IMG/VR virus record: IMGVR_UViG_3300005583_000005
Coordinates: 1 to 39,072 of that record
Reading direction: 5' to 3' (one strand)
Length of the DNA stretch: 39,072 bases
Source of the DNA: a virus
Shown here: piece after piece, positions 1-39,072 of the stretch
How positions within the stretch are numbered: position 1 is the stretch's first letter
How the letters are laid out: each line of letters starts with the position of its first letter
Notes under the pieces: generated by a model
What the model was told of the DNA's origin: nothing
The model's input: the letters and a program-made list of their open reading frames with translations, nothing else
Database searches by the model: none
Made by a program: the position numbers and the translations under genes

Positions 1-1
1 A

Positions 2-190
2 AAATTCAGTCCATGGGGTTTCATCAAAAAGTTTTCGAGTGAAACCGCAGCAATGGCTTTTACTATATCTGGAAGTGTGATCGTTTTTGCAACACTTTCT
101 GGTGATACTAGAAGGATAACACTAATAGCAACCTTATCTGCATTCGCAGTGCATTATGTATACGTAATGTTAAAGAATGATCAAGACTAA
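2..190 (+). CDS. C-terminal part of a small membrane protein (truncated by window edge)
   Basis: The frame is open from the left window edge to a TAA at 188-190, giving about 62 residues whose start lies outside the window. Two hydrophobic segments are visible, one around AMAFTISGSVIVFATLSG and one around ITLIATLSAFAVHYVYVML, joined by a short GDTRR turn. This hairpin topology and the holin-like neighbour suggest a role in lysis, but no family was recognised. Its stop overlaps an ATG at 190 (TAATG). Confidence 0.5.
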   Translation, partial: KFSPWGFIKKFSSETAAMAFTISGSVIVFATLSGDTRRITLIATLSAFAVHYVYVMLKNDQD

Positions 191-207
191 TGAGAGAGAT
201 TAAAACA

Positions 208-462
208 ATGCCACAAATAAGGAATATAGTCTTAAGAATTGTTGCTACATTTGCAGCTTCAGGCCTTGGTGTTATAGGTGCTGGCAGTATAGCTGGAGTA
301 CCACTTATCAAGGCTGTTTTGATGGCCGGAATAGCTGGCGTAGCAGTTGTTATAGAGGGTTTGTCAAGGGCTTTTTTGGACGATGGAAAATTATCAACTA
401 CAGAAATTAACGAAGTATTTAATACCGTAGATAAGAAAGCAAGAAAAACATCTAGCGATTGA
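208..462 (+). CDS. Holin-like small membrane protein
   Basis: This protein of about 84 residues has two glycine-rich hydrophobic segments (roughly residues 6-29 and 33-54) and a charged C-terminal tail ending DKKARKTSSD. Small size, a hairpin of two helices and a charged tail fit a phage holin, which would form pores in the inner membrane for lysis. The start at 208 follows a GAGAG stretch (192-198) at good distance. An alternative ATG at 190 overlaps the upstream stop as TAATG, so translational coupling could give a version six residues longer. The holin call rests on topology rather than a diagnostic motif. Confidence 0.55.
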   Translation: MPQIRNIVLRIVATFAASGLGVIGAGSIAGVPLIKAVLMAGIAGVAVVIEGLSRAFLDDGKLSTTEINEVFNTVDKKARKTSSD

Positions 463-491
463 TAATAAAGAAAGTACCTTCAGGAATAAAA

Positions 492-1235
492 TTAAATTAA
501 GTTGTCTAAAGAATTAACTTTATTATACATATTATTGGCTTTTTCTACTAATTTAAAAAATTTTTTATCATTTAGATATTCTAACAATTGTATATTTTTG
601 GTAGAATCGTTTGGAAAAATAGCTTTATTATCTATAAATTCTCCAGAATAAGATATTCTATTAATTATTTTTTTTATTAATTTGTTATCAACATCTTTAG
701 TTATAGATTCAAATGGAACAATCAAAGCTGTTTTTGAATGAGCTAAAATTTGTTCTGCAAGTGTGTTATACCAAGCAAATATTTTTTCAATATGAGTAAT
801 ATCATCTTTTGTATATATGATATCCTTTAGTAATTGCTTGTACGAAGGGTTGCCATTTAGGTAAAGGGGTTCATCTCTACTTATGGACATATGAATAAAT
901 GAGCCTATACAATCGATTGGATTTCTGGTTGTTAATATTACGTGATGTTCCTCTGCAAATGCTAACTCTATTGCATCAAAAGTATGCTTAAGCTCATACG
1001 GAATACATGATCCGGGAAGATTTACAAATACTTTTGTTCTAATATATCTATTGCCTTGACGCGGGAAGCCATCAATCGTAATTTTTGGTCCATTATTTAT
1101 TCTATGGTCCATTACTCTATCTAAAAATTGTTCTTCTCTTTTCCAAAGTTTTTTTAATTTTTCCTCTACAGACTGATCTTCAGTAAATTCATCTAGCTGG
1201 ACAGACAAATCGTTTTCTAATTCTTGATTATTCAT
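492..1235 (-). CDS. Sulfotransferase-family protein
   Basis: The 247-residue protein looks like a P-loop sulfotransferase, which moves a sulfo group from PAPS to a hydroxyl or amine. Near residue 56 it has a 5'-phosphosulfate-binding-like loop, GFPRQGNRYIR. A later ILTTRNPIDCIGSF resembles the 3'-phosphate-binding R-P-D-S region, and PFESITKD follows, as in this family. The acceptor cannot be told. I chose the ATG at 1235 because a GGAAGG ribosome-binding site precedes it; a reading from 1310 would begin almost inside the TATAAT promoter. It is transcribed divergently from the oxygenase at 1375. An APS-kinase-like gene at 16959-17570 could supply PAPS (inference). Confidence 0.65.
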   Translation of the reverse strand: MNNQELENDLSVQLDEFTEDQSVEEKLKKLWKREEQFLDRVMDHRINNGPKITIDGFPRQGNRYIRTKVFVNLPGSCIPYELKHTFDAIELAFAEEHHVILTTRNPIDCIGSFIHMSISRDEPLYLNGNPSYKQLLKDIIYTKDDITHIEKIFAWYNTLAEQILAHSKTALIVPFESITKDVDNKLIKKIINRISYSGEFIDNKAIFPNDSTKNIQLLEYLNDKKFFKLVEKANNMYNKVNSLDNLI

Positions 1236-1312
1236 TTTTTTACCTTCCTTTTTAGGGGTATTATTTACTGGCGCAATACCTTGAGCAGTAGAATGCTGAG
1301 CTATGTCCATAT

Positions 1313-1342
1313 ATTATACCTTTAATTAGGTTTTTATTGCAA
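1313..1342 (-). promoter_or_regulatory. Sigma70-like promoter for the sulfotransferase
   Basis: On the minus strand TTGCAA (1337-1342), an 18-nt spacer and a perfect TATAAT (1313-1318) form a strong promoter. It gives a leader of roughly 70 nt before the ATG at 1235. The TTGCAA box is its own reverse complement and may also serve the divergent gene. Confidence 0.65.
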
Positions 1343-1368
1343 GTCGAGCAGGTAAAGTATGCTATTAT
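1337..1368 (+). promoter_or_regulatory. Promoter giving a probable leaderless transcript
   Basis: TATTAT (1363-1368) ends six bases before the ATG at 1375, so transcription should begin at or next to the start codon. No ribosome-binding site is visible upstream of 1375. The -35 could be the palindromic TTGCAA at 1337-1342, but its 20-nt spacer is long, so that assignment is weak. Confidence 0.5.
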
Positions 1369-1374
1369 GGTACT

Positions 1375-1959
1375 ATGAAAAATAAAAGTGGATACATGTA
1401 TGAGGGTTCAGAAGACCTAGAAATTGACCCAGACGATGTTAAAAATATTCATGTTATTGAAAATTTTATATCCTCTGAAGACTTAATTACTTTAAATAAT
1501 TACATAGAAAATAGCCAATTTGTTTTAGATGAATATGGCGTTCACGAATTCCCCTTAGAGTCTTTAATGTTTGATAAAGAAATGTATATGATAATGGCAA
1601 AATATAGAGAACAAGCAATGCTAATTCTAGGGGAAACTTTTGATTGCACAGTTGCTATGTCGGAGATTGCAAGTTTAATAAAGTATGCAACGGGAACAAA
1701 CCTTAACGAACATGCAGATAAAATATGTGAATCATGGAGAGATCTTAGTACTTCTATCTATTATAATGATGGATATAAAGGTGGAGAATTATTTTTTAGC
1801 CAATACGATTTATCGTTTGAACCAAAAGCCGGGATGATGATATACTTTCCGGCTGGTGGGAACTATGCTCATGGCGTCAACACTATAACGGAAGGCACGC
1901 GTTATGCCACTACTACCTTTTGGAAGGTAGAAAAATGGAATTCAATTCAATATTCGTGA
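1375..1959 (+). CDS. 2OG-Fe(II) oxygenase, prolyl-4-hydroxylase type
   Basis: This 194-residue protein is a 2-oxoglutarate/Fe(II)-dependent dioxygenase of the P4Hc type, which hydroxylates a substrate with O2 while converting 2OG to succinate. The iron ligands are visible as H113-A-D115 and H166, with R176 in GTRYATTTFW as the 2OG-binding arginine. The sequence GGELFFSQYD and the strand KAGMMIYFP are typical for the family. The start IHVIENFISSEDL also matches many phage P4H proteins. The substrate is unknown. The gene seems to be read from a leaderless promoter. Related enzymes are encoded at 12630-16240. Confidence 0.85.
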   Translation: MKNKSGYMYEGSEDLEIDPDDVKNIHVIENFISSEDLITLNNYIENSQFVLDEYGVHEFPLESLMFDKEMYMIMAKYREQAMLILGETFDCTVAMSEIASLIKYATGTNLNEHADKICESWRDLSTSIYYNDGYKGGELFFSQYDLSFEPKAGMMIYFPAGGNYAHGVNTITEGTRYATTTFWKVEKWNSIQYS

Positions 1960-1980
1960 TATAATATATAAAATTATTTC

Positions 1981-2029
1981 CCAAATTTCAATAATTACCA
2001 AAAATCGAATTTGGCCCAAAAATTTTTTT
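1981..2029 (+). terminator. Weak terminator-like hairpin after the oxygenase gene
   Basis: The inverted repeat CCAAATT (1981-1987) / AATTTGG (2008-2014) is followed by a run of seven T at 2023-2029. The stem is AT-rich and the loop long (20 nt), so it may be weak. The rest of the 1960-2089 gap shows only AT-rich sequence and the ribosome-binding site of the next gene. Confidence 0.35.
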
Positions 2030-2089
2030 CCACTTTTTACCTACATATGGTTTTTAAAGTAATTATCAAAGATATAGAGGATTTAAAAA

Positions 2090-2881
2090 ATGAACAGTTT
2101 TGGCAAAACTTATAATAACGTAAGCTTTTCTGACATATTAGAAAAATACGATTCTTATTATAGTGAACTTTTAGATCATAAGGTTTTAGTTTTTAAAAAC
2201 ATTGATTTTGGCACTAGTTCTGTGGTTCAGTCGCTTGGCTCTTTGTTCTTAAAAGAAAAAGATGTAAAAATATACGATAAAAACTTTGATGACAATTTTG
2301 ATTATTTTACAGAAAAAAATAGAAAACTTCCATCAAAAGACGATTACCTAGTTAGATGGCAAACAGACAATTGTTCAGATGTAGAACCTACCAATATTAG
2401 CTGTATCTATATGGATTCTGTTGGTGACTCAGTTGGGTTAAATGAAACAAAATGGGTCAATCTTGAGAATGTATATAATATGATGAACGAAGAAGATAAG
2501 AGCTTTATTTTAAAAATTAAGTTTAGATGGCTTGATGAAGGGCTTGCAAAATTTCCACTTCAAAGAAAAGATATAGGGCAAGAAGATAGTCATCCTTCTT
2601 GGAGAATACATCCAGAAACAGGAAAGTCAAGCATATTTTACGGCGGGTTAAATACCTTAGGAAAAGATAACGATAAGTGGCAAAAGCACATATACAAGCT
2701 TCGTAGCTTGTTTTTTGAAGATAAATTAAACATATTTAGCTTAACTTGGGAAGAAAAAGATTTAGTAATATGGGATAACAGATGCACAGCTTACAGCTCG
2801 ATGGGTGGTTTCAACCCCGGGCAAATAAAGTTTACCAAAGTGGAAGCTGGGCGTTCTAAGCCGGTTAATAACCTAAAATAG
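2090..2881 (+). CDS. TauD/TfdA-like fold protein with degenerate iron site
   Basis: The 263 residues follow the TauD/TfdA (clavaminate-synthase-like) layout: VLVFKN near the N-terminus, a WxTD block, HPETGKSSIFYGGL in the middle, and DLVIWDNRCTAY near the end. In active TauD enzymes the first block reads WHTD and a second iron histidine follows WDNR. Here the first is WQTD and the second position has A/Y, so two of the three metal ligands appear to be lost. The protein may be a non-catalytic relative, use another metal arrangement, or have switched function. GAGGAT upstream is a good ribosome-binding site for the ATG at 2090. Confidence 0.6.
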   Translation: MNSFGKTYNNVSFSDILEKYDSYYSELLDHKVLVFKNIDFGTSSVVQSLGSLFLKEKDVKIYDKNFDDNFDYFTEKNRKLPSKDDYLVRWQTDNCSDVEPTNISCIYMDSVGDSVGLNETKWVNLENVYNMMNEEDKSFILKIKFRWLDEGLAKFPLQRKDIGQEDSHPSWRIHPETGKSSIFYGGLNTLGKDNDKWQKHIYKLRSLFFEDKLNIFSLTWEEKDLVIWDNRCTAYSSMGGFNPGQIKFTKVEAGRSKPVNNLK

Positions 2882-2934
2882 ACATAAACTCGTTACTATA
2901 AACAAAATACAACTATTAAAAAATGGAGTATTGC

Positions 2935-3276
2935 ATGTATAAATTTTTATCAGAGATGGAAGATAAGCTTCCGGCTTTAACCCCAGCAGAAAAAGACTTT
3001 GCCGATGGTCTTTTAGCCATTGCTAAAAAATATGGAAAATTAGCCGATAAAGACAAAAATGGCATTTGGGTTGGTTATGTTTCAAGACAAGAAAATGAAA
3101 ATTATGAAATCGGAGTACGATGCGAAAACTGCGTACTACATGAATCAGAGTACGTTTGTAAGATAGTTAAAAGACGAATTGAGCCAGGCGGCTACTGTAG
3201 ATTGGCAGCCATACCTGATGGCGTGGTAGGTAAACAGGCAGATGATGGCTCAGATGATGATTCAGATGCCGAATGA
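2935..3276 (+). CDS. Small phage protein with four-cysteine metal-binding motif
   Basis: About 113 residues. The central part has the pattern CENCVLHESEYVC followed by a later C in GGYCRL (C-x2-C-x9-C-x12-C). It resembles small phage proteins annotated as HiPIP-like or zinc-binding, so a metal site is likely, but its role is unknown. The C-terminal tail is very acidic (DDGSDDDSDAE). I chose the ATG at 2935 because GGAG (2925-2928) lies six bases before it; an ATG at 2923 overlaps that site. The end overlaps the next gene by 35 bases. Confidence 0.6.
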   Translation: MYKFLSEMEDKLPALTPAEKDFADGLLAIAKKYGKLADKDKNGIWVGYVSRQENENYEIGVRCENCVLHESEYVCKIVKRRIEPGGYCRLAAIPDGVVGKQADDGSDDDSDAE

Positions 3277-4099
3277 TGAACCTACGGAAGAAGTTGTTCT
3301 TTCGAGGCGCAATAAGAAAAGGTTTAATAAACTAGTTGTTGGTTTAGATAAAAAAATTACTGATTTACAAGAACAAAACGCTGCCCTAAAAAACAATGCC
3401 GAAACCTTAAAAGATCAGCTTCAATCAATTAACTCTATAGAATTGATTGAAAAAAAAGAAGTCTTGTCAGAATACGATAAAGCCCATAAAGAATATTTAA
3501 ACGCACAGCTTGATAACGAAGAAACAGACAGAGAGCTGTCAAAGCAATCTTCTTCTATGTCAGAATATGGAACAGAGATAATATGGTTTTCCGTAGTTAT
3601 TGGTCTTGTTTTTGACTTCCTGTTATGGAAGGATATATTTTCTGGTAAGTTTGGTTCTGACTCTTGGGCAGAACGAGCAGAGAGAGCATCTGCTATAATA
3701 CTTTCGTTTTCGTATGCCTTTGTTTGCGCTCAATTAGGTGCAGCCTATGCCATTAAAACTTTAAGCAATAAACGAAAGAATTCGACAAATCCAAAAGAAA
3801 TAGAAATATATAACAAATCTACAGCAAAAAGTTCTTTGGGTATTAATCTATTGCTTTTTAGTTTGTTGACTATTTTGTCGACTTCCGCTAGATACGCTCA
3901 ACCATCTCTAAATATGTCAGATAAATTTATTCTTTCATTTGCGGCAACAAGCATTGGCCTTGTTATATCTGCAATAGCCTATTGGTATACAGATGTCTAT
4001 GATCATTTTATAAAAGCTGCAAAGAAAAAAGAAGATAAAGCAAAAAAGCATTTTTATAGTTTAAACAAACAGATTAAGGAAAACAAATATGAAAATTGA
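3242..4099 (+). CDS. Coiled-coil protein with four membrane segments
   Basis: The 285-residue protein has a charged N-terminal region predicted by eye to be coiled coil (about residues 30-105). Four hydrophobic segments follow (around 110-131, 150-172, 198-215 and 229-248), then a lysine-rich C-terminal tail. No family was recognised. It overlaps by 11 bases the next gene, a membrane-anchored OmpA-like protein, so the two probably act together in the host envelope. The pair recalls MotA/MotB-type partners in layout only. An alternative start at 3266 would remove eight residues. Confidence 0.55.
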   Translation: MMAQMMIQMPNDEPTEEVVLSRRNKKRFNKLVVGLDKKITDLQEQNAALKNNAETLKDQLQSINSIELIEKKEVLSEYDKAHKEYLNAQLDNEETDRELSKQSSSMSEYGTEIIWFSVVIGLVFDFLLWKDIFSGKFGSDSWAERAERASAIILSFSYAFVCAQLGAAYAIKTLSNKRKNSTNPKEIEIYNKSTAKSSLGINLLLFSLLTILSTSARYAQPSLNMSDKFILSFAATSIGLVISAIAYWYTDVYDHFIKAAKKKEDKAKKHFYSLNKQIKENKYEN

Positions 4100-4586
4100 T
4101 TTTAAAAAGATAATAGTCAGAACTTCAGTTGGTTTAGTATTGTCTATGATTTTAGGCTATATTTTTTGGCCAAAATCAGAACCGGTAGAAATTATAGCAG
4201 ATGTTTCTACGACTACAATAGTGCAGGTAATAGTCGCTGATGCACCATGCCTTGTGTTCTACCAAAAAGATAAAGATGTACCAGTTTTTAAGGAAGAAAT
4301 GGCATGTGTGGCAACTTATGTAAACAAATATATTGGTGGTTATTATTCGGCTCTTAATATAGTCTGTAGATCGTCTAGCGATGGGCAAACAGTTAATAGG
4401 AACGATCTATCCGGGAAAAGAGCAAAGTCTTTGCAGTTCACCCTGTTGGAAAAGGGGATAGCCTTTGAGGATATTAAGGTTACATCGCTAGGGGACACGT
4501 CTCCTTATCCTGGTATAGATCCAGATAGCGCAGATGGCAAGATATTAAATAGATCTTGTGAGATCACAGGTACTATAAAACAATGA
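4089..4586 (+). CDS. Membrane-anchored OmpA-like peptidoglycan-binding protein
   Basis: The 165-residue protein has an N-terminal membrane anchor (about residues 10-27, ending YIFWPKS) and a C-terminal OmpA-like domain. The domain shows NRNDLSGKRAKSLQFTLLEKG, then IKVTSLGDTSPYP and NRSCEITG, which parallels the usual N-x2-LS-x2-RA, GE-x2-P and NRRVEI positions of the family. OmpA-like domains bind peptidoglycan diaminopimelate, so the protein should tether the membrane to the wall. It overlaps both neighbours by a few bases. A function in lysis or in superinfection control is possible but not shown. Confidence 0.65.
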   Translation: MKIDFKKIIVRTSVGLVLSMILGYIFWPKSEPVEIIADVSTTTIVQVIVADAPCLVFYQKDKDVPVFKEEMACVATYVNKYIGGYYSALNIVCRSSSDGQTVNRNDLSGKRAKSLQFTLLEKGIAFEDIKVTSLGDTSPYPGIDPDSADGKILNRSCEITGTIKQ

Positions 4587-4828
4587 GAGTATGGATTGAC
4601 CAAGATTTATGTACTGGAGATGGACTATGCGCAGAGATAGCACCAGATGTATTCCACATGATGCCAGATGGTCTTGCGTATGTAAAAGAAGGGGACAAGA
4701 TTTATGCGGCCGCTGTGGGGAACCCAGAAGGCGCAGCTGGTTTAGCGTCTTTTTCCGACGACAGGCTTGAAGATGTTATCGAATCAGCCGAAGAATGCCC
4801 CGGCGAATGTATCTTCATTGAAGTTTAG
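4583..4828 (+). CDS. Small ferredoxin
   Basis: The 81-residue protein is a one-cluster ferredoxin. It has C10-TGDGL-C16 and ECPGEC (C72, C76), in the order C-x2-D-x2-C ... C-P-x2-C. In this layout the missing second cysteine is an aspartate, as in [3Fe-4S] or Asp-ligated [4Fe-4S] ferredoxins of actinobacteria and archaea. It would carry single electrons. Its start overlaps the previous stop (ATGA). A natural client inside this genome is the acyl-ACP desaturase at 10527-11453, which needs reduced ferredoxin, but that link is inferred. Confidence 0.8.
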   Translation: MRVWIDQDLCTGDGLCAEIAPDVFHMMPDGLAYVKEGDKIYAAAVGNPEGAAGLASFSDDRLEDVIESAEECPGECIFIEV

Positions 4829-4846
4829 AATTGCGAAAACACAGTA

Positions 4847-6112
4847 ATGCCTGACATTAGCAACCACTTCAGTCCGCGTCCCTTATTTCATGGAACCTCA
4901 AGTTTAATTGCAGTGGGTGAGGTTATATCTCCAAGTGGAAAAAGAGGTGTAAGATCTGTTCATGACATTATGTTTGATGATCCAGCCCTTGCAGTCCAGA
5001 GGGAATTTTTAGAAGAGCAGCCGGGAGGTCTTTTAAACCAAATAAATCCAGGTCTTACAACAAATTCTTTTGCAACCGAAGACATTGAAGAAGCAAGAAA
5101 GTATGCTAAAAAAGTATCAAAGACTATGGGCGGGGAACCCATGGTTTATAGAGTTGAGCCAGTTGACGCGTCAACTGTTTTCGAAGACGAGTTTGCCCCC
5201 CCGAGTGTTAGATTTGATGACATGGTTAGCTGGAGGTCACCTGATGGATTTAGGGTAACATCGATTGAAGACGTAACTAAACCACATTATAAACCATCTT
5301 TCGATCCGCACCATTCTGCCTACTTCGCACGTCCTAAGCCTAGGACACCTGGTTCGATAGGAGGTGTACCAGACCCAATCATCCTTGCCGCACGTAGAAC
5401 AGTTGATCCAACTTATTATGGCCCAGGTAAAATAGGCAATGCACCAATTCGTTCAAAAATTATAATTGGAGCAGAAATAGGCAGTGTACCAATGGGTTCG
5501 ATAGGCTCAGTATCGATACCAAAAACAACCACTCTAAATCCACCACTAGGCAGTGTGCCCACGTATGCACGTAGACCTAGTCTGAAGACCCAACTGATTA
5601 ATCTTTTTAATTTAGCCCCAGGTCAAATAGGCAGTGTACAAGGTGGTTCGATAGGCGGTGCGCCAATTGGTTCAATAGCTCCTAAGGTACCAGGGTCCTT
5701 GGGCGGAGTCGCTGTGCACGGCAAGCTGATTGGTCCACCAAAGCCTGCAAAGCCTGTTGGACCTAGGGCCTTTACCGCACTTGGTAGATCTATAGGTTTT
5801 ATGGAAGAAACTAAAAAACTAAACGCCATAAGACCGCTGCCCAAGGCTGCTCTAAGCGTAGCTCCACCTAGCGTGGCTACTGCTGTTGTATCGGCAGCGA
5901 CTACCGCAACAGCTAGTGCAGCGACTTCAGCTGGTGCATCATCAGCAGTAAAAAGTTTCTTAAAAAGTGGAGTAAAAGCAGCGTCAGGCAATAGTGTTCT
6001 TAAAAAAATGAGACACCCAGCTGCTGGAGTAGCTGCGATTGGGTTAGCTACCTCCGTAGCCATCAGTAAGCGAAGCCTTAACAGAAAAGAAGAAGAACAA
6101 AGAAGATACTAA
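4847..6112 (+). CDS. Arr-like ADP-ribosyltransferase with GSIGGVP repeat region
   Basis: The N-terminal ~150 residues resemble the rifampin ADP-ribosyltransferase (Arr) fold, which transfers ADP-ribose from NAD+. It has LFHGTS (H15), then SFATEDIEEARKYAKK, VYRVEPVD, and SWRSPDGFRV in the place of the SYRS-PLRV stretch of Arr. The target is unknown. Residues ~165-300 carry about nine copies of an I/L-G-(S/G/N)-(V/A)-P unit. The C-terminal ~100 residues are Ala/Ser-rich with one possible membrane segment (AAGVAAIGLATSVAIS) and a basic end. Arr enzymes are usually about 140 residues, so the long tail is unusual and suggests a virion-associated effector. No clear ribosome-binding site precedes the ATG. 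Confidence 0.6.
   Translation: MPDISNHFSPRPLFHGTSSLIAVGEVISPSGKRGVRSVHDIMFDDPALAVQREFLEEQPGGLLNQINPGLTTNSFATEDIEEARKYAKKVSKTMGGEPMVYRVEPVDASTVFEDEFAPPSVRFDDMVSWRSPDGFRVTSIEDVTKPHYKPSFDPHHSAYFARPKPRTPGSIGGVPDPIILAARRTVDPTYYGPGKIGNAPIRSKIIIGAEIGSVPMGSIGSVSIPKTTTLNPPLGSVPTYARRPSLKTQLINLFNLAPGQIGSVQGGSIGGAPIGSIAPKVPGSLGGVAVHGKLIGPPKPAKPVGPRAFTALGRSIGFMEETKKLNAIRPLPKAALSVAPPSVATAVVSAATTATASAATSAGASSAVKSFLKSGVKAASGNSVLKKMRHPAAGVAAIGLATSVAISKRSLNRKEEEQRRY
5347..5710 (+). repeat. Degenerate in-frame repeats coding for GSIGGVP-like units
   Basis: Variants of GGTTCGATAGG(A/C)GGTG and ATAGGCAGTGTACCA recur through this stretch of the ADP-ribosyltransferase gene. They encode PGSIGGVP, KIGNAP, EIGSVP, GSIGSV, LGSVP, QIGSV, GSIGGAP and similar units, separated by 5-25 residues. 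The repeats also keep a long reading frame open on the other strand (5623-6063), which I regard as an artefact. Confidence 0.7.
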
Positions 6113-6131
6113 GCTTTTTTCCAAAATGTGG

Positions 6132-6142
6132 TATAGTATTCC
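6132..6142 (+). promoter_or_regulatory. -10 element next to start codon (probable leaderless promoter)
   Basis: TATAGT (6132-6137) stands five bases before the ATG at 6143 and no ribosome-binding site is present. The same close spacing occurs before 1375, 9792 and 38400. Confidence 0.4.
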
Positions 6143-6547
6143 ATGGGAATGTTTGACACGATAGAAATAGATTTTCCACTACCGGTAGCGTTATATATAG
6201 AGCACCCGATAAGGTCGTATATATCACAATCTATCTACGCAGATGGCTTTCAATGTAAAGATTTAGAATGTTTAATGGAAAACTATTTTATAGACAATAA
6301 TGGTTTTTTGTATAAAAACGGAAACAATATATGGGAAAACCCTAAAGACGTTGAACCATTAAAAGTAAAAATGTATTACCACGGACATCTAAGAATATAC
6401 AATTTAATATTATTAGAAGAGAATGTTGAAAAACAGAAAACTGTGTGGTTAGAATACGATTTGAAGTTTACTGATGGTATACTGGTAGAAGCAAAGATGA
6501 TTCATCCAACTAAAGAGGAAATTGATGGACTACACAAAAACATATAG
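6143..6547 (+). CDS. Conserved-looking phage protein of unknown function
   Basis: A protein of 134 residues that begins MGMFDTIEIDFPLP and contains DGFQCKDLECLMENYFID. Small phage proteins beginning MGMFDTI with a FQxKDL stretch are common, but their role is not known to me. It has several short strand-like stretches and no membrane segment. It overlaps the next gene by 23 bases and probably forms a two-gene unit with it. Confidence 0.6.
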   Translation: MGMFDTIEIDFPLPVALYIEHPIRSYISQSIYADGFQCKDLECLMENYFIDNNGFLYKNGNNIWENPKDVEPLKVKMYYHGHLRIYNLILLEENVEKQKTVWLEYDLKFTDGILVEAKMIHPTKEEIDGLHKNI

Positions 6548-6776
6548 AGAAATATACAAGGCCATAAAATCAGATGATATTGACCATGAAGCTGCGCATA
6601 GAATATCTAACAAAATAACTGATGCAATTGTTGATTTATCTCTTTTGATAGAAGGCAAAGACGAAAAAGTAGCAGAAACTGCTATAGATTGTATTAAAAA
6701 AACAAAAACAAAAACAAAAACAAAATCCGAGTCATTTCCCTATGACATGGATACCTATTATGCAACAGGTAAATAA
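6525..6776 (+). CDS. Small hypothetical protein with Lys-Thr repeat
   Basis: About 83 residues starting MDYTKTYREIYKAIK. I chose the ATG at 6525 because GAGG lies just upstream. The N-terminal two thirds look helical. A run of alternating Lys-Thr follows, encoded by repeats of AAAACA around 6699-6725 that could vary in number by slippage. No function recognised. Confidence 0.55.
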   Translation: MDYTKTYREIYKAIKSDDIDHEAAHRISNKITDAIVDLSLLIEGKDEKVAETAIDCIKKTKTKTKTKSESFPYDMDTYYATGK

Positions 6777-6798
6777 CTTATAAAAAATTAGTCAGTCT

Positions 6799-6873
<75 letters not shown>

Positions 6874-6925
6874 TTTCAAATGGTGTGTTGCAAAACATAT
6901 TTTTTGAATTTAAAAAAAGGAAAGA

Positions 6926-7939
6926 ATGAAGAAAGTATTATTAACGGGTGCTGGTGGTTTCGTTGGCCACCATACATTAGAACATTTATTGAAGCTAACA
7001 AATTGGGAAGTAGTAATAACTGATTCCTTTAGACATAGAGGAGTGACCGATAGAATCACTTCTATAGGTTGCTGGGAAGCGGAGAAGCACCGCGTAAAGT
7101 TAATAACTCATGATTTGACTGTGCCGTTTTCTGACGTAATGGTAAAAGAAATTGGCGATATTGATTATATTATTTCAATGGCTTCAGATTCACACGTAGA
7201 TAGATCAATAACGGATCCAGCTCCGTTCATAACAAACAACGTTGCGTTAATAGTAAATATGCTAGAGCTTGCAAGAAAACTTAAACCTAAGGTATTTTTG
7301 CAGGTTTCAACAGACGAGGTTTATGGCCCAGCTCCAAAAGGTTATGCACATAAAGAATGGGATACTATTCTTCCATCTAACCCATATTCAGCTTCTAAGG
7401 CAGCACAGGAAGCCGTGTGTGTGTCTTACTGGAGAACATTTGGGGTTCCGGTAATTATAACTAATACAATGAATATAATTGGAGAAAGACAAGATCCGGA
7501 AAAGTTTATTCCAAAGATTATGTATTGTTTAGAAAAAAATATTCCGATGATGATTCACGGTACAAAAAATAATATTGGATCAAGATTTTACTTACATGCT
7601 CGAAACCAAGCAGATGCTTTACTTTATATATTAGATTATTTAGAACCAACCTCATACCCTAATTCTGATAGACCAGATAAGTATAATGTAGTTGGGGAAA
7701 AAGAAATAGATAATCTAGAAATGGCAAAGCTAGTAGCAAAGTATTGGGGTAAAGAACTGCAATTTGAGTTCCAAGATTTCCATACAACAAGACCAGGTCA
7801 TGATTCAAGATATGCATTAGATGGGCGTAAGTTGCAAGAAGCAGGTTGGAAACCACCAATGTCTTTAGAGTCTTCTCTTCAGTCTACTGTAGAGTGGACT
7901 AAGAATAATCCAGAATGGCTTTGGAGAGAGATTGCCTAA
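6926..7939 (+). CDS. NAD-dependent sugar epimerase/dehydratase (dTDP-glucose 4,6-dehydratase-like)
   Basis: This 337-residue extended short-chain dehydrogenase has the N-terminal NAD-binding GAGGFVG motif (LLTGAGGFVGHH, residues 6-17), STDEVYG, and the catalytic YSASK (Tyr-x3-Lys) preceded by the Ser/Thr site. STDEVYGPAP plus NPYSASKAAQE is the hallmark of RmlB-type nucleotide-sugar 4,6-dehydratases. It probably makes a modified sugar nucleotide for a glycan. AAGGAAAG before the ATG is a good ribosome-binding site. No glycosyltransferase lies beside it in the window. Confidence 0.8.
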   Translation: MKKVLLTGAGGFVGHHTLEHLLKLTNWEVVITDSFRHRGVTDRITSIGCWEAEKHRVKLITHDLTVPFSDVMVKEIGDIDYIISMASDSHVDRSITDPAPFITNNVALIVNMLELARKLKPKVFLQVSTDEVYGPAPKGYAHKEWDTILPSNPYSASKAAQEAVCVSYWRTFGVPVIITNTMNIIGERQDPEKFIPKIMYCLEKNIPMMIHGTKNNIGSRFYLHARNQADALLYILDYLEPTSYPNSDRPDKYNVVGEKEIDNLEMAKLVAKYWGKELQFEFQDFHTTRPGHDSRYALDGRKLQEAGWKPPMSLESSLQSTVEWTKNNPEWLWREIA

Positions 7940-7951
7940 AAGTATTTAGGC
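7934..7951. terminator. Short perfect hairpin between convergent genes
   Basis: GCCTAAA (7934-7940), loop AGTA and TTTAGGC (7945-7951) form a 7-bp stem that overlaps the stop codons of both convergent genes. There is no T-run on either side, so it may be only a weak bidirectional terminator or an mRNA 3' end stabiliser. Confidence 0.4.
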
Positions 7952-8578
7952 AAAGCTTTGAAGCATTCTTCTACCACTTTTTGCAAGCTGTAGAACCTTT
8001 GCACCGCTTGCAGAGCTAGCCACGCCGGATAAAAATGTTCGACCAGCAGTTGAATCGCCAACAGCTCTAGTTGCAACTTTTGCAGACTGCGCAGCTTCTG
8101 AAACTACACCTGAAACTACAGAGGCCGGCTTGGTAGACGCACCAAAAACAACGGTTGGTCGTTGTCCAACGCCTGTGTTATATATTCCTGCAGCTAATCT
8201 TGTAATAGGATTTTTTGTTAAAGTATTAGCTTTTTCGGTTTCGGAAAAGAGCAGTCTTCTAGCTGTTCCAACAGGAATTCTTCCGGCATCAAATTCTTGG
8301 TTGTGAAAGGTAGCTATATCACGCATTCCACCTACAACTCTTTCTATTTCTGTTGAATCATAACCTTGAGCCTGTAGTATTTTTCTTACGGCTGGAAGAT
8401 GCATGGTGTCGGCATCGAGTGTTCTTGTAGACAAAGCTGTCGTTCTATTATTCTGGTAGTATTCCGTTAATAGAGTGGTCAAAGAATCTTGATGTTCTTT
8501 TCCTATATCATCAAAAGACTGTTCGCCCAAATATGATCTAGCGTAATGGTGCCATTGGCTTCCGTCTTTGGTCGGCAT
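7946..8578 (-). CDS. Third segment of a probably frameshifted virion-type protein
   Basis: This 210-residue frame is stopped three codons upstream (TAA), and its first ATG has only a poorly spaced AGAGG before it, so it may not be an independent gene. Its beginning (SQWHHYARSYLGE) would continue sensibly from the preceding frame at GYADQ if one base were shifted. The C-terminal ~80 residues are Ala/Ser/Val-rich, with SVVSGVVSEAAQS and RTFLSGVASSASGAKVL. This resembles the tail of the ADP-ribosyltransferase encoded at 4847-6112 (KSFLKSGVKAASGNSVL). No catalytic motif was seen here. Confidence 0.5.
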   Translation of the reverse strand: MPTKDGSQWHHYARSYLGEQSFDDIGKEHQDSLTTLLTEYYQNNRTTALSTRTLDADTMHLPAVRKILQAQGYDSTEIERVVGGMRDIATFHNQEFDAGRIPVGTARRLLFSETEKANTLTKNPITRLAAGIYNTGVGQRPTVVFGASTKPASVVSGVVSEAAQSAKVATRAVGDSTAGRTFLSGVASSASGAKVLQLAKSGRRMLQSFA

Positions 8579-8921
8579 ATCCTCTTACTTCACTGTTAAT
8601 AAACTCTCTGGCTAGACTATCTACTTCGCTGTTTTTGCCTAATTTTCCTACGCCAGCAGGACTCCATAGTGGGCCATCCGGACCGTCTACGACCTTTCCA
8701 GAAAGGTGCATACCAGCTTGGTTGGCTACTAATGGGAGATCCATTTTAGGTGCAGTTATAAGAGCAAAGTCATCTGCAAAAGCTTCTTCTCTTACCGAAG
8801 CAAGTAATGATTCCACTTTTGCTCCTTCGCCTGTTTCGCTAAAAATCCTAAAAACATTTTGCACATTAGCTTGTTGGGTAGAATCTAAGTTTTGTACATT
8901 TCCAAAATATTTAAAATTCAA
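8538..8921 (-). CDS. Middle segment of the same putative frameshifted protein
   Basis: The best start is a TTG at 8921 with no ribosome-binding site. The frame stays open well upstream, overlapping the end of the metalloprotease frame, where it reads SDAHYLSQPIAKHSRQR. That looks like natural protein and suggests that the two frames were once one. The 127 residues carry no recognised motif. The frame ends in a TAG 41 bases inside the following segment. Confidence 0.4.
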   Translation of the reverse strand: MNFKYFGNVQNLDSTQQANVQNVFRIFSETGEGAKVESLLASVREEAFADDFALITAPKMDLPLVANQAGMHLSGKVVDGPDGPLWSPAGVGKLGKNSEVDSLAREFINSEVRGYADQRRKPMAPLR

Positions 8922-8955
8922 TAAATTTTCTGTTAGGTTTCGTTGTCGCGAATGC

Positions 8956-9792
8956 TTAGCTATTGGCTGCGATAAATAATGAGCGTCTGAGGTATTTAGT
9001 CCGTGCGTTTTGCTCCATTGCCTTAAATATCATCTCGCTTATATGGCTTGGTTGTACAGCGTCTTTCCTATATGATGATAGTATTTGTTGTCTCATCCAA
9101 GAATATCTTAATGTTTCGTCTTCAAGCGGTGGTAGTATTTTTTGTCCAGCGGCGTTTAAAAAACTAAAGCTTGAGCCGGCTCTTCCGTTAGCTATGTCGG
9201 AACTTAGCATTCGTACATTTTGTTCGATACCCGAAGAAACAACGTGCCCTGTTTCGTGTCTTACCACGTCCCCTAAATAAGATCTTCCATAGGCCACATC
9301 TGATTGGTTTTTTACCCAAACTTTGAAACTACCCGATTGCCAGTGTCCGGCAGAATTTTTGCCATCTACATCATCACCCGGATTTCCAAAAACTAAAGAA
9401 ATAGGACGAGTCCTTTTACTATAATCAAGCTTACCTATGTTGCCTTTAGGGTAAACATAACCAGTCATTGCCGATAATGCACCGCCCTGAGTTTCTCTTT
9501 CAACGCCAGCCATAGCCTCTCTAAGAAAATCATTGACAGTTCTTGTTGTAAGCTGCCTGTCTTGACCACCAGTCATCTCTAAGGCTATTTTTTCAGCTTG
9601 GGACAGGTCGATACCGGAAACTGAGCCAGCTTTAGCACCAAAGTCTCTTAATTCTATTTTGTAAGGGCCATACTCACTGTTTTGGATTTTTTTTGGCCTC
9701 AACATCTTTTCTGGGTCATTAGAAAAATAGAAGGCATCGTAAATAGAGCTAAAACTTTGGCGTATATCTATTACCGGTCTATTAGATGACAT
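8956..9792 (-). CDS. Zinc metalloprotease-like protein, N-terminal segment
   Basis: The 278 residues contain RHETGHVVSSG, a zincin HExxH motif (H179, E180, H183), which usually marks a zinc metallopeptidase; the third ligand is not obvious. The rest is unassigned. The last ~15 residues (YLRRSLFIAANS) may be out of the ancestral frame, since the alternative frame continues openly for another 130 codons. TACTAT six bases before the ATG suggests a leaderless transcript. With the two downstream frames it would make a protein of about 615 residues. It lies downstream of the oxygenase operon on the same strand. Confidence 0.55.
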   Translation of the reverse strand: MSSNRPVIDIRQSFSSIYDAFYFSNDPEKMLRPKKIQNSEYGPYKIELRDFGAKAGSVSGIDLSQAEKIALEMTGGQDRQLTTRTVNDFLREAMAGVERETQGGALSAMTGYVYPKGNIGKLDYSKRTRPISLVFGNPGDDVDGKNSAGHWQSGSFKVWVKNQSDVAYGRSYLGDVVRHETGHVVSSGIEQNVRMLSSDIANGRAGSSFSFLNAAGQKILPPLEDETLRYSWMRQQILSSYRKDAVQPSHISEMIFKAMEQNARTKYLRRSLFIAANS

Positions 9793-9798
9793 AAGGAT

Positions 9799-9804
9799 AT
9801 AGTA
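9799..9804 (-). promoter_or_regulatory. -10 box TACTAT six bases before a start codon
   Basis: On the minus strand TACTAT is followed by ATCCTT and then the ATG at 9792, the same geometry as before 38400. There is no ribosome-binding site. No convincing -35 was found, so the promoter is tentative. Confidence 0.4.
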
Positions 9805-9826
9805 ACCCTTTTTTGGCTAAAAGAAT

Positions 9827-10534
9827 TTAAAGGTTAAAGTAATGTCCATTTTTATAGGGCAAACTTTTTTGTTGCGCCAACATACCAACTTTTAGAGAAG
9901 CAAAGTGCCCTATGATGCTTTTACGACTAATGGACTCATCTATTGGCATATCGCCCCTATGGACAGTGTGACCATGCCAGAAGATAACGTCACCCTTCTT
10001 TGCGGTGAACGTAACGCCTGGTGGGGATTCTTCTAGCAGCTTTTCTGCAAAGTACTCGGATGCTTTTTCGCTTAAATGATTTGGGTAAAGTTTTTTAAAA
10101 TCAAGATCCCATTTATGAGATTTTGGTATAAGCTGGAATGGACCGGATCTATAATCTATGTCTTCTAGAGCTACCCAAACCCCTATGTGATTATCGGCAT
10201 GATCCTTATCTCCATAAGTTATATCTTGGTGCCAGGTTTTTCTAGTAGAAATCCATCCAGTAAAATTAAGATGAAGACCAGACGGAGACCCAATAGCTTC
10301 TTCGATAATTGTTGGAATATCGGATCCACAAAAAATCTCCAGTATAGAAACGTGCTCTAGATAGGTATGATACCCTTCCCAGCCATTAGGGTTTACTAAA
10401 GATAGTTTTCCATCTACAATTTCCCCATGATTTTCAATCCACAGTTTAGAATAAGCTTCTATTAATTCTTCTGATATAAGATTTTCTACTATAAAAAAAC
10501 CATTATCTTGCCATTGTTGTTTAAAACTAATCAT
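9827..10534 (-). CDS. PhyH-family 2OG-Fe(II) dioxygenase
   Basis: The 235-residue protein belongs to the phytanoyl-CoA dioxygenase family, which hydroxylates lipids, amino acids or natural products with O2 and 2OG. Iron ligands are H102-Q-D104 in WHQDITYGD and H192 in HTVHRGD; R204 in SRKSIIGHF is placed to bind 2OG. GPFQLIPKSHK is a typical PhyH stretch. The start overlaps the desaturase gene by eight bases, so the two are probably translated together. Hydroxylation of an acyl chain is an attractive but unproven role. Confidence 0.85.
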   Translation of the reverse strand: MISFKQQWQDNGFFIVENLISEELIEAYSKLWIENHGEIVDGKLSLVNPNGWEGYHTYLEHVSILEIFCGSDIPTIIEEAIGSPSGLHLNFTGWISTRKTWHQDITYGDKDHADNHIGVWVALEDIDYRSGPFQLIPKSHKWDLDFKKLYPNHLSEKASEYFAEKLLEESPPGVTFTAKKGDVIFWHGHTVHRGDMPIDESISRKSIIGHFASLKVGMLAQQKSLPYKNGHYFNL

Positions 10535-11453
10535 ATGTAATGCTATATTTTCTTTGAATTATCTTTTTTAATCTAGCAAGATACTTAATAAGATCATCCC
10601 TAGATTGTTCAGCGGCGCTGTTTAGACCAGTAATATTAAATATATTCCAATGTTTTAATATTGGCGTTAGCACATCTTCATAGTATGACCTTATGCTAAA
10701 TATCCCTGCATCTGATATGTTTCGGGCATGGTGCGTATATTCTGGCGCACCAACACCAGGCATCTCAAACTGCATTATTACTTTTGAAAGACTTATTATC
10801 ATTGATGATGGATCAATTTTGAGTATTTCCATTACTGCATCCCTATAAAAAATAAAATGGTGATTTTCATCAGTTAGAATACGTTTTAAAATATTATATC
10901 CAGCTGTATCATCAAGCTGTTGAGCCATATTAAAATATGAAGATCTAGCGCTTAGTTCTTGTATGGTAGTGTAGGCAAAAGATTGACATATGCCATAACC
11001 GTCTAGGTACTCATTTGTGATTTTGTCCCTACCAAGTTCCGGTACTCTGCCGGTACTAACAAAAGTAATTCTATCTTGTTCTAGTTTTACTGGGTCCAGA
11101 ATTCCAGACAATGTAATATAAGAACGTAAAGTATAAGAATGTCTGGCCTCTTCCGCAGTCCATCTATGAATCCATTCACCTACAACAGATTCTCTTCCAA
11201 AGACTTCAGAAAGGGTTCTAGAATACCAGGGCAAGCTGTCTTCAGTTAAGAGATTAATTATAAAAGATGATTTTAAGTTATCTGATATTGAGTTTTCTCC
11301 ATAAAGAAACCCTTCAGTAGCTAAACGAGAGCCCCTTTCCCACGGGATATATTCATGGGGATTCCATTTTTTTGCGGTAGAGATATGTCTATTCAATAAA
11401 AATTCTATAGCTGGATTTAACTCGTTGGTTAGTTCTTTCTCAGATTGAATCAT
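10527..11453 (-). CDS. Acyl-ACP desaturase (soluble diiron)
   Basis: This 308-residue enzyme resembles plant and actinobacterial (DesA-type) acyl-[ACP] desaturases, which insert a double bond into an ACP-bound acyl chain using O2 and reduced ferredoxin. All six diiron ligands can be placed: E71 (LLTEDSLPWY), E102 and H105 (WTAEEARHS), E166 (TIQELSAR), and E196 and H199 (DENHHFIFY). The N-terminal KWNPHEYIPWERG is also family-typical. It sits directly between a ketosynthase gene and a PhyH oxygenase gene, with overlaps on both sides. An ACP and a ferredoxin are encoded elsewhere in the window, giving a coherent lipid module. Confidence 0.9.
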   Translation of the reverse strand: MIQSEKELTNELNPAIEFLLNRHISTAKKWNPHEYIPWERGSRLATEGFLYGENSISDNLKSSFIINLLTEDSLPWYSRTLSEVFGRESVVGEWIHRWTAEEARHSYTLRSYITLSGILDPVKLEQDRITFVSTGRVPELGRDKITNEYLDGYGICQSFAYTTIQELSARSSYFNMAQQLDDTAGYNILKRILTDENHHFIFYRDAVMEILKIDPSSMIISLSKVIMQFEMPGVGAPEYTHHARNISDAGIFSIRSYYEDVLTPILKHWNIFNITGLNSAAEQSRDDLIKYLARLKKIIQRKYSITYD

Positions 11454-12630
11454 TTTTTGCTACCTCTATTACTTGACTGGCTGACTTTCCGCCAAATCCA
11501 AAAGAATTATTTAAAGTTGTTATTACTTCTTTATTAATAGTAATAGGCTGTCTTATTAGAGTGTTATTTATATCAAATGAACAATTTTTAAGATTTTGGC
11601 AGTGGGGGACCACGTTGTGCTTTGAAGACTCTATTGCGTAGATAGTTTCTATGATACCGGAGGCAGCTAGCGTATGACCAATTTTACTCTTTGGAGCATA
11701 TATGGGTGTATTTGGTAGCATTTCTGAAATTACTGAATACTCTATAGGATCGCCTACTACCGTAGAGGTTGCATGCGCGGAAACAACATCTATATTTTCT
11801 ACATAACTTAGTGCTTTTTTCATGGCAGTTTTTGACCCTCTGCCATCTTCAGCAGGAGACGTTAAGCTAAGGGCATCAGAAGCTGATCCTACTGGGTATA
11901 GTTTTGCATGGGCTTTTGAGCCAAATTCTTTAGCTTTTTCTGGGCTTTGCAATATCAATACTCCAGCACCATCGGCCATAATAAATCCCTCTCTGCTATC
12001 GTCGAATGGTGCATTATGGTTACCTAATGCGCCAAGTGCACTAAAGTATTTTATCGCCATCCTATGAATAGGGGCATCACTGCCACCAACTATAACATAG
12101 TCATATTCATCACATAGTCTCATCGCATAGTCTATGGATAACAATCCAGTTGCGCATGATGCCATGAGAGCAAAAGAAGTGCCCATAAATCCATAATGAC
12201 CACATATATGAGAAGCTATTATGTCTGGTATTCTATTAAGAACAATGAGCGGATGTGCTCTTTTGTTATTAAGAAATTTATCAGACATATATTCTATAGA
12301 TTCGCTATCGTTAGAAACGCTCGAATAAATAACAGCGACATTAGAAGACAACGGTAATCCCGACATAGTTATCGCTTGGTCAACAGCATGTATGGCAATT
12401 TTTTGTGTTCTTGTCATCTGTGTTAAATATTTTTTATTAAATGATTCAGGAATTAATATAGCTGAATCGTCAACGCGTATACCTCTAGTAATTTGAAGTT
12501 TTTCTTCAATCATAAAATCAAGATCAACAGTAAAGTCTTTGTCAATCAAAGTGTTCTGAAAACAATCTTTAGGATTGTTGCCAAGACCGTCAATTAGACC
12601 ATATCCAACCACAAAAACAGGCTCTACCAT
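11440..12630 (-). CDS. Beta-ketoacyl-ACP synthase, FabF/KS type
   Basis: The 396-residue protein is a thiolase-fold condensing enzyme that extends an acyl chain with malonyl-ACP. The full Cys-His-His triad is present: C159 in MASCATG, H286 in SAHATSTVVGDPIE and H319 in SKIGHTLAASG. The glycine-rich end NNSFGFGGKSAS is typical as well. It could be a fatty-acid (FabF) or a polyketide-type KS. I chose the ATG at 12630, which overlaps the previous stop as TAATG and follows GGTGG; the protein then starts MVEPVFVVGYG like other family members. It overlaps the desaturase gene by 14 bases. Confidence 0.9.
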   Translation of the reverse strand: MVEPVFVVGYGLIDGLGNNPKDCFQNTLIDKDFTVDLDFMIEEKLQITRGIRVDDSAILIPESFNKKYLTQMTRTQKIAIHAVDQAITMSGLPLSSNVAVIYSSVSNDSESIEYMSDKFLNNKRAHPLIVLNRIPDIIASHICGHYGFMGTSFALMASCATGLLSIDYAMRLCDEYDYVIVGGSDAPIHRMAIKYFSALGALGNHNAPFDDSREGFIMADGAGVLILQSPEKAKEFGSKAHAKLYPVGSASDALSLTSPAEDGRGSKTAMKKALSYVENIDVVSAHATSTVVGDPIEYSVISEMLPNTPIYAPKSKIGHTLAASGIIETIYAIESSKHNVVPHCQNLKNCSFDINNTLIRQPITINKEVITTLNNSFGFGGKSASQVIEVAKNDSI

Positions 12631-13424
12631 TAATCCACCAACACTTCTCTTTGGCATTGGTTTAGATTGTCTAATGCGTTACCAGCCCAAGATGGTTGGG
12701 TAGCACGAATATTTTCTCTTAGGGCATCTTTAAACTTTGTTGTCCATTCGTATCTTTCTTGATACAGTTCGTGTTCGGGCTGCACAAGCAAGCTTCTATC
12801 TCCGTGACCAAAAAACTCAAGGTAAGCCCATCTAACACCTGAAGTTACCTCTTTTATTTCGTGTGCACCAATATAATTTGATGGATAGAATAAAGCCGAT
12901 CCCGGTTTTGGCGTGACTGATATATCCCAAGTTGGAAAATAAACACTGCCGCCAGTGAAAGAGTCATTTAAGATCATTGATGAGGTTATTGTATTACCTA
13001 ACGCAATTAATGATATAGGCTCTATGCTGTTTTCTTTATATGCCAAAGGACTATCTGAATGGGGGCCCATCACACCACCTTTTAGGTACTTAATAAAATG
13101 TCCACCACGACGCTGTGTTATTGATTCTACAGCCACTGGGAAAAGGCTACAATAAGCCAAGCAGCCGCGCTGCATTGCTTCGGCGATGCTATTCATAAAT
13201 GGTAATTCTTTTACGTTTTGGTGATACCTTATTGGAGTAGTGTCAAAATCTTTTTGACCTAAAATCCCATAACCACCCTCTGATACAAACTTTTCATCAA
13301 CTTTATAATGATCTTGTTTTTTTACTGTTTTTTCTATTAAGGCAAAATCGAAAGAATCAATTTTTTCTTTATTTATTAAATCTTCAATTAAAACAATTCC
13401 AGAACCTAAATGTTTGACTATCAT
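12630..13424 (-). CDS. 2OG-Fe(II) oxygenase
   Basis: The 264-residue protein carries the jelly-roll dioxygenase ligands H122-S-D124 (GPHSDSP) and H188 (GAHEI), and R198 (SGVRWAYLEFF) for 2OG. GGSVYFPTWDISVTPKPGSA is typical of P4Hc-type enzymes. The ~50 residues after the core (from GHGDRSLLVQ) are an extension of unknown role. The gene is coupled to its neighbours on both sides by ATGA/TAATG overlaps, so it is in one operon with the ketosynthase and desaturase. Confidence 0.85.
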   Translation of the reverse strand: MIVKHLGSGIVLIEDLINKEKIDSFDFALIEKTVKKQDHYKVDEKFVSEGGYGILGQKDFDTTPIRYHQNVKELPFMNSIAEAMQRGCLAYCSLFPVAVESITQRRGGHFIKYLKGGVMGPHSDSPLAYKENSIEPISLIALGNTITSSMILNDSFTGGSVYFPTWDISVTPKPGSALFYPSNYIGAHEIKEVTSGVRWAYLEFFGHGDRSLLVQPEHELYQERYEWTTKFKDALRENIRATQPSWAGNALDNLNQCQREVLVD

Positions 13425-14032
13425 GAGTTCTTTACCTTTTCTATTGAGTAAAAATCAGTATAGCAGTATTTTATGCCTGAAGTTATCGGGTTAGTTATAT
13501 GCCAGCACAACGCATCAAAGAAAATGGTTAAACCAGTTTTTGGTGTAAGAGTCATCAAGGTTGAGTTATTCGCAATCTGCTCCAACACCAATTGTCTTTG
13601 TTCATTACTTGACTTATCTATATTTTTACTAGTTTCTGCAATTACAATTTCTCCACCACTAAAATCTTCATTAAGATAACTAATACTAGATATATGAACT
13701 TGAGGTTTATTGTGTTGAACTACATCTGGGGAATTGGGATCCCAATCTTGATGTAAGTTAATATTTTGATCTTTAGTGTATCTTGCAACGCTTTTACCTC
13801 GTGATGAAATAATAGAGCAGTTATAGTTTTTTTCTATGAACGTATTTAAAGCGTAGTAATAACTTTGCATCGGCAATCTTCCTACGTCGAAGTAGCTTTT
13901 TCCTTTGTCTGAACCACCGTAGTCTACAATATCAAATTCTTTACCAGAATTTTTAATATTGTCTAATAGAAATTTACATTCTTCATCAGAAAAAAACTTT
14001 TCTACTATGATAGTGGGATATAGTGTGCTCAT
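13421..14032 (-). CDS. 2OG-Fe(II) oxygenase with Lys at the usual 2OG arginine
   Basis: The 203 residues follow the P4Hc pattern with H94-Q-D96 (NLHQDWD) and H178 (ALCWHIT). In the place where relatives have G-(T/V)-R, this protein has SGIKYCYTDFYS, so a lysine (K188) may bind the 2OG carboxylate; Lys is used for this in some families such as FIH. An insertion of about 25 residues (SKNIDKSSNEQRQ) follows the GGEIVIAE strand. Substrate unknown. It is part of the oxygenase operon. Confidence 0.8.
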   Translation of the reverse strand: MSTLYPTIIVEKFFSDEECKFLLDNIKNSGKEFDIVDYGGSDKGKSYFDVGRLPMQSYYYALNTFIEKNYNCSIISSRGKSVARYTKDQNINLHQDWDPNSPDVVQHNKPQVHISSISYLNEDFSGGEIVIAETSKNIDKSSNEQRQLVLEQIANNSTLMTLTPKTGLTIFFDALCWHITNPITSGIKYCYTDFYSIEKVKNS

Positions 14033-14042
14033 AAATTAAGTC

Positions 14043-14627
14043 TTAAGTTAATGTTTGCCATCTTAAATATTTTCTGTATTCTTCTGAACTAATCTCTAAA
14101 GGGTCAACCCACCAGTCTTCATGGATATCTCTTACCACTAGAGTATATCCTAATGAATCAAGAATTTCTCTTTGGGCCTCGCGCATACCGCGATTTCTGA
14201 AATACATATTAGCGTCATGCTCAAATGTTATAACAGAGAATCTATATTGAGTCAATGGCACAGTTATCAGTCCATGGAGAGTCGTATAAGCGTTCCCTAT
14301 AGGTCTCATAGAGAGGTCATAGCCTCCGTCTATATCAACTTGTAAATAATCTATTTGTTTTGGGAAGTTATTAGCTTCAAAATAAGAAATATAATCAAAC
14401 TTTAGGGCATCACCAAAACAAGGATTTTTTCTGTTAGAAAGAAACTCTTCTCTACGTTGATCTACTATCTCAAAAGAAACACCTTTCCAATCATAGTCAT
14501 TTTCAAGATGGTATGTATTGCTGCCTATCGTAGAATCAAAGCCACCTAACTCTACGTAGTATCCATTTCTTTTCCCCTTTAGGAGGTCTACTACAAACTT
14601 TTCTTGTTGGCTATTTCCTTTGTACAT
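14043..14627 (-). CDS. FkbM-like SAM-dependent methyltransferase
   Basis: The 194-residue protein resembles FkbM-family methyltransferases, which O-methylate sugars or natural products. It has QEKFVVDLLKGKRNGYYVELG, a motif I-like GGFDSTIGSNTYHLE, KGVSFEIVDQR after it, and LQVDIDGGYD as the later acidic motif. FkbM proteins are usually somewhat longer (~220-270), so this is a compact version. Its position between two oxygenase genes suggests that it modifies the same product. GGAAATAG precedes the start. Confidence 0.65.
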   Translation of the reverse strand: MYKGNSQQEKFVVDLLKGKRNGYYVELGGFDSTIGSNTYHLENDYDWKGVSFEIVDQRREEFLSNRKNPCFGDALKFDYISYFEANNFPKQIDYLQVDIDGGYDLSMRPIGNAYTTLHGLITVPLTQYRFSVITFEHDANMYFRNRGMREAQREILDSLGYTLVVRDIHEDWWVDPLEISSEEYRKYLRWQTLT

Positions 14628-14628
14628 A

Positions 14629-15573
14629 TTAGTTTTTGTCCTTTTTCCAATAATATTCTTTTACTACAGGGTTATATAATAAATCAAAATCTTTGCCCGG
14701 TGGCGGGTTATGATAATCTAAAACAACACAGTTAGGGGCAATTTTATCTTCCGCCAAACGTATTTTCTCCATTTTCAACCATTCTTCCTCACCATGTTTG
14801 GCTACGCCGTCAATCCAATTTTGGCTGGCTGGCTGGTTATACATTAGATAGTTTCTAGAAATAAATTTGTTTCCATTTCTTATTGTGCGAACACCATGGA
14901 AATATGGTTCATCGCCAGGAAAAAGATATGAACCGGAAGGAAAAACCACTACATCTCCTGCAACGGGCTTATAATCTATAACCTTACCATGCACTAAATA
15001 CGTTACTTCACCTCCGTCATAGTCATCATTCCAATAGATATTGCAAGTAAGCATAAAGTTCTCACATGGTCTAAGTATTTTATCTAAATGAAAATCAGTA
15101 TGATACTGCATTGTCAACGGTGGTTCAGGGTTGTCAGTAGTCCCAATCGACGCAACGTCTTGATCATATTTGGCAAAGTTGATTGAAGGTTGGATATATG
15201 TTTTAACATCTTCTGCATATCTTCCGGTTCTCATGTCGTACTTGCCCATATAATGGCTAAACGCTGCCGCCCTAGCATTGACTGTGGAATGGGCTGCTCT
15301 TTTTTCTCTATCAAACAAGCTATCGCCATCATTCAAATCTTTTTCTTCTTTTTGTTGGGAAAGAGCATCTCCGCTTACCGAAACATATGTTCCAAAACCA
15401 AACCATTTACCCCAAACTGGCAAAATCCCAGGTTTTTCTTCTTCTGTTACAAGAGAAGAAGATTTTAGACTCTCACTAATCGCGTCGACATCTCTTATCA
15501 GGTTTTTATAGACAACAATATGTGGGTATATCTCCTCGTGAATGAATTCAAGATCATTAAAAGTAATCATCAA
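14629..15573 (-). CDS. 2OG-Fe(II) oxygenase, larger form
   Basis: The 314-residue protein has the dioxygenase ligands H158-T-D160 (QYHTDFH) and H226 (YFHGVRTI), with R240 or K236 as 2OG partner. GGEVTYLVHGKVIDYKPVAGDVVVFP is the family's usual core, split over two strands. The N-terminal ~120 residues are extra compared with short phage P4H proteins and may bind the substrate. A GAGGG site and a clear promoter lie before it, so it starts its own transcript and leads the lipid/oxygenase operon down to 9827. Confidence 0.85.
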   Translation of the reverse strand: MMITFNDLEFIHEEIYPHIVVYKNLIRDVDAISESLKSSSLVTEEEKPGILPVWGKWFGFGTYVSVSGDALSQQKEEKDLNDGDSLFDREKRAAHSTVNARAAAFSHYMGKYDMRTGRYAEDVKTYIQPSINFAKYDQDVASIGTTDNPEPPLTMQYHTDFHLDKILRPCENFMLTCNIYWNDDYDGGEVTYLVHGKVIDYKPVAGDVVVFPSGSYLFPGDEPYFHGVRTIRNGNKFISRNYLMYNQPASQNWIDGVAKHGEEEWLKMEKIRLAEDKIAPNCVVLDYHNPPPGKDFDLLYNPVVKEYYWKKDKN

Positions 15574-15600
15574 AATACCCTCTTTATAGATTTAGCCTAT

Positions 15601-15630
15601 ATCATACCATGTAAATAATCAGCACTGCAA
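15601..15630 (-). promoter_or_regulatory. Sigma70-like promoter of the oxygenase/lipid operon
   Basis: In the 15574-15694 gap, on the minus strand, TTGCAG (15625-15630), an 18-nt spacer and TATGAT (15601-15606) form a promoter. It resembles the TTGCAA-N18-TATAAT promoter near 1.3 kb. GAGGG lies before the ATG at 15573. Nothing else was seen in the gap. Confidence 0.55.
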
Positions 15631-15694
15631 GTTAAAAAACGGTAATCTGATATCGTATGTTTAAAAAAAAATACCAATAATTGTATTAAATTTG

Positions 15695-16240
15695 TTAATC
15701 TTTAATGTGCCAAAAACAAGGAGCAATCCATTTTCTACCTGATGTGATCTCAAGAACGTGATGCAAAAAGATTTCATCTGTGCTAGGAAACGCTATTAAA
15801 GTTGCTGCTTTAGGCTTCATCTTAATAGATAAATTAGGAAACTCTATCTCTCCACCTGTATATGTATCATTTAAATACAGCACGCTGCTTATGTCTCTAA
15901 GGTGTCCCGTAGAAGTGCGTGCGTCGTAATATAATTCTCCATTTACATATCCTAAATTATCAGTATGTAATCGAAGGGTGTCGCCAACTTTATATTCTAT
16001 AATGTTATTAAAAGTTTCATCATATAAAGAAACATGATAAAAGTTTTCTATTTCTTTTTTAGAGTTAAGATATAGATGATGAAATCCGTCATACAAATCT
16101 GAAGGTATGTTATATGTTCCTAAAGTAGACTCTTGTCCTTCTATGTAATTTGATTCTGAAACATTAAGCCAATTGTTCAATGAAGATAAATAATCTATAT
16201 CAATCACATTTTCAATCAAAAATATTTCATTTTTAATCAT
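15695..16240 (-). CDS. 2OG-Fe(II) oxygenase, prolyl-4-hydroxylase type
   Basis: About 181 residues, with H92-T-D94 (LRLHTDNLG), a histidine pair at about 160-161 (FLHHVLE) and R169 (SGRKWIAPCFW). GGEIEFPNLSIKMKPKAA is the P4Hc core. It is close in size and layout to the enzyme at 1375-1959. I chose the ATG at 16240 because it overlaps the previous stop (ATGA) and follows GGAGAAAG; a GTG at 16252 would add four residues. A promoter separates it from the next gene downstream. Confidence 0.85.
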   Translation of the reverse strand: MIKNEIFLIENVIDIDYLSSLNNWLNVSESNYIEGQESTLGTYNIPSDLYDGFHHLYLNSKKEIENFYHVSLYDETFNNIIEYKVGDTLRLHTDNLGYVNGELYYDARTSTGHLRDISSVLYLNDTYTGGEIEFPNLSIKMKPKAATLIAFPSTDEIFLHHVLEITSGRKWIAPCFWHIKD

Positions 16241-16509
16241 GGCTTTCTCCACTGAGAAGGAGAATGAGATTCTTCTATAAGAGCTTTATGTTCAGCGTCT
16301 TCGTATAGCCTTATCATATGCATACACGGGTCACCGCCTTCCGCAAACTCATTATCTTCTTCTTCGTTCATAGGAAAGCTATCATGAGTATAGCATACTG
16401 CTGGTCCACACCAGTTCTCTACCATGCCTATTTCAAGCCATTCATCAAAAGTAACTTTATTAAATATAGCATTTAGCAGTGCTTTTCTGGTTTCGTGATT
16501 GTCCGGCAT
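16237..16509 (-). CDS. Small acidic hypothetical protein
   Basis: A 90-residue protein with three cysteines (NWCGPAVCY, GGDPCMHM) and an acidic middle (MNEEEDNEFAEGG). The Cys and His residues could bind a metal, but no family was recognised. It is coupled to the following oxygenase gene by an ATGA overlap. Confidence 0.5.
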   Translation of the reverse strand: MPDNHETRKALLNAIFNKVTFDEWLEIGMVENWCGPAVCYTHDSFPMNEEEDNEFAEGGDPCMHMIRLYEDAEHKALIEESHSPSQWRKP

Positions 16510-16510
16510 T

Positions 16511-16708
16511 TTATATATTCACAATTCTAAATTCATCAATGCCGGAAATCAAACCTAAGCTAGAACCATCTTCCCATTTAACAAATATAGTTCCCGTAGA
16601 GTCTATACGATCTACTATACCAAAAGAACCAGGTGTTAAATTAGTATATTGATCATCTGTTTTTATTAGTTGAATTCTAGAATTAATTAAAGAACAGTTG
16701 TTACTCAT
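16511..16708 (-). CDS. DUF4314-like small protein
   Basis: The 65 residues match the DUF4314 pattern: [41 protein letters not shown]. This SH3-like small domain occurs widely in phages and plasmids of actinobacteria and firmicutes; its function is unknown. It overlaps the acyl carrier protein gene at ATGA. Confidence 0.75.
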
Positions 16709-16962
16709 AATGCATCCAAAAGATGGTTAAAAGCATCACCTACGGTTACAAGATTTTCAAGGCCTTCTTCTGGAATTCTAAGATCAAAATCTTCTTCTAT
16801 GATCATAATAAGCTCGATAAGGTCTAACGAATCAACGCCTAAATCATCTACAAATTTAGACTCCATGGTTATTAAGTCTATATTTTGACCTGCGTTAATT
16901 GTATTGTCAAGAAGCTTGACAATACAATTTTTAAATTTAAGAAATTCATTTTCATTGTTCAT
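16705..16962 (-). CDS. Acyl carrier protein
   Basis: The 85-residue protein is an acyl carrier protein, which holds acyl chains on a 4'-phosphopantetheine arm. The attachment serine is S45 in [15 protein letters not shown], with the classic acidic helix after it ([13 protein letters not shown]). Phosphopantetheinyl transferase is not encoded here, so the host enzyme would have to modify it. It would serve the ketosynthase and acyl-ACP desaturase 4-6 kb downstream. It overlaps both neighbours by four bases. Confidence 0.9.
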
Positions 16963-17570
16963 TTTAAACTTCCTTTTTCTAGTTTATTTAAATAATTGGT
17001 AATAGCGCTGTTAACAAATTGTTCTAAACTCTGGTCTACATTATGAGCCATATTTTTATAAGTGTCAAATTCTTTTTTTGTTATTTTAATAGTACATATT
17101 TTTTTGTTTTTAGAAGAAACAAATTTTATCTTTACTTTTTTATTAAACATAAAAGGAATCTCCATCTTGTCAAAGCAGGCATCGGCCTCTTGTTTAACAG
17201 TAAGACCTTTACCAATTTTTAAGTCGTACTCAGAAAGATCTTCCCACATACGGTTTGTGTTTTCGTAGCGACCTTCTTCAATTCTACTTACCCAAAAAAT
17301 AAAGTCAGCTTTACCAAACATCTTACGGGTTTCTTTTGTTGGACAAACAAAATCAGCTATAACTAAGAAACCTTGAGCAGATAATAATCTAGCCATCGAA
17401 CCCATTCTGCGCGCTTGTTCTAAGCGATCTATAGTTGTAAACCCAAGGTCGCTGTTAAGATCTGCGCGTACAGCATCTGCGTTTAAATGAATAGCTCCAG
17501 TGCGACTTACCAGCTCTTGCGCTAGTGATGTTTTTCCTGCGCCTGGCAAGCCTACAATTAAAACTATCAT
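16959..17570 (-). CDS. APS-kinase-like P-loop kinase
   Basis: The 203-residue protein begins [20 protein letters not shown], a P-loop (residues 7-14), and continues [28 protein letters not shown]. This closely follows adenylylsulfate kinase (CysC: DGD-x-VR-x2-L-x2-DLGF-x3-DR). FVCPTKETR parallels the FISP-x4-R stretch. APS kinase makes PAPS, the donor for sulfotransferases such as the one at 492-1235. The C-terminal ~60 residues (from [10 protein letters not shown]) are lysine-rich and not typical of CysC, so a different phosphoryl acceptor is possible. It heads the run down to the ACP with ATGA coupling. Confidence 0.65.
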
Positions 17571-17650
17571 ATCAGATTAACAACTCCAATAACTAAAGAA
17601 ACAAATAATATAAAACAAACAGAATAAAAGAAAAACTTATCTGCGATCAT
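17567..17650 (-). CDS. 27-residue single-helix membrane peptide
   Basis: Between two genes lies a frame coding MIADKFFFYSVCFILFVSLV and seven more residues, almost all one membrane helix. It is joined to the upstream gene by ATGA (start at 17650, stop of the 17647-17991 gene) and to the downstream kinase gene by another ATGA. Double coupling argues that it is translated. Function unknown. Confidence 0.55.
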   Translation of the reverse strand: MIADKFFFYSVCFILFVSLVIGVVNLI

Positions 17651-17991
17651 ACTTCAGTCCACGGCATTTCTGTAGGCTGATCTGTTACAGGGTTTATTGA
17701 ATGATTATGAGGAAATTCTTGTGGAAGATTTCTAATTTTATTACCAAAAATATTTGTTAACTTATTTTTTTGCTCAGTGCTTTTTGCACCGATATTTAAC
17801 AAATCCACTATATCATGAGCTTCTTCTAAATCAGAAGCTCTCATTGTAGCTAAATGACTCCAAGATAATCCATTGTTATAAGATCTTAATATTTTATAAA
17901 TATATGGGTTGTCTTCTATCAAATGTAGATATCCATCATTTATTTCTGTCAAAATAGAAAAAATTGGCGTTTGATCATTATACATATTCAT
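17647..17991 (-). CDS. Hypothetical protein
   Basis: A protein of 114 residues without recognised motifs; the middle reads LRSYNNGLSWSHLATMRASDLEEAHDI and the end is proline-rich. It lies three bases after the preceding gene and is coupled by ATGA to the small membrane peptide. Confidence 0.5.
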   Translation of the reverse strand: MNMYNDQTPIFSILTEINDGYLHLIEDNPYIYKILRSYNNGLSWSHLATMRASDLEEAHDIVDLLNIGAKSTEQKNKLTNIFGNKIRNLPQEFPHNHSINPVTDQPTEMPWTEV

Positions 17992-17994
17992 GTG

Positions 17995-18573
17995 TTATTC
18001 TCCATTTTTTAATTTATTTTTTTCTTTTAATCTTTCTTCATCTGGGTTTTTTAACAAATAAACTCCGTGAGAAAATTTTGAAAAAAGATCTGCACGTGAT
18101 TGAACAAATGTGTTAGCAGTAGGGTAAGACCATTCTACTAAATCAGATACATCTTTTACTTTAACTTTTTTACCTGCATTATCTTTACACCACTGAATAA
18201 CTTGTTCGTATTTATCTTGGCGTTTAGATTTAAACTTTGGCTTTAAGCCTAAAACAATATCTTCCTCAGAGGAAGACGATACATCAACTTGTTTATAGTT
18301 TATTAAAATATCTTTATATACATCATAGTTTATAGAGTATTTAGATAATTCAGAAAAACCACCAGTAACTTGGATTACATAAAGAGCTCTCAAATATTCA
18401 GATAAATATTGTTGTTCTTCTTTAGCTAAACTGGTAACAGCAAATTTATTGCCATCACAAAGAGTGTCTGCAAGGTGTTGATACTCTTCTTTGTACCATT
18501 GATTAATGCTGTTTTCAGATAAATGAGGAGCAGAATCTTTCATAGCATAACTGGTTTGTTGATTAGTACGCAT
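17995..18573 (-). CDS. Hypothetical protein with possible winged-helix end
   Basis: The 192-residue protein is mostly helical and charged. Its C-terminal half (KKVKVKDVSDLVEWSYPTANTFVQSRADLF) looks like a winged-helix or helix-turn-helix DNA-binding domain, but this is a pattern impression only. GGAGAACA precedes the ATG. It follows the protease gene on the same strand after a 70-nt gap that shows an ACTAAA/TTTAGT inverted repeat but no good terminator. Confidence 0.45.
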   Translation of the reverse strand: MRTNQQTSYAMKDSAPHLSENSINQWYKEEYQHLADTLCDGNKFAVTSLAKEEQQYLSEYLRALYVIQVTGGFSELSKYSINYDVYKDILINYKQVDVSSSSEEDIVLGLKPKFKSKRQDKYEQVIQWCKDNAGKKVKVKDVSDLVEWSYPTANTFVQSRADLFSKFSHGVYLLKNPDEERLKEKNKLKNGE

Positions 18574-18643
18574 TGTTCTCCAAATTTTGTGGTTAATAAA
18601 AATTATCTGATAGCTTTAAAATTTTTTTTAGACTAAACAAATA

Positions 18644-19258
18644 CTATTTAGTAAAATCTTGAACATGAGTCCTAAAAGGAGGACCAGTGTAAGGGTCAAA
18701 TTTAGCAGCTACATTTAAGGCTTTTAAAGCTAAAGACTTAGCTTGAGAAACTGTTTGTATTTTTTTACCTGCAGTTAAAGCAGTAAGTGCACCTAATGCA
18801 TAGGTACTACCAGAACCTAAAGCATAGATTCCATTGCTGTCAGAAGACCAAGCGTAATCAGAATCTACTACATATACAGTTCCAGATATAACGGCTAAAA
18901 TAGTAGAGGCTTGTTCTGCAATGTGTTGTTTGTCTTCATTATTATCCGGAGAAGCATAGCCTTGTTTTTCAAAACAATCGCGTAAAGCAGGTATAAATTT
19001 AACAGTAAAAAATTGATCTAGTTTTTTACCTTTTAACCCAGGCGAAACAGGAGGAGGAACAAAAGCATGATGCAATATGTTTATTGCTCTTACGTCGCCG
19101 GCTGCGCCCAATAGATACTTACCGTTTACGGCTACTTTACCGCTATTTTCTCCTAAAGTAGAAATTGTAGCAAATCCGTCTGATTCCATTGCTGAAATCC
19201 TAGAATCTACTGCTACTACCGCAAAACTGTCACCTTGTATTGCAACTATAGTTGTCAT
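18644..19258 (-). CDS. HslV/proteasome-beta-like Ntn-hydrolase protease subunit
   Basis: The ~204-residue protein starts MTTIVAIQGDSFAVVAVDSR, as HslV (MTTIV-) and proteasome beta subunits do. Removal of Met1 would expose the catalytic threonine. The other catalytic positions are visible: D18 (VDSR) and K41 (SGKVAVNGKY), then GAAG. IYALGSGSTYALGA is the later conserved GSG stretch. Such subunits form self-compartmentalised rings that degrade proteins fed in by AAA+ unfoldases. I chose the ATG at 19258, since AAGGAG lies seven bases upstream; a start seven codons earlier would bury the threonine. No hslU gene is in the window; the AAA ATPase at 28824-30452 is the nearest candidate partner. Confidence 0.85.
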   Translation of the reverse strand: MTTIVAIQGDSFAVVAVDSRISAMESDGFATISTLGENSGKVAVNGKYLLGAAGDVRAINILHHAFVPPPVSPGLKGKKLDQFFTVKFIPALRDCFEKQGYASPDNNEDKQHIAEQASTILAVISGTVYVVDSDYAWSSDSNGIYALGSGSTYALGALTALTAGKKIQTVSQAKSLALKALNVAAKFDPYTGPPFRTHVQDFTK

Positions 19259-19284
19259 AACATTTCTCCTTAGAACCAAAAAAC

Positions 19285-19290
19285 AGTATA
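19285..19290 (-). promoter_or_regulatory. Possible -10 box for the protease gene
   Basis: TATACT on the minus strand lies about 26 bases before the ATG at 19258, leaving a short leader with the AAGGAG site. The -35 (TTACTT at 19308-19313, 17-nt spacer) is poor. Confidence 0.35.
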
Positions 19291-19324
19291 ACAGATTCGC
19301 AAGAAGAAAGTAAGTTTTTTAGAA

Positions 19325-19564
19325 TTAAATAAACCAATATTTAGAATCAGATTCTGGGTGATGAGCATACAGGATACTTGCATCGATACCATGAATAGTG
19401 TAGTTGTAAGAACACCAAGCTACTGCTTCCTGAAGGTCATAAAAAGGGCCCCACTGGACGTTAGAAGCGTCATGTCTGTTATATTGGACAAAGTACACGT
19501 CAACCTTTTTTGGGGTTTTTATAACTTTAGTCTTTTTTTTAAAAAGGTTCTTCAAGATCGACAT
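19325..19564 (-). CDS. Small hypothetical protein
   Basis: 79 residues with a lysine-rich beginning (KKKTKVIKTPKK) and an aromatic-rich core (YFVQYNRHDASNVQWGPFYD). No family recognised. The start overlaps the preceding gene by 26 bases. A basic N-terminus and a compact beta-like core might mean nucleic-acid binding, but this is not shown. Confidence 0.45.
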   Translation of the reverse strand: MSILKNLFKKKTKVIKTPKKVDVYFVQYNRHDASNVQWGPFYDLQEAVAWCSYNYTIHGIDASILYAHHPESDSKYWFI

Positions 19565-20069
19565 TTGTATTGATTCCTTTTGTAAGTAAAGTTTTATCAG
19601 ATTTTAAACTATTAGGACGTATGCTTCTAATTGCATCGGCTAAAGGGCCAGTTCCAGTAGTGTCATATTCTGCATTGACCACTTTTCCATCTTCTATAAA
19701 AAGAATAGAACAAGCCATAAAAGAGTTTTTATCTAAAGCTATATGAAGCTCAATTCTTTTTTTCATAGGATGTTTACTTGGAGGAACATTGTCTTCAGTA
19801 AGAGAATCGTCTTCTATTGGAGCAGCCCAACCAGAAGTCACAACAATAATAACATCATATAATTCAGTAGACATTTTTATTTTAGCAGAATCTAAAAGAC
19901 CATAGACATCTCCACTTTTACCTATCTCATATAATTCAACAGATTGGATTTGATCTTCTAACTTATTTAGGTCAGCACCCAATGCATAAGCATATTTATC
20001 TGTTAAAGCTAATTTTACTATTTCTTTGTCGATTAATTTTATAATGTCAATATCAACATTATCGTTCAT
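19539..20069 (-). CDS. Hypothetical protein
   Basis: A protein of 176 residues with the strand-rich centre LYDVIIVVTSGWAAPIEDD and RIELHIALDKNSFMACSILF. No family recognised. The start is coupled to the upstream small gene by ATGA, and the end overlaps the next gene. Its position just before the protease gene could suggest a partner, but nothing in the sequence supports that directly. Confidence 0.5.
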   Translation of the reverse strand: MNDNVDIDIIKLIDKEIVKLALTDKYAYALGADLNKLEDQIQSVELYEIGKSGDVYGLLDSAKIKMSTELYDVIIVVTSGWAAPIEDDSLTEDNVPPSKHPMKKRIELHIALDKNSFMACSILFIEDGKVVNAEYDTTGTGPLADAIRSIRPNSLKSDKTLLTKGINTNVDLEEPF

Positions 20070-20230
20070 GATATCTCCTTAGCTGAAATTTGCAATGAAC
20101 CAAAAACATTTAAAGCAAGGTCGTTAACTTCTTTAACTGTAGAAGTATAAAAGCTATTGTTTTTTTTAGGAGCATTGTAGTAGTTGTAATTATTGTTGTA
20201 TCGATTTCTTTTATTTCTTTTTTTGCTCAT
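20066..20230 (-). CDS. 54-codon basic/Asn-Tyr-rich small protein
   Basis: The frame encodes MSKKRNKRNRYNNNYNYYNA and about 34 more residues. It is joined to both neighbours by ATGA overlaps (start in the stop of the KTSC gene, stop in the start of the 19539-20069 gene), which makes it a credible gene. The basic N-terminus may bind nucleic acid. No family recognised. Confidence 0.6.
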   Translation of the reverse strand: MSKKRNKRNRYNNNYNYYNAPKKNNSFYTSTVKEVNDLALNVFGSLQISAKEIS

Positions 20231-20550
20231 TTTGCTTTAATTTCTTTTAACTTCAACAGTTCAGAATGTGAGTCTGACTTAACAACTATACCTTCGTCTG
20301 TAGAAGCAAGCAATTGCACGCCATGATATTTGTTTCTTATGTTCTTATTATAATAAGAGCCAACAGATTTGGCAGCACACATTTTTACAAATTCTAATTG
20401 AGGCACTTTGTCATAAGCCCAAGCTGAATTAGATTTAAAGTTGATTATTAAAATAAGATCTTTTACGCTGTAGGTAGCATGAGTAATAAAAGAACTGGCA
20501 TCGATTGAAGTATAAGTAATAGTATTTTCTTTTGTAATTTTATCTTTCAC
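20227..20550 (-). CDS. KTSC-domain protein
   Basis: The 107 residues match the KTSC domain (named after the lysyl-tRNA synthetase C-terminal-associated domain): SSFITHATYSVKDLILIINF, SAWAYDKVPQLEFVKMCAAK and SVGSYYNKNIRNKYHG. The SVG-x-Y-x2-NIR-x-KY stretch is most diagnostic. Its role is unknown, and it is common in phages. It follows a tRNA and a strong terminator, so it must have its own promoter or depend on readthrough. Confidence 0.7.
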   Translation of the reverse strand: MKDKITKENTITYTSIDASSFITHATYSVKDLILIINFKSNSAWAYDKVPQLEFVKMCAAKSVGSYYNKNIRNKYHGVQLLASTDEGIVVKSDSHSELLKLKEIKAK

Positions 20551-20566
20551 GTTTGCTTCTTTCTTT

Positions 20567-20627
20567 AAAAAATGTCACAAGAAACCAGTTGAAAGGAGTC
20601 CCGAAAAAGACCTGGTCCCTTGTGACA
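20567..20627 (-). terminator. Strong rho-independent terminator after tRNA-Arg
   Basis: On the minus strand TGTCACAAG (20627-20619) pairs perfectly with CTTGTGACA (20581-20573). A further inner ACCAG/CTGGT pair supports the stem, and a run of six T (20572-20567) follows. This is the clearest intrinsic terminator in the window and ends transcription just past the tRNA. Confidence 0.75.
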
Positions 20628-20641
20628 AACCTGTTATAGCG

Positions 20642-20715
20642 CCTTCGGTATGATTCGAACATACGACCTGCGGATTAGAAGTCCGTTGCTCTATCCAACT
20701 GAGCTACGAAGGCAG
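20642..20715 (-). tRNA. tRNA-Arg (anticodon UCU)
   Basis: The acceptor stem GCCTTCG (from 20715) pairs with CGAAGGC (20649-20643), with discriminator G at 20642; CCA is not encoded. The loop CTTCTAA places UCU at 20681-20679. D-arm and T-arm (TTCGAAT loop) are normal. It reads AGA, a codon much used by this AT-rich genome. Its 5' end overlaps the last codons of the 20704-21198 gene. Confidence 0.93.
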
Positions 20716-21198
20716 TGTAATATATTCGTTAATTAAATCATTGATTGGAATAGAAACATTAGGATAATTATATATTTGTTGAGTTGGTCTGTCAATTAAT
20801 AAATTTAATTCTAAAATATTTTTAGAGCCTTCTTCTAAAACCTGATACATAAAACCGTTAACCCAATAGCAACCTTCTACAATATAACCGGGTTTGTCAT
20901 AAGATGGATCTGGATAATTTAAGATACAAAAATTTAAGTTATCTAAAAGTTTAAATCTAAATATATTCATAGGATGAACTGACCAAAAAGAAAGTTCAGA
21001 ATCTTGCTTTGGAGCTACCTTACCATGAGACAAGCAAAACAAATCAGAAAGAACAAGAACTTCAGAATGAGACAATTTCTTAGTAGAGTAAGTGCACCAG
21101 TTTTGGTAGGTAATAAAAAAGTTTAAAAAAGAATAAGACTTTTCTTCGTTCCATTCAGTTTTTAAAGCAGTTATTGATTTAGAGGTACACCCAAACAT
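20704..21198 (-). CDS. Hypothetical protein
   Basis: A protein of 164 residues, rich in aromatic residues and with no recognised motif. It starts in a TAATG overlap with the upstream gene, and its last 12 bases lie inside the tRNA-Arg gene. The tRNA must therefore be cut out of a transcript that also covers this gene. Confidence 0.5.
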   Translation of the reverse strand: MFGCTSKSITALKTEWNEEKSYSFLNFFITYQNWCTYSTKKLSHSEVLVLSDLFCLSHGKVAPKQDSELSFWSVHPMNIFRFKLLDNLNFCILNYPDPSYDKPGYIVEGCYWVNGFMYQVLEEGSKNILELNLLIDRPTQQIYNYPNVSIPINDLINEYITLPS

Positions 21199-21593
21199 TA
21201 TGCTTGTCGAGTTCCGTTTTCAAAAAGTTGTACATTTTTTAATTGCATTTTAACAAACAACATCTTTTTTTCTATAGCAGTAAGAAATCTTAAAGCGCCC
21301 ATTCTCCACTTGTCTTGTTTTTGCATGAGTCCTATTATAACAGATTCTTCGGGATTATGTAATTTAATTTCTTTAAACGAAATCTTGTCTTTTGCTTTCT
21401 GGGAAGCAAGTTGAAATTCAACATCTTTTTTTGTTATCTGAAGAAAGTATAACCAAATATCTAAATTTTCTGATAGATACTGTTTTTCTTCTCCGGAAGA
21501 TTCGTTTCTAACATCTTTCAAAACAATTTGTTTAAAAGCTTCAAAGTTAGGATCATTTTCGTTAATTTGTTGAATGTAGTTTTCGTTAGACAT
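21198..21593 (-). CDS. Hypothetical helical protein
   Basis: 131 residues, largely helical and charged (EDPNFEAFKQIV-like beginning, KDKISFKEIKLHN in the middle). No family recognised. It is coupled to the following gene by TAATG and lies just after the uracil-DNA glycosylase gene, so it may belong to the replication/repair block. Confidence 0.5.
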   Translation of the reverse strand: MSNENYIQQINENDPNFEAFKQIVLKDVRNESSGEEKQYLSENLDIWLYFLQITKKDVEFQLASQKAKDKISFKEIKLHNPEESVIIGLMQKQDKWRMGALRFLTAIEKKMLFVKMQLKNVQLFENGTRQA

Positions 21594-21604
21594 AATGTCC
21601 TTTT

Positions 21605-22348
21605 CTATTTATAAATATAATCATGGACATACATCATATCAGAAATAAAGCTATCTTCTAAATGAGAACTTGATTTAGATATGTGCAGTGGCGAATAGGT
21701 AACAAAAATTGGCCAAGAACCAAGCCAATTAGGTTTTGATCTATAATCTTTAATTGTAACTTCTAAACCAAATAAAGCTGAAGCAGCAACTGATCCAAGA
21801 CAAACAATAGCTTTTGGATTTAACAATTGGATTTCAGTGTGCAGGTAAGGAGAACAATTAAATATTTCTTGACTTTCAAATTTTCTTTTAGGATAAGAAC
21901 ACCTATTAACATAAGTCAAACAAATTTTTTCTGAAGAAAAATTAGAAGACTTTAAAGTATCTAAAAAGAACTCAGCAACTTCTTTATTGTAAATAGGATA
22001 ATCTAATACAAATATTATATCTGGATTTTGATTGTTCCACATTGGAAGAACTGGATTAGGTGTAAAATTCTTGCATTTTCTACAGTTAATTACTTGAGTA
22101 TGCAAGTTTTTAATATCATAGGGAACTTTGCTAGAAAGTAAATCATCTCTTAGCTCTTGCAAAAAAGAATTTAACTCAGAGTGAGCAAACTTATTTTCTA
22201 GCTTATTAGCTAAAAGCTCAAATAAAGAACTTTCAGCAAACCCCAAATGCATTCCGCTCGACGGAAACAGTTGATTACTTCCGTCGAGCGATAAAGCAGA
22301 TGCGATTAAGTTTGTTATTTCTTGTTCAGAATAATCTTCAACATCCAT
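21605..22348 (-). CDS. Uracil-DNA-glycosylase superfamily protein
   Basis: The 247-residue protein resembles family 4/5-type uracil-DNA glycosylases, which remove uracil from DNA. It has a CRKC pair (residues ~88-91), then IIFVLDYP in the place of the GxAPG-type loop, VNRCSYPKRKFESQEIFNC with two more cysteines, and NPKAIVCLGSVAASALFG. The four cysteines probably bind a [4Fe-4S] cluster. The catalytic GxxPG loop is altered, so activity is uncertain. The first ~80 residues are an extra helical region. A perfect 12-bp hairpin lies within its coding region. Confidence 0.7.
   Translation of the reverse strand: MDVEDYSEQEITNLIASALSLDGSNQLFPSSGMHLGFAESSLFELLANKLENKFAHSELNSFLQELRDDLLSSKVPYDIKNLHTQVINCRKCKNFTPNPVLPMWNNQNPDIIFVLDYPIYNKEVAEFFLDTLKSSNFSSEKICLTYVNRCSYPKRKFESQEIFNCSPYLHTEIQLLNPKAIVCLGSVAASALFGLEVTIKDYRSKPNWLGSWPIFVTYSPLHISKSSSHLEDSFISDMMYVHDYIYK
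22255..22290. repeat. Perfect 12-bp GC-rich inverted repeat inside the UDG gene
   Basis: CGCTCGACGGAA (22255-22266) and TTCCGTCGAGCG (22279-22290) are exact reverse complements, separated by 12 bases. No T-run follows on either strand. In AT-rich sequence, and within codons about 20-31 of the gene, it is conspicuous. It could act as an mRNA structure or a protein-binding palindrome. Confidence 0.8.
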
Positions 22349-22378
22349 AATAATGTCTAGTTTACACTATACAGTTAT

Positions 22379-22795
22379 TTAAAACTGATCAGGGATAAAC
22401 TTTGATTCAGAAGAAGAATCTGATTTTTCGGCTGTTTTAGGAGCAGCTGAACCCACATAAGATATTGATTCTGCAACGATGACAACGCGTGAACGATTGA
22501 CATCTTCTTGCTGCCAACGCTCTTGGACCAAACGGCCAATAAGCTGGATCTGTGAACCCTTCTTCATTTTCTTGTCTACTATTTGGGTATGAACAAACTT
22601 AGCATTCTTTGAGCCAAAGTTGTCTCCATCTTTAAGATAGTAAACTACATCAAAATAGCCAGAGCTAGCAGTAGCACCTTTTTCTGAGCCAGCATAATCT
22701 ATTGCTACGCGAAGCTTTGCTATCTTATCGTTGATTAGTTCTGGGTCAGCTACGACACCAGCTGTGATTGAAACTACGTTTCTTGGGTCTATCAT
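22379..22795 (-). CDS. ssb: Single-stranded DNA-binding protein
   Basis: The 138-residue protein has an OB-fold with the SSB pattern: KLRVAIDYA, SGYFDVVYYL, FVHTQIVDKKMKKGSQIQLIGRLVQERW and RVVIVAESISYVG. The end KFIPDQF resembles the acidic/hydrophobic tip (DDxxF) by which bacterial SSB recruits repair and replication enzymes. It protects single-stranded DNA during phage replication. It sits between a uracil-DNA glycosylase gene and two small genes, including a MerR-like one. Confidence 0.85.
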   Translation of the reverse strand: MIDPRNVVSITAGVVADPELINDKIAKLRVAIDYAGSEKGATASSGYFDVVYYLKDGDNFGSKNAKFVHTQIVDKKMKKGSQIQLIGRLVQERWQQEDVNRSRVVIVAESISYVGSAAPKTAEKSDSSSESKFIPDQF

Positions 22796-22826
22796 TTTAT
22801 TTGTCTCCTGTTAGTTTGGTATGTTA

Positions 22827-23075
22827 TTATTTATTATTATCATTTTCTGTTAAAACAGTTTGAAAATGATCTATTATATCTTGAAGGTATCTTAAAGATA
22901 TTTCTAGAGCTTTTACTGGGCCGTTAGAAACGGACAAAGTTTGAAATAAATTATTAAATAAATTAAAAATACCTGACTTTAAATCAGTAACTGTATCGGT
23001 ATGGACATACTCATTTATGGGATCTACAAGATCTGCATAGTTACTGTCATTATATTGGTTATTTTGGTCAGGCAT
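22827..23075 (-). CDS. Small hypothetical protein
   Basis: About 82 residues starting MPDQNNQYNDSNYADLVDP, mostly helical after that (LFNNLFQTLSVSNG, LEISLRYLQDIIDHF). I chose the ATG at 23075 because AAGGAG lies eight bases before it; a longer reading from 23105 overlaps the upstream gene more. No family recognised. Confidence 0.55.
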   Translation of the reverse strand: MPDQNNQYNDSNYADLVDPINEYVHTDTVTDLKSGIFNLFNNLFQTLSVSNGPVKALEISLRYLQDIIDHFQTVLTENDNNK

Positions 23076-23376
23076 TAGAATTTCTCCTTGATAAAACTTG
23101 ATCAATCATTTCAGATACAATCTTGGGGTCTTTATAACCTTTGTCATATAGAATTGAGATTATTGGTTTTGGATCTATATGATTATATGTTATCAGCTGT
23201 AAATTGAAAACATCGTTTAAAGAGTATATTCTATAATTATTTAAGTCTCTTTTAGATGGAGGGTATTTTTTGTTTTTTTCCCTGTTAGCAATTGTTAAAG
23301 TAGATACATTTAATATATTAGATACATCTAGTCTTGAAAAAGAAGGATGTTTATTAATTTTATTAAACTTTGTCAT
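23068..23376 (-). CDS. MerR-like helix-turn-helix protein
   Basis: A 102-residue protein with FSRLDVSNILNVSTLTIANR followed by RIYSLNDVFNLQLI, the arrangement of a MerR-type winged helix (HTH then R-x-Y-S-x2-D). It probably binds DNA as a dimer and regulates phage genes. It lacks the usual long MerR dimerisation helix and effector region. It is read from the promoter at 23412-23440, the start of the SSB/UDG block. Confidence 0.55.
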   Translation of the reverse strand: MTKFNKINKHPSFSRLDVSNILNVSTLTIANREKNKKYPPSKRDLNNYRIYSLNDVFNLQLITYNHIDPKPIISILYDKGYKDPKIVSEMIDQVLSRRNSNA

Positions 23377-23411
23377 TTTAAATACCTTTTAATAAGTTTA
23401 TCTAAGTATAT

Positions 23412-23440
23412 ATAGTATCACACACACATGCTAAAATCAA
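23412..23440 (-). promoter_or_regulatory. Sigma70-like promoter of the SSB/UDG block
   Basis: Minus strand TTGATT (23440-23435), a 17-nt spacer and TACTAT (23417-23412). It lies between the E2-like gene at 23437 and the MerR-like gene, overlapping the end of the former. AAAGG precedes the ATG at 23376. Confidence 0.55.
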
Positions 23441-24690
23441 GATTGAATGTATTCGCCATTAGAATCTTTTTCTAAAGAAGTATATATATTTTGAGAATTT
23501 ATTTCTTTAAAAGCTATGTTTAAAGAAGGTATTGTTCTTTTAACAAGAATACCGTCAAGAGCTTGCAAAATATTAGTTAAAACTTGTTCAAAAGATTTAT
23601 GACAAAAACGAAGAGAATTTTTATATTCTTGAAAATATGCTTCCCAACCTTCGTCTGAATATTCGTCTTCATCACAACTTTCTACATACTCGTCGTGTAA
23701 TTCATTGCGATCTACGGAATCAGCGTCAGAGTATTTCGCAAAAGAAGGAGATGGAAACGGAGACATACAAACTTGATCAAGAGTAAGGTTTTTAACTATA
23801 CTACAATAAGAATACAAAAGATTATGTCTGCTATGCGTTAAACGCCTATTTACTGTATCGTTGTTTAATTGAATATAAACAGACAACAACTGCTGTGATT
23901 CAAATAGATTTAAAGAATCTTGAAGAATAGGATTTAAGTTTTTTTTAAAAGAATCTGTTGGACCAGCATCTACGTCTATTGAACGATTATTATTAAACAA
24001 TAAAAAATATTCGTTTAAAGTTTCATATAAATCTAAATTCCAACCACTATTCCAAATAGAATCATAAGCCGAAGCAATAACTCCAGAAATATCTTTTGAG
24101 TACTTATCAACATCATTCATATTAGGATAAAAAGGTCTACACAATTGTCCATTTCCAAAAAAGTTAGGAAGAACAGGAGCATAAACCGGTTCACCAAAAC
24201 CCATTTTAGAAATTGCATCGCGGCTATAAAACATATATGTATCTAATAAACAATAGTCATCATTAAATAAACATACGTAAATTTGCCAAGGTATTGGCAA
24301 GTAATAAGTATCGGGTTCATCATCGTTGCTTATAGAATCACGATCAGTTGAATGATGACTAATTAATTTATTAGTTGGAGGGTTTTCAAAGATCAAAATA
24401 TTTTTTCCTAAAGACACCAAACCAGGAGGGATCAAACCACTATCATTATATGTTTTAAATCCGATAATGCTGTCTATTGTTTTTTTATGTTCGCTAGATT
24501 CAAAATATAATGGTTGAGTTTGGCTACTGGTATACATAGAATTTTGCGTAAAACTAACGCAATCCAAAGAATTTGAACGACCCATATTTCCTACAAAAGT
24601 ACCCAAATTTAAAGCTTTTTGTTTTTCGCTATAATCAAAAAAGCTAAGACCAGAAAAGCAAGTAGCCATAATTTCAAAATCATTTATCAT
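23437..24690 (-). CDS. E2-like (UBC-fold) protein, first of two related neighbours
   Basis: The 417-residue protein has a central stretch (residues ~128-220) resembling Prok-E2 family D (PRTRC protein B) proteins: YYLPIPWQIYVCLF, then LPNFFGNGQLCRPF and NSGWNLD. The cysteine C184, after the NFFGNGQ turn, sits where the E2 active-site Cys would be. E2-like proteins pass an activated ubiquitin-like protein from E1 to a target. The next gene upstream in transcription encodes the same pattern (VPWTVYKM, FPNVFNGGLICFG, NGGWNTD). The long N-terminal and acidic C-terminal parts are unassigned. Assignment rests on short patterns and needs profile comparison. Confidence 0.5.
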   Translation of the reverse strand: MINDFEIMATCFSGLSFFDYSEKQKALNLGTFVGNMGRSNSLDCVSFTQNSMYTSSQTQPLYFESSEHKKTIDSIIGFKTYNDSGLIPPGLVSLGKNILIFENPPTNKLISHHSTDRDSISNDDEPDTYYLPIPWQIYVCLFNDDYCLLDTYMFYSRDAISKMGFGEPVYAPVLPNFFGNGQLCRPFYPNMNDVDKYSKDISGVIASAYDSIWNSGWNLDLYETLNEYFLLFNNNRSIDVDAGPTDSFKKNLNPILQDSLNLFESQQLLSVYIQLNNDTVNRRLTHSRHNLLYSYCSIVKNLTLDQVCMSPFPSPSFAKYSDADSVDRNELHDEYVESCDEDEYSDEGWEAYFQEYKNSLRFCHKSFEQVLTNILQALDGILVKRTIPSLNIAFKEINSQNIYTSLEKDSNGEYIQS

Positions 24691-24698
24691 AATTTTCC

Positions 24699-25919
24699 TT
24701 AAAAAGTATTGGTTAAAGTAGAAGGATTTTTAGAATCTTCGTGAGCAATAATATTGTTCAAAACTTGATATATGTCTTCTTGAAGAAGGTTATTTGAACA
24801 AAGGTATTGCTGACCGCTTATTGGATCTCGATCATAACGTAACGTTTTTATTTTTTGATTATAAGCATGATAGTTGGGTTTAACCATCATCTTACGAAAA
24901 TGCTCGTCTATTTCCGCTGAGTTATAACGAAAAAGACGATTTTCAAAATCTACATTAATTAAAGAAGATAAAGAAATTACTTGGCGTAAAATAAGAGGAT
25001 CAATGCAAGTTCTGTATAGATAAAGAAGTTCTTCTAATGAATACTTAGACCATATGTTTAAAGCGTTAAGATACATTGCAACGTGGCTATCTTTATGTTT
25101 AACCGGAGTACATTTTGCCATAGCATTAGAATACATTTCCAAAGCTGCAGGATCATTTAAAGCTTTTATGCGATCATAAGACTGAAATAGCATAAACATA
25201 GGAATATCAGAGCTACTAGGTAAAATATCGGTATTCCAACCACCGTTATAATAGTTCGAAATTAAATAATTAAATAATTCTTTATAAGAATAAGTATCGT
25301 CTTTAATGGAACTTTCTACAAAATAAGAATTGATTGTAGAATCAGAACCAAAGCATATTAGTCCACCATTAAAAACGTTTGGAAAAATACAAGAAAAAAC
25401 ATGATCATTTAACGAAGATATAGGAGAATCGTTAAAATGGATCGTTATAGCAAAAGTGCCTTGTTTATTAATCTGCATTTTATAAACAGTCCAAGGAACC
25501 CAAACGGTAATAGGTTCAATTTTTTTATTGCCTTTTTTGTTAACCTTAGAAGCTTTGACTGGAGTAAAATCTATAGTATAACGAAACGGAGGACGCTCTA
25601 CTAAAATAGAACCGTTTTCAGAAATAAACCTAGTAGCTGTTGGAAATATTTTCTTTAAAACTGAAAGATAATTGTTATCTAAAGATTTTAAAATAGAATT
25701 AGATTGTTGTATGGTTTCAAAGAAATCAAAAGCAGAATATTTAATATATTCAAATTCTATAGGTAAATCAGAACAAGTACTATATTTAGAAACTTTAATA
25801 ATATGAACTTCTTCGTTTTTTATTAATAAAGCAGAGTTGATAGAAGCCGGATTATCTTTTGTCTTATCTTCATCAACATAAAAATTAACTGGAAGTTTTG
25901 GATAAAGTTTATTAATCAT
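24699..25919 (-). CDS. E2-like (UBC-fold) protein, second of two related neighbours
   Basis: A 406-residue protein with VWVPWTVYKM (residues ~139-148), SCIFPNVFNGGLICFG (C189) and YYNGGWNTD. The PNV-(Y/F)-x2-G-x-(V/I)-C-x-G pattern is the usual signature around the catalytic Cys of PRTRC B/Prok-E2 family D. C189 is therefore the likely thioester site. It matches the neighbour at 23437-24690 in size and layout, indicating duplication followed by divergence. The C-terminal ~170 residues (helical, YLYRTCIDPLILRQVIS) have no known counterpart. It is 8 bases upstream of its paralogue. Confidence 0.55.
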   Translation of the reverse strand: MINKLYPKLPVNFYVDEDKTKDNPASINSALLIKNEEVHIIKVSKYSTCSDLPIEFEYIKYSAFDFFETIQQSNSILKSLDNNYLSVLKKIFPTATRFISENGSILVERPPFRYTIDFTPVKASKVNKKGNKKIEPITVWVPWTVYKMQINKQGTFAITIHFNDSPISSLNDHVFSCIFPNVFNGGLICFGSDSTINSYFVESSIKDDTYSYKELFNYLISNYYNGGWNTDILPSSSDIPMFMLFQSYDRIKALNDPAALEMYSNAMAKCTPVKHKDSHVAMYLNALNIWSKYSLEELLYLYRTCIDPLILRQVISLSSLINVDFENRLFRYNSAEIDEHFRKMMVKPNYHAYNQKIKTLRYDRDPISGQQYLCSNNLLQEDIYQVLNNIIAHEDSKNPSTLTNTF

Positions 25920-25933
25920 ATAAATAAGATTCC

Positions 25934-26842
25934 TTAAATTAAGCTTTTTAAATAGCTATTATTTGCGTCGATGTTTTTATCAGGGTAAGAATATTCAAGA
26001 ATAGAATTTGAATTTTCTGATATAAAATTATCAAAAACAATTATTGCTTCTTGATCATGCAATTGAAAATCTTCTGCTTGTATAGAGGTGTAGGTAAAAA
26101 CTAAAACAGTAGATTGCTTTGATTGTATACTATAAACTAAAGATCTATCTGAAAGATATTCTTTTTCAAGAGTATACAATATAGAATCTGTTTGATTTAT
26201 TTTGTCAATTATTAATTCAGTTTTTACTATTGTAACATTTTTTTCATAGCAAATGCATTGCGTTTGATTTGCAAAACCACAAGGTACAACAGAACCAGTG
26301 CTCATTTTAATGATAGTTTTGTTAGAACAATTATTGGCATATGTGTCATTAGCATACTGATATGTTTCAGAATATTGTTTATTTTGAGGATTACTAAAAG
26401 ATTTGCAAACAGAAAAAACAGCAATCTTTTTAACAAAATTAACAAGTAATTTAACATCTACAATATAAACATAATCGTTAGTATACTCATTATACAAAAA
26501 ATTTAAAACACTTAAAGTAAAACTAATTTTTTGTTTAGCTTGAACACTTTCAACAGAAATAGCTTTATTATAATGTTGAATAATATCTTTTGTAAGTGTA
26601 GAAAAATTATCTTCTTTTACTGAAGAAATTTGATATGAATATTCAGAGCTTAAATTATCATTATTGTAAAAAACATTTATTGGTTTTGTTTCATCAGAAT
26701 GATAATAGATATAAGCATAGCCAGAAGGAATGTCTATCTTAGACCCATTTTGTTTATTTGCTTGTTTGTAATCGCAAATATTAAAAATCCGATCTTTTTG
26801 CATATATTGAGTTGATTCATCAAGAGAAATTGTGTTATCCAT
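25934..26842 (-). CDS. Hypothetical protein in the Ubl locus
   Basis: A protein of 302 residues, strand-rich, with several cysteines in the middle (VVPCGFANQTQCICYE). No family recognised and no E2 active-site pattern was found. It lies between two genes on the same strand with gaps of 14-27 bases, so it is co-transcribed with the E2-like genes and may be a new component of the system. Confidence 0.55.
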   Translation of the reverse strand: MDNTISLDESTQYMQKDRIFNICDYKQANKQNGSKIDIPSGYAYIYYHSDETKPINVFYNNDNLSSEYSYQISSVKEDNFSTLTKDIIQHYNKAISVESVQAKQKISFTLSVLNFLYNEYTNDYVYIVDVKLLVNFVKKIAVFSVCKSFSNPQNKQYSETYQYANDTYANNCSNKTIIKMSTGSVVPCGFANQTQCICYEKNVTIVKTELIIDKINQTDSILYTLEKEYLSDRSLVYSIQSKQSTVLVFTYTSIQAEDFQLHDQEAIIVFDNFISENSNSILEYSYPDKNIDANNSYLKSLI

Positions 26843-26869
26843 ATAATAGTCCTTAAGTAGTTGTAGTTT

Positions 26870-27556
26870 TTAATTCCAGGTAACTTTATTGCTTTTAATA
26901 AGCTCTTCAGTTAAGAAAGTGAGTTGTTGTTTTAAAGTTTGGTTTTCTTCCAAAAGTTGTTCATTTTGTTGATGATAATAATCTAATTCTTTTATATAAG
27001 ATTTATATACTCTTTCGATAGCAGCAAGATTAGGAACAATTGCATTAATAGAGTAAAGCGATTTCCATTGATAAGAAAATATTTTATGTTCTTCAACAGT
27101 TAAGGGAATAGCCATAATTATTAAATAAGATTTACAATCTATTATTCTATTGAATATTGGAAGATCGTCTTTATTTAAAAAAATATTAAACAAAAAATTT
27201 TGTTCATATGGAGAATAGCCAGCAAGATACTTTGCTTTATACTCAAAAGCAGAATAAGGATAAATATAAGTTTTAATATAATTTGGTGATAAAACAGCTA
27301 AATTATTTTTAGACACTGTATTAGCAACAATAATACTTTGAAAGTACTGTTGCAATTCGTTACTAAAATAATTATTTCCGTAAGAAATTGGTTGTATATT
27401 TGGTGATGAATATATTGATTTAATAGAATCAAGATCGTTTGATCTAAGAGAAGTAATAGTACTTTCATTAACTTTTACAAGTTGATTATCTTCTACAATT
27501 GCATCAATGTGTTTTTTATTAAATTTACTTAAAGGTAATAACATTTGTAAAGGCAT
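26870..27556 (-). CDS. Hypothetical protein with C-terminal coiled coil
   Basis: A 228-residue protein. The C-terminal ~50 residues (YYHQQNEQLLEENQTLKQQLTFLTEELIKS) form a clear coiled coil, so it probably oligomerises or binds a partner. The N-terminal part has no recognised domain. Part of the same co-directional block as the E2-like genes. Confidence 0.55.
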   Translation of the reverse strand: MPLQMLLPLSKFNKKHIDAIVEDNQLVKVNESTITSLRSNDLDSIKSIYSSPNIQPISYGNNYFSNELQQYFQSIIVANTVSKNNLAVLSPNYIKTYIYPYSAFEYKAKYLAGYSPYEQNFLFNIFLNKDDLPIFNRIIDCKSYLIIMAIPLTVEEHKIFSYQWKSLYSINAIVPNLAAIERVYKSYIKELDYYHQQNEQLLEENQTLKQQLTFLTEELIKSNKVTWN

Positions 27557-27562
27557 GAGTTC

Positions 27563-27853
27563 CTAACTTAAGGATTGTTTTTCAAAGTGGCTAAAAGAAA
27601 TAGCATTATTTTTTAAATGATTAATTAAAGAATCATCAGAAATAAAAAACAAAGAAAATATATCTGAATTAACTTTTTGAGCTAATGGGTATATTTGATT
27701 AATGTAATACAAATTATTACATATGATTTTATGACTATTGTCATTTAAGAACAATATCGATATACCGTTAGTCGGTAAAGTTAGATAGCTGTTCGCTAGC
27801 CAAGCTTTCAATGGCTGACGAAATTCCTGGATCACTTGAGCCCAAGAGGTCAT
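27563..27853 (-). CDS. Hypothetical protein overlapping the upstream gene
   Basis: A 96-residue frame whose ATG follows AAGGAG at close distance, but it overlaps the preceding gene by 86 bases, which is long for this genome. A later start inside the frame (e.g. TTG near 27748) would avoid the overlap. The sequence after residue ~20 (GISILFLNDNSHKIIC) looks like real protein. No family recognised. Confidence 0.4.
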   Translation of the reverse strand: MTSWAQVIQEFRQPLKAWLANSYLTLPTNGISILFLNDNSHKIICNNLYYINQIYPLAQKVNSDIFSLFFISDDSLINHLKNNAISFSHFEKQSLS

Positions 27854-28187
27854 TAGCTCCTTCTTTCATTATTTCTAGCATTTGTTTGCGAGACTTGTTT
27901 ATAGTATCGTGAAATGCTTTTTTAGATTCTTCAGAAGAAAAAGCCATTTGGGCAATCAATGCATCCATAAAGACAGCTTGTTCACCAAAACCAATTACAA
28001 GTGTAGCAATTTGCTTTTCAAAATTTTCCAAGTACTTTTCAAACTCTTGCAATCTACCTTCTAAGGTAGACGCTAAAGTCATAAGAACTTGTTCTACTTG
28101 GTTTTTATAATCAATGTCTTGCACGTGCTTGTCAATTAAGTCTTCGTCAAGCGAGTAAGCATCGCCTAATTCTTCATATTCGGTCAT
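27768..28187 (-). CDS. Helical hypothetical protein
   Basis: 139 residues, almost entirely helical, with a long charged central helix (LEGRLQEFEKYLENFEKQIA) that may be a coiled coil. No family recognised. It is coupled to the upstream gene by ATGA and lies in the Ubl block just downstream of the AAA ATPase gene. Confidence 0.55.
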   Translation of the reverse strand: MTEYEELGDAYSLDEDLIDKHVQDIDYKNQVEQVLMTLASTLEGRLQEFEKYLENFEKQIATLVIGFGEQAVFMDALIAQMAFSSEESKKAFHDTINKSRKQMLEIMKEGANDLLGSSDPGISSAIESLASEQLSNFTD

Positions 28188-28810
28188 TGTTCATACCAAT
28201 CTGAGTTGTTTGCTACGTAAGCTGCTAAAGATAAATCTAAAAGATATGATATAGAACATATGTCTTGTCTTGTAACTTTAATAAAATCAACAGATATAGG
28301 TGATTTTAAATCTGGTATAAAAGCTCCACTCTCAGACTTGCGTGCTGCAAAATGACCGCATTTCCAAGCAAAAGAATTAGAATCAAAAGAATCACCATTT
28401 TGCCAATAATGGGACTTAAAGATTCTGCTGACAGGCTTACCATTAATCTCAGAACCACCGTAAGAAGAGAATCCTTCAGGAGAAGGAATGCCAGTTCTTT
28501 CATTGGCTGGATAATTAGTAACCGCAGTTCCGTTTGCTATTGACTTTAAATATGCTGCAAAATCAAAAGCATCGAGATAAACATTAGTAGAACTAATTAA
28601 CTTGCCTTCTGGAGCAGTTTTTCCAATATCAATTTTAAATTTCATTCCTTCAAACCAAGGCTTAATGGCTAAAAAACCACTGCTTGTTTTTGAACGAAAC
28701 CATTTTTTGTAAAGTTCAGTAGTAAACTGCTTTGGAGGAATTGGATTAAGCTCATCTGAGCCTTCTTGGTCAATTCCATTTAAAAATTCTTTTACATCAA
28801 AATTAGACAT
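28184..28810 (-). CDS. Hypothetical protein next to the AAA ATPase
   Basis: About 208 residues beginning MSNFDVKEFLNGIDQEGSDE. I chose the ATG at 28810 because a GGAG site precedes it; an upstream reading from 28900 would lie inside the AAA gene. The region FLAIKPWFEGMKFKIDIGK and a later WKCGHFAARKSESG are distinctive, but no family was recognised. Its position directly after the ATPase suggests an adaptor or substrate of that machine (inference). Confidence 0.55.
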   Translation of the reverse strand: MSNFDVKEFLNGIDQEGSDELNPIPPKQFTTELYKKWFRSKTSSGFLAIKPWFEGMKFKIDIGKTAPEGKLISSTNVYLDAFDFAAYLKSIANGTAVTNYPANERTGIPSPEGFSSYGGSEINGKPVSRIFKSHYWQNGDSFDSNSFAWKCGHFAARKSESGAFIPDLKSPISVDFIKVTRQDICSISYLLDLSLAAYVANNSDWYEQ

Positions 28811-28823
28811 TTGTTTTCTCCTA

Positions 28824-30452
28824 TTACCAATTTGATTTTTGAGGTGTGGATCTAACCATACTTCTAGAGGTATAATTTCCAGAAATAACTTTAGAAGCAT
28901 CTTCTAACTGAGAAGATGAAGCAAAATCCCACTGTTCAATTGCGGACTTATACAGTGATATAATAGCATCTCTGTTTTTATTCCAAAGTATGTTGCGCAT
29001 TTTCGGCGCTTTTATAAGTATATCATTAGTATTTAAAGTTCGCAATTCAGAAGAAACAACAAAGAAATTAGTTTCTTTAATCAAAGACTTTATTTCTGCT
29101 CCAGTAAATCCAGTAGTTGATTCAGCAAGAGCATCAAAATCCCAGTTATGATTAGTTTTAATATCAGAAAGATATATCTTTAATATTTCTTTACGCTCAA
29201 ACTGTGAGGGTAAACCAACAAATATTATTTTATCAAATCGTTCTGCTCTAAGCATTTCTGGTTTTAGGTTCTCAATCTGATTTGCTGCACAAATAAGAAA
29301 AACATTTTCAGGAAGTTCTTGAAGACCAGTTAAGAATTCACCATGAACTCTGTCAGTGGTGCCACCGTCTACATGAGAAGAGCTTTGACCACCTGACATA
29401 TCACGGCCAAATTCATCTATCCAAACACACAAAGGAGCCATAACTTTAATTTGTTTAAAAACAGCTCTCATGTTAGCTTCTGATTGTCCAACAAAAGAAT
29501 TCATAACTTGGGCAACTCCGGTTCTAGCTAAATCAAGACCTAATTCATGAGCAGTAGCTTCACAAATAGCAGATTTACCAGTGCCCGGAACTCCAACCAT
29601 TAGTATTCTTCTAATAGGTTGAACACCAAATTTCTTAGCTTCTTCTGGGTTATTCCACAACCATACATTTTTCTTGATAATATCTTTAGCATTATCTAAG
29701 CCACCAATATTATCAAATGTAATTTTAGGTTTAACAATTTCCAAAATTCCATTTTGTTTTATTTTAGACATTTTAGTGTCATAAATATATTTAGAAGATA
29801 TTTTTTTATTCTTAATAATAGATAGCAAACAAAGATTAATAAAAAGCGATTCAGATAAACCTAAAGCACTGCGCGCTATATCTTGTGCAGTTCCGTCTTC
29901 TACAAACAAATTATCACTTATAGTAGCAAAATGATTTAATATTTCTAGCATTTCTCCTATAGACAAAGGCTCAGAATCGTTAACGCTAAAGATAGAAGAA
30001 TATTCTTCTGGACAATCAAAACCTGTAATAAATATGTTCTGCATTGGCAGTAAAGTTAGATCATCTGCAAAGAAAGAATTTCTATAAGAATAATTAAACG
30101 AAGATATAACTGGGCCATATGCTTCAAGAAAGCTTTTTGGATCAGTATAAAAACTATGGATAAAAGCAATCGAAGACATGTTTTCGTTAGTTTTCTTTAA
30201 ATGCTGATAAGCAACTACGAAATCATATGTTGTATCTTGAGTAATGCTTCCATCTTCTGGATTAGGAAAATCTACCAATACTGGTTTCCACGTTTTTTCT
30301 ACTAATTTTGAAAAACCTAAATTTGGAATAATGCTATAAAAATTTCTAATTTTAGAATTAATTACAAAATCATTAATTCTATCAACGTCTTCTGTTTTAA
30401 TCCACAATAGTGGAGTTCCTAATTTAATTTGTTCAAGTATCATATTTTCCAT
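28824..30452 (-). CDS. AAA+ ATPase (classical AAA, CDC48/FtsH-like unfoldase domain)
   Basis: The 542-residue protein has one classical AAA module at residues ~245-460: FDNIGGLDNAK, Walker A GVPGTGKS (287-294), Walker B VWIDEF (D346, E347), sensor-1 N391 and the second region of homology with arginine fingers R402 and R405 (LRAERFDKIIF). The hydrophobic pore-loop position is not clear. The N-terminal ~240 residues are unassigned and probably bind substrate or adaptor. Such ATPases unfold proteins or remodel complexes. It lies between the Ubl gene and unknown genes, and could feed the HslV-like protease at 18644. A 9-bp hairpin sits just before its start, and no good ribosome-binding site is seen. 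Confidence 0.85.
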   Translation of the reverse strand: MENMILEQIKLGTPLLWIKTEDVDRINDFVINSKIRNFYSIIPNLGFSKLVEKTWKPVLVDFPNPEDGSITQDTTYDFVVAYQHLKKTNENMSSIAFIHSFYTDPKSFLEAYGPVISSFNYSYRNSFFADDLTLLPMQNIFITGFDCPEEYSSIFSVNDSEPLSIGEMLEILNHFATISDNLFVEDGTAQDIARSALGLSESLFINLCLLSIIKNKKISSKYIYDTKMSKIKQNGILEIVKPKITFDNIGGLDNAKDIIKKNVWLWNNPEEAKKFGVQPIRRILMVGVPGTGKSAICEATAHELGLDLARTGVAQVMNSFVGQSEANMRAVFKQIKVMAPLCVWIDEFGRDMSGGQSSSHVDGGTTDRVHGEFLTGLQELPENVFLICAANQIENLKPEMLRAERFDKIIFVGLPSQFERKEILKIYLSDIKTNHNWDFDALAESTTGFTGAEIKSLIKETNFFVVSSELRTLNTNDILIKAPKMRNILWNKNRDAIISLYKSAIEQWDFASSSQLEDASKVISGNYTSRSMVRSTPQKSNW

Positions 30453-30467
30453 TCATAAAGGGTATAA

Positions 30468-30524
30468 GTGGGGGGACATCCAGAGGATTTAATAAAGCAT
30501 TTGAATTCTTTAAAATCCCCCCAC
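30468..30524. repeat. GC-rich inverted repeat between Ubl and AAA genes
   Basis: GTGGGGGGA (30468-30476) and TCCCCCCAC (30516-30524) are perfect reverse complements with a 39-base spacer. The repeat fills the gap between the Ubl stop and the AAA start (minus strand). On the minus strand no T-run follows. It may attenuate, protect or set the translation of the downstream mRNA segment. Confidence 0.7.
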
Positions 30525-30537
30525 GATCTTTTTAAAT

Positions 30538-30792
30538 TTAGAGACTACCTTTTTCGCCAGCACGACGGTGGAACTCAAGGTTGTCATTCTGTTGAACAAC
30601 ATAGTCTTCGTCCATCTTGTCTTTGCCTTTGTAGGCTGTAGCGTCAGAAGGAATTCCCCAAAGTTTAGAAAACTGTTCGCGAATTTCTTTGATGCTTCTT
30701 CCGGCAACAGGGCTTGCTTGTGAGTAAACGCCAAAACGAACGTTTGCTACACCCCCTGATGCATTTTCATTGTTGTTGCTATTGATTTGCAT
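30538..30792 (-). CDS. Ubiquitin-like (beta-grasp) protein, PRTRC C-like
   Basis: The 84-residue protein has a disordered Asn-rich N-terminus (first ~16 residues) and a beta-grasp-like body: VRFGVYSQASPVAGRSIKEI, then REQFSKLWGIPSD and DNLEFHRRAGEKG. The ending LEFHRRAGEKG closely resembles the C-terminus of PRTRC system protein C. After the likely conjugation Gly (G82) come two extra residues, SL, so processing by a protease such as the JAMM enzyme encoded two genes away may be needed to expose it. It lies directly between E1 and AAA genes. Good AAGGAG ribosome-binding site. Confidence 0.7.
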   Translation of the reverse strand: MQINSNNNENASGGVANVRFGVYSQASPVAGRSIKEIREQFSKLWGIPSDATAYKGKDKMDEDYVVQQNDNLEFHRRAGEKGSL

Positions 30793-30816
30793 TGTTATTC
30801 TCCTTGTTGGGATTAT

Positions 30817-31584
30817 TTATATATTTACATTAACTTTTACAGGTGAACGATCATATGGTTCAGATTTACCTACACCCAAGTCAAAGTATATCTCTGCTTC
30901 TGTAGGATTTTCTGAATTAACTATCGTTTTCTGTACGCGACCAAGTAAAAAGGCAGCAACTGCCATGTTTGTTGCAAGCAGCTGTGTTCCGCCTTCTATT
31001 TCTGATCTTTCTTGACAGGATAATTCTCCTGGGTTTTTATCTGGTGGATTCTCGTATTCAGGATGAAAGTTAACTGGGTGTTCAGTAACATCTTCTCCGT
31101 TCCTACGCTGATAATGATAAATGCTGCCAAACAAATCATCATCATTTCCGCCAGTAAAAATGTCTATATTTGCTATAGAAGTTGCTGCATCAAAGATAAT
31201 TTTTCTAGCAGCAAAGTTATCTACTACAGCAAAAACAACATCTCCTTCAGCAATTAAATCTGAAGCTTTAATTTTAGGAGAATCGCTGTCTGCAACTCCT
31301 TCATAGTTTTCTCCTACGATCCATTTTGGAACAGGAATAATAGTGGTATTATTAAATTGGACAGAAAGCTCATATGCTTTAACACTGGCCTTATTACCAA
31401 TTTTAGTAAAGTCTTGTCGCTCTTTGTTCTTTTCTTCATAAGTATCACCATCAACTATAATTAGTGCAGAACCAGGAAATTTCCATTCTAATAGCCGGAC
31501 TAAACCAGCAGCTAACCAAGTGCCAATTCCACCAGCACCGATAAGTATAAATCGATGTTGTTTTGTTTCATTTTGATCTGACAT
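30817..31584 (-). CDS. ThiF/E1-like Ubl-activating enzyme
   Basis: The 255-residue protein has the E1/ThiF Rossmann signature FILIGAGGIGTWLAAGLVR (G16, G18, G19, G21). It continues with LIIVDGDTYEEKNKERQDF (D45, N53, R56), matching the ATP-binding D-x-D-x-VE-x2-N-x2-RQ pattern, and later VDNFAARK. C190 in GELSCQERSE, before GGTQLLATN, is the likely thioester cysteine. E1 enzymes adenylate the Ubl C-terminus and take it on as a thioester. It is close to the ThiF protein of PRTRC cassettes. The downstream gene codes for the Ubl and the upstream genes for the JAMM and E2-like proteins, as expected for one pathway. Confidence 0.85.
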   Translation of the reverse strand: MSDQNETKQHRFILIGAGGIGTWLAAGLVRLLEWKFPGSALIIVDGDTYEEKNKERQDFTKIGNKASVKAYELSVQFNNTTIIPVPKWIVGENYEGVADSDSPKIKASDLIAEGDVVFAVVDNFAARKIIFDAATSIANIDIFTGGNDDDLFGSIYHYQRRNGEDVTEHPVNFHPEYENPPDKNPGELSCQERSEIEGGTQLLATNMAVAAFLLGRVQKTIVNSENPTEAEIYFDLGVGKSEPYDRSPVKVNVNI

Positions 31585-31603
31585 TTTTTTCCAATCTTTT
31601 AGT

Positions 31604-33301
31604 TTAATCTAAATATCTATCATTTTCGTAAGTGTAAGACGAAGAAGAATCATAAGCAAGATAATCTTTGCATGTGTCAAAGAAAGGGCTAGATGGATCT
31701 TCTCCCGTTTTTGCCCAATCAATTACTAAATTCCTATATGGAGCACATGTAGGAAGTAAATAATTTGCACAAGAAACGCATTGAGAGCTTTCTTCGTATA
31801 TGGCTAAATTAGGAAACTTAAGTTCAAAGTCATACATATCGTCAACAGTAACTGTTGGGTTGCAAGGGCAATCTTCAGCTATTGAATCTATATGAGTATT
31901 ACAACAAAGTGTGTACTCAGAATAAGAATTCCATGGGTTGTCAGACCATGCATTATTATCTAAATTTTTAGCATCGATTTGTTTTGCAATGCTTTCATCT
32001 GAAACTTTATCTCCATAAATATGGAGAAACATATATTCAGTATTGATATCTTTACACATGTAGTAAATATCAGTAAATGCAGGATATGTTTTATAAGTAT
32101 TGGTTTCATTAACTATTTCATGAGCATAGGTAACTAATTCAATAATTTCAGATACAGTATCACTAGGTGTTGCTATATAGTTTTGACATCCACCGCAAAC
32201 GCAATTTTGAAGATCAACATTTGATACTTCCCAATCACAAAGCGGACATTTAGGATCTATAGCTTTATCATCTACTTCTACAACGAGAACAGCTCCTTTA
32301 GGAATGTCAAGATCTGTAATTTTTTTAGTTGCCCCACCAGCTGTAGTCGTCTCCGTAATTTGAGAACTTGCTAGAGCCGGCTGAATTGGAAGCTGGTATT
32401 GCTGTGCCTTGGTAACCCCCGTAGCCGAATACGGGGGCAGTGCTTTTTTTGAGACATTGTGCGCCCATTCTATTACTTCAGGATCGGGATCTTTAATCTT
32501 TTTATCTAAATCAAAAACATCTTCAATGTTTAGTACAAATGCAGTTCCTGACATTTGCATTTCAGCATAGTATTGAGTCGCACCATTGTTAACTGTTTTC
32601 TGCCATCCATAAGTAATATGGATACCGTCAAAGTCTGATTGATCTTCATGATCTGTACCGGAAGCATAAGCTGCCATTCCAGGATGAGAGTGTACAGATC
32701 CAACAATAGAAAGATGATATGGCTTTAAAGCCACAATAGAATCTGGATCATACTTACAGTGAACTGAAGTGTTTTCTTGTTCTGGAACTAAAATTCCCCA
32801 AGAATCAGAAGAATCTGGATTAGCAGCATCAAACGTTAAGAGAACAATTGATTCAGTGCCAAGTTGAGCTTCCACCAATCTAAAGAATTCATCAAGTTTA
32901 TTGACAATAGTCATAGGAATTGGAGGAAGAGCATATATAGCTTCTGGTTCTAAGCCAACATAATTTCCGTCTAAAGAATCTTTAGAAAGAGAAATAGTTC
33001 TACCAATCATATTTTTAACAACTTTAAATATAACTGCTTCACGAGATTCTTCAGTATACTTAGTTGTTGTAGCAGGAACTTGAACACCGCCTGTCCAAGT
33101 TGCTGGTTTAGTTTGAGTAAATTCTTTAAAAGTAGATTTATCAGATATTAAATAATAAATATTAATACCTAGATTTTCTATAATCTCACAAATGTTTTCT
33201 TTGTTTCCAAGAAAACAAGGAGAACCATTTGGAAGCCAGAAATAATCTAAATCTTCTAAAGTATATGTTTTTTCTTCTGTTATTTCATTTTTTTTGGACA
33301 T
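31604..33301 (-). CDS. JAMM/JAB-domain protease fused to zinc-binding region
   Basis: The 565-residue protein carries a complete JAMM motif H204-S-H206-P ... S214-G-T-D217 (HxH-x7-S-x2-D), the zinc site of JAB isopeptidases such as Rpn11 and PRTRC protein A. The usual upstream Glu may be E150, but this is not certain. After the JAB domain comes a region with many cysteine pairs (CPLC, CVCGGC, CCN, CPCN, CVSC), suggesting two or more zinc ribbons. Such enzymes trim Ubl precursors or remove Ubl from targets. It is 19 bases upstream of the E1 gene. Prokaryotic JAB proteins are usually under 250 residues, so this one is notably long. Confidence 0.85.
   Translation of the reverse strand: MSKKNEITEEKTYTLEDLDYFWLPNGSPCFLGNKENICEIIENLGINIYYLISDKSTFKEFTQTKPATWTGGVQVPATTTKYTEESREAVIFKVVKNMIGRTISLSKDSLDGNYVGLEPEAIYALPPIPMTIVNKLDEFFRLVEAQLGTESIVLLTFDAANPDSSDSWGILVPEQENTSVHCKYDPDSIVALKPYHLSIVGSVHSHPGMAAYASGTDHEDQSDFDGIHITYGWQKTVNNGATQYYAEMQMSGTAFVLNIEDVFDLDKKIKDPDPEVIEWAHNVSKKALPPYSATGVTKAQQYQLPIQPALASSQITETTTAGGATKKITDLDIPKGAVLVVEVDDKAIDPKCPLCDWEVSNVDLQNCVCGGCQNYIATPSDTVSEIIELVTYAHEIVNETNTYKTYPAFTDIYYMCKDINTEYMFLHIYGDKVSDESIAKQIDAKNLDNNAWSDNPWNSYSEYTLCCNTHIDSIAEDCPCNPTVTVDDMYDFELKFPNLAIYEESSQCVSCANYLLPTCAPYRNLVIDWAKTGEDPSSPFFDTCKDYLAYDSSSSYTYENDRYLD
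32416..32437 (+). repeat. GC-rich hairpin with T-run inside the JAB gene (antisense terminator-like)
   Basis: CCCCCGTA (32416-32423), a 6-base loop and TACGGGGG (32430-32437) are followed after 6 bases by TTTTTTT on the plus strand. It has the form of an intrinsic terminator for transcripts running against the JAB gene. As mRNA of the JAB gene it would form the same stem. It might instead be a pausing or folding element. Confidence 0.6.
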
Positions 33302-33312
33302 AGTATCCTTCT

Positions 33313-35163
33313 TTATAATGTATTTTTTGGTATGTGATTAAGGTAATTTTGAGTTAGAGTAGAAAGCGATCCCATATTTTTAAGATCAAATTTACTAGGA
33401 TCGTATTCATAATTCATAGATTCTTGGTTAAAACATACGCATGAAGCGCAAGCATTCTGGCAAGAAACAAAACCGTTAAGGTTGTGTTGAATATCATAAT
33501 GCTTTGCAATTAAATTAAAAGCATCAAAGGGATTTTTAAGTGCCACCATTGTGTATGAATCTATATCTTTAAGAGATTCAGGAGAAGCAATTTGTTCGTA
33601 ACCAAAAACTTCAGCTGATCTTAAATTTCCACAAGGACAAACAGTTGATGATGATTGTTTGCCACAAGTTAAATGCATATGTGCATCAATAATTTCAGAA
33701 GTATCTGGATTAATGAAAGAAATAGATTCAACATAAGATTTATATTCTGGATTCATTGGAAGACTTTTACTGCATACAGCACAGTTTGCTTGAATAAGTT
33801 GATCAGCGTATTCAAAGCATTGTGTACATCTATCATATTCTGAAGTTTCAGAATTCAAAAATACCATAAAATTATTATTAAATTTTTTGTTATAATGAAC
33901 TTGACCACAACCCGTACAATGAGTTATATGTGGTCCATTAGCGTCAACCCACATGTCTATCTCTTCTAGGTACTGAGCATTTCCAGTTTGTAAATGAATA
34001 TCATGTCCACTGTTTTCACAGTAAACATATTGTTCAGAATAACAATCTTGGCAAAGAACGCCATCGTCAACAACCGTGTGGTTATCTTCGCTGTAGTTAT
34101 AATATTCTTCGCAAGATATACAAAAATATTGTTCATTTTCGTCATGATCATTACCATCATTATTATCACCATTACCATTAGGATTAGATGAAAGAGCGTG
34201 AGTATCACGAACTTTTTGAACATAAGTATATGGATCTAAATTCTCAGGCTTTTCTTGTTTTAATTTAGAAAGTTCATAAGATTTTTTAACTAAACTAAAT
34301 ACATAGTCTTCGTCAAATGTTTTATCTTTTCGAGCTATTTTATTTACTGGTTTAGTATGAGTTGTGTCCGAGTAATAAGCTTGGTAATCACCGGTCAAAG
34401 CCATGCCTAAAGTTAAAGGAACACCGTTTTCATAATGCTTGTCTTGGTGGTCTTGGTCTTGAACTAGAACTGGTATCCAAGTTCCTTCATTTAAGGTCCA
34501 CAAAAAGCCTTCTTTAGTAGTCTTTTCTTGCCATTCTGTTGGCGAAGTCAAATAAGCAGGTTTGTTATTCATGCGATAAAAGCGAGGACCATCTGTTTCG
34601 CTCATATTGCCATCATTGTAGGCTTCGTCGCCAGAACATCTTTCTATAAGTCTTGCAACTTTTTCCCCAAGGGGAATATTACTCCAATCAGAAGTATGGT
34701 ACAAGCACACCCAGCCAACTGCATTGCCTCTGTAACCTCTACAATTCATATTGGGAAGATTAGTATGATAAAGTTCTTGAGAAGGAGATGTTATAGGATT
34801 ATAAGAATAAAATATTCTAGCACCATAAAAATTACCGTCTAGTATATCTCCAATGTATATCTTGTAAGGTTGAGCCAAAAAATATGTTTGGACTCTTCCG
34901 CCTTCTGATTCTCCCCATAAAATTCTAGAAACAGCAGGCGCTGTTTGAACTACAATTTGTGCGTGATTACCTGCTTGCCGGTAAGCCAAAAGGCCAGTTC
35001 CGTCAAGAGGCAACAAGCCAGTATCAAAGTGAGCGTATTTTGAAAAGTTAGTGAAAAAAGATGAAAGATCTTTATCAGTAACATGATCAAGATTCATAGA
35101 TTTTACAGTGCTGCGAACTGCAACATATTTATCTTTATCTTGAATTAAAGAATATTCTATCAT
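33313..35163 (-). CDS. E2-like protein fused to a multi-zinc (RING/ribbon-like) region
   Basis: The 616-residue protein has an N-terminal part (~residues 45-200) matching Prok-E2 family D: VQTYFLAQPYKIYIG, LYHTNLPNMNCRG, GWVCLYHTSDW. C153 is the likely active-site Cys, with C141 a second candidate. After a linker, residues ~345-560 hold about nine CxxC pairs (CISCEEYY, CQDC, CTGCGQ, CTQC, CAVCSK, CPCG, ...), the pattern of treble-clef/RING-type or ribbon zinc fingers. An E2 fused to such a region could combine conjugating and ligase-like functions. It is the first gene of the E2-JAB-E1-Ubl-AAA order on this strand, 11 bases from the JAB gene. Confidence 0.65.
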   Translation of the reverse strand: MIEYSLIQDKDKYVAVRSTVKSMNLDHVTDKDLSSFFTNFSKYAHFDTGLLPLDGTGLLAYRQAGNHAQIVVQTAPAVSRILWGESEGGRVQTYFLAQPYKIYIGDILDGNFYGARIFYSYNPITSPSQELYHTNLPNMNCRGYRGNAVGWVCLYHTSDWSNIPLGEKVARLIERCSGDEAYNDGNMSETDGPRFYRMNNKPAYLTSPTEWQEKTTKEGFLWTLNEGTWIPVLVQDQDHQDKHYENGVPLTLGMALTGDYQAYYSDTTHTKPVNKIARKDKTFDEDYVFSLVKKSYELSKLKQEKPENLDPYTYVQKVRDTHALSSNPNGNGDNNDGNDHDENEQYFCISCEEYYNYSEDNHTVVDDGVLCQDCYSEQYVYCENSGHDIHLQTGNAQYLEEIDMWVDANGPHITHCTGCGQVHYNKKFNNNFMVFLNSETSEYDRCTQCFEYADQLIQANCAVCSKSLPMNPEYKSYVESISFINPDTSEIIDAHMHLTCGKQSSSTVCPCGNLRSAEVFGYEQIASPESLKDIDSYTMVALKNPFDAFNLIAKHYDIQHNLNGFVSCQNACASCVCFNQESMNYEYDPSKFDLKNMGSLSTLTQNYLNHIPKNTL

Positions 35164-35175
35164 TATTAATTTCTC

Positions 35176-35544
35176 CTATGACAATAAATTAGATATTGTA
35201 GAATCAATATCACCTTGAAAATCTCCAAAAGCAGAAGCAAACCAATTTGGTTCTTTTTCAGCTAATTCAATAACTTTAAGCTTTTGCACTAAAGCATCAT
35301 GATGTTCAATAATATCGGCAACTCTGTCTAATGCTTTAGCAAGTTTTTTTAACTCTTTACGAGAATGAGTAATACCTAAAATTGGTTTGATAATAGGTAT
35401 GTCGTCAATTGTAAAATGTTCGACAATACGGTCAATTCTTTCTGACAACATATCAACTTTTTCTGAAATATCTTTTTTAGCTTCTAAAGCAAGTTTTAAG
35501 GAAAAAGTAAAAGATGTCATATCTTTATCGTATTCTTCAGCCAT
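35176..35544 (-). CDS. Coiled-coil hypothetical protein
   Basis: 122 residues, largely helical with alternating charges (KKDISEKVDMLSERIDRIVEHF and KELKKLAKALDRVADIIEHH), indicating coiled coils. No family recognised. It lies 13 bases upstream of the E2-fusion gene, so it is probably expressed with the Ubl system. Confidence 0.55.
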   Translation of the reverse strand: MAEEYDKDMTSFTFSLKLALEAKKDISEKVDMLSERIDRIVEHFTIDDIPIIKPILGITHSRKELKKLAKALDRVADIIEHHDALVQKLKVIELAEKEPNWFASAFGDFQGDIDSTISNLLS

Positions 35545-35546
35545 TA

Positions 35547-35768
35547 CTAATTTCTCCTAGATTTTGTTTTTTTAAGTTGGTTTAAATAATCTTTTAATTC
35601 TAAAAAAGACCAAAAAGCAGTTGTTGCACTAACTGTTATTCTTGTAATTAGTTTGACAACATATGATTGATCAAATGATGGAGTAGCAGAAACACCATGA
35701 ATATCAAAATGTGTTTCAGAAATAAAAAGTTCAATTTTTTGTTTGATATCTTTATTTTGTTTCTTCAA
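35547..35768 (-). CDS. Small hypothetical protein
   Basis: 73 residues, charged at both ends with a middle VVKLITRITVSATTAFW. No family recognised. It is separated by two bases from the following coiled-coil gene and overlaps the upstream gene by 17 bases. Confidence 0.5.
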   Translation of the reverse strand: MKKQNKDIKQKIELFISETHFDIHGVSATPSFDQSYVVKLITRITVSATTAFWSFLELKDYLNQLKKTKSRRN

Positions 35769-35919
35769 CGTTATCTCCTAAGTTCAATTGATTAACCATA
35801 GAAGCAAATATATAATCAATATTATTTTGTTGATCATAGTTTTGATTTACTTTACCTAGCTTAGAAGATTGAATTTTAGAAAATATTCCTATAACAGAAA
35901 GAAATATAATTAAAGGCAT
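35752..35919 (-). CDS. Small membrane-anchored protein
   Basis: About 55 residues that start MPLIIFLSVIGIFSKIQSSK, a short hydrophobic anchor, followed by an Asn/Gln-rich hydrophilic part. I chose the ATG at 35919 with AAGG upstream; a start at 35967 would run inside the upstream gene. Function unknown. Confidence 0.5.
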   Translation of the reverse strand: MPLIIFLSVIGIFSKIQSSKLGKVNQNYDQQNNIDYIFASMVNQLNLGDNVEETK

Positions 35920-35923
35920 TAGA

Positions 35924-36424
35924 TTAACCTTTCTTAAACAGTCTGTATTTTTTGCCATCAGAGCCAAAGTAATTTATAAGAATCTCAAAAAGAATCATAA
36001 AAATTATTGTTGATGGATTAAAATAATTAAAGTATATATTTAAAATTAGTATTATAAATAGAGTCAAAGAACCTGCAATCATTCCAGATATAGCAACAGA
36101 TGATCTGTATTCATCGGAAAGATTTTGAGATCTTACCATTCCTATAATAAAGAATGGTAATGGTACAAATAATGGAAAAGAAGTTTTTGCTCCAGAAGAT
36201 TTAGAGTATATATAATGAGCAAACTCATGGGAGATAACAGAAAACAATGATAAAAGAACTACATCAATTCCAAAAAAATAATAGTTTATTTGAGCAGCAG
36301 CAACTGCTGTCATAATAGTATATATTAGATTAACTTGTGATCTAGTATCCGTCTTTAATAAAAAATAATCATTAAAGACAATAGCTTTAGTTTGAAATAT
36401 TTTTTGATAAGATGCTTTTAACAT
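35924..36424 (-). CDS. Site-2-protease/M50-like membrane metalloprotease
   Basis: About 166 residues with several hydrophobic segments. SVISHEFAHYIYSKSSGA holds a zinc HExxH motif in a membrane segment, followed by a Pro/Phe-rich hydrophobic loop, as in M50 (S2P) intramembrane proteases. A second conserved region could be YFNPSTIIF with a nearby SDG, but the usual DG motif spacing is not clear. S2P proteases cut membrane-bound regulators or signal peptides. The start is uncertain: 36424 has no ribosome-binding site and 36472 is also possible; both overlap the preceding gene. Confidence 0.6.
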   Translation of the reverse strand: MLKASYQKIFQTKAIVFNDYFLLKTDTRSQVNLIYTIMTAVAAAQINYYFFGIDVVLLSLFSVISHEFAHYIYSKSSGAKTSFPLFVPLPFFIIGMVRSQNLSDEYRSSVAISGMIAGSLTLFIILILNIYFNYFNPSTIIFMILFEILINYFGSDGKKYRLFKKG

Positions 36425-37070
36425 AATCTTTTGTAACAATAGACTTAATTTGATTTTGCATAAAGTCTCCATGTCCTACATAACCATCATCATTCATGTC
36501 TGGTTGTGGATCAGCTAAGTTTGGATTAACCGGTAAGTTTAACTCTTTGCCTAAAGCAGAATATATAAGTCGTTCTTTAGCGTTGACATTTAGCATAATA
36601 TTGAGCATTGTTTTAAAAAATACATGAACATACATATGATTGATGTCAACGTTTATAAATTTACTTAATTCTTTAAAATCGTTGTTCTCGATATCAGACA
36701 TAGCTTTTACAACTTCAATGATAGTGTGTCTTTGAGAAAGTTGAGATTCTACTTGATAAAAATAAAAAGTTTTAGAATAAAGACCATCAGTTAATTTATC
36801 TAAAATAATATGAGTAGCTTTAGTAAAAGCTGAAACCTTAGCACCGTCTAACCAGTTGCCTGTAGCTTCAAACAAAGATATAGCTATTTTAGCTCTTACA
36901 TTGTCTGTTTTAACATCTGTGATAAAATCTTTAGCGTCGAGGTCTATATTGTGTTCATTCCGCATATGGTTAGCGAACGTGTTAGCAATATGCTCGCTGT
37001 CTGATTGGTTAGAATCATCATTGAAAATATCATCATCATTATTATTCAAAAGATAATCGTCGTATGACAT
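36387..37070 (-). CDS. Hypothetical protein
   Basis: 227 residues with an acidic, Asn/Asp-rich beginning (NNNDDDIFNDDSNQSDSEH) and a helical body. No family recognised. AAGGAAT lies before the ATG at 37070; TATACT at 37091-37096 (minus strand) may be a -10 box. The gap 37071-37166 shows nothing else. Confidence 0.5.
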   Translation of the reverse strand: MSYDDYLLNNNDDDIFNDDSNQSDSEHIANTFANHMRNEHNIDLDAKDFITDVKTDNVRAKIAISLFEATGNWLDGAKVSAFTKATHIILDKLTDGLYSKTFYFYQVESQLSQRHTIIEVVKAMSDIENNDFKELSKFINVDINHMYVHVFFKTMLNIMLNVNAKERLIYSALGKELNLPVNPNLADPQPDMNDDGYVGHGDFMQNQIKSIVTKDYVKSILSKNISN

Positions 37071-37166
37071 GTTTATATTCCTTTAAAATTAGTATAGAAG
37101 TGACCAAAACTTTTGTATGATTTTTGCTTTTGTTTTTAATAGTTTATAAAAAAAACAGCCAAAGAA

Positions 37167-37517
37167 TTAAAACTTATTAAATTCTTCAGAATTACTTCTT
37201 AATATAATTAAAGAAGCAAGCATTTCATTTTGAAGATTCCTAAGCTTTAACATTAAATCAACAAAGTCAGGATTAGATACATTAGAAGCAACATACTTGT
37301 TGCATATGTCAACTATAGATTGAGAAAATGATTCGATCAATAAAAAGATACTAGTAAGATCAGAAATAGAACTTTTAGGAAGAAGTTTAATCTGCTCGTA
37401 AGTATCAATAGAAGTTTGGACTAAACTAGATATAGATTCAGAAGTGAATTCTATATTGTTTTTTTCTTCTTTTATAGACTCATTTATTTGTTTAATAAGT
37501 TGGCTATAATTTTTCAT
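37167..37517 (-). CDS. Helical hypothetical protein
   Basis: 116 residues, mostly helical (LIKQINESIKEEKNNIEF), without recognised motif. It is joined to the upstream gene by ATGA. Confidence 0.5.
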   Translation of the reverse strand: MKNYSQLIKQINESIKEEKNNIEFTSESISSLVQTSIDTYEQIKLLPKSSISDLTSIFLLIESFSQSIVDICNKYVASNVSNPDFVDLMLKLRNLQNEMLASLIILRSNSEEFNKF

Positions 37518-37699
37518 ATTCGATTACCATTATAATATTCTTCAGCTACTTTACAAATCAATTCATATTCAGAATGATCCTCAATAGGGTCGTCTAAAAA
37601 AGCAATACGGTTCATATCTATAAGATAATTGTATGCTTTTTCAATAAACTTATGTTGAATATCTTCATCTATATCATTAAATAAAATTACATTTTCCAT
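37514..37699 (-). CDS. Small hypothetical protein
   Basis: 61 residues, acidic and helical (DIDEDIQHKFIEKAYNYLI). A GGAGAAC site lies before it and follows the CCA end of the tRNA upstream. It may be processed from the same transcript. Confidence 0.5.
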   Translation of the reverse strand: MENVILFNDIDEDIQHKFIEKAYNYLIDMNRIAFLDDPIEDHSEYELICKVAEEYYNGNRI

Positions 37700-37709
37700 A
37701 TTGTTCTCC

Positions 37710-37788
37710 TGGTAGGGCGGGTGGGGATTGAACCCACGTGGACCGACTAACCTTTCAACACTTTATAAGAGTGAGGGTATACCGCCCT
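37710..37788 (-). tRNA. Atypical tRNA with reduced D-arm, possible Ile (UAU)
   Basis: A perfect 7-bp acceptor stem AGGGCGG/CCGCCCT, discriminator A, encoded CCA and a normal T-arm (GTGGG, TTCAATC, CCCAC) mark this as a tRNA. Between them are 44 bases in which the best anticodon-like hairpin is CACT, loop CTTATAA, AGTG, giving UAU (Ile, AUA). That leaves only about nine bases on the 5' side, too few for a D-arm, and a long 3' side. Either the tRNA is unusual or the anticodon assignment is wrong. Confidence 0.6.
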
Positions 37789-37843
37789 GTATTCTACAGG
37801 GTACGTATTCGAATTGAAAGGCTGAAAAATAATAACATGATTA

Positions 37844-38296
37844 TTAACTTTCTTGATTAAGAAGATTATTTATTATATCATAGTTTGGAAGATTTTTCAT
37901 TTTAGTTTTTGTTCTAGAATGGTTAGTAGAACCAATCATAAATTTAACATTTTTAGAATATCTGTTAAAGTAAACAGAAACATCTTGGTTTAAAGGATAT
38001 TCGTTTTGAGTCATACTGTCAGCTATAGGGTGTTCCATAATTATAATTGGAGCAGAACCACCCAAAATAGCTAAACACCAATGAGTGGCGTTAGCAGGAA
38101 CCCTGATGCCGTATGCGGACGCTTTAACGCCATAGAAACCTAAGGCAGTTCCTGATTTATTTGTAGCTTCTGTAATTGATTTAAAGTATAAAACTTCTTT
38201 TACAGATTCTGAATTAAAATTGTAAAATATTAAATAAGAATTTTCCCAATCAGAAGGAAATTGTATATTAGTAATTTTGTTTTTTATGGATTTCAT
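37844..38296 (-). CDS. Hypothetical protein
   Basis: 150 residues, strand-rich, with YGIRVPANATHWCLAILGGSAPIIIMEHP in the middle. No family recognised. AAGGAGT is a good ribosome-binding site for the ATG at 38296. It has its own control region upstream. Confidence 0.5.
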   Translation of the reverse strand: MKSIKNKITNIQFPSDWENSYLIFYNFNSESVKEVLYFKSITEATNKSGTALGFYGVKASAYGIRVPANATHWCLAILGGSAPIIIMEHPIADSMTQNEYPLNQDVSVYFNRYSKNVKFMIGSTNHSRTKTKMKNLPNYDIINNLLNQES

Positions 38297-38399
38297 TGAG
38301 TTTAAACTCCTTATTTTGATTGTAGATAGATGCTATCTAATTTAGAGATAGTATAGATTAAGCTGTTCACTTATAAAGATAGTGTGATACTATACACGC
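38297..38399. promoter_or_regulatory. Divergent control region with palindromes
   Basis: On the plus strand TTCACT (38366-38371), a 16-nt spacer and TACTAT (38388-38393) lie six bases before the ATG at 38400, giving a leaderless transcript. On the minus strand TATACT may serve the gene at 38296. Short palindromes AGATAG-ATG-CTATCT and ATAGT-GTGAT-ACTAT suggest operator sites for a dimeric repressor. Confidence 0.45.
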
Positions 38400-38549
38400 A
38401 TGATAATAACACTTATAGTTTTAACAGCATTAGTAACACTTGCACACAAAGGCTTAATGAAAGCCGTAGAATCTTACGAATATGGACATCATTATAAAGA
38501 ATACGATTATATATCACACATGATGTATTGGGATAAAGTTAAAAAGTAA
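38400..38549 (+). CDS. 49-residue small protein with N-terminal membrane segment
   Basis: The frame encodes MIITLIVLTALVTLAHKGLM and a Tyr/His-rich tail ending WDKVKK. The hydrophobic beginning looks like a signal anchor. It is the only plus-strand gene in the last 30 kb and has a promoter-like sequence with start codon six bases after the -10 box. Function unknown. Confidence 0.5.
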   Translation: MIITLIVLTALVTLAHKGLMKAVESYEYGHHYKEYDYISHMMYWDKVKK

Positions 38550-38550
38550 T

Positions 38551-38631
38551 TTAGTCTTGGTCTTCTGGTAAAACATGAACTATAGATCTTAGTGCGCTGA
38601 TATAATTATCCCAATAACAAACATAATACAT
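38551..38631 (-). CDS. Shortened duplicate of the downstream-numbered small gene
   Basis: A 26-residue frame ending YWDNYISALRSIVHVLPEDQD. The neighbouring gene at 38657-38821 ends RYWDGYISALKSIIHVLPED and a few more residues, so this is a tandem copy. It lacks the first half, has no ribosome-binding site, and an upstream ATG (38654) is in another frame, so it may be a decaying remnant. Confidence 0.4.
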   Translation of the reverse strand: MYYVCYWDNYISALRSIVHVLPEDQD

Positions 38632-38656
38632 AAAAATTCTAGAAATGCGCGCATGG

Positions 38657-38821
38657 TTAACGGTCTTCAGCGTCTTCTGGTAAGACATGTATTATAGATT
38701 TGAGCGCACTGATGTACCCATCCCAGTAACGGGATGAATATTTATCAGTGTGCATCACTTCTTTTTGACGCTGTTCAGCGTTTTCTATATTACGATATAC
38801 TAGAGTCTTGAGATGTTTCAT
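38657..38821 (-). CDS. Small hypothetical protein, intact copy of a duplicated gene
   Basis: About 54 residues, basic in the first half and ending SALKSIIHVLPEDAEDR. GGATGG before the ATG at 38821 favours this start over 38842. It overlaps the preceding gene. A shortened copy follows at 38551-38631. No family recognised. Confidence 0.5.
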   Translation of the reverse strand: MKHLKTLVYRNIENAEQRQKEVMHTDKYSSRYWDGYISALKSIIHVLPEDAEDR

Positions 38822-39047
38822 TGGTACCATCCATTGACTCAAAATATTGGACCAAATCAGAATAAACTGATTGCCAATCAGGATCTATTTTAACTATAAA
38901 AGTTTCAAGTTCATCAAAAAGTTTATCTTTCAAACCTAGTTGTGAAAGCTCGTAAAACATTTCGAAAAACTTTGGATCTTTAACACTAAAAAGATGATCT
39001 AATTTTGTTAAAGGACTTGTAATACGAATATTTTGAGCTTTATACAT
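38790..39047 (-). CDS. Small hypothetical protein near the window edge
   Basis: 85 residues, helical, with an acidic/Ser-rich end. No family recognised. No good ribosome-binding site precedes the ATG at 39047, and the true start or promoter may lie beyond the window. Confidence 0.45.
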   Translation of the reverse strand: MYKAQNIRITSPLTKLDHLFSVKDPKFFEMFYELSQLGLKDKLFDELETFIVKIDPDWQSVYSDLVQYFESMDGTNETSQDSSIS

Positions 39048-39072
39048 AGGAGTAAGAATGGTGTACTGAGAA

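Follow-up and report, generated by a model that had tools for sequence, protein, structure and literature searches.

The window analysed here is the complete viral record IMGVR_UViG_3300005583_000005 (39,072 bases). Two adjacent open reading frames on its minus strand, separated by 8 bases, encode the proteins referred to below as E2a (23437–24690, 417 residues) and E2b (24699–25919, 406 residues). A Prok-E2_D-like domain spans residues ~84–224 of E2a and contains Asn176, Cys184 and a GWNLD motif at 216–220; the N-terminus of this protein is disordered and the C-terminal part (225–383) is helical, folded and variable. In E2b the corresponding domain spans residues ~88–236, with Asn181, Cys189 and GWNTD at 227–231, and is bordered by variable flanks. 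Upstream of E2b, all on the minus strand, lie p302 (25934–26842), p228 (26870–27556), p96, p139 and p238 (together 27563–28900), an AAA+ ATPase (28824–30452, 542 residues), a ubiquitin-like protein (Ubl; 30538–30792, 84 residues), an E1-like ThiF adenylyltransferase (30817–31584, 255 residues), a JAB/JAMM peptidase (31604–33301, 565 residues) and a third E2-like protein, E2c (33313–35163, 616 residues). E2c has a divergent E2-like domain at residues ~44–178, with Asn138 and Cys153, followed by a conserved middle part (187–278). Of the smaller proteins, p302 evolves fast and has conserved cysteines, p228 is a fast-evolving member of the block, and p96, p139 and p238 are conserved between the AAA+ gene and p228, with p96 and p139 overlapping. 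On the same strand, the conserved p122 (35176–35544) lies upstream of E2c, and a MerR-like HTH-type protein, p102 (23068–23376; weak Pfam match only), adjoins E2a. By eye, other genes of the window have a biosynthetic look.

E2a and E2b had been described in the initial annotation as two large neighbouring paralogues, and so they are: their family profiles match in hhalign with E = 4e-22, and direct comparison in BLASTP gives E = 1e-4 with 27% identity over 119 columns. The three motifs said to be shared are present in both proteins, namely [IV]PW-x-[VI]Y (IPWQIY in E2a, VPWTVY in E2b), PN-x4-G-x-[LI]C (PNFFGNGQLC and PNVFNGGLIC) and GWN-x-D (GWNLD and GWNTD). When ORFs of at least 50 residues from the window and its relatives were scanned, the strict pattern PN....G.[LIV]C was found in 35 of 3,449, all 35 being E2a or E2b members; within the window it occurs only in E2a and E2b among 117 ORFs.

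The third protein, E2c, is related to this pair more remotely. BLASTP detected no significant similarity to E2a and E2b (E = 0.57 and 0.10), and E2c was found by profile comparison in hhalign (8.5e-6 to E2a, 6e-4 to E2b), in which Cys153 is aligned with the E2b cysteine. The earlier statement that the 616-residue protein has the same motif order thus stands for the profile kinship and the aligned cysteine and falls for the rest: AQPYKIY takes the place of the PW motif, the loop from PN to Cys (N138 to C153) is 7 residues longer and GWN-x-D is absent. The families of four neighbours, p302, p228, p238 and p139, were compared with the three E2 families as controls and were ruled out as extra E2s (hhalign 0.08 to 0.8).

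Each of the three proteins matches a profile of plasmid E2_D proteins with its Asn and Cys aligned, which upholds the original count of three E2-like proteins in all. Against eleven plasmid E2s, hhalign gave 2.5e-10 for E2a, 7.5e-8 for E2b and 2.4e-4 for E2c; five control families gave 0.27 to 0.68. The Pfam family matched by most members is Prok-E2_D (PF14460). After removal of edge-truncated and identical sequences it matched 6/25 E2b (25 of 26 rows; best 7e-5), 5/25 E2a (best 0.031) and 0/21 E2c (21 complete of 31 rows). Its cut-off of 25 bits was passed by no member of the three families, with the window E2b scoring 15 bits (E = 0.02) and the best member 23 bits. Structure prediction, which the initial annotation had proposed as a check, yielded a model for E2a (mean pLDDT 70.3) that looks UBC-like: 49 of the 50 entries listed in the structural comparison were E2/UBC-fold chains. 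The best of these was Ube2S, a weak match (Z = 4.7, r.m.s.d. 3.4 over 98 residues); such a Z may arise from a widespread structural arrangement, and the weight lies on the near-uniform list. For the E2c model, E2 rows were few and weak (Z = 2.3–3.0) and mixed with unrelated rows. Foldseek against the PDB returned no match at E = 0.001 for the E2a or E2c model (best E for E2a 0.38), and the three E2 profiles gave nothing useful when searched against PDB sequences. A search of BFVD with E2a gave four matches with E ≤ 0.001, three of which are uncharacterised proteins of uncultured Caudovirales phages. Judged by their sequences, E2a and E2b are real and related, and they belong with the family D type of prokaryotic E2s.

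The candidate active-site cysteines put forward earlier proved to be conserved in relatives: C184 in 25/25 E2a, C189 in 26/26 E2b and C153 in 24/24 E2c rows reaching it. The asparagine is equally constant (N176 in 25/25 E2a, N181 in 26/26 E2b). Of 31 E2c rows, 24 extend over N138, C141 and C153, and all of these keep the three residues; seven rows lack this part, either because the locus is cut or because the ORF caller started late. The spacing from Asn to Cys is exactly 8, the classical E2 spacing, in 25/25 E2a and 25/26 E2b, and is 15 in E2c. The histidine of HPN is absent from the listed E2a and E2b motifs, which have LPN, FPN and similar, and the plasmid family D E2s likewise lack it. Within and around GWN-x-D, the invariant residues are W213, N214, G216, N218 and D220 in E2a and N229 and D231 in E2b. 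Compared by eye, this motif seems to correspond to the N-x-D/H motif of the plasmid E2s; for such E2s, a histidine that lies downstream and close to the active site is described by Iyer et al. (2006; PMC1779556). Mean column identity is 26% in the E2a family and 22% in the E2b family.

The remaining parts of the cassette were assigned by Pfam and by profile comparison with their plasmid counterparts. The E1 matches PF00899 (E = 5.8e-12) and the plasmid PRTRC-type E1s (hhalign 2e-25), scores 29.6 bits (E = 4e-7) against PRTRC_ThiF, below the cut-off of 144.75, and has an invariant Cys190, in LSCQER, that is kept in 14/14 sequences. The Ubl of the window has the tail RRAGEKG-SL. In 19/23 Ubls the chain ends exactly at the glycine of GEKG; two extra residues follow in the window, L002 and L012, and one in L049. 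The plasmid Ubls, by eye, also have a G-x-K-G or similar tail. The JAB protein matches PF14464 (E = 1.3e-4) and the plasmid JABs (hhalign 1.8e-6), and scores 13.8 bits against PRTRC_A (cut-off 101.8). Its conserved residues are H204-x-H206-x10-D217 and E150, its C-terminus is cysteine-rich, and the JAMM residues are kept in at least 85% of 28 JAB rows, split and short ORFs counted. In E2c, paired cysteines occupy the C-terminal part (348/351, 371/374, 416/419, 446/449 and 461/464), and residues 337–505 give a weak match to LIM, PHD and RING-type zinc domains (Z up to 3.8). The AAA+ protein (PF00004, E = 7.5e-25) is part of the syntenic block, but it is doubtful that the protein is specific to the cassette. 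Homologues occur in 90 named phage records (29–38% identity among the matches listed, none covering 80% of the query); in the three homologue neighbourhoods searched by profile, E1, JAB, Ubl and E2 were absent (best value 0.27), and by eye the AAA proteins have no C-terminal docking motif in common.

Scans with E2b, E2a and E1 queries yielded 48 viral loci (L002–L049), across which the block is syntenic. All 46 loci containing the E2 region, the window included, have exactly two tandem E2 genes, E2a and E2b, always adjacent and in the same order; these 46 represent 33 records by contig name, many of them near-duplicates, and provide 25 distinct complete E2a and 26 distinct complete E2b sequences. 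The scan led by the E1 is independent of E2s in its selection of loci, and 26 of its 29 loci have the pair; L038 and L047 end ahead of it, and in L049, a distant relative with an E1 of 33% identity, the pair is lacking. A terminase match was found in 9/12 records, above the cut-off in seven, and the carriers of the block are therefore phages, of up to 268 kb. A tblastn search of 50,697 named phages gave no match for the E2b, E2c and E1 queries, and none was found there with a plasmid E2 query either. In bacterial and archaeal genome contigs, alignment scans with E2a and E1, which rest on short peptide patterns, confirmed no relative. No report of a phage-encoded E1–E2–JAB–Ubl cassette was found in the open PMC literature, and a survey of 224 jumbo phages (PMC7824862) contains no mention of E1-like, E2-like, JAB or Ub-like proteins; this negative is not proof of novelty.

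A tree was calculated from the E2 cores, E2c rows with a core of less than 90 residues being left out. E2a (96/97), E2c (100/100) and the plasmid E2s (100/97) each occupy one side of a branch, as do 23/26 E2b (99/99); the three E2b of L006–L008 are apart from the rest, with a weak backbone. The deep order has a low support of 40/18, and long branches meet. From these groupings, the E2 paralogues are most likely older than the spread of these phages.

PRTRC-type cassettes had been said normally to have one E2, and the plasmid loci bear this out. Starting from the window E1, the search reached the Stanieria plasmid pSTA7437.01, whose E2 is unmistakably of family D (82.9 bits); the next step gave 50 places in 50 plasmid records, with a single E2 throughout, as in all eleven of the plasmid cassettes compared. 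The three E2-like proteins of the window are thus as much of an oddity as first proposed. The two kinds of cassette have in common a ThiF E1, a JAB, a small Ubl with a C-terminal glycine and a tail of the G-x-K-G type, and an E2 of family D with LPN...G.IC. They differ in that the PRTRC-type cassettes lie on plasmids, whereas these lie in large phages with an AAA gene nearby and, in many records, a proteasome-like peptidase as well. Compared with Prok-E2_D (PF14460) and PRTRC protein B (TIGR03737), the phage proteins have the same active-site motif, the same domain order and, by eye, the same downstream N-x-D/H motif, but they score below the curated cut-offs, are 277–591 residues long with long variable flanks, and always have Asp as the downstream residue in E2a and E2b. 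By NCBIfam membership a PRTRC system was ruled out, since ParB and protein D were both missing and the PRTRC_C model does not recognise the Ubl. ParB was found in 0/11 viral records at E = 0.1 (the records may be fragments) and protein D in 0/11; the PRTRC_C model misses the Ubl in all 11, with two weak matches elsewhere. The protein E model found nothing in the 11 viral records and gave a signal in no control genome either. Bil also combines E1, E2 and JAB with a Ubl and has a role around phage infection; both Bil and type II CBASS defend the host and have one E2, whereas the genes described here are carried by viruses. Type II CBASS (PMC10097602) is alike in having E1, E2 and JAB and in its role around phage infection. 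We infer that the operons classed as type 6d by Iyer et al. (2006; PMC1779556) are PRTRC.

Rates of change were compared between the window and L002 using a simple pairwise estimate of dN/dS. The ratio is 0.012 for the Ubl, 0.017 for the E1 and 0.011 for the E2c core (identities 99%, 98% and 100%, the last over 135 residues). In E2a it is 0.11 for the core and 0.42–0.44 for the flanks, and in E2b 0.17 and 0.23, respectively; identity is 85% and 84% in the cores of E2a and E2b and 57% and 68% in their flanks. The E2a and E2b flanks were again faster in four further pairs with a core/flank split, and in the L023–L025 pair, compared as whole genes, E2a and E2b were among the fastest; in these five wider pairs dS exceeds 1 in many gene comparisons, so that the ratios are rough and three are undefined. 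Among the 22 E2a members outside the L006–L008 lineage, median pairwise identity is 12% for residues 1–83, 42% for the core and 15% for 225–383. As 14 of the 15 ten-residue blocks in 231–380 of the E2a model have pLDDT ≥ 74, the C-terminal part is predicted to be folded yet fast-changing. The flanks of both proteins vary widely in length and sequence. Since p302 and p228 are comparably fast, fast change is not peculiar to the E2s. The slow Ubl, E1 and E2c core set against the fast E2a and E2b flanks would fit target-specific conjugases; alternatively, the fast flanks could reflect weak constraint.

We consider it on balance probable that E2a and E2b are family D E2s which, with the distant E2c, serve one phage Ubl and one E1, and that E2a and E2b are specialized for particular targets. 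Homology, invariant residues, synteny and rate differences were computed, and from these we infer catalysis, the order of transfer and the targets. The E1 would adenylate the C-terminal glycine of the Ubl, in the window once its last two residues (SL) have been trimmed, and would pass the Ubl to the E2 cysteines C184, C189 and C153. The retained asparagines (N176, N181 and N138) may aid transfer to target lysines, and trimming and removal of the Ubl would fall to the JAB protease. The core of E2c is near-frozen, as are the Ubl and E1, and its C-terminus is of a zinc type; E2c may be a general conjugase and could include a ligase part of its own. E2a and E2b, whose flanks are fast, would be specialized conjugases for particular host or phage targets. 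The simplest account of their origin is that a phage lineage acquired or shares a plasmid-type Ubl cassette, in which a single E2 became three. If the reading is true, bacterial viruses would be shown to have Ubl tagging of their own, beyond merely facing that of the host. A conserved viral cassette with three E2s would also be a simple place to study the partition of targets among E2s before dedicated E3 ligases.

Our preference is for E2a and E2b acting in parallel on different targets, but the constant co-occurrence of the tandem pair also fits a heterodimer. Less probably, the two could form an obligate pair (heterodimer or relay) in which one takes the Ubl from the E1 and the other positions or receives it; Ubc13–Uev1a is a eukaryotic E2 pair of this kind. 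Such a pair agrees with the invariable adjacency and order of the genes (46/46 loci), and with ORFs that in many relatives overlap by a few bases or are a few bases apart, so that E2a and E2b are probably co-translated. It agrees less well with the retention of Cys and Asn in both proteins, as a UEV-type partner lacks the cysteine, and with flanks that vary widely in both. We regard it as rather unlikely that E2a and E2b are Ubl-binding or scaffold parts and that E2c performs all of the catalysis. The Ubl, the E1 and the E2c core are indeed slow together and E2a and E2b are not, but a scaffold has no need to retain a cysteine, and C184 and C189 are invariant despite the mean column identities of 26% and 22%. 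It is very improbable that the cassette serves in sulfur carriage or biosynthesis, with the E2-like proteins as relics: E1s of this type are similar to ThiF and MoeB, and other genes of the window appear biosynthetic on inspection by eye, but against this stand the JAMM peptidase, the invariant Cys190 of the E1 and the intact Cys and Asn of all three E2-like proteins. That the similarity is a chance motif in proteins that are not E2-like can be dismissed almost entirely, weak as the Pfam and fold scores are, because the profile matches are far above the controls with the active site aligned and the strict motif occurs in no other of the ORFs scanned.

A proteasome-family (Ntn) peptidase gene lies on the same strand (18644–19279; likely start 19258, MTTIVAIQ...), ~4.2 kb downstream of E2a and ~9.5 kb from the AAA+ gene. 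Its PF00227 score is 33.8 bits (cut-off 22.4). In all 15 distinct relatives the likely start reads MTTI, and T2, D18, R20 and K41 are conserved; T2, D18 and K41 are presumably, from their positions, the catalytic Thr, Asp and Lys. The gene is present in 13/22 records, having been found by Pfam in 10/16, by direct comparison in L012 and with a profile of its own in 2/11 (five of these 11 previously negative); no copy turned up in the records of L026, L027, L028, L030, L043, L006–L008 and L049. As an obligate part of the system it is therefore ruled out, being missing from 9/22 records, four of which are 180–194 kb long. Its position, by itself, is suggestive of the gene belonging to the system. 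A viral ubiquitin–proteasome-like pathway, in which the three E2s would tag selected proteins of host or phage, unfolding would fall to the AAA+ protein, degradation to the peptidase and recycling of the Ubl to the JAMM protein, with change in the E2a and E2b flanks tracking shifting targets in an arms race with the host, we hold to be unlikely, but proteasome-family and AAA+ genes in the same stretch raise a concrete question, that of tagged degradation run by a phage. Fuchs et al. (2021; PMC8665760) report no AAA+ partner co-occurring with the phage proteasome homologues PPH and AAH; the window is alike in being a phage with a proteasome-family gene and differs in that this gene is ~9.5 kb from the AAA+ gene of the shared block. 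In the Actinomycetia phage DSL-LC01 a proteasome-like gene lies away from any annotated Ubl cassette. The relevant PDB match of the proteasome-like protein is BPH (1.9e-4).

The gene for a proteasome-family Ntn peptidase (18644-19279), in which Thr, Asp and Lys residues are invariant, lies downstream of E2a, the first of the two tandem E2-like genes, and this position is conserved in 13 of 22 records. The protein encoded by p302 (25934-26842), the gene adjoining the second tandem E2-like gene, E2b, is fast-evolving, with Cys146, Cys172, Cys188 and Cys196 conserved, and is a possible zinc protein. Paired cysteines were observed in the C-terminal part (residues 337-505) of the third, more distant E2-like protein, E2c (33313-35163), where matches of the LIM, PHD and RING types were weak; E2c is possibly an E2 with a ligase-like part built in. 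Two further genes of the syntenic block, p96 and p139 (27563-28187), occupy different frames and share the stretch 27768-27853, an overlap that is retained in relatives.

Several 2OG-Fe(II) oxygenase-like proteins, together with one ketoacyl-synthase-like protein, one ferritin-like oxygenase-like protein and an acyl carrier protein, were assigned by eye only in the region 9827-16962. Judged in this way, the gene set resembles a small biosynthetic cluster carried by a phage.

In the Oscillatoria plasmid locus (L055), genes annotated as CD-NTase and SAVED adjoin the PRTRC-type E2, JAB and ThiF genes, which on these annotations sit beside a CBASS-like locus. The distantly related viral contig L049 encodes an E1, a Ubl with a Rho_N-like part at its N-terminus and a second ThiF-like protein (531-2749); no E2 was found within the sequence stretch covered. 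Large RNA polymerase subunit-like proteins were also recognized by eye on this contig. In another viral record, G005 (267 766 bases), two proteasome-like genes were located, one at 32.5 kb and the other at 251.9 kb, and a second E2_D-like stretch lies at 241 kb; this arrangement may reflect either duplication of the cassette or the joining of sequences in the contig.

Follow-up and report, generated by a model that had tools for sequence, protein, structure and literature searches.

A predicted ubiquitin-like conjugation and deconjugation cassette forms a conserved core block in a phage family

The window analysed here is a stretch of 39,072 nt, the IMG/VR record IMGVR_UViG_3300005583_000005, and all genes of the cassette described below lie on its minus strand. 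The initial annotation had recognised genes for a ubiquitin-like protein (Ubl), an E1, a JAMM protease and an E2 as one run on a single strand within 5 kb, and these open reading frames were located accordingly. The cassette was found to be larger than these four genes, also including two genes for family-D E2-like proteins, an AAA ATPase gene and a gene for a proteasome-like peptidase. The features of the window are:

18644-19258, minus strand: proteasome/HslV-like Ntn hydrolase starting with (M)TT, with Thr1/Asp17/Lys (PF00227, E 3.3e-8)
23437-24690, minus strand: copy 2 of the Prok-E2_D-like E2-like proteins, a paralogue of the protein at 24699-25919 (cross-matches between the two; same invariant Asn/Cys)
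24699-25919, minus strand: copy 1 of the E2-like pair, Prok-E2_D (PRTRC_B-like) (PF14460 match covering the active-site region, E 0.02; invariant Asn181 and Cys189)
27768-28187, minus strand: conserved small protein of the same gene run (40-96% identity in 14/14 first-scan loci)
28184-28810, minus strand: conserved protein directly after the AAA gene, with no assigned role (62-99% identity in relatives; dN/dS about 0.10)
28824-30452, minus strand: AAA+ ATPase with a Cdc48/VAT-like AAA domain and a layout recalling Ycf46 (PF00004, E 7.5e-25)
30538-30792, minus strand: Ubl, a predicted single beta-grasp domain of 84 aa with the C-terminus RRAGEKGSL (AlphaFold, Foldseek, conserved end)
30817-31584, minus strand: E1-like adenylating enzyme of the ThiF family, 255 aa, candidate catalytic Cys190 in SCQ (PF00899, E 5.8e-12)
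31604-33301, minus strand: predicted JAMM/JAB metalloprotease with an N-terminal extension and a Cys-rich C-terminal region (Prok-JAB, E 1.3e-4)
33313-35163, minus strand: E2Zn, a candidate E2-like domain (residues ~46-230, candidate Cys153) fused to a CxxC zinc-finger region (motif, weak fold match)
35176-35544, minus strand: conserved small protein directly upstream of E2Zn in the same run (38-96% identity, 13/14 first-scan loci)

The Ubl had been read as a beta-grasp protein from its sequence, and structure prediction confirmed this fold. The core of the AlphaFold model had pLDDT values above 90 and the order strand-strand-helix-strand-strand-strand, and Foldseek placed ubiquitin, NEDD8, SUMO and BfUbl at the top of its matches (probability 1.00, TM 0.6-0.7); a sequence-profile search of the Ubl against the PDB gave no meaningful match. 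The AGEKG C-terminus was kept at 35 of 35 loci, two of which have S in place of A, and the residues after its glycine, where present, were SL, NI or C. At its end this tail has one Gly (KG) instead of GG. A Cytobacillus plasmid encodes two Ubls in tandem, each ending in AGTKG, which is what a processed polyprotein would show. On its model and tail, the 30538-30792 product belongs to the ubiquitin-like beta-grasp proteins with a C-terminal Gly tail.

The E1, whose nucleotide-binding pattern had already been noticed, scored above the PF00899 cut-off, and GxGGxG, DxD, NxxRQ, VDN and SC were invariant in the phage and plasmid E1s. Its sequence-profile search against the PDB yielded no meaningful match. 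This residue set, with the candidate catalytic Cys, places the protein in the ThiF/E1 superfamily with its Rossmann adenylation domain. The JAMM motif reported earlier was also upheld: the zinc site H204-S-H206-x7-S214-x2-D217 together with E150 was intact and invariant in an alignment of nine diverse sequences. The Prok-JAB match of this protein fell slightly below the family cut-off, and the zinc-site pattern E...HxH-x7-S-x2-D assigns it to the JAMM/JAB metalloproteases.

The E2 assignment that the initial annotation gave to 33313-35163 was only partly sustained. In its favour, the motif LPNxNCxGYRGNxVGWxCLY had invariant positions across 23 sequences, and a profile-profile match by hhalign linked E2Zn to the alignment of the family-D proteins (E2D) at 46% and E 2e-4. 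VIA-align of the E2Zn model gave weak fold support, with approximately 11 E2 structures at low Z values of 2.4-3.1, ranked below PURA (Z 4.2, 61 residues). The domain is fused to a zinc-finger region, the CxxC pairs of which were invariant in the alignment. No family was matched when the protein was searched against family databases, and Foldseek of the model gave no match at E <= 0.001; the polymerases heading the Foldseek rows were discarded, with TM values of about 0.1. Judging from these features, E2Zn is possibly an E2/E3 fusion. The family-D pair (23437-25919), which lies beyond the coordinates of the initial annotation, is better supported as E2s. Asn181 and Cys189 were invariant in 18 family-D sequences, and a profile built from the phage proteins matched annotated plasmid E2 family D proteins. 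Since the curated PF14460 cut-off was not reached (15.0 bits against 25 for copy 1; no match for copy 2), the two proteins are not formal members of Prok-E2_D, and their residues suggest that they work in an E2-like manner.

The AAA gene adjoined the Ubl gene at all loci compared, and the best PDB matches of its profile were a VCP-like ATPase (E 6.5e-66) and, further down, PAN (3e-34). The HbYX docking motif of the PAN and Mpa type was absent from the AAA C-termini at 35 loci. Related AAA genes occurred in other phages, where their neighbourhood had neither Ubl, E1 nor JAMM; the AAA gene and the gene following it were considered as a pair common to those phages, which was rejected because only the former was found there. 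The peptidase scored 33.8 bits against PF00227 (cut-off 22.4) with Thr1, Asp17 and Lys33 invariant, which makes the 18644-19258 product a member of the proteasome/HslV Ntn hydrolase family. HMMER matches of its profile to alphaRep and KdpB were taken as chance. In 25 of the 32 informative records, the peptidase gene shared the strand of E1 and was located 10-12 kb downstream of it, and the remaining seven (G005-G009, G012 and G013) had the cassette without it despite sufficient downstream sequence. Moreover, a related peptidase was present in nine phage records of INPHARED, including the actinophages DSL-LC01 and Pumpernickel, a collection in which the search for E1 gave no match. An obligatory partnership was rejected, as the cassette occurs in the absence of the peptidase and vice versa. 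A coupling of the cassette to degradation is nevertheless plausible.

The gene order E2Zn-JAMM-E1-Ubl-AAA was collinear at 33 of 33 informative loci, defined as those with all five genes among the 35 compared, and these represented 24 distinct E1 sequences. With dN/dS values indicating purifying selection on E1 (about 0.10), the Ntn peptidase (0.15) and AAA (0.19), this arrangement is more than chance would produce; the two family-D E2-like proteins were fast evolving (about 0.5). Between two distant family members, E1 ranked approximately 11th among 135 common proteins, and its identity (74%) was comparable to those of RecA (72%), DNA polymerase III alpha (71%) and terminase (71%). Conservation at the RecA level suggests a core role, and the cassette is a core, strongly conserved block of the phage family rather than a patchy feature. 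It lies outside the structural block, and SSB and UDG genes belong to the same run.

This family probably consists of freshwater phages of ~200 kb with actinobacterial hosts. No isolated phage carrying the cassette E1 was found in INPHARED (cut-off E 0.01). Identity with a published new lineage of large aquatic phages was rejected, as that group comprises moraphages with Bacteroidota hosts. The core order E2-JAMM-E1-Ubl was also present in a second phage clade, beside RNA polymerase genes, where the Ubl was mostly fused to Rho_N/SAP-type (Rho_N-like) domains. Neither AAA nor peptidase was seen in the records of this clade, most of which are fragments. Bacterial plasmids showed the same order, E2D-JAMM-ThiF; like the two phage clades, they carry E2-like proteins and JAMM together with E1 and Ubl.

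Based on these observations of genes, folds or families, catalytic residues, conservation and synteny, the window probably holds a self-contained phage cascade of Ubl conjugation and deconjugation, of the PRTRC-related (type 6d) kind, which serves a core infection function, likely the tagging of replication/transcription machinery. From thioester transfer and conjugation to the targets and all downstream consequences, we infer the following course. JAMM would trim the extension (SL, NI or C) after the AGEKG glycine of the Ubl, and the ThiF-like E1 would adenylate the Ubl C-terminus and then take the Ubl onto Cys190. One or more of the three E2-like proteins (E2Zn and the two family-D proteins) would receive the Ubl and pass it to targets, which to judge from gene neighbourhood only are most likely proteins of the phage replication/transcription machinery. 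JAMM would strip the Ubl from these targets again, making the tagging reversible. The linked AAA ATPase may unfold or extract tagged proteins, and in most members the proteasome-like peptidase could degrade some of them.

Targeted degradation as the main purpose would make the set a phage analogue of the ubiquitin-proteasome system, in which the Ubl, E1, three E2/E3-like enzymes, JAMM, a Cdc48-like unfoldase and a protease destroy chosen proteins during infection, AAA recognising and unfolding Ubl-tagged host or early phage proteins and feeding them to the peptidase while JAMM recycles the Ubl. The frequent linkage of an intact-site peptidase and the closeness of the AAA domain to VAT/Cdc48 and PAN fit this scheme; however, the seven records lacking the peptidase, the nine phage records with a related peptidase and no E1 found in their collection, the AAA genes of phages without Ubl, E1 or JAMM nearby, the C-termini without HbYX and the RNA-polymerase-clade records make it rather doubtful.

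A sulfur carrier or cofactor pair of the ThiS/ThiF type, instead of a protein modifier, would account for the matches of E1 to ThiF/MoeB families and the weak ThiS matches of distant Ubls. It is very improbable, given the accompanying E2-like proteins and JAMM, the SC cysteine that E1 shares with PRTRC-type enzymes, and the absence of thiamine and molybdopterin genes from the window. Genes for counter-defence tend to be patchy in distribution, and the conservation of the cassette throughout the phage family, like that of RecA, makes it unlikely that the cassette takes over the host by tagging its defence proteins or that JAMM strips host Ubl systems, a task needing less than full conjugation machinery. 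In favour of counter-defence, small unknown genes are abundant around the cassette, and Ubl conjugation is known to serve bacteria as a defence against phages (Hor et al. 2024, cited in PMC12660748). The roles put forward in the initial annotation, namely marking host defence proteins, regulating virion assembly or countering host Ubl-based defence, are not favoured as stated by a core cassette in a non-structural block beside SSB/UDG or RNA polymerase genes.

Chromosomes, plasmids and antiphage operons are the known settings of prokaryotic E1/E2/JAMM/Ubl systems. In the present family the set forms a core phage block conserved like RecA, and it recurs in a second, unrelated-looking clade bearing RNA polymerase. 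Literature searches, covering the open-access part, found no phage-borne E1/E2/JAMM/Ubl set, and phage carriage of a complete gene set for Ubl attachment and removal is apparently unreported in that searchable literature. If the predicted cascade works, reversible protein tagging would be part of the phages' own biology, large phages would be a reservoir and possibly a carrier of ubiquitin-type systems, and a lytic cycle would offer a setting in which to test what PRTRC-like cassettes do. With an unfoldase and a proteasome-like peptidase linked to the cassette, targeted proteolysis encoded by phages becomes a concrete hypothesis.

Among known systems, BilABCD likewise has Ubl, E1, E2 and JAMM in one operon, with two Ubl domains in BilA and inactive plus active adenylation domains in BilD (PMC11354881). 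The phage cassette, with one Ubl domain (84 aa), a single-domain E1 of 255 aa and a phage instead of a host as carrier, does not belong to it. The cassette peptidase resembles the AAH/PPH homologs of phages and actinobacteria, as an HslV/BPH-type Ntn hydrolase with Thr1; at about 205 aa it is not a PPH of ~140 aa, and its linkage to a Ubl cassette is not described for AAH/PPH in the accessible part of PMC8665760.

PRTRC (TIGR03734-TIGR03742; e.g. Ahniella affigens plasmid NZ_CP027861) shares with the phage cassette a ThiF-like E1, JAMM (PRTRC_A), an E2-like family D protein (PRTRC_B), the order E2-JAMM-ThiF and active-site motifs. A profile comparison with PRTRC, Prok-E2 and JAB, suggested earlier, gave weak ThiF, A, JAB and E2_D matches, all below the curated cut-offs: E1 matched PRTRC_ThiF at E 4.1e-7 and 29.6 bits against 144.75, PRTRC_A matched at 13.8 of 101.8 bits, and PRTRC_B exceeded its cut-off in none of 12 records. 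The ParB-related protein (TIGR03734) and the actin-like PRTRC_D (TIGR03739) were likewise absent from the 12 records searched. Membership was rejected on these grounds, in agreement with the earlier view of a phage-borne set related to yet distinct from PRTRC, to which the phages add E2Zn with its zinc fingers, a second family-D E2, the AAA ATPase and the core location. Type 6d operons, described from bacterial chromosomes and plasmids, encode E1, a JAB with a JAB-N domain, a small Ubl, a helical protein and an E2-like protein; the phage case in the same study (TAPI/TAPK tail genes) has Ubl and JAB only, without E1 or E2 (Iyer et al. 2006, PMC1779556). The small Ubl with a conserved C-terminal Gly, the JAB with an N-terminal extension, E1 and an E2-like protein are common to type 6d and the phage cassette, which differs in having three E2-like proteins, an AAA ATPase, a linked peptidase and a phage genome as its carrier.

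A gene set for a ubiquitin-like protein (Ubl), an E1 enzyme, a JAMM protease and an E2-like protein with a CxxC zinc-finger region (E2Zn) forms a conserved, apparently intact core block of an actinophage family. All four open reading frames claimed in the initial annotation were present, with the coordinates given there, on the minus strand of the window (39,072 bases; an IMG/VR virus record), which encodes four further proteins of interest, listed after them:

30538-30792, minus strand, Ubl
30817-31584, minus strand, E1
31604-33301, minus strand, JAMM protease
33313-35163, minus strand, E2Zn
28824-30452, AAA+ ATPase directly after Ubl (PF00004, E 7.5e-25)
24699-25919, prokaryotic E2 family D-like protein (the PF14460 match, E 0.02, spans the active-site region)
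23437-24690, paralogue of the 24699-25919 protein
18644-19258, proteasome-family protein (PF00227, 33.8 bits; cut-off 22.4)

In family searches, E1 matched PF00899 (ThiF; E 5.8e-12) and, far under the cut-off, PRTRC_ThiF (E 4.1e-7); JAMM matched Prok-JAB slightly below the cut-off (E 1.3e-4) and PRTRC_A weakly (E 0.03), and no family was obtained for Ubl and E2Zn. The invariant E1 residues comprise GxGGxG, D45/D47, N53/R56/Q57, K65, VDN and the SC cysteine, a set that also holds in plasmid PRTRC-like enzymes. E150, H204, H206, S214 and D217 of JAMM were invariant in the alignment. The beta-grasp fold proposed for 30538-30792 was borne out, in the structure-prediction check that the initial annotation named, by an AlphaFold model from 27 sequences (core pLDDT >90; strands 16-20, 23-27, helix 34-45, strands 52-55, 58-60, 71-75). 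Its top Foldseek matches, at probability 1.00 and TM 0.54-0.71, were ubiquitin, NEDD8, SUMO and a Bacteroides Ubl. The Ubl C-terminus AGEKG (SGEKG in two) is kept in 35 of 35 loci, and some family members carry a two-residue tail beyond it (SL, NI).

The E2 assignment of 33313-35163 was only partly supported. In 23 E2Zn sequences, N135-L-P-N138, C141, GYRGN, GW151 and C153 were invariant, as were the C-terminal CxxC pairs, and profile-profile comparison with the family-D E2 alignment gave 46% (E 2e-4). In the model of residues 1-310 (23 sequences; pLDDT 82, pTM 0.77), the motif loop and then a helix at 165-176 come after a beta-rich part. Foldseek returned no significant match for this model, and VIA-align matched ca. 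11 E2 enzymes weakly over approximately residues 46-229 (Z 2.4-3.1, rmsd 5-6). E2Zn is assigned as E2-like with moderate confidence and, since the zinc region is present, is possibly an E2/E3 fusion. The family-D E2s have an invariant Asn followed eight residues on by an invariant Cys (18 sequences, both paralogues).

Reference E2 motifs and the corresponding motifs of the window copies
Ahniella PRTRC_B: GNVDGMGRVCTG
Cytobacillus: PNIGVNHGICWG
Nostoc: PNVYSSGQVCWG
Parcubacteria: LPNIHGSDPYEMCLG
Window copies: PNVFNGGLICFG and PNFFGNGQLCRP

E1 scans of viral contigs yielded 14 loci at first and 37 later. One family comprises 35 records including the window (E1 identity 66-98%). The order E2Zn-JAMM-E1-Ubl-AAA was collinear in all 33 loci holding the five genes (24 distinct E1 sequences, so that many records are near-duplicates), and the two family-D E2 genes come next in 32 of the 32 loci showing either one. 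Because the actinobacterial regulator WhiB was found in 14 of 16 records searched (absent only from the window, which is short, and from the record of the other clade) and matched only Corynebacterium among 14 control genomes, the host is most likely an actinobacterium. In the 268-kb record G010, the complete cassette and the peptidase are present in duplicate, one diverged copy towards each end (L012, L063); either a genuine duplication or a chimeric record joining two related phages may account for this.

When two distant family members, with records of 193 kb and 268 kb, were compared, E1 identity was 74%, rank 11 of 135 common proteins; by names assigned from reading the sequences, the major capsid protein showed 90%, ribonucleotide reductase 81%, ThyX and RecA 72%, and DNA polymerase III alpha and terminase 71%. 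Pairwise dN/dS between the window and the relative locus L004 was 0.10 for E1 and a conserved unknown, 0.12 for SSB, 0.15 for the peptidase, 0.19 for AAA, 0.28 for JAMM and E2Zn, and 0.53-0.56 for the family-D E2s. The cassette probably conjugates Ubl to proteins.

Elsewhere, the window contains UDG and SSB genes and at least five, probably at least six, 2OG-Fe(II)-oxygenase-like genes within 39 kb (12630-16252, 1375-1959, 9827-10534), several consecutive and adjoined by a fatty acid desaturase gene (10527-11453) and a ketoacyl-synthase-like gene (11440-12657). A gene conserved upstream of the cassette (35924-36472) encodes a membrane protein that shows an HExxH-like pattern of M50 peptidases (PF02163, E 0.08). 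The window also encodes tRNA-Gly(tcc) (6799-6872), tRNA-Arg(tct) (20639-20713), a long Gly/Ser/Pro-rich repetitive protein (4847-6112) and a protein that is sulfotransferase-like by eye, with no family found by search (492-1310).

The AAA profile was closest to archaeal VCP-like/Cdc48 ATPases in the PDB (E 6.5e-66; PAN, 3e-34), and Thr1, Asp17, Lys and GxAGD of the peptidase were invariant in the alignment. The peptidase gene was present in 25 of 35 records, invariably on the strand of E1 and 10-12 kb downstream of it, and absent from seven in which the region was covered (G005-G009, G012, G013), the other three being too short to judge. A related peptidase occurs in nine isolated or deposited phages in INPHARED (best, Actinomycetia phage DSL-LC01, 47%), a collection in which E1 was found nowhere at E 0.01; phage-borne proteasome homologs, PPH and AAH, have already been described (PMC8665760). 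AAA relatives were also found in Pseudomonas, Rhodobacter and Rhizobium phages, with no Ubl, E1 or JAMM in their AAA neighbourhoods. Since related peptidases occur in phages where E1 was not found, AAA relatives occur with no Ubl, E1 or JAMM nearby, and seven records have the cassette without the peptidase, the three are separable pieces, and degradation by AAA and peptidase as the final step is only a hypothesis, which we consider rather unlikely.

An E2-JAMM-E1-Ubl set of a second clade was found in four viral contigs (L076, L077, L103, L104) and a Woesearchaeota MAG contig (L079), adjoining apparent genes for RNA polymerase beta-prime/beta subunits; a second ThiF-like gene is also present. 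The four viral records are partial and showed neither AAA nor peptidase. In a domain scan of four of the five Ubls (L076, L077, L079, L103), ThiS matches were weak and an N-terminal Rho_N domain was found, scoring above the cut-off in L079 and in L103, where it occurs twice and is joined by SAP, and under it in L077 and L076. In these four loci, Ubl appears fused to nucleic-acid-binding domains of the Rho_N/SAP type, either one or two, beside phage RNA polymerase genes. SAP domains occur in eukaryotic SUMO E3s, which these fusions recall. A Parcubacteria MAG contig (L078) carries the E2D-JAMM-E1 set twice, consecutively, with no recognised Ubl. On a Cytobacillus plasmid (L095, 1550-1891), a protein annotated as hypothetical is a tandem Ubl with two AGTKG ends, resembling a bacterial polyubiquitin-like precursor. 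The genes neighbouring the phage cassette suggest that its conjugation targets may be part of replication/transcription.

Iyer et al. 2006 (PMC1779556) described Ubl and JAB among the tail genes of phages, where E1 and E2 are lacking, and no report of a phage-borne full Ubl/E1/E2/JAMM set was found in the open-access literature searched. The domain layout of BilABCD is unlike that of the phage cassette. PRTRC membership was rejected because neither ParB nor PRTRC_D was found in the 12 records searched and no score exceeds any PRTRC cut-off, in agreement with the suggestion in the initial annotation of a distinct type; among known systems, PRTRC/type 6d cassettes resemble the phage cassette most.
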